DNA from: Phytophthora colocasiae | Lineage: Eukaryota; Oomycota; Peronosporomycetes; Peronosporales; Peronosporaceae | Assembly (NCBI GenBank): GCA_018806915.1 | Contig: JAGKQI010000064.1 | Coordinates: 682,001-746,000 of the forward strand | DNA length: 64,000 nucleotides | Direction of reading: 5' to 3' | Shown: in pieces, positions 1-64,000 of the stretch | How the letters are laid out: each line of letters starts with the position of its first letter | Numbering within the stretch: position 1 is the first letter of the stretch | Made by a program: the position numbers and the translations under genes | The notes under the pieces: generated by a model | The model's database searches: none | Seen by the model: the letters and a program-made list of their open reading frames with translations, nothing else | What the model was told of the DNA's origin: nothing

Positions 1-889
1 ATTGGCGGTACAGCCTAAATATGTCGTTTACTTTGATCTGCGATTCAAGCAACGGCATCACCAAACTACGAATCTTGCAGAAGAAATTGAAAGGTGGGTC
101 GGCTAAACACCATGCACAGTGTAAATGGTACGTGATACATAAGGTGAACGGGATTACATTTTGTTTGCATTAACTGTGTGTCGAATGCAAACAGCAACCT
201 TTGGCTGAACGGTCTCAACTGTACAATAGCCACAAAAACGTATCTTGGAAGATGCCCAGGGAAAATGAATGACACAGTTTGGGATGGGTCACCTTGACAC
301 ATTCGTGCATCGTCCAATGAATGTCGTTTATGGAGAATGTGGTCATGGCAAACCCTGATTATTTCGTACTTCTATCAAAAGTAATCAAGATAATAAACAG
401 CGTTTGTCATGACCACAAACAGTATTCTCGTACGATAATGTCGATCCTACGACGGCCGCGTGCCAATTTAGTCCAACTGTACAAGTGAATTCCTACAGCC
501 GATCCCAACTAGCATCATTCGAGATACATGTTTGAGACTGTCTCAGTCGACAGGCTTTGTTTGTGACCAATCGCCATCCCAATGAGCATCTACCGAGCTA
601 CGATACAGACTACAATTACTGTCTGTTACAGACAGACTCTGTACTTACTTTTCCAGATGATAAGAAATGATTAGCATTCGAAAATTCAATATCCCATTCA
701 AACAGTTCACAATCACAATCAAAACCTTCAGAATTCAATCAAGTAGTAGCAACCAGGAATAACCAGTTAATCAACTTCAATTTCCTTTAATCAAGTAGTA
801 AACCCTGTGCATAGTACAGAAACTTCCGACGACCAAAAACGCAATTTTGAGTTAGCTAACAACGAGAAGGCAACCAGTCCATTCTCGAA
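1..889. other. Gene-free repeat-derived sequence
   Basis: I see no credible gene here; open frames are short and lack recognisable motifs. About 576-640 resembles part of the duplicated promoter block found at 3196-3513 and 3641-4030 (shared run around the words atcccaatgagcatct and attactgtctgt). From about 797 the sequence matches 4613-4745. The stretch therefore looks like rearranged debris of the local RXLR/LINE repeat complex. Confidence 0.5.
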
Positions 890-949
890 GTGCTCGTGAG
901 ACCAGACTCGTGGAAAATCATCCTTGGCGAAAGTTTGATGTCTACAGTA
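797..949 (+). repeat. Dispersed repeat, copy 1 (pair of 4613-4745)
   Basis: This segment runs from cctgtgcatagt through gttagctaacaacg and ggcaaccagtcc to gatgtctacagtac. It recurs in direct orientation with small indels and substitutions at 4613-4745. The terminal word gatgtctacagtac occurs a third time near 1889. It lies beside both LINE relics and may be part of a LINE-associated untranslated region. Confidence 0.7.
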
Positions 950-1819
950 CTTTTCCTGCTCTATCGACAATTGACTCAAGTATTTCGTCGAGTACTTCCA
1001 AACTCTCGAGATGGTGGAATTCAAGCTATCGAATATTCACCTGCGCCGCCCGTTTTCGGGATGGCTGTCGCTGCCTCAGATCCTACAGAGCACACAGTTC
1101 GGTTTTTCCCTGGATTACGGACTCACGATTGGAGTAAACTTCTTCAAAAAGTACCTGAATTGATGCATCACCCGCTAGAGGATTTAAGATGTCCTCGGCA
1201 GCGAATACATCAAACGTTGTCCAGCTTACTGTCGCTCCGAGGTTTCTTACTTCCTGTGGTGCATGATGTGATGTTGCGATTGTATTTCGGAGACTTAATT
1301 GTGGTCTCACGATTGTATTTCCTGAAATCACTCAATTCGACAATTCAAGAATGTGTGCGTCCAAGTTGCCACTCGATTGAAACAGTTGAGCATTGTTTTT
1401 TTGCGTGTCCAACATTGGCTTCAACATGGCTCCTGATATGGACTCCATGGAAATGTTTCTTTCGATCGTCATTGACTTGGCGATTGTTGCTTTTTCCGCA
1501 GCCTCGAGATATTCAAAGCGCCTGGAGGAGGAACCAAAAAGTACTTCTTATATTGTGGAAAGTTCAAACAGCTATTGTTTTTCATGCGGTTTGGAGACTT
1601 CGGAACGATATTTACTTCCGTCAAACATTAGCTCAAACGCCAAAGATCGCCAACCTGCAAAATTCCTTCAAGAAGCACTGCCAATTTATCTACCATCACG
1701 CGATGGAACTGGATTGTGATCGATCTACTCTGGAGAAGCTGGCCCGAAAACTGGGGTTTGAATCAACGACGGATATAATCCCTGAAAGGACAAACGACAT
1801 CTGGATTCCGCAGGTTTAG
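890..1819 (+). pseudogene. LINE (non-LTR retrotransposon) 3' relic, zf-RVT end
   Basis: This is the C-terminal end of a LINE reverse transcriptase ORF. From about 1220 the frame shows the hallmark region following the RT: a DVMLRLYFGDL-type helix, then a zf-RVT cysteine cluster (C-x4-C, then ET-x2-HCFFACP around 1348-1410), then a tail with AIVFHAVWRLRNDIYF and a final WIPQV. The same tail occurs on the other strand at 5231-5653, ending WIPRC, so both are 3' fragments of one family. The frame upstream of about 1220 resembles nothing I know, and no RT catalytic YxDD is present. It is a 5'-truncated dead copy, as is usual for LINEs. Confidence 0.7.
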
Positions 1820-1977
1820 TGTAGTTTTATAATCTTACACAGATGAGAAATCCGCTAACTAGTTAATCAACTCATTTTCTTCTTTTCTTTGATGTCTACA
1901 GTACTACACACTATCTCTAGTTTTGATATCGATAATTCAGAATCGGAAACTAACTAAAAGAAGAATCTAGTTGATTA

Positions 1978-3172
1978 AGTTACCGGGCTTCTCATTTTTC
2001 AAACTAAAACTTTAGATATCAAAAAAAAATCACTTGCATCCAAAGTTATTGTTCTGGAAGAGATAAAGCTTCCGCAGTAGGTGGATCGATATCGAGTTGT
2101 CGAAGACTACAGTCTTGTGTACTAGGTCTCTGATAGAGTTTCACGAAAGTGGAGTCTCCATGCAGTATTGATATGAGCCCGCCAAAGGACGAGAAGCGTC
2201 TTACTCTGCGATCGCCCGGTTTCGACAATAATAGCAGCCGCCAATTCAATGCCGCTAAGAAAATGTTGCTTCATAGAACCCATAGCGATCGTCACATATC
2301 ATCATGACAAGAAGCAGTGCTTCCGTCTCGGTCGCTGTTCATGATTCTCGAACGCATTGCTGGACAGTAAGATTGAGTGACTTCAAGAAATACAACCGCG
2401 AGCCAAGTATGAGAACTCCAAAAAACATCGGAGCGCCAAATCATGGACAACTGGACGCTCATCCTATAAAGGATCTTGGTTGCCTACAAGCTCGAGTCCG
2501 CCCGGTTAACCAAGGTTCGGTGCTCCGAGTGGTTTCTTGGGACCTCATGGATTTTGCAAAAGAAGTCGGTATTTAAAAATAATAGCTAGACACCATAAAT
2601 GTTAGCACCTTCCACTGATTTCTCGACCTCGTAGTTGAAGTGTTGTTTTTCATCGCAAAATTTAGAGGCGAAACTCAAACATCAAGATTTCAACTTTTGT
2701 GTAAATTATAACTGTGCTACGTACCAAGTTAGTAAAGACAGTAGACGTCCTCGAGTTGTAGTTACTCGTCGAAGTTTTCTCGCTCTCTCTCTAGTTGTGG
2801 TACAAGAACTTACGGTAAAGAATACGGAGTTTGTCGTATTTGCTGGCTTGAATCGCGTCCGGGAGGTTGAACGTGTTGTAGCCCTTGGCCTTCCACTTAT
2901 AGAAACGGCTCATCACCTGAGTTCCATCCAGCATTTCGTCGAGCTTGGTCGTCGAGAACATATTCTTTCCCTTGCGTTCCTCATCGTCAGTATCCTCTTC
3001 ATCTTCAACCAAAGCTTTGTCGTCGCTCTCGTCCTCGCTGCGGTAACGTAGAGACCGCTTTTCGCCACCGATGGCAGTATCAATGGAAGCAACAGCGTTT
3101 GGCGATGCCACGGCCGAGAGCTCCGTGGTGTGACCATCAGTTGTGACTGCTGCGTTTCCACTTGAGAAGAGG
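1978..3172 (+). repeat. 1.2-kb segmental duplication, copy A
   Basis: The sequence from agttaccgggcttctc at 1978 to within the RXLR relic near 3172 recurs in direct orientation at 17686-18880, with only scattered substitutions and small indels. The block contains about 600 bp with no convincing gene, then the 3' part of an RXLR gene on the minus strand. In this copy the homology stops just inside the signal-peptide region; in copy B it continues through the full gene and promoter. The upstream flanks differ, a LINE relic here and a pogo-like relic at copy B. Confidence 0.9.
2791..3172 (-). pseudogene. RXLR effector copy lacking its signal peptide
   Basis: The minus strand encodes the mature part of the RXLR family seen intact at 4059-4481 and 18506-18931: an RSLR motif, an acidic stretch ending in EER, and the conserved C-terminal domain ending FLYHN. 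Upstream the frame breaks: the hydrophobic signal peptide is replaced by unrelated sequence and an in-frame stop lies about six codons beyond the surviving end of the signal peptide. No in-frame ATG precedes the RSLR; the first start-like codon is GTG at 3111. RXLR effectors need a signal peptide for secretion, so this copy is inferred to be non-functional as an effector. Its 3' end is nearly identical to the gene at 18506-18931, while the breakpoint side looks like the 4059 gene. Confidence 0.85.
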
Positions 3173-3195
3173 GCGGCTCAAGCGCATGCAAGCAT

Positions 3196-3513
3196 CATCG
3201 ATAGCAAATAAGGACAAGATCCGAGGATAACATCACTATCATACATGCTCATGAAAAGATAATCAAGAGGTAATCACAGAGAAGCAAGATATTGTAGACT
3301 TGTTATTCACACTGTGTATCGCGACTCGGGATCCCAATGGGCATTTTACGAGCTACGATATACAGACTGGCTCACTTACGATCGCTCACAGACTACAATT
3401 ACTGTCTGTAATCACCACCACAGGCAACAGCTACTACAGTATACAGCAACAGCACTCTCAGGTCCTCAGCCAGACCTCGGATGTCATTCTACAACTTGCC
3501 TCGTACCTAATTA
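3196..3513 (+). repeat. Orphan copy of the RXLR promoter block
   Basis: This segment matches 3641-4030 with small differences and ends in the same tcattctacaac initiator-like motif that precedes the RXLR gene at 4059. Here the downstream sequence is not an effector gene, so it looks like a duplicated promoter that lost its gene. Relative to this copy the other one carries a 71-bp insertion. Confidence 0.8.
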
Positions 3514-3529
3514 GGCGGGAAAACCTGAA

Positions 3530-3630
3530 CAATAATTAGGCTGTTCATGTATAGGTAACCAACACGACATACATGACATGATATGTACGTACATACATGA
3601 TATGTATGTCGTACCTATGCCTAATTATTG
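3530..3630. mobile_element. 101-bp fold-back (MITE-like) element
   Basis: The ends are inverted repeats: caataattaggc at 3530-3541 and its exact reverse complement at 3619-3630. Inside are further nested arms, taggta/taccta (3552-3557 with 3612-3617) and a 10-bp pair cgacatacat/atgtatgtcg (3565-3574 with 3602-3611). The whole can fold into one long stem-loop. It carries no gene. A clear target duplication was not found, so the MITE label is tentative. Confidence 0.55.
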
Positions 3631-3640
3631 TATGGCTCGT

Positions 3641-4030
3641 CATCGAAAGCAAATAAGGACAAGATCCGAGGATAACATCACTATCATGCATGCTCATGAA
3701 AAGATAATCAAGAGGTAATCACAGAGAAGCAAGATATTGTAGACTTGTTATTCACACTGTGTATCACGACTCGGGATCCCAATGAGCATCTTACGAGCTA
3801 CGATATACAGACTGTCTCACTCACGATCGCTCACAGACTACAATTACTGTCTGTAATCACCACCACAGGCAACAGCTACTATACAGCAACAGCACTCCCA
3901 GGTTTTTGAGAGGTCCGGTTGCTAACATAGTTGGCAACTGATAAACATTCAACACGAATAGTTCTCCCCCCCCACTCCCAGGTCCTCAGCCAGACCTCGG
4001 ATTTCATTCTACAACCTTCCTCGTGCCAAA
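3641..4030 (+). repeat. RXLR promoter block with 71-bp insertion
   Basis: This is the second copy of the 3196-3513 block, directly upstream of the effector gene at 4059. It differs by an inserted 71 bp (3903-3973) flanked by a 9-bp direct repeat actcccagg (3894-3902 and 3974-3982). A 9-bp duplication is the size typical of Mutator-like insertions, but no terminal inverted repeats are evident in the insert. Confidence 0.75.
4002..4020 (+). promoter_or_regulatory. Oomycete initiator-like core promoter
   Basis: The run tttcattctacaacc fits the pyrimidine-rich oomycete INR (TCATTYY) but only loosely the FPR part. It lies about 40-55 bp upstream of the ATG at 4059, the usual distance to a transcription start in these genomes. 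The homologous position of the 18931 gene has a better match. Confidence 0.55.
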
Positions 4031-4058
4031 CAAGTCTCCGAACCACCAACGACCAACA

Positions 4059-4481
4059 ATGCGTCTTTCCTACGTCCTCATTGCTGCTATTGCCACGGCC
4101 CTCTTCTCAAGTGGAAACGCAGCAGTCACAACTGATGGTCACACCACGGAGCTCTCGGCCGTGGCATCGCCAAACGCTGTTGCTTCCATTGATACTGCCA
4201 TCGGTGGCGAAAAGCGGTCTCTACGTTACCGCAGCGAGGACGAGAGCGACGACAAAGCTTTGGTTGAAGATGAAGAGGATACCGACGGTGAGGAGCGCAG
4301 GGGAAACAATATGTTCTCGACGACCAAGCTCGACCAAATGCTGGACGGAACTAAGGTGATTAGCCGTTTCAGGAAGTGGAGGGACTTGGGCTACAACACG
4401 TACAACCTCCCGGAAGCGATCCAAGCCGCAAAATACGATGGGCTCCGTAAGCTGTACCGTAAGTTCTTGTACCACAACTAG
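4059..4481 (+). CDS. RXLR-type secreted effector
   Basis: The gene encodes 140 residues. The start chosen is the ATG that opens a typical signal peptide (residues 1 to about 22, MRLSYVLIAAIATALF, cleavage after SGNAA). An RSLR motif follows at residues 53-56 and, after an acidic run, EER at 78-80. This is the RXLR-dEER architecture of oomycete effectors, which are secreted by the pathogen and act inside plant cells. The C-terminal domain of about 60 residues carries an RKWRDLGYNTYNL segment shared with both paralogues; its host target is unknown. The gene lies in a locally duplicated cluster with degenerate and intact relatives and is flanked by LINE fragments, the usual setting for fast-evolving effectors. 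No intron. Confidence 0.9.
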   Translation: MRLSYVLIAAIATALFSSGNAAVTTDGHTTELSAVASPNAVASIDTAIGGEKRSLRYRSEDESDDKALVEDEEDTDGEERRGNNMFSTTKLDQMLDGTKVISRFRKWRDLGYNTYNLPEAIQAAKYDGLRKLYRKFLYHN

Positions 4482-4612
4482 AGAGAGAGAGCGAGCGCGA
4501 ACTTTCGACAGGCGACCGGAGCTTCAAGGACGGTTTCTTAGAGCAGTCTTCTTCGACCAACAAAAAATAATCTTGATGTTAATCCAGTGTTGTAAACCCA
4601 TTCCATGTATGT

Positions 4613-4745
4613 CCCCTGTGCATAGTTCCGAAGCCAAAAAAAGCAATTTAGAGTTAGCTAACAACGGGAAGGCAACCAGTCCGCTCGTATCGAGACCAGA
4701 CTTGTGGAAAATTATCCTTGGCGAAAGTTTGATGTCTACAGTACA
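4613..4745 (+). repeat. Dispersed repeat, copy 2 (pair of 797-949)
   Basis: This matches 797-949 with indels, again ending in gatgtctacagtac. It sits directly 3' of the effector gene. Confidence 0.7.
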
Positions 4746-5230
4746 CACACTCTCTGAACGTTAAAGCAGCTCTATCTTGAATGGTTCGTGCGAACCATTG
4801 CAGTTGTTGGTAAAATGGGTGTCTGTCAGCTTGGAGCGTTTTTTCGGACACGAGGAATCGGTGTTCAACAGGTATGGTCCAAACCAAATGGTGCTGGAAG
4901 CACCTCCACCGTCCGTTTGGGCACGAGCGCCTCGACCAGTCATCGAACCGGTAGCTGAAGACTCTCCACCGGCAAGAGTAGGTTAGAATTAGTCAGTTTG
5001 CTTTTTGCTACGCCAAAGCGACCCACCACTCCACACCCACTGCGCTATTAGCGTCCGCGCGATCGGGTCGCTAATCCGCACAAAATTTCAGCTGACACCC
5101 TTTTTCCCCACGATGACGAAGATGTGAAGGAAAGGCATTAGTCTGTACAGGAAGGAAGGAAGGAAAATAGTTGATTAACTTTTAGCGGACAGTCGTTTTG
5201 CAGACCTATGCTACTACGTTATTAACAATT

Positions 5231-5653
5231 CTAACATCGTGGAATCCATGTGCGTTGTCTTGGAAGATTTGGAAGCAATTCGGTACGTTCGGGCTCCAAA
5301 CCCAAACGCGTAAGTACTCGATTAAGTGCTTCGCCGTCAATATTCCAATTCGATGAGTGTCGAAACAAGAAATGATAATGGCTTCGAAAGGTAGCCTGTA
5401 TGTTCGGGATACTTGGCGCCACCGCTTGTGTTTCGCCGAAGTAAATGTCGTTGCGCAGTCTCCACGTTGCGTGGAACACAATCGCAGTGTGTATTTTCCA
5501 CAGTATTAACAAGATCTCGTGATCTTCTCTCCAGCTTCTGACAATATCGCTGTTGGATGGGAAAAGCAGAAGCTTCCATTCCAGCGTGCTTCGAAATGCC
5601 ACCCGCCATTTACACCAAAGTATTCGCCACATTTGTGCTATAGCCTTGGACAA
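5231..5653 (-). pseudogene. LINE 3' relic (minus strand)
   Basis: The minus strand encodes about 140 residues that align with the tail of the LINE relic at 890-1819: LLLFPSNSDI, LLILWKIHTAIVFHATWRLRNDIYFG and a final TWIPRC. Only the last part of the ORF is present; the zf-RVT cysteines and RT are gone. The two relics face each other in inverted orientation around the effector cluster. Confidence 0.7.
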
Positions 5654-7195
5654 CTGAGAAAGGCATTACTACTGTACAGTAGAGCATGAATTATGAACAG
5701 AAATTGAAGTTGATTTACTGGTTATTCCTGGTTGCTACTGAGAAAATATTAATTTTACCAATGAATCATTGTGCGATTCATTCGAAATTTCCGTGCGGGG
5801 TTGGTTGAACCGCGCAGGCCAATCGCCCCGCAAACCGCGCATGCGCATATATCATCATATTGGATAGGCTATCCTCGATGAACGCGCGCAAATGGCTGGG
5901 GCACCTCCCTACAGCAGCGATGCTGGACATGATCGACATCGAGCCGAAGAATTAGAGTCGTCTCTGCTATACAGCAGTGATGGAGACACTGCTGCTCCGT
6001 ATGATCTCTGTGTGCAGCACCGTGCAGACGGCGCAGAAAGCGCTGGAAATACTGCGGCTTTAATCAAGAGAAGATCTCCCACTGGTCGTGTATCACCGTA
6101 TCCTGTTCGTAAGGATAAGTGCATCGCCCAACCGTCTGAGCTCTTCAGACCGTCAAGCACCACATCCAACATCACCACACAACACGAGGTCTCAAGCATC
6201 ACCTACAGCAGCGGAGGCTTCTACAGAGACAACAGCAGCGACGGAACAGGCGAGATACCGACTTTTAGTGCGGACTATCGTCAAGACTTCCGTCAGCCAA
6301 CGCGATATATCTGGAAAAGCCAAAATCCATTGGTGATCGTGCGTTCGGTCTTGCTAAACACATAGGCCAAGTGCCTTTTGGAGTAGCCTAGTTTATAGTA
6401 CGCATACAGGCAATGGTAGACCGTGTTAACGTGAGCATGCTGCCGTGTTACCGCTACATCCATGACGATGTTGAAGTGACCATCACTCCAAACTCCTCCT
6501 TTTTAGCGAATGAGAACGCAGCAATGCATCTGAGCGATTTAGAGGCGATTGACCAATTATGACAGGATCGGAAAATTCTGGTAAAATCCACAATATTGCA
6601 GACCTGTGAAATACACACGCACAAGAGACAGTCTCCCAAAGAATCTATGCGGCGAAGACCACCGTGTGGTCCACATGTACAGGTATCCAGTCAGTCAATG
6701 TGTGGCCCACATTCACAAATCTGTGCATCCTCACAAGCACACGCGGCGACATGGGGCGCGCAGGATGCGTTTTGCCTCGGCATATAGGACACAGGACAGC
6801 TAATAATGCTGCAGTACCTGTAGCGTCTCGCTCAAGATGACATGCTGAAGGAGTGTCAAAGCTGCGCGCATGGAGACTGTCTTGTTTGATGTAACTTAAC
6901 CCGAAATGGCAGCTGGCAGGCTGCTGTTTTGTTCGTCTAGAGAGTATAACTCGCGTGATCAACACTGCACGTGCAGCTCCGGAGGACGGTGGGAGCCTCG
7001 ACACCAACAAAGATGATCCTGAGATATTGCATTGGCAGAGTTAATGGAAGCGAAGCCTACCTAATGACATTTCGGTAATTACGCTGTCGAACAAGAGTCA
7101 CCTGTCGCTGGGCAGAGCGGTATACCGGTGGCTCTTTACGAACTAGAACTGTAAGTTCATGATGATACGTACGTGTTGTTCATTGATACTGACGT
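5654..7195. other. No recognised gene; weak open frames
   Basis: Two plus-strand frames stand out slightly but match nothing I know: 5892-6365 (157 codons, Ser/Arg rich) and a short one near 6414-6563 whose product is plausible but unrecognised. Neither has an evident promoter or splice structure. The stretch is probably decayed repeat sequence. Confidence 0.4.
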
Positions 7196-8107
7196 TCACT
7201 TATTGCTGTGTTTATAGGTAGATCTATCTAAACGACCGGCGGTCCAGACATCATACTCCCGCAGCAATGCATGACCAGCAAGAGGTGGCCGACCTGTGGT
7301 CTGGGGAGCGGGTCCAACGGTGCTTCTCTTTCGCTTGAGCGTACGCCGATTTACTAAGACTTCGTCGCCATTGCCGTTGATGCGATCGCGAACTTGCATG
7401 GCGAAAAGGCGGTGAACGCAGATCGCATATTTGAAATGGTAAGCGCATGGACATGTTTGCGTTTTGACATGTTAACCGGCCAGCCTGTTTCGGGCTGGTT
7501 CTTATGCTCCGTTGACTCCAACTTGAGCCGAGACTTGTAGAGTTTCCTGCATGCAGTTCGTCGCAGTATTGTATTGTCGTGGAGGAGGTGCATGTACTGA
7601 GTCGGGACCCAGAAGAAGGTAGCTAATACTCAATCGAGGCGCAACATATTCTTGCAGCAGGAACTGGCAGCGAAAAGACTTAGTACGAGCCAGCAGCTCC
7701 TTCGAGGCTCTTGGAAATAGTGCGAACGAGTGGATATCAATTGACCTCTGCCGGCAGCATGACGCAAGTTGCTGGAGAAGCTCGCCCATTTTCAGCAGTC
7801 GATGCGAGGTGAAGTCGCGCTTCAGAGCCCGGTTGAATTGCTCAACCGGGTTGTTCGTGGTGGCGTATCCAGGAGGTGTTTAGTAGCACTGCCAGTTCTG
7901 AAAACGACTATTCAACGAGACGCTTCTGAAGTACGCAAGAAAAGCATGGAGCAGAGGCTCATCGAGCCAACGTTGCTCAGCAGCATCACGCGCTGCAACC
8001 ATTTCAGTACGGCATGTGCTATAGTGCATATCGTAGATGTCTCGAAACAGCATCTCCAATCTCTTTCGGCAAGCTTTTCGTACGCCCCACCACTTTTGCT
8101 ATCAGAT
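7196..8107 (-). pseudogene. Mutator-like (MULE) transposase C-terminal relic
   Basis: Reading the minus strand from 8107 downward, several frames together give the C-terminal half of a MULE transposase. There is a TPPGYATTNNPVEQFNRALK segment (about 7810-7870), then LLKMGELLQQLASCC, then a SWIM-type zinc finger with CPC, 9 residues, then CVH (about 7400-7450), then a basic tail. A TAA interrupts the frame just before TPPG and at least two frameshifts separate the blocks. The N-terminal DDE region is absent: the sequence is cut at 8107 by the LTR of Gypsy-A, which appears to have inserted here. Dead element. Confidence 0.75.
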
Positions 8108-8518
8108 TGTAACGGGGTTACACGGCGCTGCGCGCCTTGGCTACAGTTGGTGTGGTATACACCGACCAGGTCACCCGTCACAGATCTGTGTATGACACAT
8201 CGTATCTCACACGTCACATATGTAGCCATTTGATGGCTGTTAGCTCAGAGCCACACATTACATTTGATTAGGATTTAGTATTCTAGATACTAAATCCATT
8301 ACATTTAGGACTAGGTCAATAAAAGTCAATATAATTCAGTTTGCATTTTACATAATTAGTGTTAGTTCCTTTATTATAGGGACACTGATTGTGTGAGTCC
8401 CGTATTTAATGGACTACTTGGTTCTTGTATAGAACCGAAGGCTAGTGCCTTGCAAGCAGGACTCTACGTGTCAACTAAACTTCCTCTGTGCCGTGCACCC
8501 CTACGCAGCACCGCTGCA
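8108..8518 (+). repeat. Gypsy-A 5' LTR
   Basis: The LTR begins TGTAACGGGGTTACA and ends CTGCA. From about 8239 it aligns with the 3' LTR from about 15513 (shared gattaggatttagta, aagtcaatataattcag, tagaaccgaaggctagtg); 8108-8238 does not. The initial 15 bp form a perfect TGTAAC-GGG-GTTACA palindrome, also found at the tips of the LTRs of Gypsy-B and of the remnant at 61361. Confidence 0.85.
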
Positions 8519-8520
8519 TC

Positions 8521-8537
8521 TGGTAGCACTTGTAGTC
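8521..8537 (+). promoter_or_regulatory. Primer-binding site (minus-strand priming)
   Basis: TGGTAGCACTTGTAGTC begins two bases after the LTR end. It opens with TGG, complementary to a tRNA CCA end. Nearly the same sequence follows the LTR of Gypsy-B (37442-37458, minus strand), which supports both LTR boundaries. Confidence 0.75.
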
Positions 8538-8569
8538 AATCCAACTCCTGAGTTGAAGACTGTTTCTCT

Positions 8570-9548
8570 GTGAGAATGGAGCCAGAAGCGTACGCTCACT
8601 TGACTCCGAGTCAGCGGGATACGCTTAACAAGCTTACGTCCTTGCTAGGCCCTGAAGGTATGGCGCACCTTGCGTCTCAAGGGCCGGAGGCCGTCAACGC
8701 GCGTCTTGAGGCATTTGCCTCGTACGAAAACGCTCTCGTTGAGCACATCCAACGGAATGTAAAAGGAGTTAACCCGTGCTCCGAGAGCTAAGCCCGTCAC
8801 GCTCAGCGTGAAGACCTTCCACGGGAAGGAGGGAGAGAACCTCCTATTGTGGACCCGAGAGGTCGAAATGGCCATGGGGGCCGCCATGCTCCAGTTGGAG
8901 GGGCAACGCGTGGCATTTGCCATCTCTAAGCTCGAAGGGCGAGCACGAGAATGGGCTTTGACGTCTGGGACGTCGGTGGAAGCGGCCTTCCCCGGTTAGG
9001 CGGAGCAAACACTTGCGTGAGCTTGGCCTTTAGCTCGCCCCAAGTAGGCGTATCGCGTGCGGTCACGCTTCCTTGCTTGTCGCCAGGGCAAAAAGGATCT
9101 GGTGGACTATGTCCAAGAGCTGCGCACGCTCATCGCTGGCATGGCTGCCGACCCTCTACCCGAGGTGGTCGCCGTGACCGTCTTCATGGAAGGCTTACGA
9201 GCTGGCGTGGCCAGAACGGAGACATTCCGTCAGAACCCGCGCAGCTTCGAAGATGCTGTCAGCGTGGCATTGAATGCCGAACACAACTTTAAGTTGTCGA
9301 GGGTCGGTGCTAGCAGCACGGGGTCCGGTGGTCCTGAACCCATGGACCTCAGCTATGCTGAAGATGAGGTAGCTGAGCTACGAGCTGCGGTGCAGCGTAT
9401 GAGCACCCGCCGGTGCTATACATGCGGCAGTCCCTCACACCTGAGGCCTAACTGCCCTCTGCGCAAAGAGCTCGCCGGCCAAAATGGCCGCAACCCTGCC
9501 GCGGGTCCCGCTTTGGGCTCTGCCCAGGGAAACGACGGCTCCCAGTAG
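8570..9548 (+). pseudogene. Gypsy-A gag, frameshifted
   Basis: Three consecutive open segments (8570-8791, 8808-8999, 9057-9548) together make a Ty3/gypsy gag. The first ATG is at 8576, there is a capsid-like segment ([13 protein letters not shown], then DYVQELRTLIAGM), and a CCHC zinc knuckle CYTCGSPSHLRPNC around 9414-9455. A stop near 8789, one near 8998 and the frame changes between segments break the protein. Gag normally packages the RNA into virus-like particles. It ends at TAG 9546-9548, with protease in another frame. Confidence 0.8.
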
Positions 9549-10851
9549 ACGCGGGGCGGTCTACTGGGGAGGAACTGAGTTCTGCAGTGCGTGAGAGGCA
9601 CTGGGGCTCAGCCCCGAAGAGCTCCGTGCTCTTGAACACGGAACGTGTGAGCAAGCAGGGCTTGCTGGTCGTCCATGTGGACGTGAAGGGCTTCGAGAAG
9701 CCGTGGATCGTGTTGATCGATTCGGGAGCGTCTGGCAACTATGTCAGACGCTCCACCGTTGAGGGTAGTCAGCAATATGCTGAGGCGCTTCGAGCGCGAA
9801 GAGGTGACACCGTCACTGTCCGTCTAGCGACGGGCGTCCGTGTCACGGTGGCCAAGGTCCCCATGGATAGCTGCTGAACCTGCTGAAGACTCTGCACTGG
9901 CGGGACTTGATCAATATCCGTCAAGAATGAATTGATCTGCTGTCGTCTTAGGTTCTCTGTCTGGAGGCTCTCCGGCTGAAGTTCTTGGACTTCGATAGCG
10001 TGGAACGCTGCTTGGTCCTGGACCTGGATTCGAGGTACGACCTCATCCTTGGTATGGCATGGCTGGAGCGCCACGAACCATGGATCGACTGGAGGTCGAA
10101 GACCTTAGGTGCTACGCACTTCTCTCCTAGTGGAGCTTTGGCGAGTCATGAACCCACCTCTGCTAGGAAGCAGAAGCGCTATTGGCGCGAGCATCGAGCC
10201 GAGTCGGCTATGATGCTGGAAGTCGGTGTGTCCGAGTTGGTGGACAGCGCCGAGTGCGAGGACCGCAGTCCTGTTGAGCGCGTAGCGCTGGTTGACAGTG
10301 AGTCAACGTGTGGGCAAAGCTCACGTAACCCCTGTGGGGCGGCACGTACTCCGCCGAGTGACGCCGGTCATGGACCGTCACTGGATGCCAATGGCATCGG
10401 GCCTTACCAGGCCGTGAACTGTGGGGCGGCACGTACTCCGTCGAGTGATACTGGTCGTGGACCAAGTCGATCGCTGAGTGTCTCTGACACTGGACCTGTT
10501 ACGGTCATTGATTGTGCAGCGGCACGTACTCCGCTGAGCGGCATCGGTCGTCGACCGAGTGGATCGCAGAGTGTCACTGACACTGGGCCTGAAGGGGCCG
10601 AAACCTGTGCAGCGGCACGTACTCCGTCTAGTGACGTCGGCGGTAGACCGAGTCAGTCACTGAGTGTCACTGACACTGGGCCAGGCAAGGCCATAACCTG
10701 TGCGGCGGCACGTACTCCGTCGAGTGGACGTTCGTCGGCTAGGCGACGACGTCGTAAGGCCCTATGGGCGAGACGCTCTGCGTCTGAGTCGTCCGTGACG
10801 TTAAGTGTCAACGCACGGGAGGGCTGTGGGCAGCTATACACTTCTGGTTGA
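9549..10851 (+). pseudogene. Gypsy-A protease and repeat-rich spacer
   Basis: The aspartic protease active site LIDSGASGNYV lies at about 9715-9750 and the second conserved block LILGMAWLERHEPWIDW at about 10040-10090. Between them about 110 bp (roughly 9867-9978) of foreign sequence with stops interrupts the frame. The segment from 10330 to 10735 is a spacer of five tandem units of 93 bp (first interval 87 bp) encoding AARTPSSD and SVTDTGP motifs. The frame then overlaps the start of the RT frame at 10805. Confidence 0.8.
10339..10760 (+). repeat. 93-bp tandem repeats in the protease-RT spacer
   Basis: The word gcggcacgtactccg starts at 10339, 10426, 10519, 10612 and 10705, giving intervals of 87, 93, 93 and 93 bp. 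Each unit encodes about 31 residues with AARTPSSD and a SVTDTGP motif. The repeat stays in frame. Gypsy-B has an analogous but unrelated repetitive spacer. Confidence 0.9.
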
Positions 10852-12283
10852 TGGAGTGGACGGCAGTGCCGAAGGCAGCGTCCTGCTGGACGGACTGCCG
10901 AGTGTTGACAAGCTCCTTGAGCTAGAAGAGATGTCGTTCGCCGACTTTGGCGATGCCTTGAAGGCTGGCGAACTCGCCGAGGTGGTCATCGTTCGACCTG
11001 AAGAGGAGTTAAACTCATCGTCCCTCGTTGACGAGTCCGTCTTGGCCGAGGTCAAGAAGGCGCTGAGCGCCAGGAGTGGATCGGAGATCCTCAAGAATCC
11101 CTCGGATCCCTTCTACTCCTTGCTGAAGGAATACGGAGACGTTGTCTCAAAGGAACCACCGAGTGGCCTGCCTCCTGACCGAGGCGTTCGTCACGAGATC
11201 GACTTAGTTCCCGGAACTAAATACTGCGTGACCCGGCAGTGGCCTCTTCCTAAAGAGCAATGCGACGTCATTGACGCCTTCTTCCGTGCTAAGCACGCGG
11301 CGGGTCTCGTGCGCGAGAGCAAGTCTCCGCACTCCGCGCCAACGTTCTGTGTCAGAAAGCCGAATGGCAAGTGGCGTATCGTTCACGCTTTTAACAAGCT
11401 CAACGCTGCCACGATTCCGGCGCAGACGCCGATTCCTAGGAAGGATGTTCTTCAGAACAACATGGTGGGTTGCACCATGTACAGTGCGCTCGACTTAGTC
11501 GATGGCTACTATCAGCTGCTCATGCGAGCCAGTGATATTCCGCTTACAGCGGTGAGCACCCCGAGCGGTATGCTCTGGGAGTGGCTCGTCATGCCCCAAG
11601 GGCTGTCGAATGCGCCTGCAACGTTCAATCGTCTAGTGACGCAGTTGTTCAGGCCCCTACGGGCATTCGCACAGACGTACTTTGACGATGTGTTCGTCCA
11701 CAGTTGTGCTGAGCACGGGAAGACTGATGTCGAGGTACACGTGGAACACGTGAGAGCAGTGCTCGAGTGCATGCGCACCAACAAGTTGTACGCCAACGCG
11801 GACAAGTGCGTTTTTGGCGCGGAAGAAACCCCTTTCCTAGGGTGCTTCATTGGGAAGCATGGCCTTCGTGCTGATCCAGCAAAGGTCAAGGCCATTGTGG
11901 ACTGGCCGGTTCCGTTGAACCAGAAGGACTTGCGTAAATGGCTTGGCTTGGCCAACTACTTGCACAAGTACAGCGAAAACTACGCTGAGTTGGCTCGGCC
12001 ACTGTCGGATCTCCTTAAGAAGGATGCCGAATGGGTATGGCGTGCTGAGCACGAGAGTGCGTTCACTCGTATCAAGGATAGCCTGCTTCAGGCACCGATA
12101 CTGGCGTTGCCAGACCCCGATCGTCCGTTCATCGTCGTCTGTGACGCCTCGGACTTTGCCATCGGCAGGCTTTGCTACAAGCGGACGCCGACGGGTGCGA
12201 ACGCGTCATTGCGTTTGAGTCTCGGCAGCTCAAGGCTGCTGAGAAGAACTATCCAGTTCATGACAAGGAGCTACTTGCGATGA
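10805..12283 (+). pseudogene. Gypsy-A reverse transcriptase (N-terminal pol)
   Basis: The frame carries the Ty3/gypsy RT: HEIDLVPGTKYCVTRQWPLP at about 11190-11250, KPNGKWRIVHAFNKLN, ALDLVDGYYQLLM, the MPQGLSNAPATFNRL block and the catalytic YFDDVFVHS at about 11680-11705, followed by the connection domain. RNase H begins with VVCDASDFAIG at about 12135-12165; there a one-base deletion near 12170 shifts the remainder into the frame beginning 12172. The same region is in frame in Gypsy-B, which shows the lesion. A near-identical copy lies at 15790-16978. Confidence 0.9.
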
Positions 12284-14457
12284 AGTACGCTCTCGTCAAA
12301 TTCAGGGTTCACCTGCTCGGCTCCAAGCCGTTTGTGATCTACACGGATCATGCGTCACTACGCACAGCGACGCAGTCGCCTCACCTCTCGCAGAGGATGG
12401 CCCGATGGCTCTCCTTCTTTGCGGAGTATAACTTCGAGGTGAAGTATAAGCCTGGCAGGCAGAACGTCCTCGCTGACGCGTTATCACGTCGCCCGGACTA
12501 TGAGCTATCTCATGTCACCTCGGTGACGTCGTCCGTGACGGACATGGTTCGAGCAGCGTACGCTCAGGACGACTCTTGTGTCGCGCTGCTTCAAGCTCTA
12601 GGGAGCTATGAGTTTAAGGACTCAAATGTGACTCTGTCACGACGCCTAAAGGCGAGACTCCAACGCTATAGCCTGGAAGGCGGTCTGCTGTACTACAGCA
12701 CGGGTCAGGATGACCCACCACGTGTGGTGGTTCCTCACGATGAGGACCTGAAGTATCGTATCCTCTATGAGGCCCACGACACGCCCACAAGCGGCCACCT
12801 CGGTCGCGAGAAGACCTACGGCTCGGTGAGCTCCATGTACTGGTGGCCGAAGATGTACAAGTGGGTCAGCACATATGTGCACACGTGCGAGACGTGTCAG
12901 CGGGTTAAACCCTCGCCGCATGCGGCAGCGCCTTTGGCGAGCTTGCCTGTACCCTCTGGGTGTTGGCAGTCCATGAGTATGGACTTCGTGTTTGGCCTGC
13001 CGAAGGATACGGCAGGCAACACGGGCGTTGTGGTCTTTGTTGACCGTCTGAGCAAGATGGCTCACCTAGCGGCTGTGCCGGACACCGTCGATGGCGCTGG
13101 TACAGCGACGATCTTTATCGATCGGGTCTTCCGCCAGCATGGGCTGCCAGAGACCATTGTCTCGGATCGAGACCCCCGTTTCACGGGTCACTTCTGGACG
13201 TCCGTCTTCAAAGTGCTTGGCACTCGACTGGACATGTCCACGGCGGATCATCCGCAGACCGACGGTCAGACTGAACGCGTGAACCGCGTCCTGGAGGACA
13301 TCCTCCGCAGCGTATGCGCTGAAACGCCGAAGCGTTGGAGCGCTATGCTCCCTCTCGTTGAGTTCTCAATGAACAACGCGGTGCATGCCTCGACAGGCTT
13401 CACCCCGTTCTACGTGAACGGCCTTGCGCATCCGCGCGTCCCGCTCACTCCGCCACGCGGTAGCCTTGGGCTTGGTGGGGGAGAGGCTGTGCCGTCGCTC
13501 GACTCCGAGCTTGCTGATGTCAGCCCCCTTGCTGTTCGCAAGCAAGTCGATGACTTCCTCTCGATGAGGCTTAGCGTCTTACGCCGTGTGCGTGACGCAA
13601 TGGCTGAAAGCCAAGATGTTCAAAAGGAACAAGCTGATGCCAAAGGCAGAAGCAACATGTGGGAGTTCAAGGTCGGTGACCACGTTTTATTAAACGCTAA
13701 GAACCTGCCTACACACGCAGTGTCAGCCGTCTTCAAGACGAAGTTGCGGCCGCGCTTCATTGGACCGTTCACGGTCGTGGCCAAGAAGGGCCTGGCATAC
13801 ACGCTTGACTTGCCAAAGCGTATGCGAACACATCCTGTGTTCTACGTGGGCTTGCTTAAGCCATATCGGGACCCTGCTCTTGTGAGTTCTGAGGAGCTGG
13901 CGCCGAGTCGGACGAAGGCTGCACGGCAGCAGGTGGCAGAACCACAGGTGGTTGCATCCGAACCAACAGGTCTTGTCAATCCGGAGCAACGTGATGCTCG
14001 AGGTCATAGACCCGCTGATGCAGCACCAGAGGCGACTCAGACCGGTCCCCGCGACTCTAGGTCTCCTCGAGACCAGTTGCTAAGCGATGGGTCGGATGAC
14101 CGACGTGGTGGTCGTGCTCCTTCACCGAGCCGACGCGGGTCTGCAAGCAATGCAGCGCGTCTACACTCGCAGCGCGAGAACCCATCGACCGCTCGTCCTC
14201 CTCCTGCTCTGCTCGATGAGCAAGGTGAGCTTCACTATCACGTGGATCGCCTGATGGCGCGGCGTCGTCGCCAAGGACACAACCAGTATCTGGTGAAGTG
14301 GCGAGGTTACCCTCACTCACAGAACTCGTGGGAGTTTGAGGTGCCACTACGGCAGGATTGCCCGGACGTCGTTGACGCGTATGATCGGGCACACCCGGTG
14401 TCAGACCGCCCGGTGGGCGTGCGACGGAGTCGCCGGGTGCCAAGCACCTCCCACTAA
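12172..14457 (+). pseudogene. Gypsy-A RNase H, integrase and chromodomain
   Basis: This continues pol after the frameshift near 12170. The rest of RNase H (HDKELLAMKYALVKFRVHLL, then YTDHASLRTA) is followed by the integrase zinc-binding domain with HDTPTSGHLGREKTYG and CETCQRVKP (about 12775-12915). The DDE core follows (MDFVFGLP at 12980, then VSDRDPRFTG, TADHPQTDGQTERVNRVLED), then an SH3-like C-terminal domain and, after a low-complexity linker, a chromodomain (VKWRGYPHSQNSWEFE, about 14290-14400). Integrase inserts the cDNA; the chromodomain is thought to direct it to particular chromatin. The 761-codon frame itself is uninterrupted. Confidence 0.9.
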
Positions 14458-15368
14458 GGTGGGAGTCCACAGGGTCGTTGCTGAGCTCAGGCTCTGACCC
14501 GTAGCTGCAATACTTGCAGCGAGCACGTCGGTGCCGTCGACGTGGCATCGAATGCTCAAACTGCAAGCGCAGTAGAGCTACATGCGCCTCGCGCGCGTGT
14601 TTCAAGGGTCTTTGACCCTTTAACAACACTGGCCTATGGCCCGGAGCTTCGCGATCATGAAGCGAAGATGGTTCGTGATGAACAACCGTCTTAATGACGT
14701 TCTGTCTAAACGGCAAGTGGTGATGGAAACGGATTCTATCCGATCACCTGACGCTAGAAGCGTTCAATGGGTATGACTATGTCATGAGGCACTGTGGATG
14801 CCAGGGATGCCAATGCATTGGACCCCGCATGCTGCATAGCAGTAGGAGGTAGGTAAGCTCCTCCTGAGCGACAGCTTAGCTGTCTGGTGCTCGTTGTCGC
14901 GTCTACGACTGTGCTGAGCACGTGTATTCACAAGACACAGTGTCTGTGACACATAGTGGCGCTTGCGCTTGCTTCAAGGACAACTTCGGCATCAAGCCCT
15001 GCACACAGTGCTCATCCGAGGGTCACATTAACTGTGAAGCGAGTGGGCCCCACTGCTATGTGGTTCGTGGAACCGTTGGTAGCTTGGAAGGCTTGCCCTG
15101 TGGATCGCTGATCCAGTAGTATCATAGATACGCCACCTGTGGCCTTCTTTCCATTCCCGTAGAGCCCCTTGACTCGAGCCAGTAGGCTCCTATGCTTGGT
15201 AAGCATTGGGCCCAAGTGTGTACCAAGTGGCATCGCGTACGGAGGCGTGTAACACGCACGAGAGACAGCGCCGTCCGCGCAAGGCAAGGTACCGTGGCCA
15301 TCGGCCGATAATCGCGTCGTGTGTTTACACTTTCCGGATACGGTATCCGGAATCTTGGTGGGGGAGAG
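14458..15368 (+). other. Gypsy-A 3' untranslated region, hairpin rich
   Basis: No homologous gene is visible between the pol stop and the 3' LTR. The stretch is dense in short inverted repeats, for example an 8-bp arm pair ccggatac/gtatccgg with a 1-nt loop near 15335-15352, and arms around 14500-14520 (gctgcaa/ttgcagc). In Gypsy-B the equivalent interval holds an antisense ORF; I find no counterpart here. It ends in the purine tract ggtgggggagag (15357-15368), the likely plus-strand primer. Confidence 0.6.
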
Positions 15369-15789
15369 TGTAACGGGGATGTTACACAAATGTTTCTCGT
15401 TGGTGTGTGACACACGGGCATACATTTATGTGGGTACACAATGGTGTGTGACACTCATGATACATTTATGTGGGTACATAATGGTGTGGCACACACGAGT
15501 AGATACGTAGATGGCCTCAGAGCCTCACGTTGCATTTTGATTAGGATTTAGTATGTTAGATACTAAATCCGTTACATTTGGGATTAGGGCAATAAAGTCA
15601 ATATAATTCAGCTTGCATTTTACATAGTTAGTGTTAGTCCTTTGTTATAGGGACACTGACTCTGTGAGTCCCGTATTTAGTGGACTACTTGGTTCTTGTA
15701 TAGAACCGAAGGCTAGTGCCTTGCAAGCAGGACTCTACGAGTCAACTAAACTTCCTCTGTGCCGTGCACACCTACGCAGCCCCGCTGCA
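15369..15789 (+). repeat. Gypsy-A 3' LTR, also 5' LTR of the fused fragment
   Basis: It begins TGTAACGGGG and ends CCGCTGCA. Its first 145 bp differ completely from the 5' LTR and include two tandem copies of a segment around catttatgtgggtaca (about 15423 and 15464). From about 15513 it matches the 5' LTR. It is joined without a gap to RT-region sequence at 15790. Confidence 0.85.
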
Positions 15790-16978
15790 GTCCTGCTGTA
15801 CGAACTGCCGAGTGTTGACAAGCTCCTTGAGCTAGAGGAGATGTCGTTCGCCGACTTTGGCGATGCCTTGAAGGCTGGCGAACTCGCCGAGGTGGTCATC
15901 GTTCGACCTGAAGAGGAGTTAAACTCATCGTCCCTCGTTGACGAGTCCGTCTTGGCCGAGGTCAAGAAGGCGCTGAGCGCCAGGAGTGGATCGGAGATCC
16001 TCAAGAATCCCTCGGATCCCTTCTACTCCTTGCTGAAGGAATACGGAGACGTTGTCTCGAAGGAACCACCGAGTGGCCTGCCTCCTGACCGAGGCGTTCG
16101 TCACGAGATCGACTTAGTTCCCGGAACTAAATACTGCGTGACCCGGCAGTGGCCTCTTCCTAAAGAGCAATGCGACGTCATTGACGCCTTCTTCCGTGCT
16201 AAGCACGCGGCGGGTCTCGTGCGCGAGAGCAAGTCTCCGCACTCCGCGCCAACGTTCTGTGTCAGAAAGCCGAATGGCAAGTGGCGTATCGTTCACGCTT
16301 CTAACAGGCTCAACGCTGCCATGATTCCGGCGCAGACGCCGATTCCTAGGAAGGATGTTCTTCAGAACAACATGGTGGGCTGCACCATATACAGTGCGCT
16401 CGACTTAGTCGATGGCTACTATCAGCTGCTCATGCGAGCCAGTGATATTCCGCTTACAGCGGTGAGCACACCGAGCGGTATGCTCTGGGAGTGGCTCGTC
16501 ATGCCCCAAGGGCTGTCGAATGCGCCTGCAACGTTCAATCGTCTAGTGACGCAGTTGTTCAGGCCCCTACGGGCATTCGCACAGACGTACTTTGACGACG
16601 TGTTCGTCCACAGTAAGGCCGAACACGGCAAGACTGACGTCGAGGTGCACGTGGAACACGTGAGAGCTGTGCTCGAGTGCATGCGCACGAACAAGTTGTA
16701 CGCCAACGCGGACAAGTGCGTTTTTGGCGCGGAAGAAATCCCTTTCCTAGGGTGCTTCATTGGGAGGCATGGCCTTCGTGCTGATCCAGCAAAGGTCAAG
16801 GCCATTGTGGACTGGCCGGTTCCGTTGAACCAGAAGGACTTGCGTAAGTGGCTTGGCTTGGCCAACTACTTGCACAAGTACAGCGAAAACTACGCTGAGT
16901 TGGCTCGGCCACTGTCGGATCTCCTTAAGAAGGATACCGATTGGGTATGGCGTGCTGAGCACGAGAGTGCGTTCACTC
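15790..16978 (+). pseudogene. LTR-fused RT fragment of a second Gypsy-A copy
   Basis: Immediately after the LTR the sequence matches 10881-12068 of Gypsy-A at very high identity, including the YFDDVFVHS RT motif, but with independent substitutions (for example HSKAEHG here and HSCAEHG there). The leader, gag, protease and spacer are therefore deleted, and the LTR runs in frame into RT (frame open from 15631). The copy ends at 16978 where pogo-like sequence begins. It is a deletion derivative, not an independent gene. Confidence 0.9.
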
Positions 16979-17685
16979 CGAAGCCCGCGCAACAACAGCA
17001 GAGCCGCTCCAGGAGAAACACAAGCCTGTCGGGCGCCCACGTCTCCGTGAAGATGGCGGTAGAACGGAAAGCACGGGAACGAGAGAGGCGTTCACGAACG
17101 CGATTAAGCTACGTGCAGCTAAGCGTTATCGCAGTACTGACGACGCCAGGCAGACAATCAAGGAATTCTGGCCTATTCTACACCCAGCGGAATACAGCAA
17201 CCGTCGCAAGCTTTTAAGTAAATGGAAGAAGAAGGTGACTAAGCTAGAGCAGGCCTGTGCAACTACCAAGGGCATGCTGCGAAAGAGAGAGCGTTTGGTA
17301 GGAACAGGAGTAAAGATGCTGAAGGCGAGATCGTCGACTGGATCAACGACCTGAGGCAAGAAGGCGTACCAGTTTCGGCGCTCATGCTTAGCCTAAAAGC
17401 CACTGAAGTTGCTACAAGCTACAACGTCCAAGCTCACAAAGACCGAGACTGCAATACGAATGAGCTGCCGAGCTTGCTGGCTTGCACGTTCTGGACGAAC
17501 AGATCGGCGAAATCGACTCCGATACCGATACCGTATTGGCAACGACGAGTGAATCTTTGTGTAGGCATTCTGCTAATCGATACCACGGTTTTGACTGCTC
17601 ATCTCCGAAGATCAACTTTTTGGAGACCTGCTCATCACCCGAAGATAGGGTGCGCCTTAGACAAAGGGAAGTCGGTACAACACTT
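16979..17685 (+). pseudogene. pogo/CENP-B-like transposase N-terminal relic
   Basis: One plus frame (about 17080-17345) gives KLRAAKRYRSTDDARQTIKE and a lysine-rich helical stretch. A shift then leads to a frame with EIVDWINDLRQEGVPVSALM (about 17320-17380), which is the HTH CENPB-type DNA-binding pattern of pogo-like (Tc1/mariner superfamily) transposases. The DDE catalytic domain is missing. The fragment is bounded by the truncated Gypsy-A copy and by the segmental duplication starting 17686. Confidence 0.65.
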
Positions 17686-18880
17686 AGTTACCGGGCTTCT
17701 CATTTTTCAAACTAAAACTTTAGATATCAAAAAAAAATCACTTGCATCCAAAGTTATTGTTCTGGAAGAGATAAAGCTTCCGCAGTAGGTGGATCGATAT
17801 CGAGTTGTCAAAGACTACAGTCTTGTGTACTAGGTCTCTGATAGAGTTTCACGAAAGTGGAGTCTCCATGCAGTATTGATATGAGCCCGCCAAAGGACGA
17901 GAAGCGTCTTACTCTGCGATCGCCCGGTTTCGACAATAATAGCAGCCGCCAATTCAATGCCGCTAAGAAAATGTTGCTTCATAGAACCCATAGCGATCGT
18001 CACATATCATCATGACAAGAAGCAGTGCTTCCGTCTCGGTCGCTGTTCATGATTCTCGAACGCATTGCTGGACAGTAAGATTGAGTGACTTCAAGAAATA
18101 CAACCGCGAGCCAAGTATGAGAACTCCAAAAAACATCGGAGCGCCAAATCATGGACAACTGGACGCTCATCCTATAAAGGATCTTGGTTGCCTACAAGCT
18201 CGTGTCCGCCCGGTTAACCAAGGTTCGGTGCTCCGAGTGGTTTCTTGGGACCTCATGGATTTTGCAAAAGAAGTCGGTATTTTAAAAAAAAAATAGCTAG
18301 ACACTATAAATGTTAAGCACCTTCCACAGAGCCTTCTCGACCTCGTAGTTTGAACTGTTGTTTTTCATCGCAAAATTTAGAGGCGATACTCAAACATCAA
18401 GATTTCAAATTTTGTGTAAATTATAACTGTGCTACGTACCAAGTTAGTAAAGACAGTAGCCGTCCTCGAGTTGTAGTTACTCGTCGAAGTTTTCTTGCTC
18501 TCTCTCTAGTTGTAGTACAAGAACTTACGGTAAAGAATACGGAGTTTGTCGTATTTGCTGGCTTGAATCGCGTCCGGGAGGTTGAACGTGTTGTAGCCCT
18601 TGGCCTTCCACTTATAGAAACGGCTCATCACCTGAGTTCCATCCAGCATTTCGTCGAGCTTGGTCGTCGAGAACATATTCTTTCCCTTGCGTTCCTCATC
18701 GTCAGTATCCTCTTCATCTTCAACCAAAGCTTCGTCGTCGCTCTCGTCCTCGCTGCGGTAACGTAGAGACCACTTTTCGCCACCGACGGCAGTATCAATG
18801 GAAGCAACAGCGTTTGGCGATGCCACGGCCGAGAGCTCCGTGGTGTGACCATCAGCTGTGACTGCTGCGTTTCCACTTGA
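17686..18880 (+). repeat. 1.2-kb segmental duplication, copy B
   Basis: Direct copy of 1978-3172 (see there). In this copy the RXLR gene at the right side is complete, suggesting B is closer to the ancestral arrangement and A was truncated, or was recombined with the 4059 locus at its right breakpoint. Confidence 0.9.
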
Positions 18881-18931
18881 GAGGAATGAGGCCGTGGCAA
18901 TAGCAGCAATGAGGGCGTAGGAAAGACGCAT
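18506..18931 (-). CDS. RXLR-family effector with WSLR variant motif
   Basis: This encodes 141 residues on the minus strand. The ATG at 18931 opens a signal peptide (MRLSYALIAAIATASFLSSG, cleavage after NAA); the frame stays open further upstream but that part is untranslated in all likelihood. The RXLR position reads WSLR at residues 54-57, an Arg to Trp change in the first motif position, while the EER at 79-81 and the C-terminal domain (about 60 residues ending FLYYN) are kept. Secretion is expected; whether host entry survives the substitution cannot be judged from sequence. The promoter is the best of the family. Paralogues are at 4059-4481 and, damaged, at 2791-3172. Confidence 0.88.
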   Translation of the reverse strand: MRLSYALIAAIATASFLSSGNAAVTADGHTTELSAVASPNAVASIDTAVGGEKWSLRYRSEDESDDEALVEDEEDTDDEERKGKNMFSTTKLDEMLDGTQVMSRFYKWKAKGYNTFNLPDAIQASKYDKLRILYRKFLYYN

Positions 18932-18971
18932 TGTTGGTCGTTGGTGGTTTGGAGACTTGTTTGGTACGAGG

Positions 18972-18986
18972 AAAATTGTGGAATGA
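18972..18986 (-). promoter_or_regulatory. Oomycete INR-FPR core promoter
   Basis: On the minus strand the sequence reads TCATTCCACAATTTT. This fits the oomycete consensus TCATTYYNCAWTTT exactly. It lies 41 bp upstream of the effector ATG at 18931, the expected distance for a transcription start. It is the clearest core promoter in the window. Confidence 0.8.
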
Positions 18987-18987
18987 T

Positions 18988-20240
18988 CTCCGATATCTTT
19001 GCAAAACACTAAGGACTCTGGTACGTTGCTGTCGACGCTGTTGGCGCTTGTAGGTACCGGTAGTGACAATTGGTGAGTCACAAACGGCAAAGCGACTGAG
19101 ATGGCGACAGAAAACAGCAAACGTACATGTAGCTCGAAAGATGCGCGTTGGCATCGGCTTTAGGAAGGAAATTGAAGTTGATTAACTGGTACTTCTTGGC
19201 TTGGGCTATTGAATTCTGAAGGTTTGATTGTAATTGTGATATTGAATTTTTGAATGCTAATCATTTCATTTGGAAAGGAAGTACCCCGGACTCGAACCTA
19301 CGCCAAGTGCATAGCTTTGTAGGGAACCCTCTTGGGGTCGGGGGTGGTAGCACGTGTGTAGTATCTTGTTACTACTTACGTAAATGTAAAGAAGCCAAAT
19401 ATTGCTGTTCTTCTCCACAGTATGAACAACGGAAAATGATGTTTATGTATCTACCTCTCAGTAAGATCGTAACGTGTCCGTCGGTCACGCCCCTCTCCAC
19501 CGGCCTGAGCCTCTCGGTTGGCATCTCTTTTTGGTGCGCGTCTCGATACATTTCTAAACACTTTTCTCCTATCAAAGCAGCTGCACCTACCCTATTGACT
19601 AAAAACTTCTTTCCAGAAATTACAAAAGTAGCACTGTCCACATAATTATTCGGACTTATCTGGAACGTTCTCGAACTTAATCGGATTTTTCGAACCTAAT
19701 CGGATTTTTCGATTCACATTTTCGCTCATTTCAACATCGGCGCCGTCGACGACACTAGGAGCGCGAACGGCGCGGGCTCTAGAGCAGCGAGGAGGAAGCG
19801 AGCGCCGCAGAGAAGGTAGGTAGGTGTAGCCACATAGAATATTAAAGTATTAATAAAGTCTTTACGGCTTCGGGAGTTCCGCCTGTTGGGAGAACTGGTA
19901 CCTTCTGGGGCAACCAAGACTTACTGTGCGCGTTAGAGAGGGAAACCGGAGCCGTGCATTGGGTGAGATATCCACCACTGCACGGAGGGATGGACATCCT
20001 AAGACGGCCATACTGATGAGGCCTAGCCAGCCCCCAGAGGGGCCCATTCCCTGCCCAGAGTTGCCAGGACGACCCTCTCGAAGCAAACGTTACAGTAGAG
20101 TCACAGTTTCGTTCCTCTCTGGCAAAACGTGTCGTTCCGAGGCGGGGATTTCTACCCCCGGAGGCACAATTCCAGGACACGAGGGCGATAAGGAGGTTGC
20201 AGCTGGACCCCGTTGCACGTACTAAGGTTTAGTCCTGTCG
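18988..20240. other. Intergenic sequence, no confident gene
   Basis: A minus-strand frame at 19372-19641 (89 codons) has reasonable composition but matches nothing I know. Near 19276-19286 the minus strand reads GGTTCGAGTCC, a perfect Pol III B-box, without a foldable tRNA around it; a tRNA-derived SINE remnant is possible. At about 19676-19710 there is a short tandem repeat (cggatttttcgaacctaat type). From about 19740 the sequence becomes GC rich and may be the 5' part of Helitron H1. Confidence 0.4.
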
Positions 20241-20669
20241 CACCTTTGCTCTCCGGAGCCGCGACCCTGAGGCGCGCCGAGGCGCTGAGGCAGATCCATG
20301 TGGCGAGAAGAGCCGGCTTAGCCGGGCCGCCTGCCTTATCCTGGTCGTGTATGGGACCGGCACGTTGGTTTTGGGGGTGACCCCAGTCCCGTGCTTCTGA
20401 GTCCGCGACAGGGCGCGTGCGGACAGCCACGTGGCATGGTCGCGGACCTGCCGTGTCATTGGGGACAGTGACTTGAGGGCTTATGGCTTACCTTTTGTTT
20501 AGCGGCGAACTGAGACCTTCTACTTCGGGAAAAGGAAATCTTTTGCCGCGGCATCTGGAACCGCTTACCGCACGTTTTTTCAAGCACAACAAGAAGCGCG
20601 AAGAAGTAGACAATGAAGAAAGTAAGAGTGTAGACTAACGTAGGTTTGTGTTAAGTGTTTGTAGGAACG

Positions 20670-21816
20670 ATGGGGAGAAAGCGCAAGTACGGAAGCGAAG
20701 AAGAAATCAAAGCAGCTTATCGCTCCAGAAGGTCACGAAGAACCTGCTGCAAAGCGACGACGGATGAAGACCCTCAGTGCAGCTTTGATCCGGTTTAGAA
20801 AGCAGCAGTCTGAGACGAGAGAACAGGAGAATGCAGACGCCATTCCGGCCGTTGTCAGCGCGTTGCAGGCTGTTGATATCGGGTCGGAACAAAATGCGAC
20901 GGTGGCAAGTGCTTCAACCGCTGTCGCAGAACCTCCACAACCTGCCAACACTGGGTTTGCAGTAGGTATGGAACCTGTAACAAATAATCAACAAGAGCCA
21001 CGACGTAGTCCAACAGCCAGGCGTTCCCGAGCCAATATGACACCGTCTCAATTAGCTCGCGTTCGTGCGGCAGATGCGGAGAGGAAACGTCGGACAAGGG
21101 CGAACCGATCGGAGTCGCAAATAGATCGAGATCGGCGACGAGATGCCGAACGTGCGAGAGCTCGGCGAGCGCTAATGAATCCCGGTGAATTAGAAGAAGA
21201 CGCCACCGCTCGACGAACGACAAGAGCGGCTATGACGGAGGAAGATCTTGATCGTCGAAGAGAGGAAGTCCGATTTCAACGCCGGTCTCGAAAGTACCAA
21301 AAAGGGCTTGCGTACTACGAAGAGTTCGATCCCGCTATCATTCCTGGCGGTCGCCATTATTTCTCCCGGTACACGGACGATACCCTGGAGCACGAACGAG
21401 TGTGTCAGCACTGCGGCGCTTGGAAATTTCCGGATGAAAGCGAAGGAAGTTGTTGTCGTAAGGGATTGGTGGATGTTTCTCCCCCTCGCGAAGCTCCGGC
21501 TGAACTTAACAGACTGTTTGGCAACCCGAGATTTAAGCAGTCGATCCGCGCATACAACAACGTCTTCGCGTTCACCTCAATGGGATCCTCACGTACCCGC
21601 TCTCTCAACGTTGATGAAAGGGTAACTCGAAGTGGTGTATACAACTTCCGCGTACAGGGATCTGTTTGCCATCGCATGGGGGCATTGCTACCACCACCGA
21701 ACCGGCGACCGATGTTTGCGCAAGTATACATTAATGATCCGGATATGGAAGCACGCGTAGCAAGCCGTATGGGGATGACAGAAGGATTGGACCCGGCCAT
21801 ACTCGCAGAAATATGA
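20670..21816 (+). pseudogene. H1 RepHel N-terminal region, frameshifted
   Basis: The ATG at 20670 begins MGRKRKYGSEEEI, matching MGRKRKYNTAMEI at the start of H2 (26067). A frameshift near 20726 moves the rest into the frame open at 20764-21816, which contains an Arg-rich linker, a zinc-finger-like CQHCGAWKFPDE...CC segment (about 21408-21450) and SIRAYNNVFAFTSMGSS. It then stops where an internal deletion joins it to later Rep sequence. The N-terminal part of Helitron Rep is thought to bind DNA. Confidence 0.8.
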
Positions 21817-21817
21817 C

Positions 21818-22453
21818 TGTCACATCAACGTGGAAGTATGCGCTACAAACAAGGCGGTGAAGTACATCTACAAGTATGTCTACAAGGGTTCGGATATGAC
21901 GACGATCACTATTGAAGGAGAGGAAATTCAGGCGAACGAGATTCTTCAGTACTTACTGGGTCGTTACATTTCTCCGGTAGAGGCTTGCATGCGACTGTTC
22001 GGATTTCCCACACAAGCTTCATCACATGCCGTTGTGACTCTTCCTATCCACCTGGAAGGAATGAGTCTGGTCACGTATCGAGATCATGCAACGACTCCAC
22101 AGCTTCAGAATTTGGTCCGCCGAGGAGATCGAACGAAATTGACAGCGTTTTTCAACCTGTGCATGCAAGACCCAGAAGGAACCGCTGATTTGTTGTACAA
22201 GGATGTGCCGGTGAAGTACAGGTGGGATGACCGTTTGAAGTATTGGGTACCGTACAGAAGATACGTTGCTTCGCTGGGTAGATTGGTGCACGTCTCGCCA
22301 CAAGACCCAGAGCGGTTTTACCTTCGACTTCTACTGTGCCATCGGCGATCACCCCAATCATTCGAAGATATTCGCACAGTGAATGGAGTGGTTTATGATA
22401 CCTTTCACGACGCAGCACTGGCTGCTGGGTACTTGGAGAATGATCAAGAGTGA
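21818..22453 (+). pseudogene. H1 Rep C-terminal part after deletion
   Basis: Downstream of the deletion the frame resumes with CHINVEVCATNKAVKYIYKY and NEILQYLLGRYISPVEACM, the conserved Tyr-containing C-terminal part of the Helitron Rep domain. The HUH motif itself, present in H2 as LPHAHILM, is missing. The frame ends at a TGA (22451-22453) that replaces the Trp found at the same place in H2 (DREWEEC). Without HUH this element could only move with Rep supplied in trans. Confidence 0.85.
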
Positions 22454-22486
22454 GAAGAATGCTTAGCGGAGGCAGTTTCGTATAAG

Positions 22487-24448
22487 ATGCCATCCGCTTT
22501 GCGCCAACTCTTGGGAATCATTTTGGTTTACTCGCTACCCGACCATGCCGCTGCTCTGTGGGATCGGTTTAAGAAGGATTTGTCAGAAGACTTTTTCAGA
22601 TCCATCCAGGGAAGAGACGCACAAAACAACATTGACCGTGACGAGGAAGTCAGCTTGCGCATGGCAGAGTACAAGTGTCTGATGTGGCTGGCGGACTATC
22701 TGATTTCGAACGGAAAGACGCTGCGTATGTATGGACTTCCTGGTCTCGAAACGTACAGCGACGTTTCTGACGAAGTCGCACGCCAGTCTGCGGATCCTAT
22801 GGATATCGTCGCACAGGAGGTAGCCGCGTACGAACCGGACGACCTTGAGAGAACTGCGACGCTTGCGGATCAGATGAACCAGAACCAGAAAGACATTTTT
22901 GACCAAGTCATCGAAGCTGTAAACCGCCCAGTCGGTGGACGGAAGCTGTTTTTTGTGGACGGTCCGGGTGGAACTGGTAAATCGTTCTTGCTGGAGCAGA
23001 TACTTGCTAATGTCCGTCTACAGAGAAAGGTGGCGATTGCAGTGGCTTCCAGTGGAATCGCAGCGACGTTATTGGCAGGAGGACACACGGCACATTCTAC
23101 ATTTCGGATTCCGCTTAAACTGTCCGAGTTTTCGACATGTAGTCTGTCTTGGCAGAGCCAGAAGGCAGAACTGATCCGCAAGGCAAGTTTAATCATCTGG
23201 GATGAAGCTCCTATGATGAATCGAGCGTGCTTCGAAGCGGTGGATCGGTCGTTCCGGGATATTATGAAGAACGAGTTGGAGCCATTCGGAGGCAAGGTCA
23301 TGGTTTTCAGTGGAGATCATCGACAGATCCTGCCTGTGTTGAAGGATGCTACTCGAGCAGAAACGCTGGATGCTTGCTTCAAGTCTTCTTCACTGTGGAC
23401 CCATCTACGGCAAGTGCGTCTGACGGAGAATATGCGTGTTCAGACGGCTCCGGACCCAGCAAGCGCCGCTGAATTGGCAGAGTTTTCCGACTTCTTGTTT
23501 CAGATTGGGGAGGGTCGATATCCATTCAACTCCGATATCAGTGAGAACGACATATGCCTTCCACTCGACATGTGCATCATACCAGACACACGAGGGGATG
23601 ATCGATGGGATGACGAAGAAACCAAAGAGAACGAAGACATGGAAGCACCTCCAAACTTCAATCTTCTACCGCCAGCGGAATCATCAGCTGATCGAGATGT
23701 TGATGATCTGGACGAGAACAGGCGGAAGCGCAACGTCAATGCGCTTATTGATGCAGTGTATCCTGGTGTTGGTGACGACAATCTTCCGGATGACTACTTC
23801 GTTGAACGAGCCATTTTGGCACCAACGAACGCAAGTGTGAGGAGAATTAACGACATGGTCTCGGAACGTCTATCAGGAGAAACAAAAGAGTACCTCTCTG
23901 TTGACAGTCTCAAAGGTGTTGCGGATCCAAACATGTTTGAGCCAGAGTTCTTGAACTCTCTGAATTTCTCCGGTATCCCGCCACACCGGATTGTATTGAA
24001 AGTTGGAACTCCGATCATTATGATTCGCAACCTGAACAGCGACGCAGGATTGTGTAACGGAACACGACTTCGAGTGGTGTCACTGCGTGAGCGAAGCATT
24101 GAAGCTACGATTATGACTGGGCCGTTCAAGGGAAAGCGAGTATTCATTCCGCGCATCATCTTCTACAATGAAGATGACGACAAGGAATTCCCGTTCAAGC
24201 TTCGGCGAAAACAGTTTCCTGTGGTTCCGGCATTTGCGATGACGATAAACAAGGCCCAAGGACAGTCTATCCACCACGTAGGGATCTACCTCGAGTCCCC
24301 TGTGTTCGCGCATGGACAGCTGTATGTCGCGTTGTCGAGGGTGACTTCACGGAAGGCGATCAAGATAGCCGTGGACCCGGAAGCTATCGACGAGGACGGG
24401 AACGTACACACCAAGAACATTGTCTATCGGGAGATCTTCGAGTTCTAA
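22487..24448 (+). CDS. H1 PIF1-family helicase, intact frame
   Basis: About 650 codons are open after the nonsense codon at 22451. The Walker A box FVDGPGGTGKSFLLEQI is at about 22955-23005, Walker B LIIWDEAPMM at about 23190-23220 and GDHRQILPVL at about 23310-23345. The late helicase motifs FAMTINKAQGQSIHHVG and YVALSRVTSRKAIKI (about 24230-24370) follow. PIF1-like helicases unwind DNA 5' to 3' and in Helitrons form the second half of one RepHel polypeptide. Here the helicase half is the only intact part; the ATG at 22487 would permit separate translation but I have no evidence for it. Confidence 0.85.
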   Translation: MPSALRQLLGIILVYSLPDHAAALWDRFKKDLSEDFFRSIQGRDAQNNIDRDEEVSLRMAEYKCLMWLADYLISNGKTLRMYGLPGLETYSDVSDEVARQSADPMDIVAQEVAAYEPDDLERTATLADQMNQNQKDIFDQVIEAVNRPVGGRKLFFVDGPGGTGKSFLLEQILANVRLQRKVAIAVASSGIAATLLAGGHTAHSTFRIPLKLSEFSTCSLSWQSQKAELIRKASLIIWDEAPMMNRACFEAVDRSFRDIMKNELEPFGGKVMVFSGDHRQILPVLKDATRAETLDACFKSSSLWTHLRQVRLTENMRVQTAPDPASAAELAEFSDFLFQIGEGRYPFNSDISENDICLPLDMCIIPDTRGDDRWDDEETKENEDMEAPPNFNLLPPAESSADRDVDDLDENRRKRNVNALIDAVYPGVGDDNLPDDYFVERAILAPTNASVRRINDMVSERLSGETKEYLSVDSLKGVADPNMFEPEFLNSLNFSGIPPHRIVLKVGTPIIMIRNLNSDAGLCNGTRLRVVSLRERSIEATIMTGPFKGKRVFIPRIIFYNEDDDKEFPFKLRRKQFPVVPAFAMTINKAQGQSIHHVGIYLESPVFAHGQLYVALSRVTSRKAIKIAVDPEAIDEDGNVHTKNIVYREIFEF

Positions 24449-24560
24449 GTGCATCATTTCATATTTCTTTTGAATAAAATCTCTTACTTTCATGTCATAT
24501 TTTCAACTTCACTGGTCTTTATTAACCTTACCCAAACTACTGGGACCAATCATGCCCCCG

Positions 24561-24590
24561 CGCCCGCGTAGCGGGCGCCCAGAGCGCTAG
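24561..24590 (+). terminator. Helitron H1 3' hairpin and CTAG end
   Basis: A 7-bp perfect stem cgcccgc/gcgggcg with loop gta is followed by a 9-base spacer and CTAG, then host T. This is the standard Helitron 3' terminus (hairpin plus CTRR), which acts as the rolling-circle termination signal. H2 has the same stem at 39724-39740. Confidence 0.9.
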
Positions 24591-24593
24591 TTA

Positions 24594-26066
24594 TCCACAC
24601 TATCCTTAAAATCGCAAAGTGTCTGTCCGTAGTCCGCACACCCGGCCACAAAATTATCATTGGACAAAATTAAGCTAAGTACGATTTAAGTTCCGGCTAC
24701 CTCAGAAGTTCGTCATTTCGAAAAGAGCGGCCAAGGACACAGCACCAAGGACAGCGACCAGCGGACACCGGCGAAAGCGAAGCCTGTAGACAGTGTATGT
24801 GAATGTTTATAATATAATTAATTTCTTTTCTGCCCTATTTCTTGCTCTACCACCTCTCTCGCTCTTCGGAGCCCGACGCTGAGGCGCCCATGCTGCCCGC
24901 AAGCAGTATGGGAAGTCTCATACCCAATCCGGGGTAAGGGGCAGCACAAACAGCGATAAAAGCCGGCTTTTCCGGGCTGTCTGCCTCTCCCCGGACCCAG
25001 TCGTCGGTAATGGGACCCGGTGCAATGCGGTGGTAACACCCATTGCACCTCTGTGTCCGTGGTAGAGCACAGTGTGACAACCCTAAGGGTGAAGGAGCCC
25101 CCCATTGCTCACCGTACCGGTATAACCGGTTTGCTTTATGGGTTAACTGATGGTAATAGGTTAACCCCACTTGCACCGAGTGTTGGTAATACTACTGCGT
25201 TACGAGGCACTGGGGTTGGTCATGCTCTCACAGGGAGAGCCTCCGAAACCGCACTGCTAAACATCATACTATTCCATAAGGAAGGTTTTGAGAGGGAGAC
25301 ACGGAAATTCATTTCCACCAATGATAGATCGTCTTATAGGCCAACCCCGTCACTATACACTCTTTAACCCTAATCTCATTAGCTCATTTATTTATTTTTC
25401 TTTATATAAACTTTAGTAATAAATATTCGGCTCCACGCTCCGTGTTCTATGCTTAGGAGCTAATACTCAACTGAGTTGTTAGTCACGGCATCCCAAAACC
25501 GTCGTCAATAACAACTACCACATAAACAGCATTTTACCAAAATAAAATACAAACAATTTCTGGTGGTTCAATATAAACAAATAAAAGTAGCCTTTATTAT
25601 TATTGTGTGATCCACAATAATAGTGAACGGTATACTTAAAATAGCTAGGACCTGGAAACCTGATTTGTGTACCGTGTAGCCCATGGTACACGGAGGAAGG
25701 TGGATGCCTAGAGAAGTAAGACTTGATCGGTCATCCGTGCTGCCCGCGGTTGATAGAGGAAAGTAGATGCTTCGTTGGTTCGTAACGGCGTGTGGGGAAA
25801 CAAACAAGGACACTATGTAAAAAAGAAGCACATTAAAAGAGGCTGTAAAATTAATACAAAGGTTTGTAGAAGATTCTAAATAGATAGCTATTGGATCTGA
25901 GACAAAAAGAAATAGTGATGGGTGCAGCTTTAAGGACAAAATGGAGTTGGTAGACGTGTATGACTGTGTTCCCTCTTTAAACCGTCCTCTCCAAGTTTTC
26001 GACAATCTGTGGTTCTCTAAACGACTGTGTTATTACGTGGATATTGCGTGGATATATAGCTGCACG
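24594..26066 (+). other. H2 5' noncoding region
   Basis: There is no recognisable gene between the H2 5' end and the RepHel start. A GC-rich stretch at about 24860-25060 (ctcttcggagcccgacgctgaggcgc, then agccggctt..ccgggctg) parallels 20241-20370 upstream of the H1 ORF, so it is probably part of the Helitron leader. The rest is AT rich. Confidence 0.5.
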
Positions 26067-27763
26067 ATGGGACGGAAACGGAAGTACAACACAGCAATGG
26101 AAATCGAGAACGCGTTCCGCGCTCCGGAGGGAGAGGAAACTGAACCAGCCCGGAAGCGGAGGATTAAGAGCAAGAATGCAGCCTTAAGTCGACTCCGCAA
26201 GCGAGAAGAAACTGGTCTGGAAGAAGTACGTGATGCGACAGGAATGGAGAATGGAGAACACGGCATCGCGACTACAGTGGATGGAGATGTACGTGAAACA
26301 CAGATGGAAAACGATGGAAATATAGCTGTTATGGATGCAATAGTACGACTGAATGAACCGTCTGGACGAGCGAACGACTCGATACAACGTCGACAATCCC
26401 GGCCCCGCCGTAGGGCAGACATGAGTGCCTCTCAGTTAGCAGAGGTTCGGCGAGAAGACCGGGAGCGAAAAGAGGCTAAACGAAGGGAAGATGAGGCAGC
26501 TCGGCGGCTCAATCAGCTGTTTCAGGAGGAGCGGCGACAAAGACTATCTCAAGAGGAGAGATTGGCAGAGCAATCACGAAATTCCGCTGCGCGCACTTTA
26601 CAACGACTGGAACTGAACGAGGAGGCGCGGCAGGAACTTCAACTACGCGACACTGCATCTCGAGGTGCAGCACGGGAACGAATGACTGATGATGAGTGAT
26701 TGCTACAGCGCGAGGCACAGCGGTTTCGAAATAGATCCCGTAAATACAAGAAAGGATACGCGAACCATGAAGATTTTGTTTCCAGTATTATTCGAGGGCG
26801 GGACACGTTACACGGGAGACACTATTTTTCGCGTTTTCTAAATGGCCGTGACGGTGATGAACGCGTGTGTCCTCATTGCGAGGCATGGAAATTCCCAGGC
26901 GAGACGGGTAATTGTTGTTGCAAGGGAGGAAAAGTCAATTTGCCACCGCGCCGAGAAGCCCCGCGGAAGCTAAGACTGCTCTTCGACAATCCAGCGTTAT
27001 GAAGTCAATTCGAGCATACAACAACGTCTTTGCTTTCACGTCAATGGGTGCGTCAACGTCAGAACCACTTCACGTGGACGAAAGTGTTACGCGTCGAGGT
27101 GTTTACAACTTTCGAGTAATGGGGACAGTTTGCCATCGAATGGGATCGCTTCTTCCGCCTTCAGGAGGAAACCCTATGTTTGCTCAAATTTACATCAACG
27201 ATCCAGACAGTGCTGCACGTGTGTTAAGCCGGATTCGTATGACCGATGGACTAAGCGAAGAGTTCGTCAGTGACATTGATGCTGTGATGGAAGAGCATAA
27301 TCCGTGTGCACAACAATTTTTACATGCACGGGAAATTCTCATTGAGCGAAGCAGACCTGCACTAGAAGCAGCAAGAGCTGAACGGGCCAGACGTCGTGAG
27401 GAAGAGGGCAAACAGGAGGAAGATATGCATGAACCCCTCATTGATCCGGATATCGACTGTGTACTTCGTCTGCACGTTGATCGTGGCGGTAACCCTGGGA
27501 CTCATAATACCCCCACCACTTCGGAGGTTGCTGAAACCAGAACCGTTACGACGATGTGGAAGAGGAAGTTGGTCGGCGTGGTGGAGGAGGTCGACAAGAT
27601 CAAAATGTGGAGGAAGAACTGGGTGAGTGGGGGTACGTGGTGCAATTCGAGGATGGCACTGAGGAAAGGCGCAAAACGACAATGCCTCTGTGAGAATTCG
27701 TCGCATATTTGTTGTATGACCGCACAGGAAGTCATTCCCTCTTACTTCTCGGTGGGCGACTAA
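26067..27763 (+). pseudogene. H2 RepHel N-terminal region, broken
   Basis: The ATG at 26067 starts MGRKRKYNTAMEI. The frame has a Glu/Arg-rich coiled linker, then a TGA at 26697-26699 within an otherwise conserved segment. It resumes in the same frame (QREAQRFRNRSRKYKKGYAN), has a zinc-finger-like CPHCEAWKFPGE region (about 26870-26900), shifts frame near 27000 and continues with SIRAYNNVFAFTSMGAS to about 27540. Another shift then leads to the Rep frame open from 27709. At least three lesions make the N-terminus non-functional. Confidence 0.8.
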
Positions 27764-29547
27764 CCCAACAATATTGCGTTGATCAGTGGGCAAAAGCAGA
27801 ACAAGAACGCCTTCGGTACATCGAGAACAATCAACTCGAATTTCGACTCGAATCGATACAAGGTCTTACAGATGCGTATAGATACGAGAGTACAGAAGCT
27901 CAACGAGGCGCCGATATAGATGAACTACTACAGGAGGCTGCTAATCCAACAGTCAATCGGCGACGTCAAAACGAGTCTGGTGATGCTGCGGAGGTAGACG
28001 CGGGCGATGTTGGCAGGCGATTAATTCTACCGCCTTCGTTTACAGGTGGACCTCGCTACATGTATCAAAGGTTTCAAGATGCCATGGCCATCGTTCGCGA
28101 ATTAGGGGCTCCCAACCTGTTCATTACGATGACATGTAACCCAAAATGGGTGGAGATCAAGGAGAACATTCGGCCGGGACAGACAGCATCAGACAGACCT
28201 GACATCGTGGCTCGGGTTTTTATGCGGAAATTGAAAAGTCTTTGTAAGGATCTCGATGAGGGCATTTTGGGAATTCAGACTGCTCGGATTCACGTCGTCG
28301 AATACCAAAAGCGCGGACTGCCTCATGCACACATTTTGATGATTTTACGACCCGAGGATAAGCCCGTTACGGCAGAAGACATCGACCGTTTGGTTTCAGC
28401 GGAGTTACCTGACCCAAATGAAAATCCTGACCTTTACGAGACTGTGTTGTCGTGTATGATGCATGGTCCATGTGGAGATCAGAACAAAACGTGTCCGTGT
28501 ATGAAGAATGGGAAATGCTCTAAAAAGTTCCCTAAGCCTTTCGCGGAAGCAACGACAATGGCAGTGGATAAATATCCAGTATACAGACGACGTCGACGAG
28601 AAGCTGGGAATTTGCAGCGTGGGGACAAAGTGTGGGATAATGCCACGATCAACCAATGGATTGTCCCGTACAATCCGTATCTTTCGCAAAAGTACAACTG
28701 TCACATCAATGTGGAGGTTTGTGCGACGAACAGGGCAATCAAGTACATCTACAAGTACGTGTACAAAGGAGCAGATATGACCACCATTACGATCGAAGGT
28801 CAGGTTGAGGAGCACTCCCTTAACGAAATCCTGCAGTATTTACTGGCTAGATATGTATCCCCTGTCGAAGCGTGTATGCGCCTTTTCAGACATCCTACCC
28901 AAGGATCAACGCACAACGTGGTTAAACTGGCTGTCCATTTGCCTGGGCAGAGCTCAGCAGTGTACCGGGCAAGCGCAACAAACGATCAGATTCGCCGGAT
29001 GATTCGTCGGGGTGACAGGACGACACTGACCGCGTTTTTCTTGCTGTGTATTATGGAGCCAAACGTAGCTGGGACAATGTTGTACAAAGATATTCCCACG
29101 GTATACCGGTTGAACAAGAGGAATAAAGAATGGGTCCAGTACAGAAAGTATGTACCTTCCATTGGGCGAATTGTTTACGTCTCACCACAAGACCCGGAAC
29201 GGTTCTACTTGCGACTTTTACTTGGTAACATACGTGGACCAACGTCGTATGAAGACTTAAGGACTATTGACGGGGTTACGTACGGTACCTTCCACGAAGC
29301 CGCTCTGGCAGCTGGATATTTAGACAATGATCGGGAATGGGAGGAGTGTCTGACTGAGGCGGCGCATGAGCGCATGCCGTACCAGCTCCGACAGCTTTTC
29401 GCTATCATTTTGGTGTACTCTCTTCCGAGTAGCCCACTAAGTTTGTGGGAACGATTCAAGGACAAGCTTAGTGAAGATTTTCAACGAGCGCTTGATGCCG
29501 AGATGGACGACCCACGGGTGGAGTATAGATGTAATGGGTCTACCTAG
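27709..29547 (+). pseudogene. H2 Helitron Rep core with HUH motif
   Basis: This is the Helitron_like_N and Rep domain: LLLGGRLTQQYCVDQWAKAEQ near the start, GGPRYMYQRFQDAMAIVREL, the two-histidine nuclease motif EYQKRGLPHAHILMIL at about 28300-28345, a cysteine cluster (MHGPCG...CPCMKNGKCSKKFP), and NEILQYLLARYVSPVEACM with the nicking Tyr region. The frame runs to 29547, but its last codons lie in the LTR of Gypsy-B, which inserted after 29529. Across the insertion the reading frame continues exactly at 37926. Rep nicks and joins the transposon ends during rolling-circle replication. Confidence 0.9.
29525..29529 (+). repeat. Target-site duplication ATAGA (left)
   Basis: ATAGA precedes the Gypsy-B LTR here and follows the other LTR at 37921-37925. 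A perfect 5-bp duplication is standard for Ty3/gypsy integration and fixes both element ends. Confidence 0.95.
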
Positions 29548-29971
29548 ACCTATTAGGTGGCGTACACGTGCGCTTACGTGTATGAGGAAGCGTGCAATTA
29601 GAATAGACTTAATTTAAGTATACTTATTTAAATAAGTATAATTAAATCAAATATAACTAAATTAAACTGCAAAATACCGTAAAATGAGAACTGTTATTGA
29701 ATTTGCCATAAGCCAATTATGGACCTCCTAAAACTGTTTGTTATCTATTTCTAAAGGGTCTGCCAACGTGCTCAGTGATTGGTAGAAATCCGTTACTTTC
29801 TACCAATAATATGCACAGATGCACACGAACCATCCAATAATGTGGTTCGCCCATGTATCCTTTGGTGTGTACAGCACACCAAGGTCTGAGGCCCATTTCC
29901 AGCCTCTAACAGTTATTCTAACTGTTAGAGTTACAAGTGGTACAACCACTTGTACGTGTAACCCCGTTACA
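29530..29971 (-). repeat. Gypsy-B 3' LTR (442 bp)
   Basis: In plus orientation it starts TGTAATGGG and ends CCCCGTTACA. It lacks 18 bp (present at about 37703-37720 in the other LTR) and with them one arm of the ctgccaac/gttggcag hairpin. Purine tract on the element strand: the complement of ccatcccccccgtt at 29972-29985. Confidence 0.95.
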
Positions 29972-30073
29972 CCATCCCCCCCGTTAAGATTCGACGTATC
30001 GGTCTCGATACGTCAATCAACAGAACTTGACAAGACCGTCAAGTTCCCAAGAGAAATCCGAGTTCATTTCGCA

Positions 30074-31621
30074 ATGGACTCGCCAACGCCCACGTCTCCG
30101 TCCACTACTGCGGACGCGCAAGCCTCACCTGCTGCCTCTGCAGCAGGAACAACGACCTCAGCAGTGCTCACTAGCACTGCTGCTTCCAGCGGTCCGACAG
30201 AGAAGATCTCTGTCACCAAGTACCATGCTTTCCATAAGGAGAAGCATGAGAAGAAGAAGAAGTCTTCTTCTCTAGCAGAGATTAAGAATCCTGCTGTCCC
30301 TCTCAAAGAACTCTTTGGAGAGGACTACGAAGACATCCTCGACTACGAGGAGGATGCCGAGGAGGGGGAGGTTGATGTCAAGGCTCCCGCTCCCGTGTCT
30401 TCGTCTGAAGACACGTCAGACCCACCCGTGGGATCTCGACGACCTCGTGATGAGGCCTCGGACGCTTCAAGCTCGAAGCGTCCGCGCAGTGATGATGAAG
30501 CGTCCCCCATGTCGAGGGCGCTCACTGCACCGCGCACTGATCCGCCAGTGCGCACGCCATGGATGCCTACTGAGGCGGAGATCCATGACCGGTTCGGTGC
30601 TAGTTCACCACCGAACCCGATACTGTTGTACTCATGCAACAGTATCAACGACGACGACGTCGCCGCTAAGGTTGTCTTTGAGTCCGAGACTCAAAGACGC
30701 GACTAAAATATCGGGCTCTTCCATGAGCTCCGATACTATGCAGCGAAGAAGACTTCGCGCAAGAGCAAAGTGCCCGAGTGGCAGGCACTTTGTCAGTCGT
30801 GGAACGCCTTTGTTGAAAACTTCAACAAAGACCCGAAGGCATATCGCGATCGCGTTGCTGCGGCTCGCGATCGCTACTACACTTACACTACACGTGGTAA
30901 GTGTGAACGCCTCCATGATCAGTCCATGGAAGCGGGGATCCCATGTGCCGTTCCCTTTGGCACACCCTGTCCGTGTTGCCCACCCTTGGCAACACGCCTT
31001 ACCGAAAGTGATCTCCTGGGGTACACGGTCGTCCGTGTACCCGATCACATCAAGGAGCTCCGTGGTCGTATTGTGCCACGCGAAGCTCCGAGTGCTGTGG
31101 CTGACCGCAGCACTCCTCGTGCAGGGTTTAACCCTGCAAGTTATGGTGGGCTTCGTACGCCCTCACCATTTCCGGAACGTCCTCCATCAGGACGTTCCGC
31201 GGCTCCCATGTATCTCGATGGGGAGGAAATCCTCTCCAACGAATACGAAAACGAACCCCTTGAGAGTTCGTTCTCTTATGAGCCACAATCCGCTCAACAA
31301 TCCAGCGGATCGCTCCACGCGCGTCGCGCAACGGCGGCGGAGGGGGTGGGAACACTCCCTCCGCATGGTCAACGCTATGACGATGACGATCGTGCCCTGC
31401 ACGATCGAGTTGCTGCGCTGGAGCAGACACAGAGCGCTGAGATAGCTGCTCTGAAGCAGGAGGTTCGTGTCCTCCGTGCTGAGGTCTGCGAGGCAGCTCA
31501 GACTGCCTCGAACCTCTCGTCCGGTCTTGGGACGAGAGTGAACCGGTTGAACGACCGTGTCGACGGTCTCGAGAAGGCCTTCCAGGCCTCTCGCACTCCT
31601 CAGTCGGACTACCAGCCCTAG
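30074..31621 (+). CDS. Antisense ORF in Gypsy-B, one internal stop
   Basis: A plus-strand frame of 515 sense codons runs from ATG 30074 to TAG 31621, interrupted only by TAA at 30704-30706 (codon 211); the frame is identical on both sides. The product starts with a Ser/Thr/Ala/Pro-rich segment, has a basic patch (HEKHEKKKKSS, about residues 52-62), an acidic stretch (about 80-103), a central region with aromatic residues and CPCCPP, and ends in a strong heptad coiled coil (about residues 437-506). It begins about 100 bp from the 3' LTR and its last 494 bp overlap the integrase-chromodomain ORF on the opposite strand. I recognise no family. Alternatives are a captured gene fragment or an antisense regulatory protein of the element. 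The internal stop means this copy is truncated or needs readthrough. Confidence 0.55.
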
Positions 31622-32663
31622 GTAGTCCGTGCTGCACGTACGGCTTCAACCGCCCGACGTAGAAGGTCGGGTGTAGCCTCATGCTGGACGGTATGTCCAG
31701 CCGGTACGCGTTACCATGCCGTTCAAGTACTTTGAACGGCCCAATGAATCTTGGAGCAAGCTTGCTTGCTCCAAAGTCAGACACTGCATGTCTAGGTAGG
31801 TTTTGTGTAGCTAACAAAACTAATGAACCCTTTTCGAATTCATTTGTGTTGCCTCTACCAACAGTATCAGCGTTCAGCTTCTGTCGATCGACAGAAGCTG
31901 CGATAGCATCTTGGACAAACCGTATGACGGCTTGTCTTCGCTGGACAAAGTCTAGCGCACCCGAGCTGAATCCTTTCAGCTTGTCGCCCTTGTCAGCAGC
32001 AGGCCCTGCCTGCTCGCTATCATCTCTCATGTCTGTGCCCGGCACAGACATCGCGCGCTCGTTCCTGCTCGAACGAGACGTCGCACGCGTCACCGCAGCT
32101 GATAGTGTGCAGCTATCAGTTGCATTATGCGGTTGTTCGGACGCAACCGTAGATCCTCCCCCACTTAAGGAGGAAGCTACCCCGCCGAGCATGCTCGGCA
32201 ATCGTGGATGCCTCATGGCGTTCACGAAGAACGGTGTATGCCCTGTCGAGGCATGCACCGAGTTGTTGATGGCAAACTCTGCCATCGGCAAGCACTCGCT
32301 CCAATGCGGGAACGAGTGAGCGTAGCTCTTCAACGTGTCACCCAATACACGGTTGACACGTTCGGTCTGTCCGTCCGTCTGCGGATGATCCGCAGTCGAC
32401 ATTGATAACTGTGAACCAAGAAGTGTAAACACTTCTTGCCAGAACCGCGCTGTGAAGCGTGGATCACGGTCCGACACAATGTCGAGCGGCATGCCATGGT
32501 GTTTGAACACCATGTCAACAAACAGTCGCGCAGTCTGCGCGGCTGTAACAGTAGCCGGGACGGCAGCAAGATGAACCATCTTGCTGAATCGGTCCACAAA
32601 GACAACGATGCCCGTCCTCCGCTTGCTGTCAGGCGGAAGACCGAAGACAAAGTCCATGGACAT
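31128..32663 (-). pseudogene. Gypsy-B integrase core and chromodomain
   Basis: The minus-strand frame opens at MDFVFGLPPDSKRRTG and contains VSDRDPRFTARFWQ and TADHPQTDGQTERVNRVL (the integrase DDE core), an SH3-like domain (KLAPRFIGPFKVL, then LHPTFYVGRLKPY). After a long Arg/Ser/Pro-rich linker comes a chromodomain (FRIRWRGFPPHRDTWEP, about 31150-31230). This 511-codon frame is uninterrupted, but the zinc-binding HHCC domain upstream (about 32670-33090) is in other frames, so the full integrase is broken. The C-terminal linker and chromodomain overlap the antisense ORF. Confidence 0.9.
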
Positions 32664-33096
32664 GGACTGCCAAACACTCCGACGGAGTCGGTAGTGATTG
32701 AAGAGGAGCCTGCGAGAACTGCGCAGGCTTCACGCGTTGACAAACCTCGCAAGCACGTACGTACTTGCGCACCCACTTGTACTGGTGGTGCCAGTAGAAG
32801 TCACGCGTGAGAAGAGTGTATGTCTTCTCACGACCCGGATGCCCTGCCGTGGGGCATCGTGATACACGACCAAGATCCTCAACCGGAGGTCATGATCATT
32901 CGGAACGACAATGCGATCCGCATTGTCGTCTACTGCACTGTACAACAGTAGGCCTTCGTGTACACGATAGCGGTGTACACGAGCTCGAAGATGAGGGGTT
33001 AGCTTCCGACGTGCCACGTCGGAAGGTGCCTGCGAGGAACTCCAGCAGCCCCTTCGCGTCTGCATCCCTTGCATACGCAGTTCTTCACGTCGTCAA
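32664..33096 (-). pseudogene. Gypsy-B integrase zinc-binding region, frameshifted
   Basis: The minus strand holds YRVHEGLLLYSAVDDNADRI, VVPNDHDLRLRILVVYHDAP and, in a shifted frame, the rest of the H2C2 zinc-binding domain leading into MDFVFGLP. At least one indel near 32850-32880 breaks it. Confidence 0.75.
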
Positions 33097-34567
33097 TCAA
33101 CGTTGACGACGGCACACTGTCCTCACGACGCCAACAGCGTTGGCGTCGACCGTCTCCGCATAGTCAGGTCGACGCGATAACGCGTCGGCCACTACATTGA
33201 GTCTTCCGGGTTTGTACTCCACCCGGAAGTTGTACTCCGCGAAGAAGGACAACCATCTCGCCATACGTTGCGAGATGTGCGGCGACTTAATCGCCGTACG
33301 CAATGATGCGTGGTCCGTATAGACCACGAACGGTCTACTCCCAAGTAGATACACTCGGAACTTTGCGAGTGCATACTTCATGGCAAGGAGCTCCTTGTCA
33401 TGTACGGGATAGTTACGCTCAGCTGGCTTCAGCTGACGCGATTGATAGTAGACTACACGATCACGCCCTTCGTGATCGTGTTGCATCAATGCACATCCGA
33501 TTGCAAAGTCGGATGCATCGCACACTACGTGGAATGGACGATCTTGGTCCGCCACGGCCAAGATCGGCGCTTCAGTCAAGCCCTGCTTGACTGCACCGAA
33601 TGCCTCCTCGCACTCGGTCGTCCAAATCCACTCAGCTTCTTTCTTAAGAAGCTGTGACAACGGGCGAATCTTGCCCGCATAGTTCTCCACGTACTTGCAC
33701 AAGTACGTGGCAAGCCCAAGGAACTGCCTCAGTTCCTTCACATTGGATGGCGTGGGCCATTCATTGATCACTCTGACCTTCTCTGGGTCAGGGCGCACGC
33801 CGTCTTTCCCCACGAGACACCCCAGCACGGGTATCTCGCTCGCCCCGAAGATACACTTCTTCAGGTTCCGCATAGAGCTTATGTTTCCTCATAAGCTCTA
33901 GCAGCTTCCGGAGATGCACCTTGTGCATCTCAATGTCCGTCTTCCCGTTCACAGCCCGGCTGTGGACGAACACGTCGTCGAAGTAGCTCGGTGCGAAGTC
34001 GCGCACCGAGCGTAATAGATGTGTCACGCATCTATTGAACGTCGCAGGGGCGTTCTTAAGCCCCTGTGGCATGACGAGCCACTCCCAAAGCATACCGCTT
34101 GGAGTGCTTACCGCAGTGAGAGGGATGTCCCTCTCACGCATGAGGATCTGATAGAATCCATCACGCAGATCTAGAGCACTGAAGATAGTGCTCAAGGCCA
34201 TCGAATCGATGATAACATCTTTTCGCGGTATCGGCGTCTGCGCCGGTATCGTCGCATCGTTCAGCTTGTTATACGCATGAACGATGCGCCAGCCGCCCTG
34301 TGGTTTCTTAACACAGAACGTTGGAGCACTGTGCGGGGACTTTGATTCCCGCACTTGACCTGCAAGACGACGACTTTCAAAGAAGTCGTCGATCGCTTGC
34401 ACTTGTTCACGCGGCAGTGGCCACTGCCGTGTAACACAGTACTTCGTGCCCGGCACGAGATCAATCTCGTGCTGTACGCCCTTATCCTTCGGAAGCTCCG
34501 AAGGAATCTCGTCCGGGAGTACATCCTTGTACTCCCGCAGAAGCTCGTAATAGGGACTCGACTTCAA
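33097..34567 (-). pseudogene. Gypsy-B reverse transcriptase-RNase H, one frameshift
   Basis: From 34567 downward the minus strand encodes HEIDLVPGTKYCVTRQWPLP, GGWRIVHAYNKLND, ALDLRDGFYQILM, MPQGLKNAPATFNRC and the catalytic YFDDVFVHS (about 33960-33990). A frameshift near 33860 divides it from the connection and RNase H part, VVCDASDFAIGCALMQ, HDKELLAMKYALAKFRVYLL and YTDHASLRTA (33097-33873). RT copies the RNA; RNase H removes the template. It is strongly similar to Gypsy-A in protein but diverged at the DNA level. Confidence 0.9.
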
Positions 34568-35822
34568 CGAGTCCCACCTCTGCTCCTCGAAGCGTTGCTT
34601 CTTGGTCTTCGCACTGGGGGGTCATCGCCCTCAGTGATGCCATCGACGACGAGCTGCTTCAGCTCCTCGGCTTCGCGATCCAATCTCTCGATATCCGAGA
34701 GAATGCAAATTTGTTCGATGCGTCCATCGTACAAGTCCCGCGCGAAGCGCTTCCAACTCATCGTTGGAAGTGCGGTCAACGCCGACGCACACGTCGGCGG
34801 ATTCTCCAACCGCATCCTCAGGTACTGTAACCCAGTACCAGTACGTGTCAAGACGTTCAACGTCTCGACACTCGGTGTCTGCCCTGCAGATACACCCTTC
34901 TCAGTCACGGACTGAGACTCACACAGCTCACTGAGCTGGTGCCGCGCGCTCTGATACTGTACCGCAGTATCAGTTCGTGTCAAGACGTCCAACGCCTTGA
35001 CACTCGGTGTCTGCACCGCAGACACACCCTCCACAGTCATGGACTGGGACTCGCAAAGCTCCCTGAGCTTGCGCCGCGAAGGTCTGCCATGGAGCTCAGC
35101 TCCAGGCGCTCCACGTCCAAGGCATCGCACCTTGGACGGGACGTTATCGCAATCGTCAGCGGATTCCTTCCGCTGACTCGCACTATCAAGCCCGGCTTGA
35201 GTGCCGCTCATCGCGTGCAGCGCTGCTGCACGTGAGCACGCAGGTTGTTCGGGTGCTGGGCGTTTGCAACCGCCAGCACCTCCTGCCGCGCAGTCGGTTC
35301 CCTGAACCGCTGCGCCTCCATCCGCTCCCGGAGCGGATGAAGCAACCGCATCGTCGACCCCCCGGAGTCGACGTGCTCTCGCTAGCTTCCTGCGCTAGCG
35401 AGTGTTCGCTTGTACACATATCATCCGTTCCCAGAGCGGATGTACGATCGCTAGTTCCCGGAACTAGCAGCGACTGTTCGCCTATACACGTCTCATCAGC
35501 TCCCGGAGCTGATGACCGATCGCTAGTTCCCGGAACTAGCAGCGAAGCGCCAGTGGCGTCAGCTCCCAGAGCTGACGCACGTCTTTCGGTTCCCCGAATT
35601 TTATTTTCTTCGTCAACTCCCAGAGTTGACGCGACGTCGTCGGCGCGACCCTTGGGGGCTTGAAGTACCTCCAAGGATACCGGTAATACCGGTATAATAC
35701 CTTCTCTCAGGTGAATGCGATTCACCTGACCATCACTCATGTGACAAACATCATTCAGATGTTTACGCGTCAGGTGATTCACATTCACCTGACCATCACT
35801 CATGTGACCGCGACCCTTCGGC
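34564..35822 (-). pseudogene. Gypsy-B protease-RT spacer, repeat rich
   Basis: Between protease and RT the minus strand has open segments (35211-34564 and 35938-35186 in different frames) encoding low-complexity repeated modules: SLLVPGTSDR...ALGTD in one, and LCESQSVT...GVSAGQTPSVETLNVLTRT in the other. The DNA consists of imperfect tandem units with embedded palindromes, such as gctagttccc-ggaactagc near 35450 and 35523. The function is unknown; Gypsy-A has a spacer of different sequence but similar style at the same place. Confidence 0.7.
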
Positions 35823-36467
35823 TCAGATTTCTGAGTCGACACACATTTTCTCACAACGACTCCCGGAGTCGTTGATGGTCGCCGGGCGGCGATCGGAGGC
35901 AGCGGCGGCCGGTGCATGTGCAGCACTGACAGGGCCATCGCTCTCTGTCGCGCATGTGTTGTTGAAGCGTACGAGTGTACGCTTCTCCCAGTTGATCACC
36001 GGGTCATGCCGTGCAAGCCACGGCATGCCTAATACCAAGTCGAACTTATCGTCTAGATCCAAGACGATAAGATCTTCTACAAACGTCCTTCGTTTGTAAG
36101 AGAAGCGCACACGGACTACGCGCTTCTCAGTCCTCACGGTGGCACCCGTTGCCAACCGCACCTCCAACACGCTGCGAGGCGTGTCGGCCTCTTCGAAGTC
36201 AAGTCTTCGAAGACTTCCCTGTCGAACAAAGTTGTTCGACGCGCCCGAGTCCACTAGGGCACGAAGAGAGTTTACTCTCTTCGACATCACGTTCAGGATG
36301 ACAAGGTTTGGCTTGTCATCTTGCAGCTTACAGCGAGAAACCTTCTCGCTGGGGGCAGCAGTCCTCATCGTCGCGTGTCCAAGCTCGACACGCGAGACTG
36401 CATCACCAGTAGGACGCCCCGCGCCTACTGGTCCTTGGCGTTTTTTGAACGCCCGCCCGCTGTGCAC
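35823..36467 (-). CDS. Gypsy-B aspartic protease
   Basis: The minus-strand frame overlaps the end of gag by 43 bp and lies in the -1 frame relative to it, the usual gag-pro arrangement that uses ribosomal frameshifting. The active site LVDSGASNNFV is at about 36235-36270, and LVLGMPWLARHDPVINWEKR is at about 35970-36030. It would process the Gag-Pol polyprotein in virus-like particles. The frame is intact to the stop at 35823. Confidence 0.85.
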   Translation of the reverse strand: MHSGRAFKKRQGPVGAGRPTGDAVSRVELGHATMRTAAPSEKVSRCKLQDDKPNLVILNVMSKRVNSLRALVDSGASNNFVRQGSLRRLDFEEADTPRSVLEVRLATGATVRTEKRVVRVRFSYKRRTFVEDLIVLDLDDKFDLVLGMPWLARHDPVINWEKRTLVRFNNTCATESDGPVSAAHAPAAAASDRRPATINDSGSRCEKMCVDSEI

Positions 36468-37246
36468 TCGCGTGCATAGTGACCGATGTTACTACACTTG
36501 TAACATCGAACCTTGCTGTTCCTACGCTGCTGTTGACCAGCAGTCGTAGCACTCGAGAGGTCCATAGGTTCCGGACCTCCCGTCTTCACAACAGGACGCG
36601 CCGGCTTCGGCGCGTTCGCATGGAGTTTAGCTTGACGTCGGCTAAACTCCTCTTGCATCGCAAGGCTGATCGCCTCTTCGAGAGTATTCGGATACTCTCG
36701 GAAGAGATATGTTTTGACGGGACCATCTCTTAGTCCCTTCATGAACGTGACGACCTTAGTCGCCTCGTCGATCGGGTTCGCCACTATGTTCGATACCAAG
36801 TATCGAGCACGCTGGGCAAAGGTGTGGACATCATCCTTGCCCTGCTGCAGATCGAGAAACTCCGCTCTCGATCTGAACTCGTTCTTCGGAGGCTCAAACG
36901 CAAGTTTGAGTTCCTCCTTGAACACCTCATACGTGCTGAAGCACGTAGGATCCGAGAGTCGGCGCCCATAGGCCCAACTCCTCGCACGTCCGCCAAGACA
37001 TGACATGGCGAACGCGACCTTCGACATCGGATCGACGATACGTCGAGCCGCAACGGCTGTGTCAAGTTCGACAAGCCAACGAAGGAGGGTCTCGTCCTCC
37101 TTCCCCGTGTAGGTACTCACGTGGAGTTTCAACGACTCCACGCGTGGCTTAGGGGAAGCCACCGAGGCAGCAACATCTCGTTGCTCCTTAACAATGTACC
37201 CCAGAGCAACACCGTGTTGCTCTGTCGGCGATAGCGTACGAAGCAT
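36425..37246 (-). CDS. Gypsy-B Gag
   Basis: This is a 273-residue Gag on the minus strand with ATG at 37246. A retrotransposon gag (capsid) domain lies at about residues 40-200 (YTGKEDETLLRWLVELDTAV, then FEPPKNEFRSRAEFLDLQQG), then GPEPMDLSSA and one CCHC zinc knuckle CYKCSNIGHYAREC near the C-terminus (about 36470-36510). It forms the particle shell and binds RNA. It is intact, unlike pol. The zinc-knuckle codons form a perfect 9-bp hairpin at 36484-36508. Confidence 0.9.
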   Translation of the reverse strand: MLRTLSPTEQHGVALGYIVKEQRDVAASVASPKPRVESLKLHVSTYTGKEDETLLRWLVELDTAVAARRIVDPMSKVAFAMSCLGGRARSWAYGRRLSDPTCFSTYEVFKEELKLAFEPPKNEFRSRAEFLDLQQGKDDVHTFAQRARYLVSNIVANPIDEATKVVTFMKGLRDGPVKTYLFREYPNTLEEAISLAMQEEFSRRQAKLHANAPKPARPVVKTGGPEPMDLSSATTAGQQQRRNSKVRCYKCSNIGHYARECTAGGRSKNAKDQ

Positions 37247-37441
37247 CGTCGCTACCGCTGCCTCTCCAATGACTTGTGAAAGTCTTTGGAGAGCTTCTCA
37301 CTCTGGATCTGACAGGTGGGCACAGTCCGTGCGCGTCACGGACATGTGAGGGGTCCCAGTGGATCCCTCATCCATTGGGGAGTTCTCTACCCCGCGTTCG
37401 TATGACTCCATACGAACGAACAGCAGTCGGTCGTGGGACGG

Positions 37442-37458
37442 ACTACAAAGTGCTACCA
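37442..37458 (-). promoter_or_regulatory. Gypsy-B primer-binding site
   Basis: On the minus strand, two bases after the LTR, the sequence reads TGGTAGCACTTTGTAGT. It agrees with Gypsy-A (8521-8537) apart from one extra T, so both use the same or a related tRNA primer. Confidence 0.75.
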
Positions 37459-37460
37459 GG

Positions 37461-37920
37461 TGTAATGAGTCTACCTAGACCTATTAGGTGGCGTACACGT
37501 GCGCTTACGTGTATGAGGAAGCGTGCAATTAGAATAGACTTAATTTAAGTATACTTATTTAAATAAGTATAATTAAATCAAATATAACTAAATTAAACTG
37601 CAAAATACCGTAAAATGAGAACTGTTATTGAATTTGCCATAAGCCAATTATGGACCTCCTAAAACTGTTTGTTATCTATTTCTAAAGGGTCTGCCAACGT
37701 GTGGTTGGCAGAAACTCTGCTCAGTGATTGGTAGAAATCCGTTACTTTCTACCAATAATATGCACAGATGCACACGAACCATCCAATAATGTGGTTCGCC
37801 CATGTATCCTTTGGTGTGTACAGCACACCAAGGTCTGAGGCCCATTTCCAGCCTCTAACAGTTATTCTAACTGTTAGAGTTACAAGTGGTACAACCACTT
37901 GTACGTGTAACCCCGTTACA
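37461..37920 (-). repeat. Gypsy-B 5' LTR (460 bp)
   Basis: In plus orientation it runs TGTAATGAG to CCCCGTTACA. Its right end is three consecutive perfect hairpins: 12-bp stem/3-nt loop (37853-37879), 10/3 (37881-37903) and the tip TGTAAC-CCC-GTTACA (37906-37920). Further stems are 37691-37711 (8 bp) and 37727-37756 (11 bp). As the promoter-bearing LTR its transcript start would lie within this structure. Confidence 0.95.
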
Positions 37921-37925
37921 ATAGA
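37921..37925 (+). repeat. Target-site duplication ATAGA (right)
   Basis: Right copy of the 5-bp duplication created by the insertion of Gypsy-B. It restores the Helitron reading frame directly after it. Confidence 0.95.
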
Positions 37926-39659
37926 ACTCTGCAAAGTGTCGATAAAATTCTCCGCGCTAATAGTAAAACACTAGCCAATTATGCACTCCCCCCACTCGAG
38001 AATTACGACCAGGACGCGGTTTATGACCATCACGAAGAAGACTTGATTGATCAAGAACTTAACGCCTACCCGTTAGAACAATTGGAGAGTACCGTCGCGG
38101 GTGTCAGCAACTTGAACGAGGGTCAAAGGGTCATTTTTGATCAAGTGATTGGTGCGGTACAAAATCCAGAAGTTGGTCAGAAACTATTCTTTATCGACGG
38201 ACCAGGTGGTACCGGTAAATCGTTCCTGCTCGAACAAATTCTTGCCAGAGTGCGTTTGGACGGAGGGGTAGCAGTGGCAGTCGCTTCCAGTGGAATCGCA
38301 GCAACATTGCTGACAGGGGGTCATACGGCGCATTCTACATTTCGAATTCCGCTAAAATTGAACGATCATTCCACCTGCAGCATCTCCAAACAGAGCCAGA
38401 AGGCTAAGTTGATACGCCGAGCCAACTTGATTATCTGGGACGAAGCCCCCATGATGCAACGAGCGTGTTTTGAAGCTGTGGACAGGACTTTGCGTGACAT
38501 TATGAACAACGAAGCGGAACCGTTTGGAGGGAAGGTTATGGGTTTTAGTGGAGACCATCGTCAGATACTTCCTGTATTAAGGAATGCCACCAGAGCAGAG
38601 ACGCTAAAGGCATCCCCATTATGGCAGTATCTTCGGCAAGTACGACTAATCGAAAATATGCGCGTGAAGACAGCACCTGATCCAGACAGTGCGGCAGAGT
38701 TAGCTGAATTTTCAGACTTCTTGCTTCAGATTGGTGAGGGGCGCTTTCCTGTGAACCGCGACATCGATGATAGCGATATCTGCATCCCAAAGACTATGTG
38801 CGTCGGGACGTCTGGGTCTGGTAGTTCTTCGAGAGCAACCGAGTCATCGGACGAGGATTCAGAATATGAGTTCCCAAACTTCGCTTTGCTACCACCTGTC
38901 GTGTCTGTAAGCGAACACGAGTCGGATGACGATCGCCGTACCCAAAATGTCAACGCATTAATTGACGCTGTTTATCCCGGAGTTGAGGGTGCTGATTTAC
39001 CGGACGAGTACTTTGTGAACCGTGCAATTTTGGCTCCCACCAATGCAAGCGTTCGCAGAATTAACGAATTGGTAGCCGAACGGTTGTCTGGAGAGACAAG
39101 AGAGTACCGTTCCAACGATAGCCTCGACGGCCCCGAAGATCAAAACCTATTTGAGACTGAGTTTTTGAATTCTCTCAATTTCTCAGGGATGCCGCCTCAC
39201 AAGATGGTTCTCAAAGTTGGCACTCCTATCATTATGATCCGCAACTTAAATAGTGATGAAGGGTTGTGCAACGGGACGCGTCTGCGAGTGGTGTCGTTGC
39301 GTGAAAAGTGTATTGACGCGACCATAATGTCGGGAACTCGGCGCGGCCAACGAGTGTTCATCCCACGTATCGTGTTTCTCAGCGATGATGAGGATAAGGA
39401 GTTTCCATTTACGTTGAGACGTAAACAGTTCCCTGTCGTACCAGCGTTCGCGATGACAATTAACAAGGCCCAGGGCCAGTCGATCCACAACGTAGGAATC
39501 TACCTGGAATCACCTGTGTTTGCGCACGGCCAACTCTACGTTGCACTTTCGAGAGTTACATCCAGAAAGGCGATCACGATAGCCATCGATCCGAGAGCAT
39601 TCGATGAAAGTGGTGCGGCGCACACCAAAAACATTGTATATCGAGAGATTTTTCAGTAG
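37926..39659 (+). CDS. H2 PIF1-family helicase (interrupted RepHel)
   Basis: This continues the RepHel frame of 27709-29529 exactly across the retrotransposon. Walker A FIDGPGGTGKSFLLEQI is at about 38185-38240, Walker B LIIWDEAPMMQRAC at about 38430-38465, GDHRQILPVL at about 38555-38580, and FAMTINKAQGQSIHNVG and YVALSRVTSRKAI at about 39440-39570. It ends at TAG 39657-39659. It closely parallels H1. With the insertion the helicase is separated from the Rep; the internal ATG at 38043 could only start a truncated product. Confidence 0.88.
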   Translation, partial: TLQSVDKILRANSKTLANYALPPLENYDQDAVYDHHEEDLIDQELNAYPLEQLESTVAGVSNLNEGQRVIFDQVIGAVQNPEVGQKLFFIDGPGGTGKSFLLEQILARVRLDGGVAVAVASSGIAATLLTGGHTAHSTFRIPLKLNDHSTCSISKQSQKAKLIRRANLIIWDEAPMMQRACFEAVDRTLRDIMNNEAEPFGGKVMGFSGDHRQILPVLRNATRAETLKASPLWQYLRQVRLIENMRVKTAPDPDSAAELAEFSDFLLQIGEGRFPVNRDIDDSDICIPKTMCVGTSGSGSSSRATESSDEDSEYEFPNFALLPPVVSVSEHESDDDRRTQNVNALIDAVYPGVEGADLPDEYFVNRAILAPTNASVRRINELVAERLSGETREYRSNDSLDGPEDQNLFETEFLNSLNFSGMPPHKMVLKVGTPIIMIRNLNSDEGLCNGTRLRVVSLREKCIDATIMSGTRRGQRVFIPRIVFLSDDEDKEFPFTLRRKQFPVVPAFAMTINKAQGQSIHNVGIYLESPVFAHGQLYVALSRVTSRKAITIAIDPRAFDESGAAHTKNIVYREIFQ

Positions 39660-39723
39660 AAAACTGTATTTCATAATAACAGGATAATTTGCTGCTAAAA
39701 TGTCTACCTATTGCTAAAACCCA

Positions 39724-39753
39724 CGCCCGCGTAGCGGGCGTCACCAGCCCTAG
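39724..39753 (+). terminator. Helitron H2 3' hairpin and CTAG end
   Basis: Stem cgcccgc/gcgggcg, loop gta, then tcaccagcc and CTAG followed by T. It is identical in the stem to the H1 terminus, which suggests the same Rep would recognise both. Confidence 0.9.
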
Positions 39754-40602
39754 TGTATTATTATAATCAATTCATGTATTACATGTATATGCCATATACG
39801 TGAATAGTGAACGGGTCGTAAGCTTATAACCTACTATATAGCATGGAACCAGGTCCACAACCACACAAGATGGAGATGGGCCAAGGTACTGATTACCAGT
39901 ACGTTTTTGCACTGCTCATCGTCACTTTATACACTACGACGCAGAATATATATCAGGCGTTCACTACTCACGCTACATACTGTACTGTACATAATACATA
40001 TAATATACGTGTACATATTATGTACACGTATATGTGGGGGGGGGAAGGGAGGACTCGAACCCCTTATACATATATATATATGTATTAGGTACACACGTAT
40101 ATGTGCTGTGCAAGTAGACGACGATACAGTACCGCAATTGTTTACTGACGCGTTTGGTTTACCAACGGTAGTCGCAACGATCCTGTCTCACACGCACAGT
40201 GACGATACAGTTTTCACCAACATGTACGTGTACATGTAGTTGGGACAATCTCTAATAGAGTGGTTTCGTTAATGTCTTACATACCTGATGCGTCAACAAC
40301 TGAAGGGTTCCTTCCAACAAGTCTAGCATTTACTTCGTTTAGCAAAACCACAGTTGGAACTTTACCTTCAGTGTGTACTGTTCTGCGCTAATTTAAAGTT
40401 GGCGAATAGGTCTGCGTTTAGAGCTCGTGCATTGGACACTGTCCAATGGACAGTAAAGCGATCTTCAGGCATGTTGTCAATAGATTTGGTGCAAACAAAC
40501 CAACTCTCACGTCCTGTACACGGCGCAGCTTCGAGGTTTTCGGTACGGCGAGTCAAAATCAGCAAAAATATCCTCCGCCACAAGCATCCATTACCTGATT
40601 TT
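39754..40602. other. Intergenic, microsatellite and SINE-like trace
   Basis: There is no gene. It contains TA/AC-rich palindromic stretches (tgtacacgtatatg, tatatatatatg) around 40000-40110. Near 40051-40063 the minus strand reads GGGGTTCGAGTCC, a Pol III B-box; no A-box or tRNA fold is evident, so a decayed tRNA-derived SINE is only a possibility. This gap separates the repeat-rich half from the gene-dense half of the window. Confidence 0.45.
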
Positions 40603-42786
40603 CTACCTTTCGCTAGTGACGTGCTCCTGTAATTCGGAGCTCCTGCTATCCGAGAATTCCTCCTCCTGGTCAATTGGGACCTCACCACGACAAACCTCCG
40701 CAAAGTTGTGCGCGCAACCGTGGTCGAACGGATTGAAGAACTCGTCCATTGGGGTCTTCAGATACGGATACTTGTCCTTGTTGAACACTTCGTTCGTCGT
40801 CAAGTTGCGGCTCACATTGCGCAGCTGAATCAGCAACAATGTGGCTGTCGGCAGGCCGAAAACGGTCGCACACAGGAGAAGAAACCAGTGGATTCCATGT
40901 AGCAGCAGCGTTGAAGACTCCGCGTGTGGATGAACGTCTCCAGCCAGTGCCCATTCTGGTGGTTGTAGCCATCTCCACGGCCACGCAGCGTCCTCAGCAG
41001 TACTTCCAATTGGATGTAAAGGGAATTTTCCGAGTAAAATACTCAACGATATTGAGCCGACAGTGAAGCAAAAGCTTGACAACGTTGTGAGGAAAATCAG
41101 AAAGCTTCGATGGTTGCCAATCCCCACGCAATTGTTAATCCACGGACAGTGGTGGTCGAATCGGTACACGCAGCGTCTACAGGCTGAGCAGTGTTTCGAG
41201 CGTTGAGGCTTGCGAGTGACGCACGTTGGACACGGGACAGCGTTATCTTCCGTAGCCAACAACTCGTAGGCGGGGCGTGTGGAGCGCGGGACGTATCCAG
41301 GATCCTTGATACACACGTATACGTACATGATACACGTGAAAGTCAAAAATGCCAGCCCCGTGGTCTGATGTCGCTCAGTTTCAGTCGGGTTCTGAGAAGA
41401 CGACAGGCACGGCACTGCGAAAATGAGCGACAAGGTCGCTGCGGTTAACACCATTCCAAAAAAGAAAAGCACGGAGGCTCCTTTGCGTGACGCCCAAGCC
41501 ACCAGTCGATCCGAAGCGCCAGCCTTCAAAGCGTTCGCAGTGTCAAAGTGCGCTCCTTGTTTCGCAATATCCATCGCCGTTCTTCCGTGTTTGTCCTTGG
41601 CGTTTACCGGTGCTCCTTCAACTACAAGCTGCTTGGCCAAAAATGCATCTCCCAGAGCGCTAGCGATCATGAGCGGTGTCTGCTTCTCAGAATCACAGAT
41701 CTTCTGGTTCGCACCGTACCCAACCAGCAGCATTGCAGTGTACTGGAAGCCCTCAAAAACAGCCCAGTGCAAGGCTGTAGCTCCACGACTATCCGTCTGG
41801 TTTACATCTGCTCCACGGGATACCAGTAGACTCACGAATGCAGCATTGCCTGTACTAGCGGCATAGTGAATCGCTGTCATTCCGGAGGAGTTCATCGCAT
41901 CTAGAGACGCTCCGGAGTCGATTAAACTAGTCGCACAAGCCACCGACGTGCACAACATCAACGCCGTCGCACGGTGCTTGGATTCACCACATCGACTGTC
42001 CAAGAAGTCCTGAAGCGTTCCACATGAACGTTCCTGCTCCTGGTCCTGCGTCTCAGTACTAGCATTGCTATTAGTTTCTTCATCCATGAGCTCTAGGTCT
42101 CCTTTATCCGACGCACATTCCGGAGCTCCATTGAGTTGACCGCGCAAGTGAATATGCCTCTTCTCTGCAGTCCTCATTGTCATCAAGGCGTCTTTATTCT
42201 TCGGGAAATACTTGTTCGCCACCGACACGAGATACTCCACGACCGTCGGGTGTTCGTACAGCACCGCTAGATGCAGAGAGTTCATCTGGTGCCTTGCTTC
42301 GTGCACAGTTAAAAGACGGTAGACGCTTTCCGCTACTCGTCGTCTTGTCGCTTCCATACCATTCCTGTCTGTACGTTTCTCCTCCTGTGGCTGTTCCTGT
42401 CTCTCTACTGCTTTACTGATAGCCATCTCCACTGCACTTTGAGCTTGGAAATAGTCTCCTTTCACACAGGCAGAGCCGAGAACTTTAGCAGGAGATGCAA
42501 AGTACGAGTATTGACTCTCTGCAACTTCTTCTTCGTCACTTTGAGGCTCATCTTCATGCTGTGAGAGCAGCGCTGATAAATTACCGGAACGAGGCGGAGA
42601 AGTCGCTTTAATATCGTCTTCCGATTCGTCATTGGGTCTAACAGCGAACGGTGAGAAAGCAGAAGAAGACGGTGACGACGCCGCGTAACTCGGAGACAAT
42701 AACGGAGCTCCTGAGCCGGAATTCGAGCGTGCCGATCCGATCAGCGGCGTCAACTCTGTCGCCGCATCTTTCGGGGCTGCTCGCAT
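40603..42786 (-). CDS. Ankyrin-repeat DHHC protein S-acyltransferase
   Basis: This encodes 727 residues on the minus strand, ATG at 42786, no intron. The N-terminal third is Ser-rich and probably disordered. Ankyrin repeats occupy about residues 265-420 (TAIHYAASTGNAAFVSLLVS, then ATALHWAVFEGFQYTAMLLV). A pair of membrane segments follows, then the DHHC cysteine-rich domain (CPTCVTRKPQRSKHCSACRR...FDHHCPWINNCVG, catalytic DHHC at about 543-546) and two more membrane segments, giving four in total. This is the architecture of yeast Akr1 and human ZDHHC17: an enzyme that palmitoylates cysteines on the cytosolic face of Golgi or endosomal membranes, with the ankyrin part recruiting substrates. 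It is divergent from the aminotransferase, about 200-270 bp between starts. Confidence 0.92.
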   Translation of the reverse strand: MRAAPKDAATELTPLIGSARSNSGSGAPLLSPSYAASSPSSSAFSPFAVRPNDESEDDIKATSPPRSGNLSALLSQHEDEPQSDEEEVAESQYSYFASPAKVLGSACVKGDYFQAQSAVEMAISKAVERQEQPQEEKRTDRNGMEATRRRVAESVYRLLTVHEARHQMNSLHLAVLYEHPTVVEYLVSVANKYFPKNKDALMTMRTAEKRHIHLRGQLNGAPECASDKGDLELMDEETNSNASTETQDQEQERSCGTLQDFLDSRCGESKHRATALMLCTSVACATSLIDSGASLDAMNSSGMTAIHYAASTGNAAFVSLLVSRGADVNQTDSRGATALHWAVFEGFQYTAMLLVGYGANQKICDSEKQTPLMIASALGDAFLAKQLVVEGAPVNAKDKHGRTAMDIAKQGAHFDTANALKAGASDRLVAWASRKGASVLFFFGMVLTAATLSLIFAVPCLSSSQNPTETERHQTTGLAFLTFTCIMYVYVCIKDPGYVPRSTRPAYELLATEDNAVPCPTCVTRKPQRSKHCSACRRCVYRFDHHCPWINNCVGIGNHRSFLIFLTTLSSFCFTVGSISLSILLGKFPLHPIGSTAEDAAWPWRWLQPPEWALAGDVHPHAESSTLLLHGIHWFLLLCATVFGLPTATLLLIQLRNVSRNLTTNEVFNKDKYPYLKTPMDEFFNPFDHGCAHNFAEVCRGEVPIDQEEEFSDSRSSELQEHVTSER

Positions 42787-42983
42787 GTCTTGCCTTGTCT
42801 GTACAGTTATAGTCGCTTCTAGGTTGCTTAGGTATAGTATTAACGGAGATAATAGACGAGAAAGTTATCGCGAGGGCATACGCAGGGCTTGGAGAAGCGG
42901 GAGATCCCGTGGATCCGATAGTCGTAGGTGGCAGAGGGCTGTCTACCGGGAAAAAAAACTCAGCATGTCATTAAGTCATTATA

Positions 42984-44156
42984 ATGAGGTATGAATTATT
43001 CATACGTTATGTTTTGCGTGTTTCCCCCCATTACAGATCATTCCTCAACCAAGCACCAATGGCGTCCTCTGCTTCTCCTGCTGTGTGGGACTCGGCTACG
43101 CAGACGTTCCATGGCGGTCAGGACTGGAAGTTCCTGTCGAACTTTGCTGAGGACTTTAGTGTGACGACCAACGCTCTGGGTACGCCCAAGAAGGCACTGG
43201 AGGCGGCTACGCAGGCTATGAGCACTGTGCACCACTATCCTCCGGCTGACTTCCAGCCGGCTATCAGTCATTTGGCTGAGTTCCTTTGGCCTGAAAACTG
43301 GCAGCAAAACTTGCCACTGCTGCTGATGGGAAACGGAGCGAGTGAACTCATTGACCTGGTGATTCGCAGTGTTCAGCCTGGCGGTTGGCGTCCTGGAGGC
43401 ACCGTCACCCAGTACAAGGAGTATGAGCGCTCCAGTAAGGCTGACGGACGTGAGACGCTGGAGTGGAACGACCCTAAGGCAGCTCTTACGTGTCTGGTTA
43501 ACCCCACGAATCCGACTGGAGACTACATGAGCGTGGAGGAGATGAAGAACTACATCGAGACCAACTGCCCCGACAACCACACCATCATCATCGATGAGAG
43601 TATGCAGCCGTGGGTGGGACCCAAGTGGCGTGAAGACTCGCTCATCCACCAACGTGACTGGGTCAAGCAGCTCAGCGAGACTCGCCGTATCAACGTGTGG
43701 GTTATGACCAGTTGGACCAAGATCTGGTCCTGCACGGGTCTGCGTATCGGCAGCGTCGTGGCCCCCACGCCGGAACACGCCGCAGAGATCAAGCGCAAGC
43801 AAGTGCCGTGGTCCGTCAACTCCATGGCGCTGGCCTTTGTGTCTGCTGTGGTCAAGGATGACGCGTACCTGCAGGAAACTTGGGACGTCACGCCTAAGTG
43901 GCGCGCCAATGCTGTGGAGAAGCTGTCCAAGCGATTCCCTACTTGGGAATTTTTCGGCAAGCCCTTCCTGTCGTGGATCTGGTTGGATACCAAGTCGGTT
44001 GCCACGGCCGAAGAAGCCTGCAAGCTGGCCAAGGAGCACGGCGTTCCCGTTCGCAGTGGCAAGCCTGGCTACAACCTCCCCACTTTCGTGCGTATTGCTG
44101 TTCGCAGTCCGGAGCAGACAGCGGTGCTGCTCAAGGCCTGGGAGCCGCTTCAATAA
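42984..44156 (+). CDS. PLP-dependent class I/II aminotransferase (HisC-like)
   Basis: This encodes up to 390 residues. The well-placed ATG is at 43059 (context accaatggc), giving 365 residues. The frame also contains an upstream ATG at 42984, between which a 48-bp segment 42989-43036 has intron borders (gtatga...ttacag after a pyrimidine run) and is a multiple of three. Fold-type I motifs: NPTNPTGDY (substrate/PLP region), DES (pyridine-binding Asp) and TSWTKIWSCTGLRIG with the Schiff-base Lys and a conserved Arg, plus a C-terminal FVRIAVRSPEQ. The pattern resembles histidinol-phosphate aminotransferase and threonine-phosphate decarboxylase; the true substrate is not determinable. Codon use is G/C-ending, suggesting good expression. 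Confidence 0.85.
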   Translation: MRYELFIRYVLRVSPHYRSFLNQAPMASSASPAVWDSATQTFHGGQDWKFLSNFAEDFSVTTNALGTPKKALEAATQAMSTVHHYPPADFQPAISHLAEFLWPENWQQNLPLLLMGNGASELIDLVIRSVQPGGWRPGGTVTQYKEYERSSKADGRETLEWNDPKAALTCLVNPTNPTGDYMSVEEMKNYIETNCPDNHTIIIDESMQPWVGPKWREDSLIHQRDWVKQLSETRRINVWVMTSWTKIWSCTGLRIGSVVAPTPEHAAEIKRKQVPWSVNSMALAFVSAVVKDDAYLQETWDVTPKWRANAVEKLSKRFPTWEFFGKPFLSWIWLDTKSVATAEEACKLAKEHGVPVRSGKPGYNLPTFVRIAVRSPEQTAVLLKAWEPLQ

Positions 44157-44271
44157 GCTCTGCAGCAGTTCGCTTCCTTTAACAAAACTACTGCTGTACG
44201 AATTGGTTAGAACAGACCTAGCCATGAAAAAGCAAGCAGCTAATTCCATTGGAATCGTTTTCTAAAGGTCT

Positions 44272-44763
44272 TTACTCTCTGTCGGGGGACATTCGGTGGT
44301 CGAGTCTCTTAAATTTACCCTCCCAGCCACGCACCACCTCGGTGTATTTCTCGATCAGGTCGTTCTTCTCCGCCAATTCCGCTTCCAAGTTGAGGATCTC
44401 CAGCTCCAGTTCGCTCTGTTGCTGGCGACCAGCAGGTTCTGCATCCGAGGATCTCTCGAGACTCATAGAGGATAAACTATCCACCGTGTCGTTCAAGAAG
44501 AGCTGCTCGAGCTGCTTCGCGTGCAGGAAAAACTCCTCCAGACGCGCCTCAATCTCCGCCGTGTCGGCCGCGTCTCGCACGGGGTTGAAGCGGCAGTGCG
44601 GGGGGTACTGAATGGGAGGGCACACAAGTGACAGGCAGCTGGCGAATGCCGCGTTCATCTCCGACAGCGCCGTCTCCCCGGCGGAGGTGGAGGCCGCTGC
44701 GTCGACGTCCTCTTGGTCAGGTTCGACCTTCATGGTAAGGGATGGAATCAATTGTAATGTCAT
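44272..44763 (-). CDS. MED28-like Mediator subunit (putative)
   Basis: A small acidic, helical protein of 163 residues (153 if the ATG at 44733 is used). Three blocks follow the order of metazoan MED28: ALSEMNAAFASCLSLV near the N-terminus, EIEARLEEFFLHAKQLEQLF in the middle, and ELEILNLEAELAEKNDLIEK...GWEGKFKRL as a C-terminal coiled coil. MED28 is a head/core-associated subunit of the Mediator complex that links transcription factors to RNA polymerase II. Similarity was judged from remembered family patterns, not a search; any short coiled-coil protein could mimic it. It is convergent with the aminotransferase, 115 bp apart. Confidence 0.5.
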   Translation of the reverse strand: MTLQLIPSLTMKVEPDQEDVDAAASTSAGETALSEMNAAFASCLSLVCPPIQYPPHCRFNPVRDAADTAEIEARLEEFFLHAKQLEQLFLNDTVDSLSSMSLERSSDAEPAGRQQQSELELEILNLEAELAEKNDLIEKYTEVVRGWEGKFKRLDHRMSPDRE

Positions 44764-44878
44764 TATTTATTGAGATTCACATGTGTGACAGTCAAGACAA
44801 CTTCAACTGTAGTGAAGTTTATTACTACAGTACATGTACTTAATTTACGCTTACCCGATTTACATTGTGGGCTCTAAT

Positions 44879-45418
44879 TTATCTACTTTTTGGTGCTCTA
44901 CTGACGGAGCTGTAGCCTTTGGCAGCTTGCACGATCTCACGCGCAATCTTCTTCTCTTCCTTGAGCTGCAACAGTTTTTCTTTCTGTCTAGCGTTGTGTA
45001 GCGCATCATGGCGCTTCATTTGCACGCGTCGACGTAGCTCTTCCTCTTCTCGCTGCTTCTTGCGTTCTGCATCTTCGGCCAATTTGAACTCCTGGTCAAT
45101 GATAAACAGTTTCGACTTCTGCTTGTCCAGATCCACGATGCGACCGCGCTGGTCGATCAACCCGAGCTCGTTCAGGTGATTTTGGAGCGGGCGACTCTCG
45201 AAGTGGTGACGCAAATTCCGGTCCATCAACGCGTTGTACTGCGGCAGCCGTTCCTGGTGCACTCCTGACAAGTTGAAGCCGTTTTCGCGCTGGCGAAGGT
45301 ATTCTTCGCTCCTCTTTTTCGCCAGCGCGCTCCCAACCATTTGCCTTGTGCTCTGCAGGTGTCGTTGCTGAATGGAGCACTGCAGGTCTGGCAACGTCAT
45401 AAGACTGCTACATCCCAT
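44879..45418 (-). CDS. Conserved-looking coiled-coil protein
   Basis: This encodes 179 residues on the minus strand. The ATG at 45418 begins MGCSSLMT; in-frame alternatives are at 45400 and 45340. The middle has LPQYNALMDRNLRHHFESRP and GLIDQRGRIVDLDKQKSKLF, then a charged coiled coil rich in Glu, Lys and Arg to the end. I do not recognise the family; the style resembles short ciliary or axonemal proteins but this is a guess. The MGC start could be acylated, though the residue expected at position 6 (Ser/Thr) is absent. Only 36 bp separate it from the stop of BRCA2 on the same strand. Confidence 0.65.
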   Translation of the reverse strand: MGCSSLMTLPDLQCSIQQRHLQSTRQMVGSALAKKRSEEYLRQRENGFNLSGVHQERLPQYNALMDRNLRHHFESRPLQNHLNELGLIDQRGRIVDLDKQKSKLFIIDQEFKLAEDAERKKQREEEELRRRVQMKRHDALHNARQKEKLLQLKEEKKIAREIVQAAKGYSSVSRAPKSR

Positions 45419-45454
45419 ACACGTGCTATTTCAAGCCCAAATGCAACGACCATA

Positions 45455-48400
45455 TCACTGTTGGGGAGGCGCCACGGTCGCTGCCAGCCAATATGAAGCG
45501 TGTTGCCGCTCCCATGGCTTCCAGCTATTCATTAGACGCTCGTTGGTGCATTGTCGAACCTCAAAGCGGAAGGTACTGGCACCGTTTTGCTCCTTACCTT
45601 CTTGTAGCATCGCTGAGACGCCTAGAACAATACCCTTGGCCTCTTCGTAGCAAAATCCCTTGCCCTTTTGAAGCAAAGCCTGCATCGACAGCAGTACTTC
45701 TTGAGTAAGATACACCGTCCGGAATGTGACATCATCTGCCACCATTTTCACACACGCGATAGCTACCACATCGCGCGAGAACATGAACTTGTTGGATCCG
45801 ACCAACGGCATGATCTTGACGATATTTGCATCCCACTGTAAGAGGTGGCTTTGAGTTTTTGATGACTCGTCATCTCCCAGTTCGGTTGACGTATTTTCGC
45901 TACCCTCTTCATGGGCTTGCAGGTCCTGAGTGAGTCGTTCTTGCTCTACAGCCTCAACATGGTGCTCATTGCAATCTTGGGATGGAACGAAATCCATTCG
46001 TAGAATATCTCGCTCCACATACTTCTTGAGTTGGGCAAGTTCTGCGGCAAAGTTGCTTGTCGTAGGTGAGATCTTCGACGGAGACCCGCGTGTGGTAGAA
46101 ATGCCTGATTCACGCTGCAGCAGCTGGAAGTGGTCCCAGAACGGAGACTTTTTGGAAGGGAACGACACAATCTGCGTACTCTCAACCAAGATACAGTCTA
46201 AGATGCGTAGTTGTTCGTCGTAGTGTGAAACTTCAAGGCCGCTCAAACACAAAATCACGCCCTCTTTCCAGATACTTTTGCTTCCCCGACGAAAGACAAA
46301 TGACGGTGACGAGGCGCGTTTCAAGGGGCTGTTGTTCTTCTTTTTCTGCATAGTCACTTCCATCCCAGACACGCGGATACTCATCAAGTGACCACTTTGG
46401 TCCGTGACGAAGACGTGTTCGACATATCGAGACTCATTCGGCTTAATCTCGCGGTCAAGCAGCGAAATTTCAGTCTGTCTCTTCGCTGATGAACTAGCTA
46501 CTTCTTGTGGCTCTCGAGCTGCAACTGCTACGACGCAGACACAGACGTCGACTGTCGGCCTCCGTTCATTCCTTCGCCCGTTTATTCCATCTTCAAAATT
46601 CGATCGGTAATCCATCGTCGCCTGTTGGATATCGACACACCTACCGGTTTGCGGTGAAATACTTATGGTTTCGTCACCTGCGAACGATGCGTCATTGTGA
46701 ACTTCCTCAAACCCGGTATGTTTTGTTGAACTCAGCCGCAAAAATGCGTCCTGACCACGCCCGCCGTCGATTTTCCAATTCACAGTCAAGCTGCTGGCAA
46801 AGTACTCGGATCCTTCTCGAAGCCCGCCAGACAGTAACTCATCAGAAGGACGCCAAATCGTCAAAATGCCGCAACCTATACCTTGCTGTTTGCTGGTCGT
46901 GCCGTGAGTACACTCCACATCCACTTTTATAAACGGGATTGGATGTGGTACATCAGTTTGGTCATTGCTCAACCAGTTGTCTGCTCTGCTACACACGTCT
47001 TCATGCACGCCTTTTTTCTCCATGGCTATCCGTGCGTACTCGGATCGAAGCTCGAAATACAAAGGTAGCTGTTCCTCACAGAGAATGCGTGGTCCTAGTG
47101 TCCATTCTTTCGACTGAAGATGGAGGACCGGAGAAATACGTGTCACTCGAACTCGTACAGACCGAATCATCCCGCCGCCGACCTCTAGACTTTTTAGAGG
47201 CACGCTCTTTAACAACGAAAACGTAAGTTGAGGTTGTTGTTTTCGGTGTCGCAAACTCCTGGGGGTCATGTAGTGCAGCTTTTCAACTCCCAAGCGCATG
47301 TCAAATCGTACACGACGCGTACTATTGTACCGCAATTGAAGATATGGCCATTGCGAGAGATCCTCTTTAGCCAACAAAGGATTCTTCCACTTCTCTCGAA
47401 CAATCGCGCACTCCAAAGGATCAATTCCCTCTGATGAGTTTTGCAGTGATGCATTCCACGTCGCGATTTTTGTCCCAACCAGGCTTGATTTTGTATGGAG
47501 TCTCCACAACACAGCAGCTAGTGGTGCATCAGGCATAGCGTAGACAGAATACCAGCCGTCTGTGAGAACAAGCGCCAAATTCCAGCTGACAGGCAGCTCC
47601 TGCTCAACGATGCTGTTGCTGCCAGCAGGAAAAGGCAGCACTGCAGCAATGCATAGTGTCATGCAGCTTAAGGAGCTTGCATCTCGCTGGACAATTTTCT
47701 TCAGAATGGAGCGTTGTCCATTATCCAACTCGCGCTGGTACCGATGACAGATCTGCTTCAGAATTTGATCCTTCGTAAGATATTTCTCCAGTAAGAGACG
47801 AGGTGAGGAGCGCTCCGTAGCAGCCAATTTCCACACAATCCATCTATAATGGTTGAAAAACCACTCGAATGTCGCTCCGGCTTTCTTCAAGATATATTGT
47901 CCTGTTCTGAGCTGGCGGTAGAGTTGTAGCGGGCCAATGCAAAAGGCAGAATCGGTAGGCTCCGCAGAAGAGAAAATCAAACTGCCATCACGCGTGAAGA
48001 GTACACTGGAAGCATTTTCAGCTGTGATGCAGTTGAGCACTTGTACACGCGGCGGGTCGTATTTTCCACAATCAAGAGTATGGTCGTTGCGTAGCTCCAT
48101 GACTGTAGTCAATGAAATCTTCATAGATTCCTGGTAAATGAAAAATCGAGTCTCTGTGTCATCCACCTTTCGCTTTTTTATAGCGTGACCTCCAGTGTCG
48201 TAATGGTTCACGGAGTTGCTGGCACACAACCGTTTGCTGGTAACTGGCGGGTTGAACCTCCTTTTCCTGATCGTTTTGGAGCGAGGTTCAATAGATGGTT
48301 TCTGTGTCGCCGTTTCATGCCGCTCAGGATATTTGACTCTTAACCTGGAATGCAATAGATTTGGTATCGGTGTCGATCTCGATGCTTTACAGGCTTCAAG

Positions 48401-51367
48401 TGCGGCAGTATTTCGGACCAATACGTTTTCAGGGTGAACATTCTCTTTATCGCCACAGTGATGCTCTTGACCATGGCGGTTGCGAAGCTCAGTTAACGAG
48501 AACGCAGTGGATGAAGCAGTCGAGTCTCCAGCATCATCAGCAAACGTGCGCTTGATCAACACACCAATATGACGAGACATTGAGTGACTATTGTCACCAA
48601 GGCTGCCACATATTTTCCTCTCTGCCAAGCCTTTTCTCTCCTGTCGAAGAGACGTCACGGCAGCTTGTCTGGTATGATTTACACCATCCCCGATTAAAAC
48701 GTCCTGAGCCACAGGTGTACTTTCACCACCACTATTTAATCCGCCACATACCATGGAAACATCATTCAAACGCAAATTTTCAGAAGCCGGCTTTGCGTCC
48801 AACACAGACTCCTCGCTGCAAAGCTTCTCCTCGTACGCGAGCAGTCGAGATGCCGACACGGACACTGTCCTACCTGAACCCGTAGTGAATAGACTCGGCA
48901 CGGTGGACGAGCCACCGCCACCGCCGACGCTCGACCCGGCACCGATCGCACCCGTGCCGTTGTTGCAGGTGCTCGCGCTCGCGCTTGCCACAGACTCCTC
49001 CTCTCTGCGAAGCTTCTCCTCGTACGCGCGCAGTCGAGATGCCGACACGGACACTGTCTTACCTGAACCCGTAGTGAATAGACTCGGCACGGTGGACGAG
49101 CCACCGCCACCGCCGACGCTCGACCCGGCACCGATCGCACCCGTGCCGTTGTTGCAGGTGCTCGCGCTCGCGCTTGCCACAGACTCCTCCTCTCTGCGAA
49201 GCTTCTCCTCGTACGCGCGCAGTCGAGATGCCGACACGGACACTGTCCTACCTGAACCCGTAGTGAATAGACTCGGCACGGTGGACGCGCCACCGCCACC
49301 GCCGACGCTCGACCCAGCACCGATCGCACCCGTGCCGTTGTTGCAGGTGCTCGCGCTCGCGCTTGCCACAGACTCCTCCTCTCTGCGAAGCTTCTCCTCG
49401 TACGCGCGCAGTCGAGATGCCGACACGGACACTGTCCTACCTGAACCCGTAGTGAATAGACTCGGCACGGTGGACGCGCCACCGCCACCGCCGACGCTCG
49501 ACCCAGCACCGATCGCACCCGTGCCGTTGTTGCAGGTGCTCGCGCTAGCGCTTGCCACAGACTCCTCCTCTCTGCGAAGCTTCTCCTCGTACGCGCGCAG
49601 TCGAGATGCCGACACGGACACTGTCTTACCTGAACCCGTAGTGAATAGACTCGGCACGGTGGACGAGCCACCGCCACCGCCGACGCTCGACCCGGCACCG
49701 ATCGCACCCGTGCCGTTGTTGCAGGTGCTCGCGCTCGCGCTTGCCACAGACTCCTCCTCTCTGCGAAGCTTCTCCTCGTACGCGCGCAGTCGAGATGCCG
49801 ACACGGACACTGTCCTACCTGAACCCGTAGTGAATAGACTCGGCACGGTGGACGCGCCACCGCCACCGCCGACGCTCGACCCGGCACCGATCGCACCCGT
49901 GCCGTTGTTGCAGGTGCTCGCGCTCGCGCTTGCCACAGACTCCTCCTCGCTGCGAAGCTTCTCCTCGTACGCGCGCAGTCGAGATGCCGACACGGACACT
50001 GTCCTACCTGAACCCGTAGTGAATAGACTCGGCACGGTGGACGCGCCACCGCCACCGCCGACGCTCGACCCGGCACCGATCGCACCCGTGCCGTTGTTGC
50101 AGGTGCTCGCGCTCGCGCTTGCCACAGACTCCTCCTCTCTGCGAAGCTTCTTCTCGTACGCGCGCAGTCGAGATGCCGACACGGACACTGTCCTACCTGA
50201 ACCCGTAGTGAATAGACTCGGCACGGTGGACGCGCCACCGCCACCGCCGACGCTCGACCCGGCACCGATCGCACCCGTGCCGTTGTTGCAGGTGCTCGCG
50301 CTCGCGCTTGCCACAGACTCCTCCTCTCTGCGAAGCTTCTCCTCGTACGCGCGCAGTCGAGATGCCGACACGGACACTGTCCTACCTGAACCCGTAGTGA
50401 ATAGACTCGGCACGGTGGACGCGCCACCGCCACCGCCGACGCTCGACCCGGCACCGATCGCACCCGTGCCGTTGTTGCAGGTGCTCGCGCTCGCGCTTGC
50501 CACAGACTCCTCCTCTCTGCGAAGCTTCTCCTCGTACGCGCGCAGTCGAGATGCCGACACGGACACTGTCCTACCTGAACCCGTAGTGAATAGACTCGGC
50601 ACGGTGGACGCGCCACCGCCACCGCCGACGCTCGACCCGGCACCGATCGCACCCGTGCCGTTGTTGCAGGTGCTCGCGCTAGCGCTTGCCACAGACTCCT
50701 CCTCGCTGCGAAGCTTCTCCTCGTACGCGCGCAGTCGAGATGCCGACACGGACACTGTCTTACCTGAACCCGTAGTGAATAGACTCGGCACAGTGGACAT
50801 GTTGCTGACGATTCTTGAACAAGTTTCTGTCGGTCCTGTATTGCTTGTGTTGGTGTGTAATGTCGCTTCGTAATTGATTCCGTCACTGTCTAGATTCGAT
50901 TTCGTGTCAAGTGTGTCTGTCGCAATGATTCTTGGCTGTTTCACTTCTGCCGTTATAGATTGCTGTTGGCTCTCAATAGTGCGTGTGCCGGTTAACTGCG
51001 TGGACATGGTAGCTTCAGTAACGCCACTGAGGCTTCTGTCTTCAGTTTGAAAATCATCTACAAATGTTGACTGGCTCCACTTGTCGCTGTCCTGGGTAAA
51101 ACTGCTGAGAGGTGGACTAGGAGGTTCTGAGCGTTGCGTCTGAGATGTTTCCGTTCGCCTTCTCTTCCTGCTTGGGCTACGAGCGAGACCTCTGCGAGTT
51201 TTGGCGCGGCGCCTAGTGCGCTGACTGCTCACGTCCGGTGCGTCCTCGAGTGCCAGTCGTCCAACCTTCTCGTCCTGGAACATGAGGATCTGCATGGCCG
51301 TGTCGAAGTCCTGTTGGAACACCAGGAGCTCGTCAAATGCCGCGCGCCAGGCGACGTCGCCCTCCAT
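45455..51367 (-). CDS. BRCA2: BRCA2 homologue with expanded BRC array
   Basis: A single exon on the minus strand. The frame is open from 51595, but MEGDVAWRAAFDELL at 51367 is the more likely start (1970 residues) because the region upstream is shared with a divergent promoter. The N-terminal part is basic and Ser-rich. Residues about 190-855 are ten full and one partial copy of a 63-residue repeat containing the BRC signature (SLFTTGSGRTVSVSASRL, AYEEKL), the element by which BRCA2 binds RAD51. The C-terminal DNA-binding domain follows: a helical domain (WFFNHYRWIVWKLAATERSS, KDQILKQICHRYQREL, CMTLCIA), OB1 (LVLTDGWYSVYAMPDAPLAA) and further OB-like segments (SVRVRVTRISPVLHL). BRCA2 loads RAD51 on ssDNA in homologous recombination. 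The array lacks stop codons in several frames. Confidence 0.93.
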   Translation of the reverse strand: MEGDVAWRAAFDELLVFQQDFDTAMQILMFQDEKVGRLALEDAPDVSSQRTRRRAKTRRGLARSPSRKRRRTETSQTQRSEPPSPPLSSFTQDSDKWSQSTFVDDFQTEDRSLSGVTEATMSTQLTGTRTIESQQQSITAEVKQPRIIATDTLDTKSNLDSDGINYEATLHTNTSNTGPTETCSRIVSNMSTVPSLFTTGSGKTVSVSASRLRAYEEKLRSEEESVASASASTCNNGTGAIGAGSSVGGGGGASTVPSLFTTGSGRTVSVSASRLRAYEEKLRREEESVASASASTCNNGTGAIGAGSSVGGGGGASTVPSLFTTGSGRTVSVSASRLRAYEEKLRREEESVASASASTCNNGTGAIGAGSSVGGGGGASTVPSLFTTGSGRTVSVSASRLRAYEKKLRREEESVASASASTCNNGTGAIGAGSSVGGGGGASTVPSLFTTGSGRTVSVSASRLRAYEEKLRSEEESVASASASTCNNGTGAIGAGSSVGGGGGASTVPSLFTTGSGRTVSVSASRLRAYEEKLRREEESVASASASTCNNGTGAIGAGSSVGGGGGSSTVPSLFTTGSGKTVSVSASRLRAYEEKLRREEESVASASASTCNNGTGAIGAGSSVGGGGGASTVPSLFTTGSGRTVSVSASRLRAYEEKLRREEESVASASASTCNNGTGAIGAGSSVGGGGGASTVPSLFTTGSGRTVSVSASRLRAYEEKLRREEESVASASASTCNNGTGAIGAGSSVGGGGGSSTVPSLFTTGSGKTVSVSASRLRAYEEKLRREEESVASASASTCNNGTGAIGAGSSVGGGGGSSTVPSLFTTGSGRTVSVSASRLLAYEEKLCSEESVLDAKPASENLRLNDVSMVCGGLNSGGESTPVAQDVLIGDGVNHTRQAAVTSLRQERKGLAERKICGSLGDNSHSMSRHIGVLIKRTFADDAGDSTASSTAFSLTELRNRHGQEHHCGDKENVHPENVLVRNTAALEACKASRSTPIPNLLHSRLRVKYPERHETATQKPSIEPRSKTIRKRRFNPPVTSKRLCASNSVNHYDTGGHAIKKRKVDDTETRFFIYQESMKISLTTVMELRNDHTLDCGKYDPPRVQVLNCITAENASSVLFTRDGSLIFSSAEPTDSAFCIGPLQLYRQLRTGQYILKKAGATFEWFFNHYRWIVWKLAATERSSPRLLLEKYLTKDQILKQICHRYQRELDNGQRSILKKIVQRDASSLSCMTLCIAAVLPFPAGSNSIVEQELPVSWNLALVLTDGWYSVYAMPDAPLAAVLWRLHTKSSLVGTKIATWNASLQNSSEGIDPLECAIVREKWKNPLLAKEDLSQWPYLQLRYNSTRRVRFDMRLGVEKLHYMTPRSLRHRKQQPQLTFSLLKSVPLKSLEVGGGMIRSVRVRVTRISPVLHLQSKEWTLGPRILCEEQLPLYFELRSEYARIAMEKKGVHEDVCSRADNWLSNDQTDVPHPIPFIKVDVECTHGTTSKQQGIGCGILTIWRPSDELLSGGLREGSEYFASSLTVNWKIDGGRGQDAFLRLSSTKHTGFEEVHNDASFAGDETISISPQTGRCVDIQQATMDYRSNFEDGINGRRNERRPTVDVCVCVVAVAAREPQEVASSSAKRQTEISLLDREIKPNESRYVEHVFVTDQSGHLMSIRVSGMEVTMQKKKNNSPLKRASSPSFVFRRGSKSIWKEGVILCLSGLEVSHYDEQLRILDCILVESTQIVSFPSKKSPFWDHFQLLQRESGISTTRGSPSKISPTTSNFAAELAQLKKYVERDILRMDFVPSQDCNEHHVEAVEQERLTQDLQAHEEGSENTSTELGDDESSKTQSHLLQWDANIVKIMPLVGSNKFMFSRDVVAIACVKMVADDVTFRTVYLTQEVLLSMQALLQKGKGFCYEEAKGIVLGVSAMLQEGKEQNGASTFRFEVRQCTNERLMNSWKPWERQHASYWLAATVAPPQQ
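48811..50800 (-). repeat. BRC tandem array, 10 and a part units of 189 bp
   Basis: The unit is 189 bp (63 codons) and the copies are nearly identical in DNA, not only in protein. Variable positions are few: GSGR or GSGK, LRREEE or LRSEEE, AYEEKL or AYEKKL, and the final Ala or Ser. The last unit (near 48811-48890) is partial and diverged (RLLAYEEKLCSEES). Each unit also carries a Ser/Gly-rich linker with a GGGGG run. The high identity indicates recent expansion or concerted evolution. Confidence 0.95.
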
Positions 51368-51496
51368 GTTGATTCCGCACTGGCGGAAAACCTTTTTTGG
51401 CGCTCGAAGTGGACCACATGATTTTTTACCATCACTCTTGACAGAAAAGTGCAAATGTAGCCATGTGGATCTTGTAGGGGCGCATTTTGAAGGAAG

Positions 51497-52047
51497 ATGC
51501 CGCAGTTCGATCTCGACCTGTTGAGTGCGGCGAGCAAGGATGTTAAGGACAAAAAAGGCGAAGAGAACAAGTTTGACCACGTGATGGCGCTGCAAGAAGA
51601 GCCTATTCAGGTGAACACTACAGACAAGTTACGGGTTTTGGCGATGTATATTAACACGATGGTACTGTAGATAACGTTCCTATTGCCAGACGACTCAACG
51701 GTGTCGAACGAGGTGCATTGAGAGCTCTAGGCAAGTTGAGGGTTTAATTTATGGCACTGATGCGTTTGTTTGTCAGTTCAAGAAGGGTCACACTATTGCT
51801 GTGCTCAAGGCCTTCCTTGAAGACGAGTATGACCTCCAGCAAGAGGAAACGGTACTGTTTTGATCTCGATTAGGTAGGTGACAGGAGAAAGTTTATTGAT
51901 GAGAGATTGGTGCAGCAACTTTGTCTCGACGGAAACATCCTGTTGGACCCGTTCTCCTTGACGGACTTCCCGTGCGTCTTAGAAGCGTCGGCGATTGATA
52001 TCCAAGTGCGACGTACGAGCTCCGACGATACCAAGAGCCGGAAGTGA
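51497..52047 (+). CDS. Small ubiquitin-like domain protein, four exons
   Basis: Exons 51497-51610, 51671-51712, 51777-51851 and 51904-52047 join in frame to give 124 residues. Introns are 60, 64, 52 bp with GT...AG borders (gtgaac...ctgtag, gtgcat...tgtcag, gtactg...gatgag); intron 3 is the least certain. The N-terminus is acidic/basic; the middle and C-terminus have a ubiquitin-like pattern: PIQITFLLPDDSTV (beta hairpin), TIAVLKAFLEDEYDL (helix), QQLCLDGNILLDPFSLTDFP (the usual LxxDGxxLxDxxxLxDxx turn). There is no C-terminal GlyGly, so it is probably not a conjugated modifier. It starts 129 bp from the BRCA2 start on the opposite strand, so the two share one short promoter region. Confidence 0.7.
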
Positions 52048-52377
52048 AGCAAGAAGAAGAATGTGTAGATGCAAATGCACTTCTCGTTTTTTTATGTTCT
52101 TCTTTCATACCATAATGTTATCTTTAAAACTCTTCATAGATCACAAGTGGTGCTCACGGATTCCAAACTTCACTTGGTGCCGGTAAATTGCAAGGATCTT
52201 GTCATCGTGACAATCTCATGGGGTTAATGCAATGCTGCTCGGACCTTGAGTTGTAGGAAATATATTGCATGGTAGACCATCCCATCAACATCACTAAGTT
52301 ATTTTACTTTTCTTGATTTCTCATGGGTGCAAATTCATTTCTAGATTTGTTCGGAGACCTTCAAACAGTCTCTAGTT
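52048..52377. other. Intergenic, promoter of the P450 gene
   Basis: There is no gene. An initiator-like attcatttctag lies at about 52331-52343, around 40 bp upstream of the P450 ATG, the expected position for an oomycete transcription start. Confidence 0.5.
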
Positions 52378-54106
52378 ATGCAGTCGCCTCTGCTTCTCCT
52401 CGGCTCGTGCGCTGTCGCGTGGCTGCTGGCCAGCATGTCAACTGCGTTGTACCGCAAGCTGAGAATTGCTCATGGGTTGGCACCAATACCCGGACCACCG
52501 GGAGTCTTCTTACTCGGCTGCATGCCCGCATACGCCACGAATATCCACCGCATTTACTACTTTTTGGTAAAATATGTTCCTTGTTGGTAAAAGGTTACCA
52601 AATTGATTTATCCTGGTCGTGTATTTCATTGCAGGAGGAGCTACTAAAGGAGAATGGAGGGCGAATGAAGATGCCATGGCACATTTTCTTCGACGGAGCC
52701 ATCTACGTAAGAAATAGGAAAAGGGGAGATGCGTCTGTACTAAGTACTGATGCCTTCGTGTACAGATCACGAACCCCAAAGACGTACAGCACGTTCTGTC
52801 GACGAACTTCAACAATTACGTGAAGCCTCGAGGGTTCCTGGATGCATTTCACGAGCTGTTTGGGAATTCGATCGTAGGCACAAACCACCACCCCCAAGCA
52901 CCTGATGGGGGTGCTAGTTGGCGTCTCCAGCGCAAGGTGTCCGCCAAAGTGTTCACTACCGCTAACTTCCGCATATTTACGGAGCAATCATTTGCCAGAT
53001 ACGCCGAGGAAATACTCGCCACTGCGCAAAAGGAGGCAAACCAATCCGCAGATGGAACTTTCTGTTGCGATATGCAGACGATCAGTGCAAATTTCACGTT
53101 GCAGTCCATCTTCGATGTCGCCTTCGGTCTTCCACTAAGCGAGATCATGGGTGGTGAGGATTTCAACCATCAGATGGACTTCATTAACGAGCACTGTGCG
53201 CAACGAATGTTTACCAAGCAGTACTACAAGTTGTTTCGCTGGGTCATGCCTAGTGAAAGGGAACTGCGGCAGTGCGTACGTTCGATCCACGGCTTGGCTG
53301 ACACAATCTTGCTCCGGCGTCTGGAAGAACCTGAAGAACAAGTTAACGCTCGATCGGATCTGCTGTCGTTGTTTATTTGCAAGGCCCGAGAACTTGCTAG
53401 AAACGACCAAGAGGTTGCACACGGCGAACATGCAGCATCTTCTTTGCTCGGACTCGAGACTCTCCGTTCGATTATTTTGACGTTCATTGTTGCTGGTCGA
53501 GACACGACGTCTGCGTGCATCACGTACAGCCTTTATGCCGTCGCTAGAGATCCGCGAGTTCAAAAGCGAATTGTCGAGGAGTTGAATAGCTTGAAGCCTG
53601 AAACTGGATCAAGTGTCGCGCCATTCACGTTCGAGGACGTGAAGAACATGAGATTTCTGGACGCTGTCGTCTACGAGGCATTGCGGTTATATCCATCCGT
53701 GCCGTACAACATCAAAATTGCTGTTGACGACGACTATTTCCCTGATGGAACCTTTGTCCCTGCCGGTGCTGAGATCGTGTACAGTCCGTGGTGCATGGGT
53801 CGCAATGAAGCTTTCTGGGGTGCGAATTCGCTGGAGTTCCGGCCTGAGCGGTGGCTGGAAATGGACAAACGCCCCAGTGCATACGAGTTCCCCGTTTTTC
53901 AAGCTGGCCCACGTATGTGTCTGGGCATGAACATGGCTGTGTTGGAGGCGAAGCTTTTCGTTGCCACCACTTTACGCCGCTTTGACGTTTCCATTACACC
54001 AGGTGAGAAGCATGAACGTGGATATGTGCTCAAGTCTGGACTTTTCATGGAAGGTGGACTGCCACTGCAATTAACTCCACGATCCAAGAGCCCTCTTTCA
54101 GCCTAG
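52378..54106 (+). CDS. Cytochrome P450 monooxygenase
   Basis: Three exons (52378-52566, 52635-52706, 52766-54106) with short GT-AG introns of 68 and 59 bp give 533 residues. An N-terminal membrane anchor (residues about 4-22, LLLLGSCAVAWLLA) is followed by a Pro-rich hinge (PIPGPPG). Motifs: NFNNYVKPRGF, WRLQRKVSAKVFTT (helix C region), AGRDTTSA in helix I (about 328-335), EALR (ExxR, about 391), PERW, and the haem-binding FQAGPRMCLG (Cys about 471). Segments such as FNNY and RKVSAKVFT resemble CYP86/CYP4-type fatty-acid omega-hydroxylases and oomycete-specific families; the substrate is inferred only. It is expected on the ER membrane with the catalytic domain facing the cytosol. Confidence 0.93.
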
Positions 54107-54324
54107 GTAAGATCTTTACCAGCCTTTGTGAGAGCTTGCCTTGCATAATGCAACGCAAGTTGCATGCCCAGATTTGCACCCCTTTATGTATATTCATGAT
54201 CGTAGCGTCTTCAACATGGAACCCCCTAAAATTAGAGGACTTCGGTGTCGTTTCTTGCTCTGCTGTGTCTGCCAGCCAGCTTTAGCCATTCACAGACATC
54301 TTCAGGACGGTACCAGTCGATACA

Positions 54325-54956
54325 ATGGGGCTATTCAAGCTGTTGGCAAGTGCTCTGGGCATTAAGAAGACACAAGTTCGGATTCTCGTGGTTGGACTGG
54401 ACAACAGCGGCAAGACAACGCTCGTGAACCATTTGAAGCCTAAGAAGAGTCAAGCTCGAGAAGTTGTGCCCACCATTGGCTTTCAAGTGGAGGAGTTTAC
54501 CAAGTCCAATTTGAACTTCACCGTCTTCGACATGTCCGGTCAAAGTCGCTACAGAAGTTTGTGGGAGAACTACTACAGCGACGTCCAGGCTATTATATAC
54601 GTGCTGGACTCCACAGATACCATTCGCATGTGCGTGGCCAAGGACGAGCTAGAGCAGCTTGTGGAGCACAAAGAGCTATCGTCGAAGAAAGTTCCTATCC
54701 TGTTTTTTGCCAACAAGATGGATCTGCCCAATGCACTCACTCCAGTCGAGTGTATGCAACATTTGGAGCTCGACAACCTCGGCAGTAAGTCCTGGCACAT
54801 TACGTAAGTGACCAGTGTTGTATGATCTACTTCTTGTGTTAAACTAAACCTTTATCTTTTTGCTTCAGTGCAAGCAACGCTGTCACCGGCCGCGGTGTGG
54901 AAGAAGGCATTGAGTGGCTGGCTGATCAGTTCGCTAAGGGGAAATCCCGGAAGTGA
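54325..54956 (+). CDS. ARL6: ARL6 (BBS3) small GTPase
   Basis: Two exons (54325-54803 and 54869-54956) with a 65-bp GT-AG intron (gtaagt...ttcag) give 188 residues, the normal length. The N-terminus MGLFKLLASALG fits myristoylation or amphipathic helix anchoring. G1 GLDNSGKT (24-31), PTIGF (switch I), FDMSGQSRYR (switch II, Gly-Gln preserved), NKMD (about 130-133), and ITASNAVTGRG for G5. DMSGQ in place of the usual DxGGQ, together with NYYSDVQAIIYVLDS and KVPILFFANKMD, is typical of ARL6. It recruits the BBSome coat for ciliary membrane trafficking. CFAP20, another ciliary gene, lies convergent 169 bp away. Confidence 0.95.
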
Positions 54957-55125
54957 GTCTATAAATTTAACGCAAGCGATTATGCAGGAGAGTACGCTAG
55001 AGCCTAAAAAATAATGGATCACTTTCATCATTAGCATTGTAACAAGCACGGATGAAGAAAGCCTTAATAGATTAAGCAAATAGGTTTGGGTAGCTCAAAG
55101 CGACCTACATACCTGATCATCGTGC

Positions 55126-55833
55126 CTACATAGACTGTTCCGCTGGTTGTAGAGGGGCCTTCTGTTGCTCGTTGGAAGTAGCATTGTTGGCCTTCGGCAC
55201 AGGTAGGAACAACTTGAACTCAGGCGGAAGTTCCTCCTCAGAGTAGAGGCGGTCAGAGAAGTAGATCCGGCGGATGCGGCAGTTGGCATGAATCTGCACT
55301 CGCAGCGTCTCGATGTAGTTGGTACCGTACGCACGCCGTGTGAAATCGGAGAGATTGAACTGGATTTGGTTCCAACCTTCGTCCAGACGCATAGGCATCG
55401 TACAGATGAAGGGTTTCACTCTCGTGGAGCTTTGATAGTTGCTCGCTCGGAACCGACGACGTACGTTCTTATCGTCCAACACCTGCACCTCGAAAGTGAA
55501 GTATTTCTTGAGGTTTTTGATGATCATCACCAAAAATGGCAGTTTGATTCCCAGTGTCTTGGCCGGTTGCGCCGGACAAGTGATGAAATTCGTGCTAACG
55601 TTGGTTCCCATGATCTCCAGCACTGACGATTGAATATCCTGGTCCGTGATACGCTTGATGTGGCCATTGCGCACTTGTTTGTCCCAAATTTGTAGTGGTT
55701 TGCTCCTACAGTCACCAGCAGAGAATTGCAACCGTTAGCGGGGTAGTGTTATGTAGTAAAGTTCACTTTTAAGATCGCACCCAATGCTGTAGAGAATGGA
55801 CAAAAAGCCCGACTGGAAGGTGTTCTTGAACAT
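55126..55833 (-). CDS. CFAP20: CFAP20 (BUG22) ciliary protein
   Basis: Two exons on the minus strand: 55833-55781 ([18 protein letters not shown]) and 55705-55126, separated by a 75-bp GT-AG intron (gtgcga...ctgtag), giving 210 residues. The protein is among the most conserved in eukaryotes: [76 protein letters not shown]. Human CFAP20 has 193 residues; the extra here is a C-terminal tail (Gln/Asn/Ala rich). It is an inner-junction component of doublet microtubules, needed for flagellar beating and tubulin modification, and fits the swimming zoospores of oomycetes. Confidence 0.97.
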
Positions 55834-55897
55834 CTCGCGTCGGCTCCAGAGTCGAGCACGTAGCGCAGCCTGTCAGGAATACCGTAGTGATTGAGCG

Positions 55898-56860
55898 ATG
55901 GAGTGCAGGGGCAGAACGGTTATGCCGGACCGAAAATGGTTCGCGTCGCTTCAACAACAGCAGTTTCTGTTACCGGTTTTAGACGGTTTCAAGCTGCCAC
56001 CAAGACTGCGTGCAAAGCTTGCTACAGTGCTGATCACACTACGTAGTGTGTTTCCTGTACGATGGCGTCGGCGTCTTCGTGTCCCACATATTGCACGGTG
56101 CATTCCCATTCCTGATGCGATCTGCCTAGACTAGATCATTGCGCCTGAAACCTGAGGTAAAGTGCATTATCGGCGGTGGACTAGATTCGGGTGCCTGGAA
56201 CTGAGGAAATCCTGAAATGCAGCTCATTCACGCCGTAGGCACTCTGCACTCTTTTGGCTATCAGCCCGATCAGGATCCCACGGCAAAGCAATGCGCATTG
56301 CGCATGAGACCCAGCTCGGTGTGCCGCACAGGAACAATCTCGTGGTGCTTGGTTTGCGGCTCGCAAACGTATCTTTGCATCTGCAATTGCTGCTTGGAAT
56401 CGAATTCGCATTGCGATGGCATGTCCTCCCTTTAACAAGCGGTCAAACCGAGTGGAAACTGGTCTGCGGCACTTCGCTGCCAGGAAGTTTCTACATGAAG
56501 CACTTCGACGGCAGAAGACAGTGGGCAATTCTTACTGTGGAGGCATTCCAGCAAGTACCAGCGTTCTCGTTGCTCTCTAGAAAATAGCAAAATGTATCGG
56601 GAGGCAAGCAACTTCAAATCTGCCTTGCTCTCGATTACTATGATCTCGTGATAGACGCGCGTCACGCGTGGCATGGCGTGCTGACGGTGGCGATGCCCCG
56701 CAGTGGCGTGCTCACCATATCCAACCACCGAACTCGAAAACTTCAGTCTCAAGTTGAGACGAACGCGAACGCGCTGCGAGCCGGAGGACTGCCCTCCAGT
56801 TGTTGTCGGATCATACGCTTTGCTCCGGCGGAACTGCAAGGCAAGAGGGACTCGGTGTGA
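55898..56860 (+). pseudogene. Unrecognised interrupted open region
   Basis: The plus strand has two coding-like stretches: 55898-56134 (78 codons, Arg/Leu rich) and 56291-56860, whose frame is open on both sides of a TAG at 56585-56587. The latter contains NNLVVLGLRLANVSLHLQL and ICLALDYYDLVIDARHAWHG. No known domain is evident. Missed introns could explain the stop, or it may be a decayed gene between CFAP20 and PEPCK. Confidence 0.35.
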
Positions 56861-57149
56861 CGCGGCGGTGTTTCGCGCCGCCGAACACGTCGACACCAGT
56901 GGCCAGCAGCAGGACAACCCGGCCACGCACCACAAGCCGGTTGAAGTTTGACGCGTTTCTGCACACTCGAACGATTCTCATTGGCTAAAATTTCACCTGA
57001 GACGACCAAATGGAGCAGCCAATCCCCATCCACTATGGTGATCCTCCAACGTCAGCACTCCTCGACCTCAAGGGCGACCTTATATCTTTTCAATTCACAT
57101 CTCAATTCGCCGCTTCTTCACCAAGCCCAAGCCCATCGAGACAGCCAGG

Positions 57150-58859
57150 ATGTTCACGTCTGCCCTTCGCGCCAGTCTGCGCGTGCAGCGCCTCGGAGCC
57201 ATGAAGATGGCGCAGTCGTCGCCCGCTTTCTCGTCCAGCTTCGCCCTGCGTACGTTCGCAAACGCCAGCGCCGCATCGCTCGGCATCGAGAAGTTCGGCG
57301 TCACGAACGCCAACACCAAGGTGCACCACAACCTGAGCTACGATGAGATCGCCGCCCACGAGGAGAAGAACGGTGAGGGTGAGTTCGTCAAGAACGGTAC
57401 GTACACCATCGACACGGGCAAGTTCACGGGTCGTTCGCCCAAGGACAAGTACTTCGTGGACCAGGGTCCATCCAACAAGAACATTTGGTGGGGTGACATT
57501 AACCAGCCCGTGAGCGCTGAGGTCTTCGACGAGTTGTACGAGACTGTGACCAAGCACTACGGCTCGGCCGAGAAGGTCTACGTGTTCGACGGCTACGCCG
57601 GTGCCAACCCGGCGTCGCGCAAGAAAGTGCGTTTCATCACGGAGCTCGCGTGGCAGCACCACTTCGTGACCAACATGTTCCTGCGCCCGCAGACGAAGGA
57701 GGAGATCGCTGACTTCAAGCCGGACTTCACCATCGTCAACGCTTGCAAGGTCACCAACAAGGACTACAAGAAGCACGGCCTGAACTCGGAGGTTTTCGTT
57801 GCCTTCAACATCGAGAAAGACGTGGCTGTCATCGGTGGCACGTGGTACGGTGGTGAGATGAAGAAGGGCATCTTCTCCATGATGAACTACTGGCTGCCTC
57901 TTGACGGCATCATGGCCATGCACTGCTCCGCCAACAAGGGCAAGAACGGTGACACCGCCCTCTTCTTCGGTCTGTCAGGCACGGGCAAGACGACTCTGTC
58001 GGCCGACCCGCAGCGTTACCTCATTGGTGACGATGAGCACGGATGGGACGATGATGGAATCTTCAACTTCGAGGGTGGCTGCTACGCCAAGACCATCAAC
58101 CTGAGCGCCGAGAACGAGCCGGACATCTACAACGCCATCAAGCGCGACGCTCTGCTGGAGAACACGTTCGTGGTCCCGGAGACCAAGGAGCCGGACTTCT
58201 ACAACACGTCCAAGACGGAGAACGGCCGTGTGTCGTACCCGATCTACCACATCCCGAACCACGAGCCTACCTCGAGCGGCGGTCACCCGTCCAACGTTGT
58301 GTTCCTCACGTGTGACGCCTACGGCGTGCTGCCGCCCGTGTCGAAGCTCAGCGACGGTCAGGCCATGTACCACTTCCTGTCCGGTTACACGGCCAAGGTT
58401 GCTGGCACGGAGCGTGGTGTGACGGAGCCCACGGCTACGTTCAGCGCCTGTTTCGGTGCTGCTTTCCTGCCCCTGCACCCGACCAAGTACGCCGACCTGC
58501 TGCAGAAGAAGCTGCAGAAGCACAACACGTCGGTCTACCTCGTCAACACTGGCTGGACCAGCGGTGGCTACGGTGTGGGCAAGCGTATGAGCATCAAGGA
58601 CACGCGTGCCTGCATTGACGCGATCCTGGACGGCTCCATCAAGAACTCGGAGTTCTCGGAGGACCCTAACTTCGGCTTCCAGGTGCCGAAGAAGCTTGGA
58701 GATATCCCGGAGAACGTGCTGAACCCGCGTGCGGCGTGGAGCGACAAGGCTGAGTATGATGCCACGGCCAAGAAGCTGGCCGGTATGTTCCAGAAGAACT
58801 TCGAGAAGTATGTGTCGCCCGGCGTGACGGACTACTCTAAGTTCGGCCCCAAGCTGTAA
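57150..58859 (+). CDS. PCK: ATP-dependent phosphoenolpyruvate carboxykinase
   Basis: A single-exon gene of 569 residues. The first 40 or so residues are Arg/Ser/Ala rich without acidic residues ([20 protein letters not shown]), a mitochondrial transit peptide; the ATP-type enzyme usually has about 530-540 residues, so the extra length agrees. Motifs: [18 protein letters not shown] (substrate loop), [14 protein letters not shown], the P-loop [13 protein letters not shown] (about 274-281), and the metal/kinase-2 [20 protein letters not shown]. It converts oxaloacetate and ATP to PEP and CO2, feeding gluconeogenesis from lipid and amino acids. Codons are almost all G/C-ending, a sign of high expression. 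The promoter region has tcaattcacatctcaattcg about 50-70 bp upstream. Confidence 0.97.
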
Positions 58860-59015
58860 GTTAGCTAGATTGAGCGCAATCTACGCGGTAGAGCCTCAAT
58901 AGAGCAGAAGTAAACCAAAAACATGAGTTAAAGCGCTAGAAAGTGTTGGTCTTGCTGCGCGGATAGCAGCACCTTGTATCTGGAGGACGACAGGGAGAGT
59001 ACCGGTTTAGGTTGC

Positions 59016-59590
59016 ATGCGGAGAATGTGGCGAGCAGTTCATGTGCTAGTAGTTCACAGTCAACAGACTCGACCGTCCATTTGCCTGTGAACACGATGGC
59101 TGCAAGAAGAAAGAAGCGAGAGTACTTGACGCGTCACATCCAGACAGTGCATGTTCGAGGATCCACACAATCGGAGCAGGAGCGCAAACCATTCATGTGC
59201 GAGCTATGCGGTGGCAGGTTTGCGCGAAACTCGGCCAATGGCGCACAGCGTTGGAAATCATTGACTTCATGCACCAAGCAGTGGAGATTACGCAGCCTTT
59301 GGAGACAGAAACATTTCTCCCAAGGAGCGGGCACGGAGTGATCGTGAATATGGCAGAACTATTGTGTGAGAGCGATACCGTCGAGATGGAGGCAGAGACC
59401 TTGGCCTTCCTTATTAAGCACGTCTTGGAGCTTTCCAAGTGGCAGCAGCGAGGATGTGTATGAGCTGTCGACGCAGGAAGAGATCAAGGCCATGAAGATG
59501 TTACTGGTGCGTGCGCACTTAGTCATAGAGATGACTTTGTTCATATTTCGAGTGTGCTATACGAGCTGCAAGGCGAACAAGAGGCACAAT
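59016..59590 (+). pseudogene. Chimeric fragment: zinc-finger gene piece plus PPR-like piece
   Basis: 59022-59222 is a copy of part of the zinc-finger gene on the opposite strand (60470-60664): ECGEQFM, RPF/ACEHDGCKKK, then LTRHIQTVHVRGS...KPFMCELCGGRFA, with small deletions of 15, 4 and 9 bp or so. At 59223 it joins sequence reading CAKLGQWRTALEIIDFMHQA in frame, a PPR-like helix pair, followed by an open stretch to about 59463. No start, promoter or complete domain exists. It is a rearrangement product of two gene fragments. Confidence 0.7.
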
Positions 59591-59672
59591 TAGACAAATA
59601 GTACCAGTATTGACGTACGAATTGCTGCTCAAGCTGGAACTACCCCCAGACAGTGCTGTCATTTATGGGCTT

Positions 59673-60860
59673 TTAAAATACAACGGAGATCGTCTCCTTG
59701 TCTCTCTTCTCGTGCTCGCCAACTTGGTTCAGTCCGAGCGTGCGCTCAAGGACACCCGCAGACTTGCATTCGCGTCGTTTTGGCGGCTTCGGGTTGTCAT
59801 GCATGCTCTCGACGTGGTGCTTCAGAACTTTCTTGTAGCCAAACCGTGCTGCACAGCCCTCGCGCGGACACGCAAAGCGCTTTGACTTGCGCTCATCATG
59901 CACCGCATTGTAGTGCGTCATCAGGTTTGACTTCCGTGTGTACGCCTTCTTACAACCGTTCATCGGGCACGTATACTGCTTGCGATCATCTAGTGACTCG
60001 AAATGGGTACGCAAGTGAGCGCGTAGATACTGCATCCGCGTAAAAGTCTGGTCACACACTAGGCAAATATGCGTAGGCGTGTCCATCTTCACATTATCGC
60101 TATTCACATCGCCTTCTCCCGTTTCGTTGTCACTGGAGTGCTCCGCTTTCTTATGGTTTGCCAGCTCGTCCTTGTCAAAGCAAATTTCTCCGCAACCACA
60201 CACGTACACCTGAGTATCTGCCTCTTTGTTCGCTTCGTGTGTTCTCTGGTGGCGAGTCAGCAAAAACTTTTTAAGGAAACGTTCACCACAGTCCTCGCAC
60301 TCGAACGGCAGCACACCGGTATGCACGTACGAGTGCGCTTGAAGCTCACTCTTCTTCTTGAAACCTTTCAAACACTCAATACACTCGAATGCCAGATTCG
60401 CGTTCTGATGAGAGTTCTTTATGTGCCTTGTCAAGCCATGGCTGTACGCAAACCTGCCACCGCATAGCTCGCACATGAATGGTTTGCGCTCCTGCTCCGA
60501 TTGTGTGGATCCTCGAACATGCACTGTCTGGATGTGACGCGTCAAGTGCTCTCGCTTCGAGTATTTCTTCTTGCAGCCATCGTGTTCACAGGCAAATGGA
60601 CGGTGTCGAGTCTGTTGACTGTGAACTACCAGCTTAGCAGCAAACATGAACTGCTCGCCACATTCTGCACATGTCACCCGGCTGAAACTCTTCGTTTTAT
60701 CCTCGGTGTCCTGAACATCTTCTCCTTCTTCACATACATCTGTAGACTCTTGAAGTATTACGTCTGCAGAGTCATTTAACCGTTGACGCTTGGGAGACCT
60801 CAACGAGGCTGAAGGAGAGGAAGGAGGCGGCTCCAGGGAGAGCAGTACGCCCACCGCCAT
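59673..60860 (-). CDS. C2H2 zinc-finger protein, nine fingers, TFIIIA-like
   Basis: This encodes 395 residues on the minus strand, ATG at 60860. Nine C2H2 fingers occur in a row: CAECGEQFM, CEHDGCKKKY, CELCGGRFA, CIECLKGFK, CEDCGERFL, CGCGEICFD, CLVCDQTFT, CPMNGCKKAY, CPREGCAARF, each closing with H-x3-5-H. Nine fingers with mixed C-x2-C and C-x4-C spacing, an extended linker between fingers 6 and 7, and a basic tail are the layout of transcription factor IIIA, which binds the 5S rRNA gene promoter and 5S RNA. Without a search, another multi-finger DNA-binding protein cannot be excluded. A partial inverted copy of fingers 1-3 lies 3' of it at 59022-59222. Confidence 0.85.
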   Translation of the reverse strand: MAVGVLLSLEPPPSSPSASLRSPKRQRLNDSADVILQESTDVCEEGEDVQDTEDKTKSFSRVTCAECGEQFMFAAKLVVHSQQTRHRPFACEHDGCKKKYSKREHLTRHIQTVHVRGSTQSEQERKPFMCELCGGRFAYSHGLTRHIKNSHQNANLAFECIECLKGFKKKSELQAHSYVHTGVLPFECEDCGERFLKKFLLTRHQRTHEANKEADTQVYVCGCGEICFDKDELANHKKAEHSSDNETGEGDVNSDNVKMDTPTHICLVCDQTFTRMQYLRAHLRTHFESLDDRKQYTCPMNGCKKAYTRKSNLMTHYNAVHDERKSKRFACPREGCAARFGYKKVLKHHVESMHDNPKPPKRRECKSAGVLERTLGLNQVGEHEKRDKETISVVF

Positions 60861-61149
60861 CGAGTCTCATTCTAATACCGGTATATCGCGCTTTGATACC
60901 GGTATTATCGCGCGGTGAACCGTCGCTCACGGTACTACCAATTGAGGGCCTAGCTTTTTGTCTGGGCTGGTGGTTGGGGTATATCCCCAACCACCGCAAA
61001 GCTCGTATCCAGTGCTTCATCGTGGTGGTGCGCTCGCTACAAGCACTCCTCTGCTGTGGCGCAATGCAGGTACATGTCGTGAAGATACCTTCTAAACGTA
61101 TGCCAAGTTACGCCTCTCTGTATTGAGCGCGCTAGACGGGTGGGATTTT

Positions 61150-61260
61150 TAACCCAACCAACTCAGTGAGCTTAAATAAAATTAAGCCTTAATTAGTTTA
61201 CCACAACCAACTCAGTGAGCTTAAATAAAATCAAGTCTTAATTTGAGCTTAAATAAAATT
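61150..61260. repeat. Short AT-rich tandem repeat
   Basis: The word accaactcagtgagcttaa occurs at about 61157 and 61206, and gagcttaaataaaat three times to 61260. The units are about 50 bp, then about 40 bp. They lie inside or next to the LTR remnant. Confidence 0.7.
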
Positions 61261-61261
61261 A

Positions 61262-61361
61262 AGCTTATTTTTCTAGCACGTGTCACCATGATGTGTGACA
61301 CACCAAATGTATCCACTTCGGAAGAGTGACTAAAGTCACTCTTCAATGTAACCCCGTTACA
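61262..61361 (-). mobile_element. Solo LTR remnant of the Gypsy-A/B type
   Basis: The right end is the same LTR tip palindrome TGTAAC-CCC-GTTACA (61347-61361) that closes Gypsy-B and, reversed, opens Gypsy-A. Beside it is a perfect 11-bp hairpin gaagagtgact/agtcactcttc with a 2-nt loop (61321-61344), and further left gtgtcac/gtgacac arms. The left boundary was not found; the AT-rich tandem repeat to about 61150 may belong to it. No internal region follows, so it is a solo or truncated LTR. Confidence 0.65.
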
Positions 61362-61455
61362 CGTTAGGATCGTTATGGTTATAAGGGTGGTGTAACTCAC
61401 ATTAATATATGTCGCTCACTTTTTTTTCCGACGGCGTATCCGACGACGGTGTAAA

Positions 61456-63766
61456 ATGAGCTTCCCTCGGGAGTTCTTCCTCATTTGCATTTGCGCTGTG
61501 TACGCGGTAGCCTTCGCTTCCATTCGATCGCAAGTGCTTGGTCTATACGGAGAGTACGTGACCAATGTCGATACAGCTTGCGACTAGTTGAACCTTGCTC
61601 ATTCATTCGTGATGATTAATTTACTTTTAGGAATGGCATTGAGCCCGTGGACGCCTTCTTGCGCAATGTAAAGCACCGATACGCACCGGGATCTGATGAC
61701 ACGTCGACCTTCGAATGGATCACCAGGTTCCCAACGATCGTGTGGCTACACGAGCCATTGCAATGGACGCCAATCTTTTGCATGGAGGTGATCTGTCTGG
61801 CGGGTGCCACAATGGCAGTGCTGGGTATGATACAGCCGGCATGGCGCACGTCTGGACCATTGGCACTCCAGTGGGTTTGCTACTTTTCTATCGTCAAGTG
61901 TGGCCAGACGTTCATGCAGTTCCAATGGGACTCATTATTGCTGGAAGTAGGTGCTTTGGCCGTTCTGCTAGCACCATGGTGGAATTGCAGAAGAGCTGAT
62001 ACCTTCGAGACTCCTGCCGCTGCGATCTGGACACTGCGCTTCTTGTTCTTCAAGTTTATGCTCATGTCCGGTGCTGTCAAGATTCAATCGCGATGCCCAA
62101 CATGGCTTGGTCTCTCTGCGCTAGACTTCCACTTTGCGTCCCAACCGCTGCCATTGCCGCTGGGTTGGTACGCATTGCAAGCCCCGGTGAGTGCTGATGC
62201 AGAAGCTCACTGACGTTATCGTCTTTGTCATCTGACTGTAACTTTTGTACGCTGTAGCCGATCATGAATCGTCTCGCGGTTGCAGTCACATTGCTGATTG
62301 AAGGGCCCTGGACGTTCTTCTTGCTCGCTCCACACCCCATACTGCGCAGAATTGGTGCCATTCAGCAGATCGCGTTGCAGATTTCCATTCTGCTTACGGG
62401 CAACTACAACTTTTTCAACTTCCTGACTATCATTCTAGCTGCAGCTTTAGTTGACATCGACTGCTCGACCAGAACGAACGAGGACTGCGACCACGAGACA
62501 ACGCAGCAGAAGTCATGGCTAGCTCGAATGGAGTCAGTATGGTACACGCTACAGAGACATACTCTAGCTACGAAGATTCTGGCGACTGCTGGTTTTTGCT
62601 TCTGTGTCTACACGTGGCTGGAAGTGTTTGAAATAACGATTCAGGACACGACAAACGAGAGAAGTGCCTTTCTGGGACTGCTTTTAGCTTCACGGATTCG
62701 GCTACTGCCGACTGTCGACGATACTCAAGAATGGCTTGCGCGGATTCTTCCGTGTTGCACGGTGTTCACGGCTGCCGCAATGTTTCTCTCAAGCTGTCGA
62801 CAATTCGCGCGATCTTTTATACGTGCAGAGTTCACTACCACGACTCCTTTTTGGTCCAGGAAGCGACTCGCGCTGAAGCTCATTTACCTCTTGACAACTA
62901 CAGTGGCGAGCTTGTGGATCTTCACAAGCAGTGTTGTCACTCTCTCGGTGTTGGACCAGTCGTTCCAGCAATCGCTACCTTCATTCGTCATCTCCACTTA
63001 CTACTCGACCGAGAAGTACCGTGTCACCAACGCCTACGGTTTGTTCCGCACCATGACTGGCGTGGGCACAGTTCAACTGGAAAATGGGCAGGAGATATCG
63101 GTCGTTGCACGACCAGAGATAATTTTGGAAGGTACAAAAGACGGTGGACTGACGTGGGAAGCATATCACTTCAAGTACAAGCCTGGCGATGTGGATTCTG
63201 CGCCGCGTCTGGTGGCTCCGTTCCACCCGCGATTGGACTGGCAAATGTGGTTCGCTGCACTCGGCGACTACAACAGTGCCCCGTGGCTCGTGCATCTCGT
63301 ATCCAGACTATTGGAAGGTTCGTCCGACGTGAAGGATCTGCTCGATACGACACGCGACCCATTTCCCGATTCCCCACCCGACGCCATTCGAGCGCAGTTG
63401 TTCTACTACGACTTCACCAGACTAAACACAACCTGGAACCGCAAGCTGCCAACAGTCAAGATCCTGAGCAATAGTAGCAACACACAGTGGTGGACAAGGA
63501 CGTACGTACGCGAGTATTTACCAGTGCTGGAGCGCGGGAACCCGTCACTCGCCTCATTCGTGCAGCACCATTATCCAGAATCATCACCCTCCGTTCCCAA
63601 GCTTTCGTCCGCTTCTTCGCTTCACTATTGGGTCGACCAAGTGTTGGAATGGCTCTGTAGCGCCCCCTGGTCGCCTGTGGGTCTTGCAGCGGGATTCGTC
63701 CTGGCTCAGTCTGGTGTTGCAGCGCTGTTCCGCTGCTGTCAAAGATCCAAGTTGAAGTTGGAGTGA
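61456..63766 (+). CDS. Lipase maturation factor family membrane protein
   Basis: Three exons (61456-61553, 61631-62186, 62258-63766) with GT-AG introns of 77 and 71 bp give 720 residues, close to the roughly 570-710 of LMF1/LMF2. The protein is polytopic: an N-terminal helix (FFLICICAVYAVAFASI), then LYGENGIEPVDAFL, several membrane spans in the first half (VICLAGATMAVLGMI, WTLRFLFFKFMLMSGAVKI). It has the family signatures QFQWDSLLLEVG and SRCPTWLGLSALDFHF...PLPLGWYA, followed by a C-terminal half containing the family domain (WEAYHFKYKPGD, PRLDWQMWFAAL). Lipase maturation factors act in the ER membrane to fold dimeric lipases. The start is about 95 bp from an LTR remnant; gctcacttttttttcc near 61411 may be its initiator. 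Confidence 0.9.
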
Positions 63767-63863
63767 TCCGCCCTTTGGATTGGCCAGATAACCCGGATGG
63801 ATTGTGACCAATAAGACGTGAAACGACCGCCAATTGGGAGATACCGAGGGAAGGCTGCCTCTC

Positions 63864-64000
63864 ATGACATCCATCCTGCCAAGTCTGCCCAATATTGGGC
63901 AATTTTCAGCTGCTCTATCAACCGGAGCTTTAGCACTGTGCGTGTTAGAACGACACGTCGCGAAGTCGTGGATGAGTCAGCTTCGTTCTGTGTCCTCGTT
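63864..64000 (+). CDS. Possible gene start, cut by the window end
   Basis: An ATG at 63864 opens a frame that stays open for 45 codons to the end of the window (MTSILPSLPNIGQFSAALST at the start, then a short hydrophobic stretch). It lies about 100 bp after the LMF stop, in keeping with the tight spacing here. No family can be named from this length. Confidence 0.35.
   Translation, partial: MTSILPSLPNIGQFSAALSTGALALCVLERHVAKSWMSQLRSVSS

What the first reader, a model, noticed from the sequence alone, without database searches (positions are those of the whole stretch)
29530..37920. A retrotransposon saturated with back-to-back short perfect hairpins
Seen: within 30394-30904 alone there are perfect inverted repeats at 30394-30415 (9-bp stem, 4-nt loop), 30460-30483 (9/6), 30532-30553 (8/6), 30591-30617 (9/9), 30620-30645 (9/8), 30674-30698 (11/3), 30743-30758 (6/4), 30767-30791 (8/9), 30808-30830 (10/3), 30846-30874 (9/11) and 30879-30904 (8/10). 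The same density continues by eye through integrase, RT, protease, gag and both LTRs (for example 36484-36508, 9/7; 37727-37756, 11/8; 37853-37879, 12/3). With equal base frequencies a 9-bp stem with loops of 3-11 is expected about 3-4 times per 100 kb; here seven occur in about 510 bp. Neighbouring host genes and Helitrons do not show this. Possible causes: repeated quasi-palindrome correction by template switching during reverse transcription, selection for a compact structured genomic RNA, or evasion of or feeding into RNA silencing. I know of no description of an element like this.
Basis: partly seen in the sequence, partly recalled or inferred. Interest (0 to 1): 0.88.

Follow-up and report, generated by a model that had tools for sequence, protein, structure and literature searches.

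The report
Retrotransposons tiled with perfect DNA hairpins
A group of related jumping elements in a water-mould (Phytophthora-like) genome is covered from end to end with short, perfectly paired hairpins whose length differs between families, a pattern that looks more like DNA folding or copying than like ordinary RNA structure.

Summary
Confirmed, and larger than reported. All 14 quoted hairpins are exact. Of the window's 145 perfect stems of 8 bp or more, 115 lie in the 29-38 kb bins; shuffled windows average 11 in all. Seven of 7 element ORFs hold 8-13 such stems each, against 0.23-0.62 after codon shuffling; 11 of 11 other ORFs hold 0 or 1.

The element is a chromodomain Ty3/Gypsy (29530-37920, minus strand) of a Phytophthora-like genome. 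Two related families share the saturation: A, also in this window (8.6-17.3 kb), and C. The hairpin excess is 16-25 per kb in all three, but stem length differs: A 5 bp, C 5-8, B up to 9-10. The other transposons and host DNA measured lack it.

G-U pairs bring no clear benefit, forbidding them raises the signal, and both strands fold about equally. Individual hairpins are hardly conserved between families. This argues against selection on sense-RNA structure. Best reading, unproven: the hairpins arise in single-stranded cDNA, most simply by fold-back template switching of the reverse transcriptase; diffuse selection for folded cDNA is nearly as likely.

The parts
29530..37920 (-). Gypsy-B, the hairpin-saturated chromodomain Ty3/Gypsy element
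   Evidence: hairpin counts, domains, ends
37461..37920 (-). 5' LTR; 13.0 stems of 8 bp or more per kb (counted over 37458-37920)
29530..29971 (-). 3' LTR; 11.2 stems of 8 bp or more per kb (counted over 29527-29971)
37921..37925 (.). target-site duplication TCTAT, one side
   Evidence: read by eye
29525..29529 (.). target-site duplication TCTAT, other side
   Evidence: read by eye
29972..29982 (-). G-rich polypurine tract before the 3' LTR (label recalled)
   Evidence: read by eye
36425..37246 (-). gag ORF with zinc knuckle
   Evidence: Pfam PF03732, PF19259, PF00098; 8 stems, codon-shuffle mean 0.38
35823..36467 (-). aspartic protease ORF
   Evidence: Pfam PF08284; 13 stems, codon-shuffle mean 0.42
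34780..35620 (-). hairpin-cassette stretch with tandem repeats of 132 and 72 bp; cassettes differ between copies
33788..34567 (-). reverse transcriptase ORF
   Evidence: Pfam PF00078; 9 stems, codon-shuffle mean 0.40
33097..33873 (-). RNase H ORF
   Evidence: Pfam PF17917, PF17919; 9 stems, codon-shuffle mean 0.28
31128..32663 (-). integrase core, SH3_Tf2-1 and chromodomain ORF
   Evidence: Pfam PF00665, PF24626, PF00385; 13 stems, codon-shuffle mean 0.53
29972..31127 (-). 3' part between the integrase ORF and the 3' LTR, no Pfam family above cut-off on the plus-strand ORFs that overlap it; 17.3 stems per kb
8600..17300 (+). Gypsy-A region (one element plus part of a second copy), related family saturated with 5-bp hairpins
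   Evidence: domains, relation, hairpins

Best explanation
A clade of high-copy chromodomain Ty3/Gypsy retrotransposons has its whole sequence tiled with short, separate, perfectly Watson-Crick-paired hairpins, about the same number per kb in each of three families but with a stem length typical of the family. SHOWN: the saturation in coding and non-coding parts, its limit to this clade in the sample, the lack of a clear benefit of G-U, near strand symmetry, dependence of stem length on G+C in A and B, turnover of individual hairpins between families. INFERRED: the hairpins form in single-stranded DNA during reverse transcription; the nascent cDNA folds back and the reverse transcriptase uses the first arm as template for the second before returning to its template, so near-palindromes become perfect and new mismatches are erased, while selection on the proteins removes harmful changes. 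A family-specific property of the enzyme, such as the fold-back stability it needs, would set the stem length.
For: G-U is not favoured: in B, stems with one mismatch hold 16 G-U, 32 A-C, 33 others; in A, perfect 5-bp stems are enriched 5.6 and 6.75 times but stems with one G-U only 1.17 and 1.26 (host 1.22). Forbidding G-U raises the sense-strand gain over shuffles from -21.5 to -26.8 (B), -20.2 to -25.3 (C), -7.8 to -11.7 (A) kcal/mol per 200 nt, and DNA parameters give the largest relative excess. Both strands fold about equally. Coding and non-coding parts are alike. Stem length falls with G+C. Pairing is conserved between families hardly more than base identity predicts. In B, variants shared by copies are rarer in stems (11 of 1111 columns) than in loops (16 of 327) or elsewhere (54 of 2231). 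Amino-acid agreement is 74% in stems, 78% outside. For long coding palindromes of nematomorph mitochondria, conversion by template switching was proposed from the lack of imperfect repeats (passages of PMC6649704).
Against: No excess of one-arm change (sum of differences 30, binomial 35.8; derived 32 left, 36 right) and no faster change in stems. Only a slight excess of new stem-making changes among copies: 20 against 13.0 expected of 304. Older pairs lie nearer the loop in B (inner three 59/128 and 60/113, outer 39/111 and 37/91) but not in A. Non-coding parts are not consistently denser. In B and C, stems with one mismatch are enriched too. Uniform hairpin energies in B and similar density in all families suit selection as well or better.
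Confidence: 0.42

Rival explanations
1. Diffuse selection on the folding of single-stranded cDNA, or of both sense and antisense strands: any hairpin of sufficient stability helps (protects single-stranded DNA, compacts it, or hinders sense-antisense pairing that would feed RNA silencing), so density and stability are kept while single hairpins come and go.
For: More uniform hairpin energies than chance in B (sd 3.14 against 3.87 +- 0.20); stem length against G+C rho -0.22 and -0.20 in A, -0.22 in B (149 stems); similar density in three families; stem-breaking single-copy changes below expectation, 56 against 79.8 of 304; DNA energies separate native from shuffled hairpins slightly better than RNA energies (interval excludes zero only in B).
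Against: A half-useful G-U should be tolerated better than other mismatches and is not clearly so. Family-specific stem length is not explained. No benefit was measured.
Confidence: 0.36
2. Selection for a structured genomic RNA (sense strand), as in RNA viruses with genome-wide structure, for packaging, stability or evasion of silencing.
For: Very high folding energy excess in B and C; in C, G-U outnumbers A-C in stems, 9 to 4 and 7 to 3, not significant.
Against: G-U not favoured in A and B; gain rises when G-U is forbidden; no sense-strand bias, antisense excess slightly larger; hairpins hardly conserved between families.
Confidence: 0.1
3. Mobile or tandemly multiplied palindromic cassettes spreading inside the element.
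For: At 34780-35620 hairpins with CTCCGGGAG- or TTCCGGGAA-like cores occur in tandem and differ between copies as whole units.
Against: Elsewhere most short loops occur once or twice, and the hairpins sit in conserved domains that align by codon.
Confidence: 0.05
4. Chance, base composition or codon usage.
For: None found.
Against: Mononucleotide, dinucleotide and codon shuffles.
Confidence: 0.01

Closest known systems
Coding palindromes in mitochondrial genes of Nematomorpha (PMC6649704; abstract and passages seen)
   Same: Perfect inverted repeats inside conserved protein-coding sequence; dynamic gain and loss; the authors propose active conversion, possibly by template switching.
   Different: There: long repeats, up to 284 bp, in mitochondrial DNA. 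Here: 5-10 bp stems about every 50-60 nt over a whole nuclear retrotransposon, with a family-specific length.
Genome-scale ordered RNA structure of RNA viruses (recalled; only a search listing seen)
   Same: Folding energy excess along the whole genome.
   Different: Here G-U pairs are not favoured, there is no sense-strand bias, and structures are simple separate hairpins.
Chronos, chromodomain Ty3/Gypsy of Peronosporales and Pythiales (PMC5348765; one section and passages seen)
   Same: Oomycete Ty3/Gypsy with a chromodomain behind integrase.
   Different: Chronos has a second, archaeal-type RNase H; the Gypsy-A ORF scanned here shows only the Gypsy RNase H at E <= 1e-5. 'hairpin' occurs 0 times in that paper.
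Yeast Ty3 genomic RNA structure (PMC11381356; abstract start and passages seen)
   Same: Ty3/Gypsy genomic RNA with local structure and a few palindromes.
   Different: In the passages seen, palindromes are discussed for dimerization at the 5' end, not as saturation of the genome.
Quasipalindrome template-switch mutation in E. coli (PMC7202029; search listing only)
   Same: A polymerase turning imperfect into perfect inverted repeats.
   Different: There an occasional mutation at hot spots in bacterial DNA; here, if true, it would shape an entire element through its reverse transcriptase.

Membership tests
Ty3/Gypsy LTR retrotransposon with chromodomain | gag, protease, RT, RNase H, integrase and chromodomain in that order | tested here: met
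   B; A
Ty3/Gypsy LTR retrotransposon with chromodomain | LTRs and target-site duplication | tested here: met
   (B, this copy)
Chronos | dual RNase H | tested here: inconclusive
   one RNase H in one 963-aa ORF of family A at E <= 1e-5; the wider check of A and B failed and was not repeated; B and C not tested
Genome-scale ordered RNA structure | genome-wide folding energy excess | tested here: met
Genome-scale ordered RNA structure | pairing selected in the sense RNA (G-U used, sense strand favoured); criterion is mine | tested here: not met
   in C G-U slightly outnumbers A-C, not significant
Coding palindromes of the nematomorph type | perfect inverted repeats within conserved coding sequence | tested here: met
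Coding palindromes of the nematomorph type | long repeats (tens to hundreds of bp) | tested here: not met
   stems at loop 3-15 end at 12 bp in B
Dispersed repetitive palindromic elements | copies share one sequence | tested here: not met
   loops diverse outside 34780-35620; shared cores seen only in that stretch
Template-switch (quasipalindrome) products | clustered changes that copy the opposite arm, seen in recent copies | tested here: inconclusive
   clusters listed for few copies, gains 20 against 13.0 expected; arms balanced

The most novel reading that the evidence does not exclude
A clade of retrotransposons carries a sequence-independent hairpin code at the DNA level: a nearly fixed number of fold-backs per kb, with a stem length characteristic of each family, written over the whole element, genes included, by its own reverse transcriptase. 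The enzyme would be a self-writing drive that reshapes its own genome, with stem length as a readable fingerprint of each enzyme.
Probability: 0.35. Interest if true: 0.95.

Novelty: categorically new. Interest (0 to 1): 0.88.

Why it matters
If the enzyme writes the hairpins, then mutation alone, biased by fold-back copying, can impose a strict structural pattern on a protein-coding genome, and this can be measured in vitro. If selection does it, some step in the life of these elements needs both strands folded, which points to an unknown pressure on single-stranded DNA or on sense-antisense pairing in oomycetes. In either case a folding-energy excess should not be read as RNA structure without a G-U test and a strand test. 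The carrier is an ordinary chromodomain Gypsy; the pattern is what I call new. Nine full-text searches of the library held here listed no title or abstract that describes it; several lists were capped, and the library lacks most subscription journals and all preprints.

Tried and rejected
Chance or composition: rejected by mono-, dinucleotide and codon shuffles. Known RNA families: 0 matches at gathering score. A general feature of this genome or its transposons: not in the sample. Of 19 fetched 10-kb stretches, 6 have hairpin-rich parts and each of the 6 holds an A, B or C element; two other RT-bearing Gypsy-like elements and the Helitron stretch are at chance, a Copia is at 2.6 per kb (domains). 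Double-strand palindromes: loops of 0-2 are not favoured over 3-5, and inner loop bases are complementary about as often as chance, except the outer bases of loop-4 hairpins in B, 15 of 31. One-arm overwriting: no excess. Relatives in viral contigs: one scan, none confirmed. The whole-genome tool offered neither relatives nor a file for this genome, so no other species was examined at DNA level.

Discarded or weakened: (4 of 10 fetched loci wrongly oriented; replaced). The family C part, with its list of paired changes, because L023 there ran beyond homology. The paired changes in the cassette stretch, because one search shows that at least one copy is aligned out of register with another cassette and one search finds only two such pairs. 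Copies of a family are close to identical, so A, B and C are three observations. In one search one of two C pieces (RNase H) lies within its codon shuffles for 5-6 bp stems (5, highest shuffle 7). The non-clade folding mean uses 12 of the 13 non-clade stretches; L025 was left out (its 1-kb means are -2 to 10%).
Full report
WHAT WAS CHECKED. All 14 quoted hairpins are exact. A count of perfect stems of 8 bp or more with loops of 3-15 gives 145 in the window, 115 of them in the nine 1-kb bins from 29001 to 38000; ten mononucleotide shuffles average 11 for the whole window. In the element, stems of 6 bp or more with loops up to 20 cover 40% of bases, 5% in shuffles. Of 149 stems of 7 bp or more with loops up to 12, 147 are un-nested and non-overlapping, with a median gap of 21 nt. 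Codon shuffles that keep protein and codon usage remove the signal in 7 of 7 element ORFs; 11 of 11 control ORFs hold 0 or 1 stem of 8 bp.

WHAT THE ELEMENT IS. Pfam finds gag, zinc knuckle, aspartic protease, RT, RNase H, integrase, SH3_Tf2-1 and chromodomain on the minus strand, over several overlapping ORFs. LTRs (95.7% alike), a 5-bp duplication TCTAT, a G-rich tract and a TGGTAGCA stretch next to the 5' LTR (polypurine tract and tRNA primer site, labels recalled) bound it at 29530-37920. The genome has 92.5 Mb in 105 contigs; an RT-RNase H probe gave 825 first-look candidates, of which the 40 scored are 99-100% alike. The best RT protein hit is 92% identical, from Phytophthora cinnamomi; a host protein (lipase maturation factor) is 89% identical to a JGI 'Phyca11' model, which I take to be P. 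capsici (species label recalled). The host is a Phytophthora or a close relative.

A CLADE, NOT ONE ELEMENT. Nineteen 10-kb stretches chosen without regard to content were fetched. Six have hairpin-rich parts and all six hold members of one Gypsy clade: B (L020), C (L023, L027) and A (L014, L017, L019). A is also in the window at 8.6-17.3 kb. RT amino-acid identity is 67% between B and either other family and 83-84% between A and C. In 1-kb means, both strands together, the folding energy excess over dinucleotide shuffles is 34-48% inside B, apart from bins at L020's edges and at 7-9 kb (21-23%); 27-40% in most of C; and 9-24% in A; 600 windows of 200 nt from twelve other stretches average 0.7%, single 1-kb bins elsewhere reaching 14%. 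A had seemed a negative control because its long stems are at chance; it is saturated with 5-bp stems: 28, 51, 32 and 31 stems of 5-6 bp in four ORF pieces against 5.9, 9.8, 5.3 and 6.8 after codon shuffling. Five control ORFs show nothing of the kind (3-7 against 3.1-6.4).

FAMILY-SPECIFIC STEM LENGTH AT SIMILAR DENSITY. The excess of perfect hairpins (stem 5 bp or more, loop 3-6) over dinucleotide shuffles is 17.9-25.2 per kb in seven A pieces, 17.0-17.5 in four C pieces, 16.2-17.9 in four B pieces; it is -0.3 and -0.1 in two other Gypsy-like elements, 2.6 in a Copia, -0.1 in the Helitron stretch, 0.8 in 24 kb of host DNA. A peaks at 5 bp and then falls about as chance extension would; C spreads over 5-8; B is flat from 5 to 10, with its highest enrichment at 9-10. 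Copies of a family are nearly identical, so these are three observations, not fifteen.

WATSON-CRICK, BOTH STRANDS. If the sense RNA were selected, G-U should be favoured over A-C. In B, stems with one mismatch hold 16 G-U, 32 A-C and 33 others; counting only states shared by two copies, 9, 13 and 14. In C G-U is ahead, 9 to 4 and 7 to 3, not significantly. In A, 5-bp stems with one G-U are enriched 1.17 and 1.26 times, as in host DNA (1.22), while perfect stems are enriched 5.6 and 6.75 times (host 1.35). Forbidding G-U raises the gain over shuffles in A, B and C, and DNA parameters give the largest relative excess (67-76% in B, 57-66% in C, 28-30% in A, 2-3% in host). The antisense strand shows a somewhat larger excess in all three families; with the same shuffles on both strands this holds in B and C, not in A. 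I read it as near symmetry, since composition could cause the difference. DNA energies separate native from shuffled hairpins slightly better than RNA energies; the interval excludes zero only for B.

PHYSICAL HAIRPINS. Stem length and G+C are anticorrelated in A (rho -0.22 and -0.20) and B (-0.22 for 149 stems; -0.17, p 0.09, for the 102 with loop 3-6), not significantly in C. Hairpin energies in B are more uniform than chance. Short loops are preferred, most strongly 3 in A. C-G closes the loop more often than G-C in A (103 to 43, 77 to 34) and C (35 to 14), not in B (33 to 30).

HISTORY. In codon alignments of RT, RNase H and integrase, columns paired in one family are Watson-Crick in another at 0.410, 0.454, 0.427, 0.491, 0.484 and 0.488, where independent base identity predicts 0.398, 0.447, 0.394, 0.485, 0.495 and 0.445. 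Six of 48 B hairpins have a C hairpin centred within 3 columns, four exactly; in RT this exceeds all circular shifts, in RNase H and integrase not significantly. Amino-acid agreement with positions where A and C agree is 91 of 123 in stems, 292 of 373 outside. Derived changes are 32 and 36 on the two arms and not clearly faster in stems. So hairpins largely turn over while density and length persist. Among eleven B copies, shared variants avoid stems (11 of 1111 columns; loops 16 of 327; rest 54 of 2231). Single-copy changes in A, B and C break stems 56 times (79.8 expected) and make stems 20 times (13.0 expected), of 304.

MECHANISM. A process that sees only Watson-Crick pairing on either strand, acts in coding and non-coding parts alike, depends on hairpin stability and does not preserve particular hairpins fits fold-back template switching on cDNA best, in my judgement. 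But direct signs of conversion are weak, and selection for folded single-stranded DNA or for both transcripts explains stability and density at least as well. I put 0.42 and 0.36 on the two. Small RNAs against LTR retrotransposons, in both orientations for two Gypsy types, are known in P. infestans (passages of PMC3522703), so a silencing link is open.

LITERATURE. Nine searches, most with capped lists, showed no title or abstract that describes hairpin saturation of a retrotransposon. Of PMC6649704 I saw the abstract and 12 passages, of PMC5348765 one section and passages, of PMC3522703 and PMC11381356 passages and the start of the abstract.

Noticed in passing
45455-51595, minus strand; repeat 48809-50798: A BRCA2 homologue (BRCA2 repeat, helical and OB1 domains) holds 10.5 copies of a 189-bp repeat, 98% matches: an apparently homogenised repeat array.
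   Followed up: partly
34780-35620: Hairpin cassettes with related cores repeated in tandem (periods 132 and 72 bp); whole units are present or absent between B copies.
   Followed up: partly
29819-31621, plus strand: Overlapping ORFs of 295, 376 and 283 aa antisense to the 3' part of Gypsy-B; no Pfam family above its cut-off.
   Followed up: partly
37906-37920 and 29957-29971: The outer 15 bases of each LTR start are themselves a perfect hairpin, TGTAAC-GGG-GTTACA (read by eye).
   Followed up: no
8600-17300: Two Gypsy-A RT regions, 97.5% alike in DNA, lie in the same orientation about 5 kb apart.
   Followed up: no
20700-29550: Helitron with PIF1 helicase and Helitron_like_N ORFs directly beside Gypsy-B.
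   Followed up: no
loci L002-L010, L020, L030-L041, L019: Single-copy changes on the sense strand are richer in G to A than C to T in C (19 to 9) and A (24 to 12), hardly in B (34 to 31).
   Followed up: no
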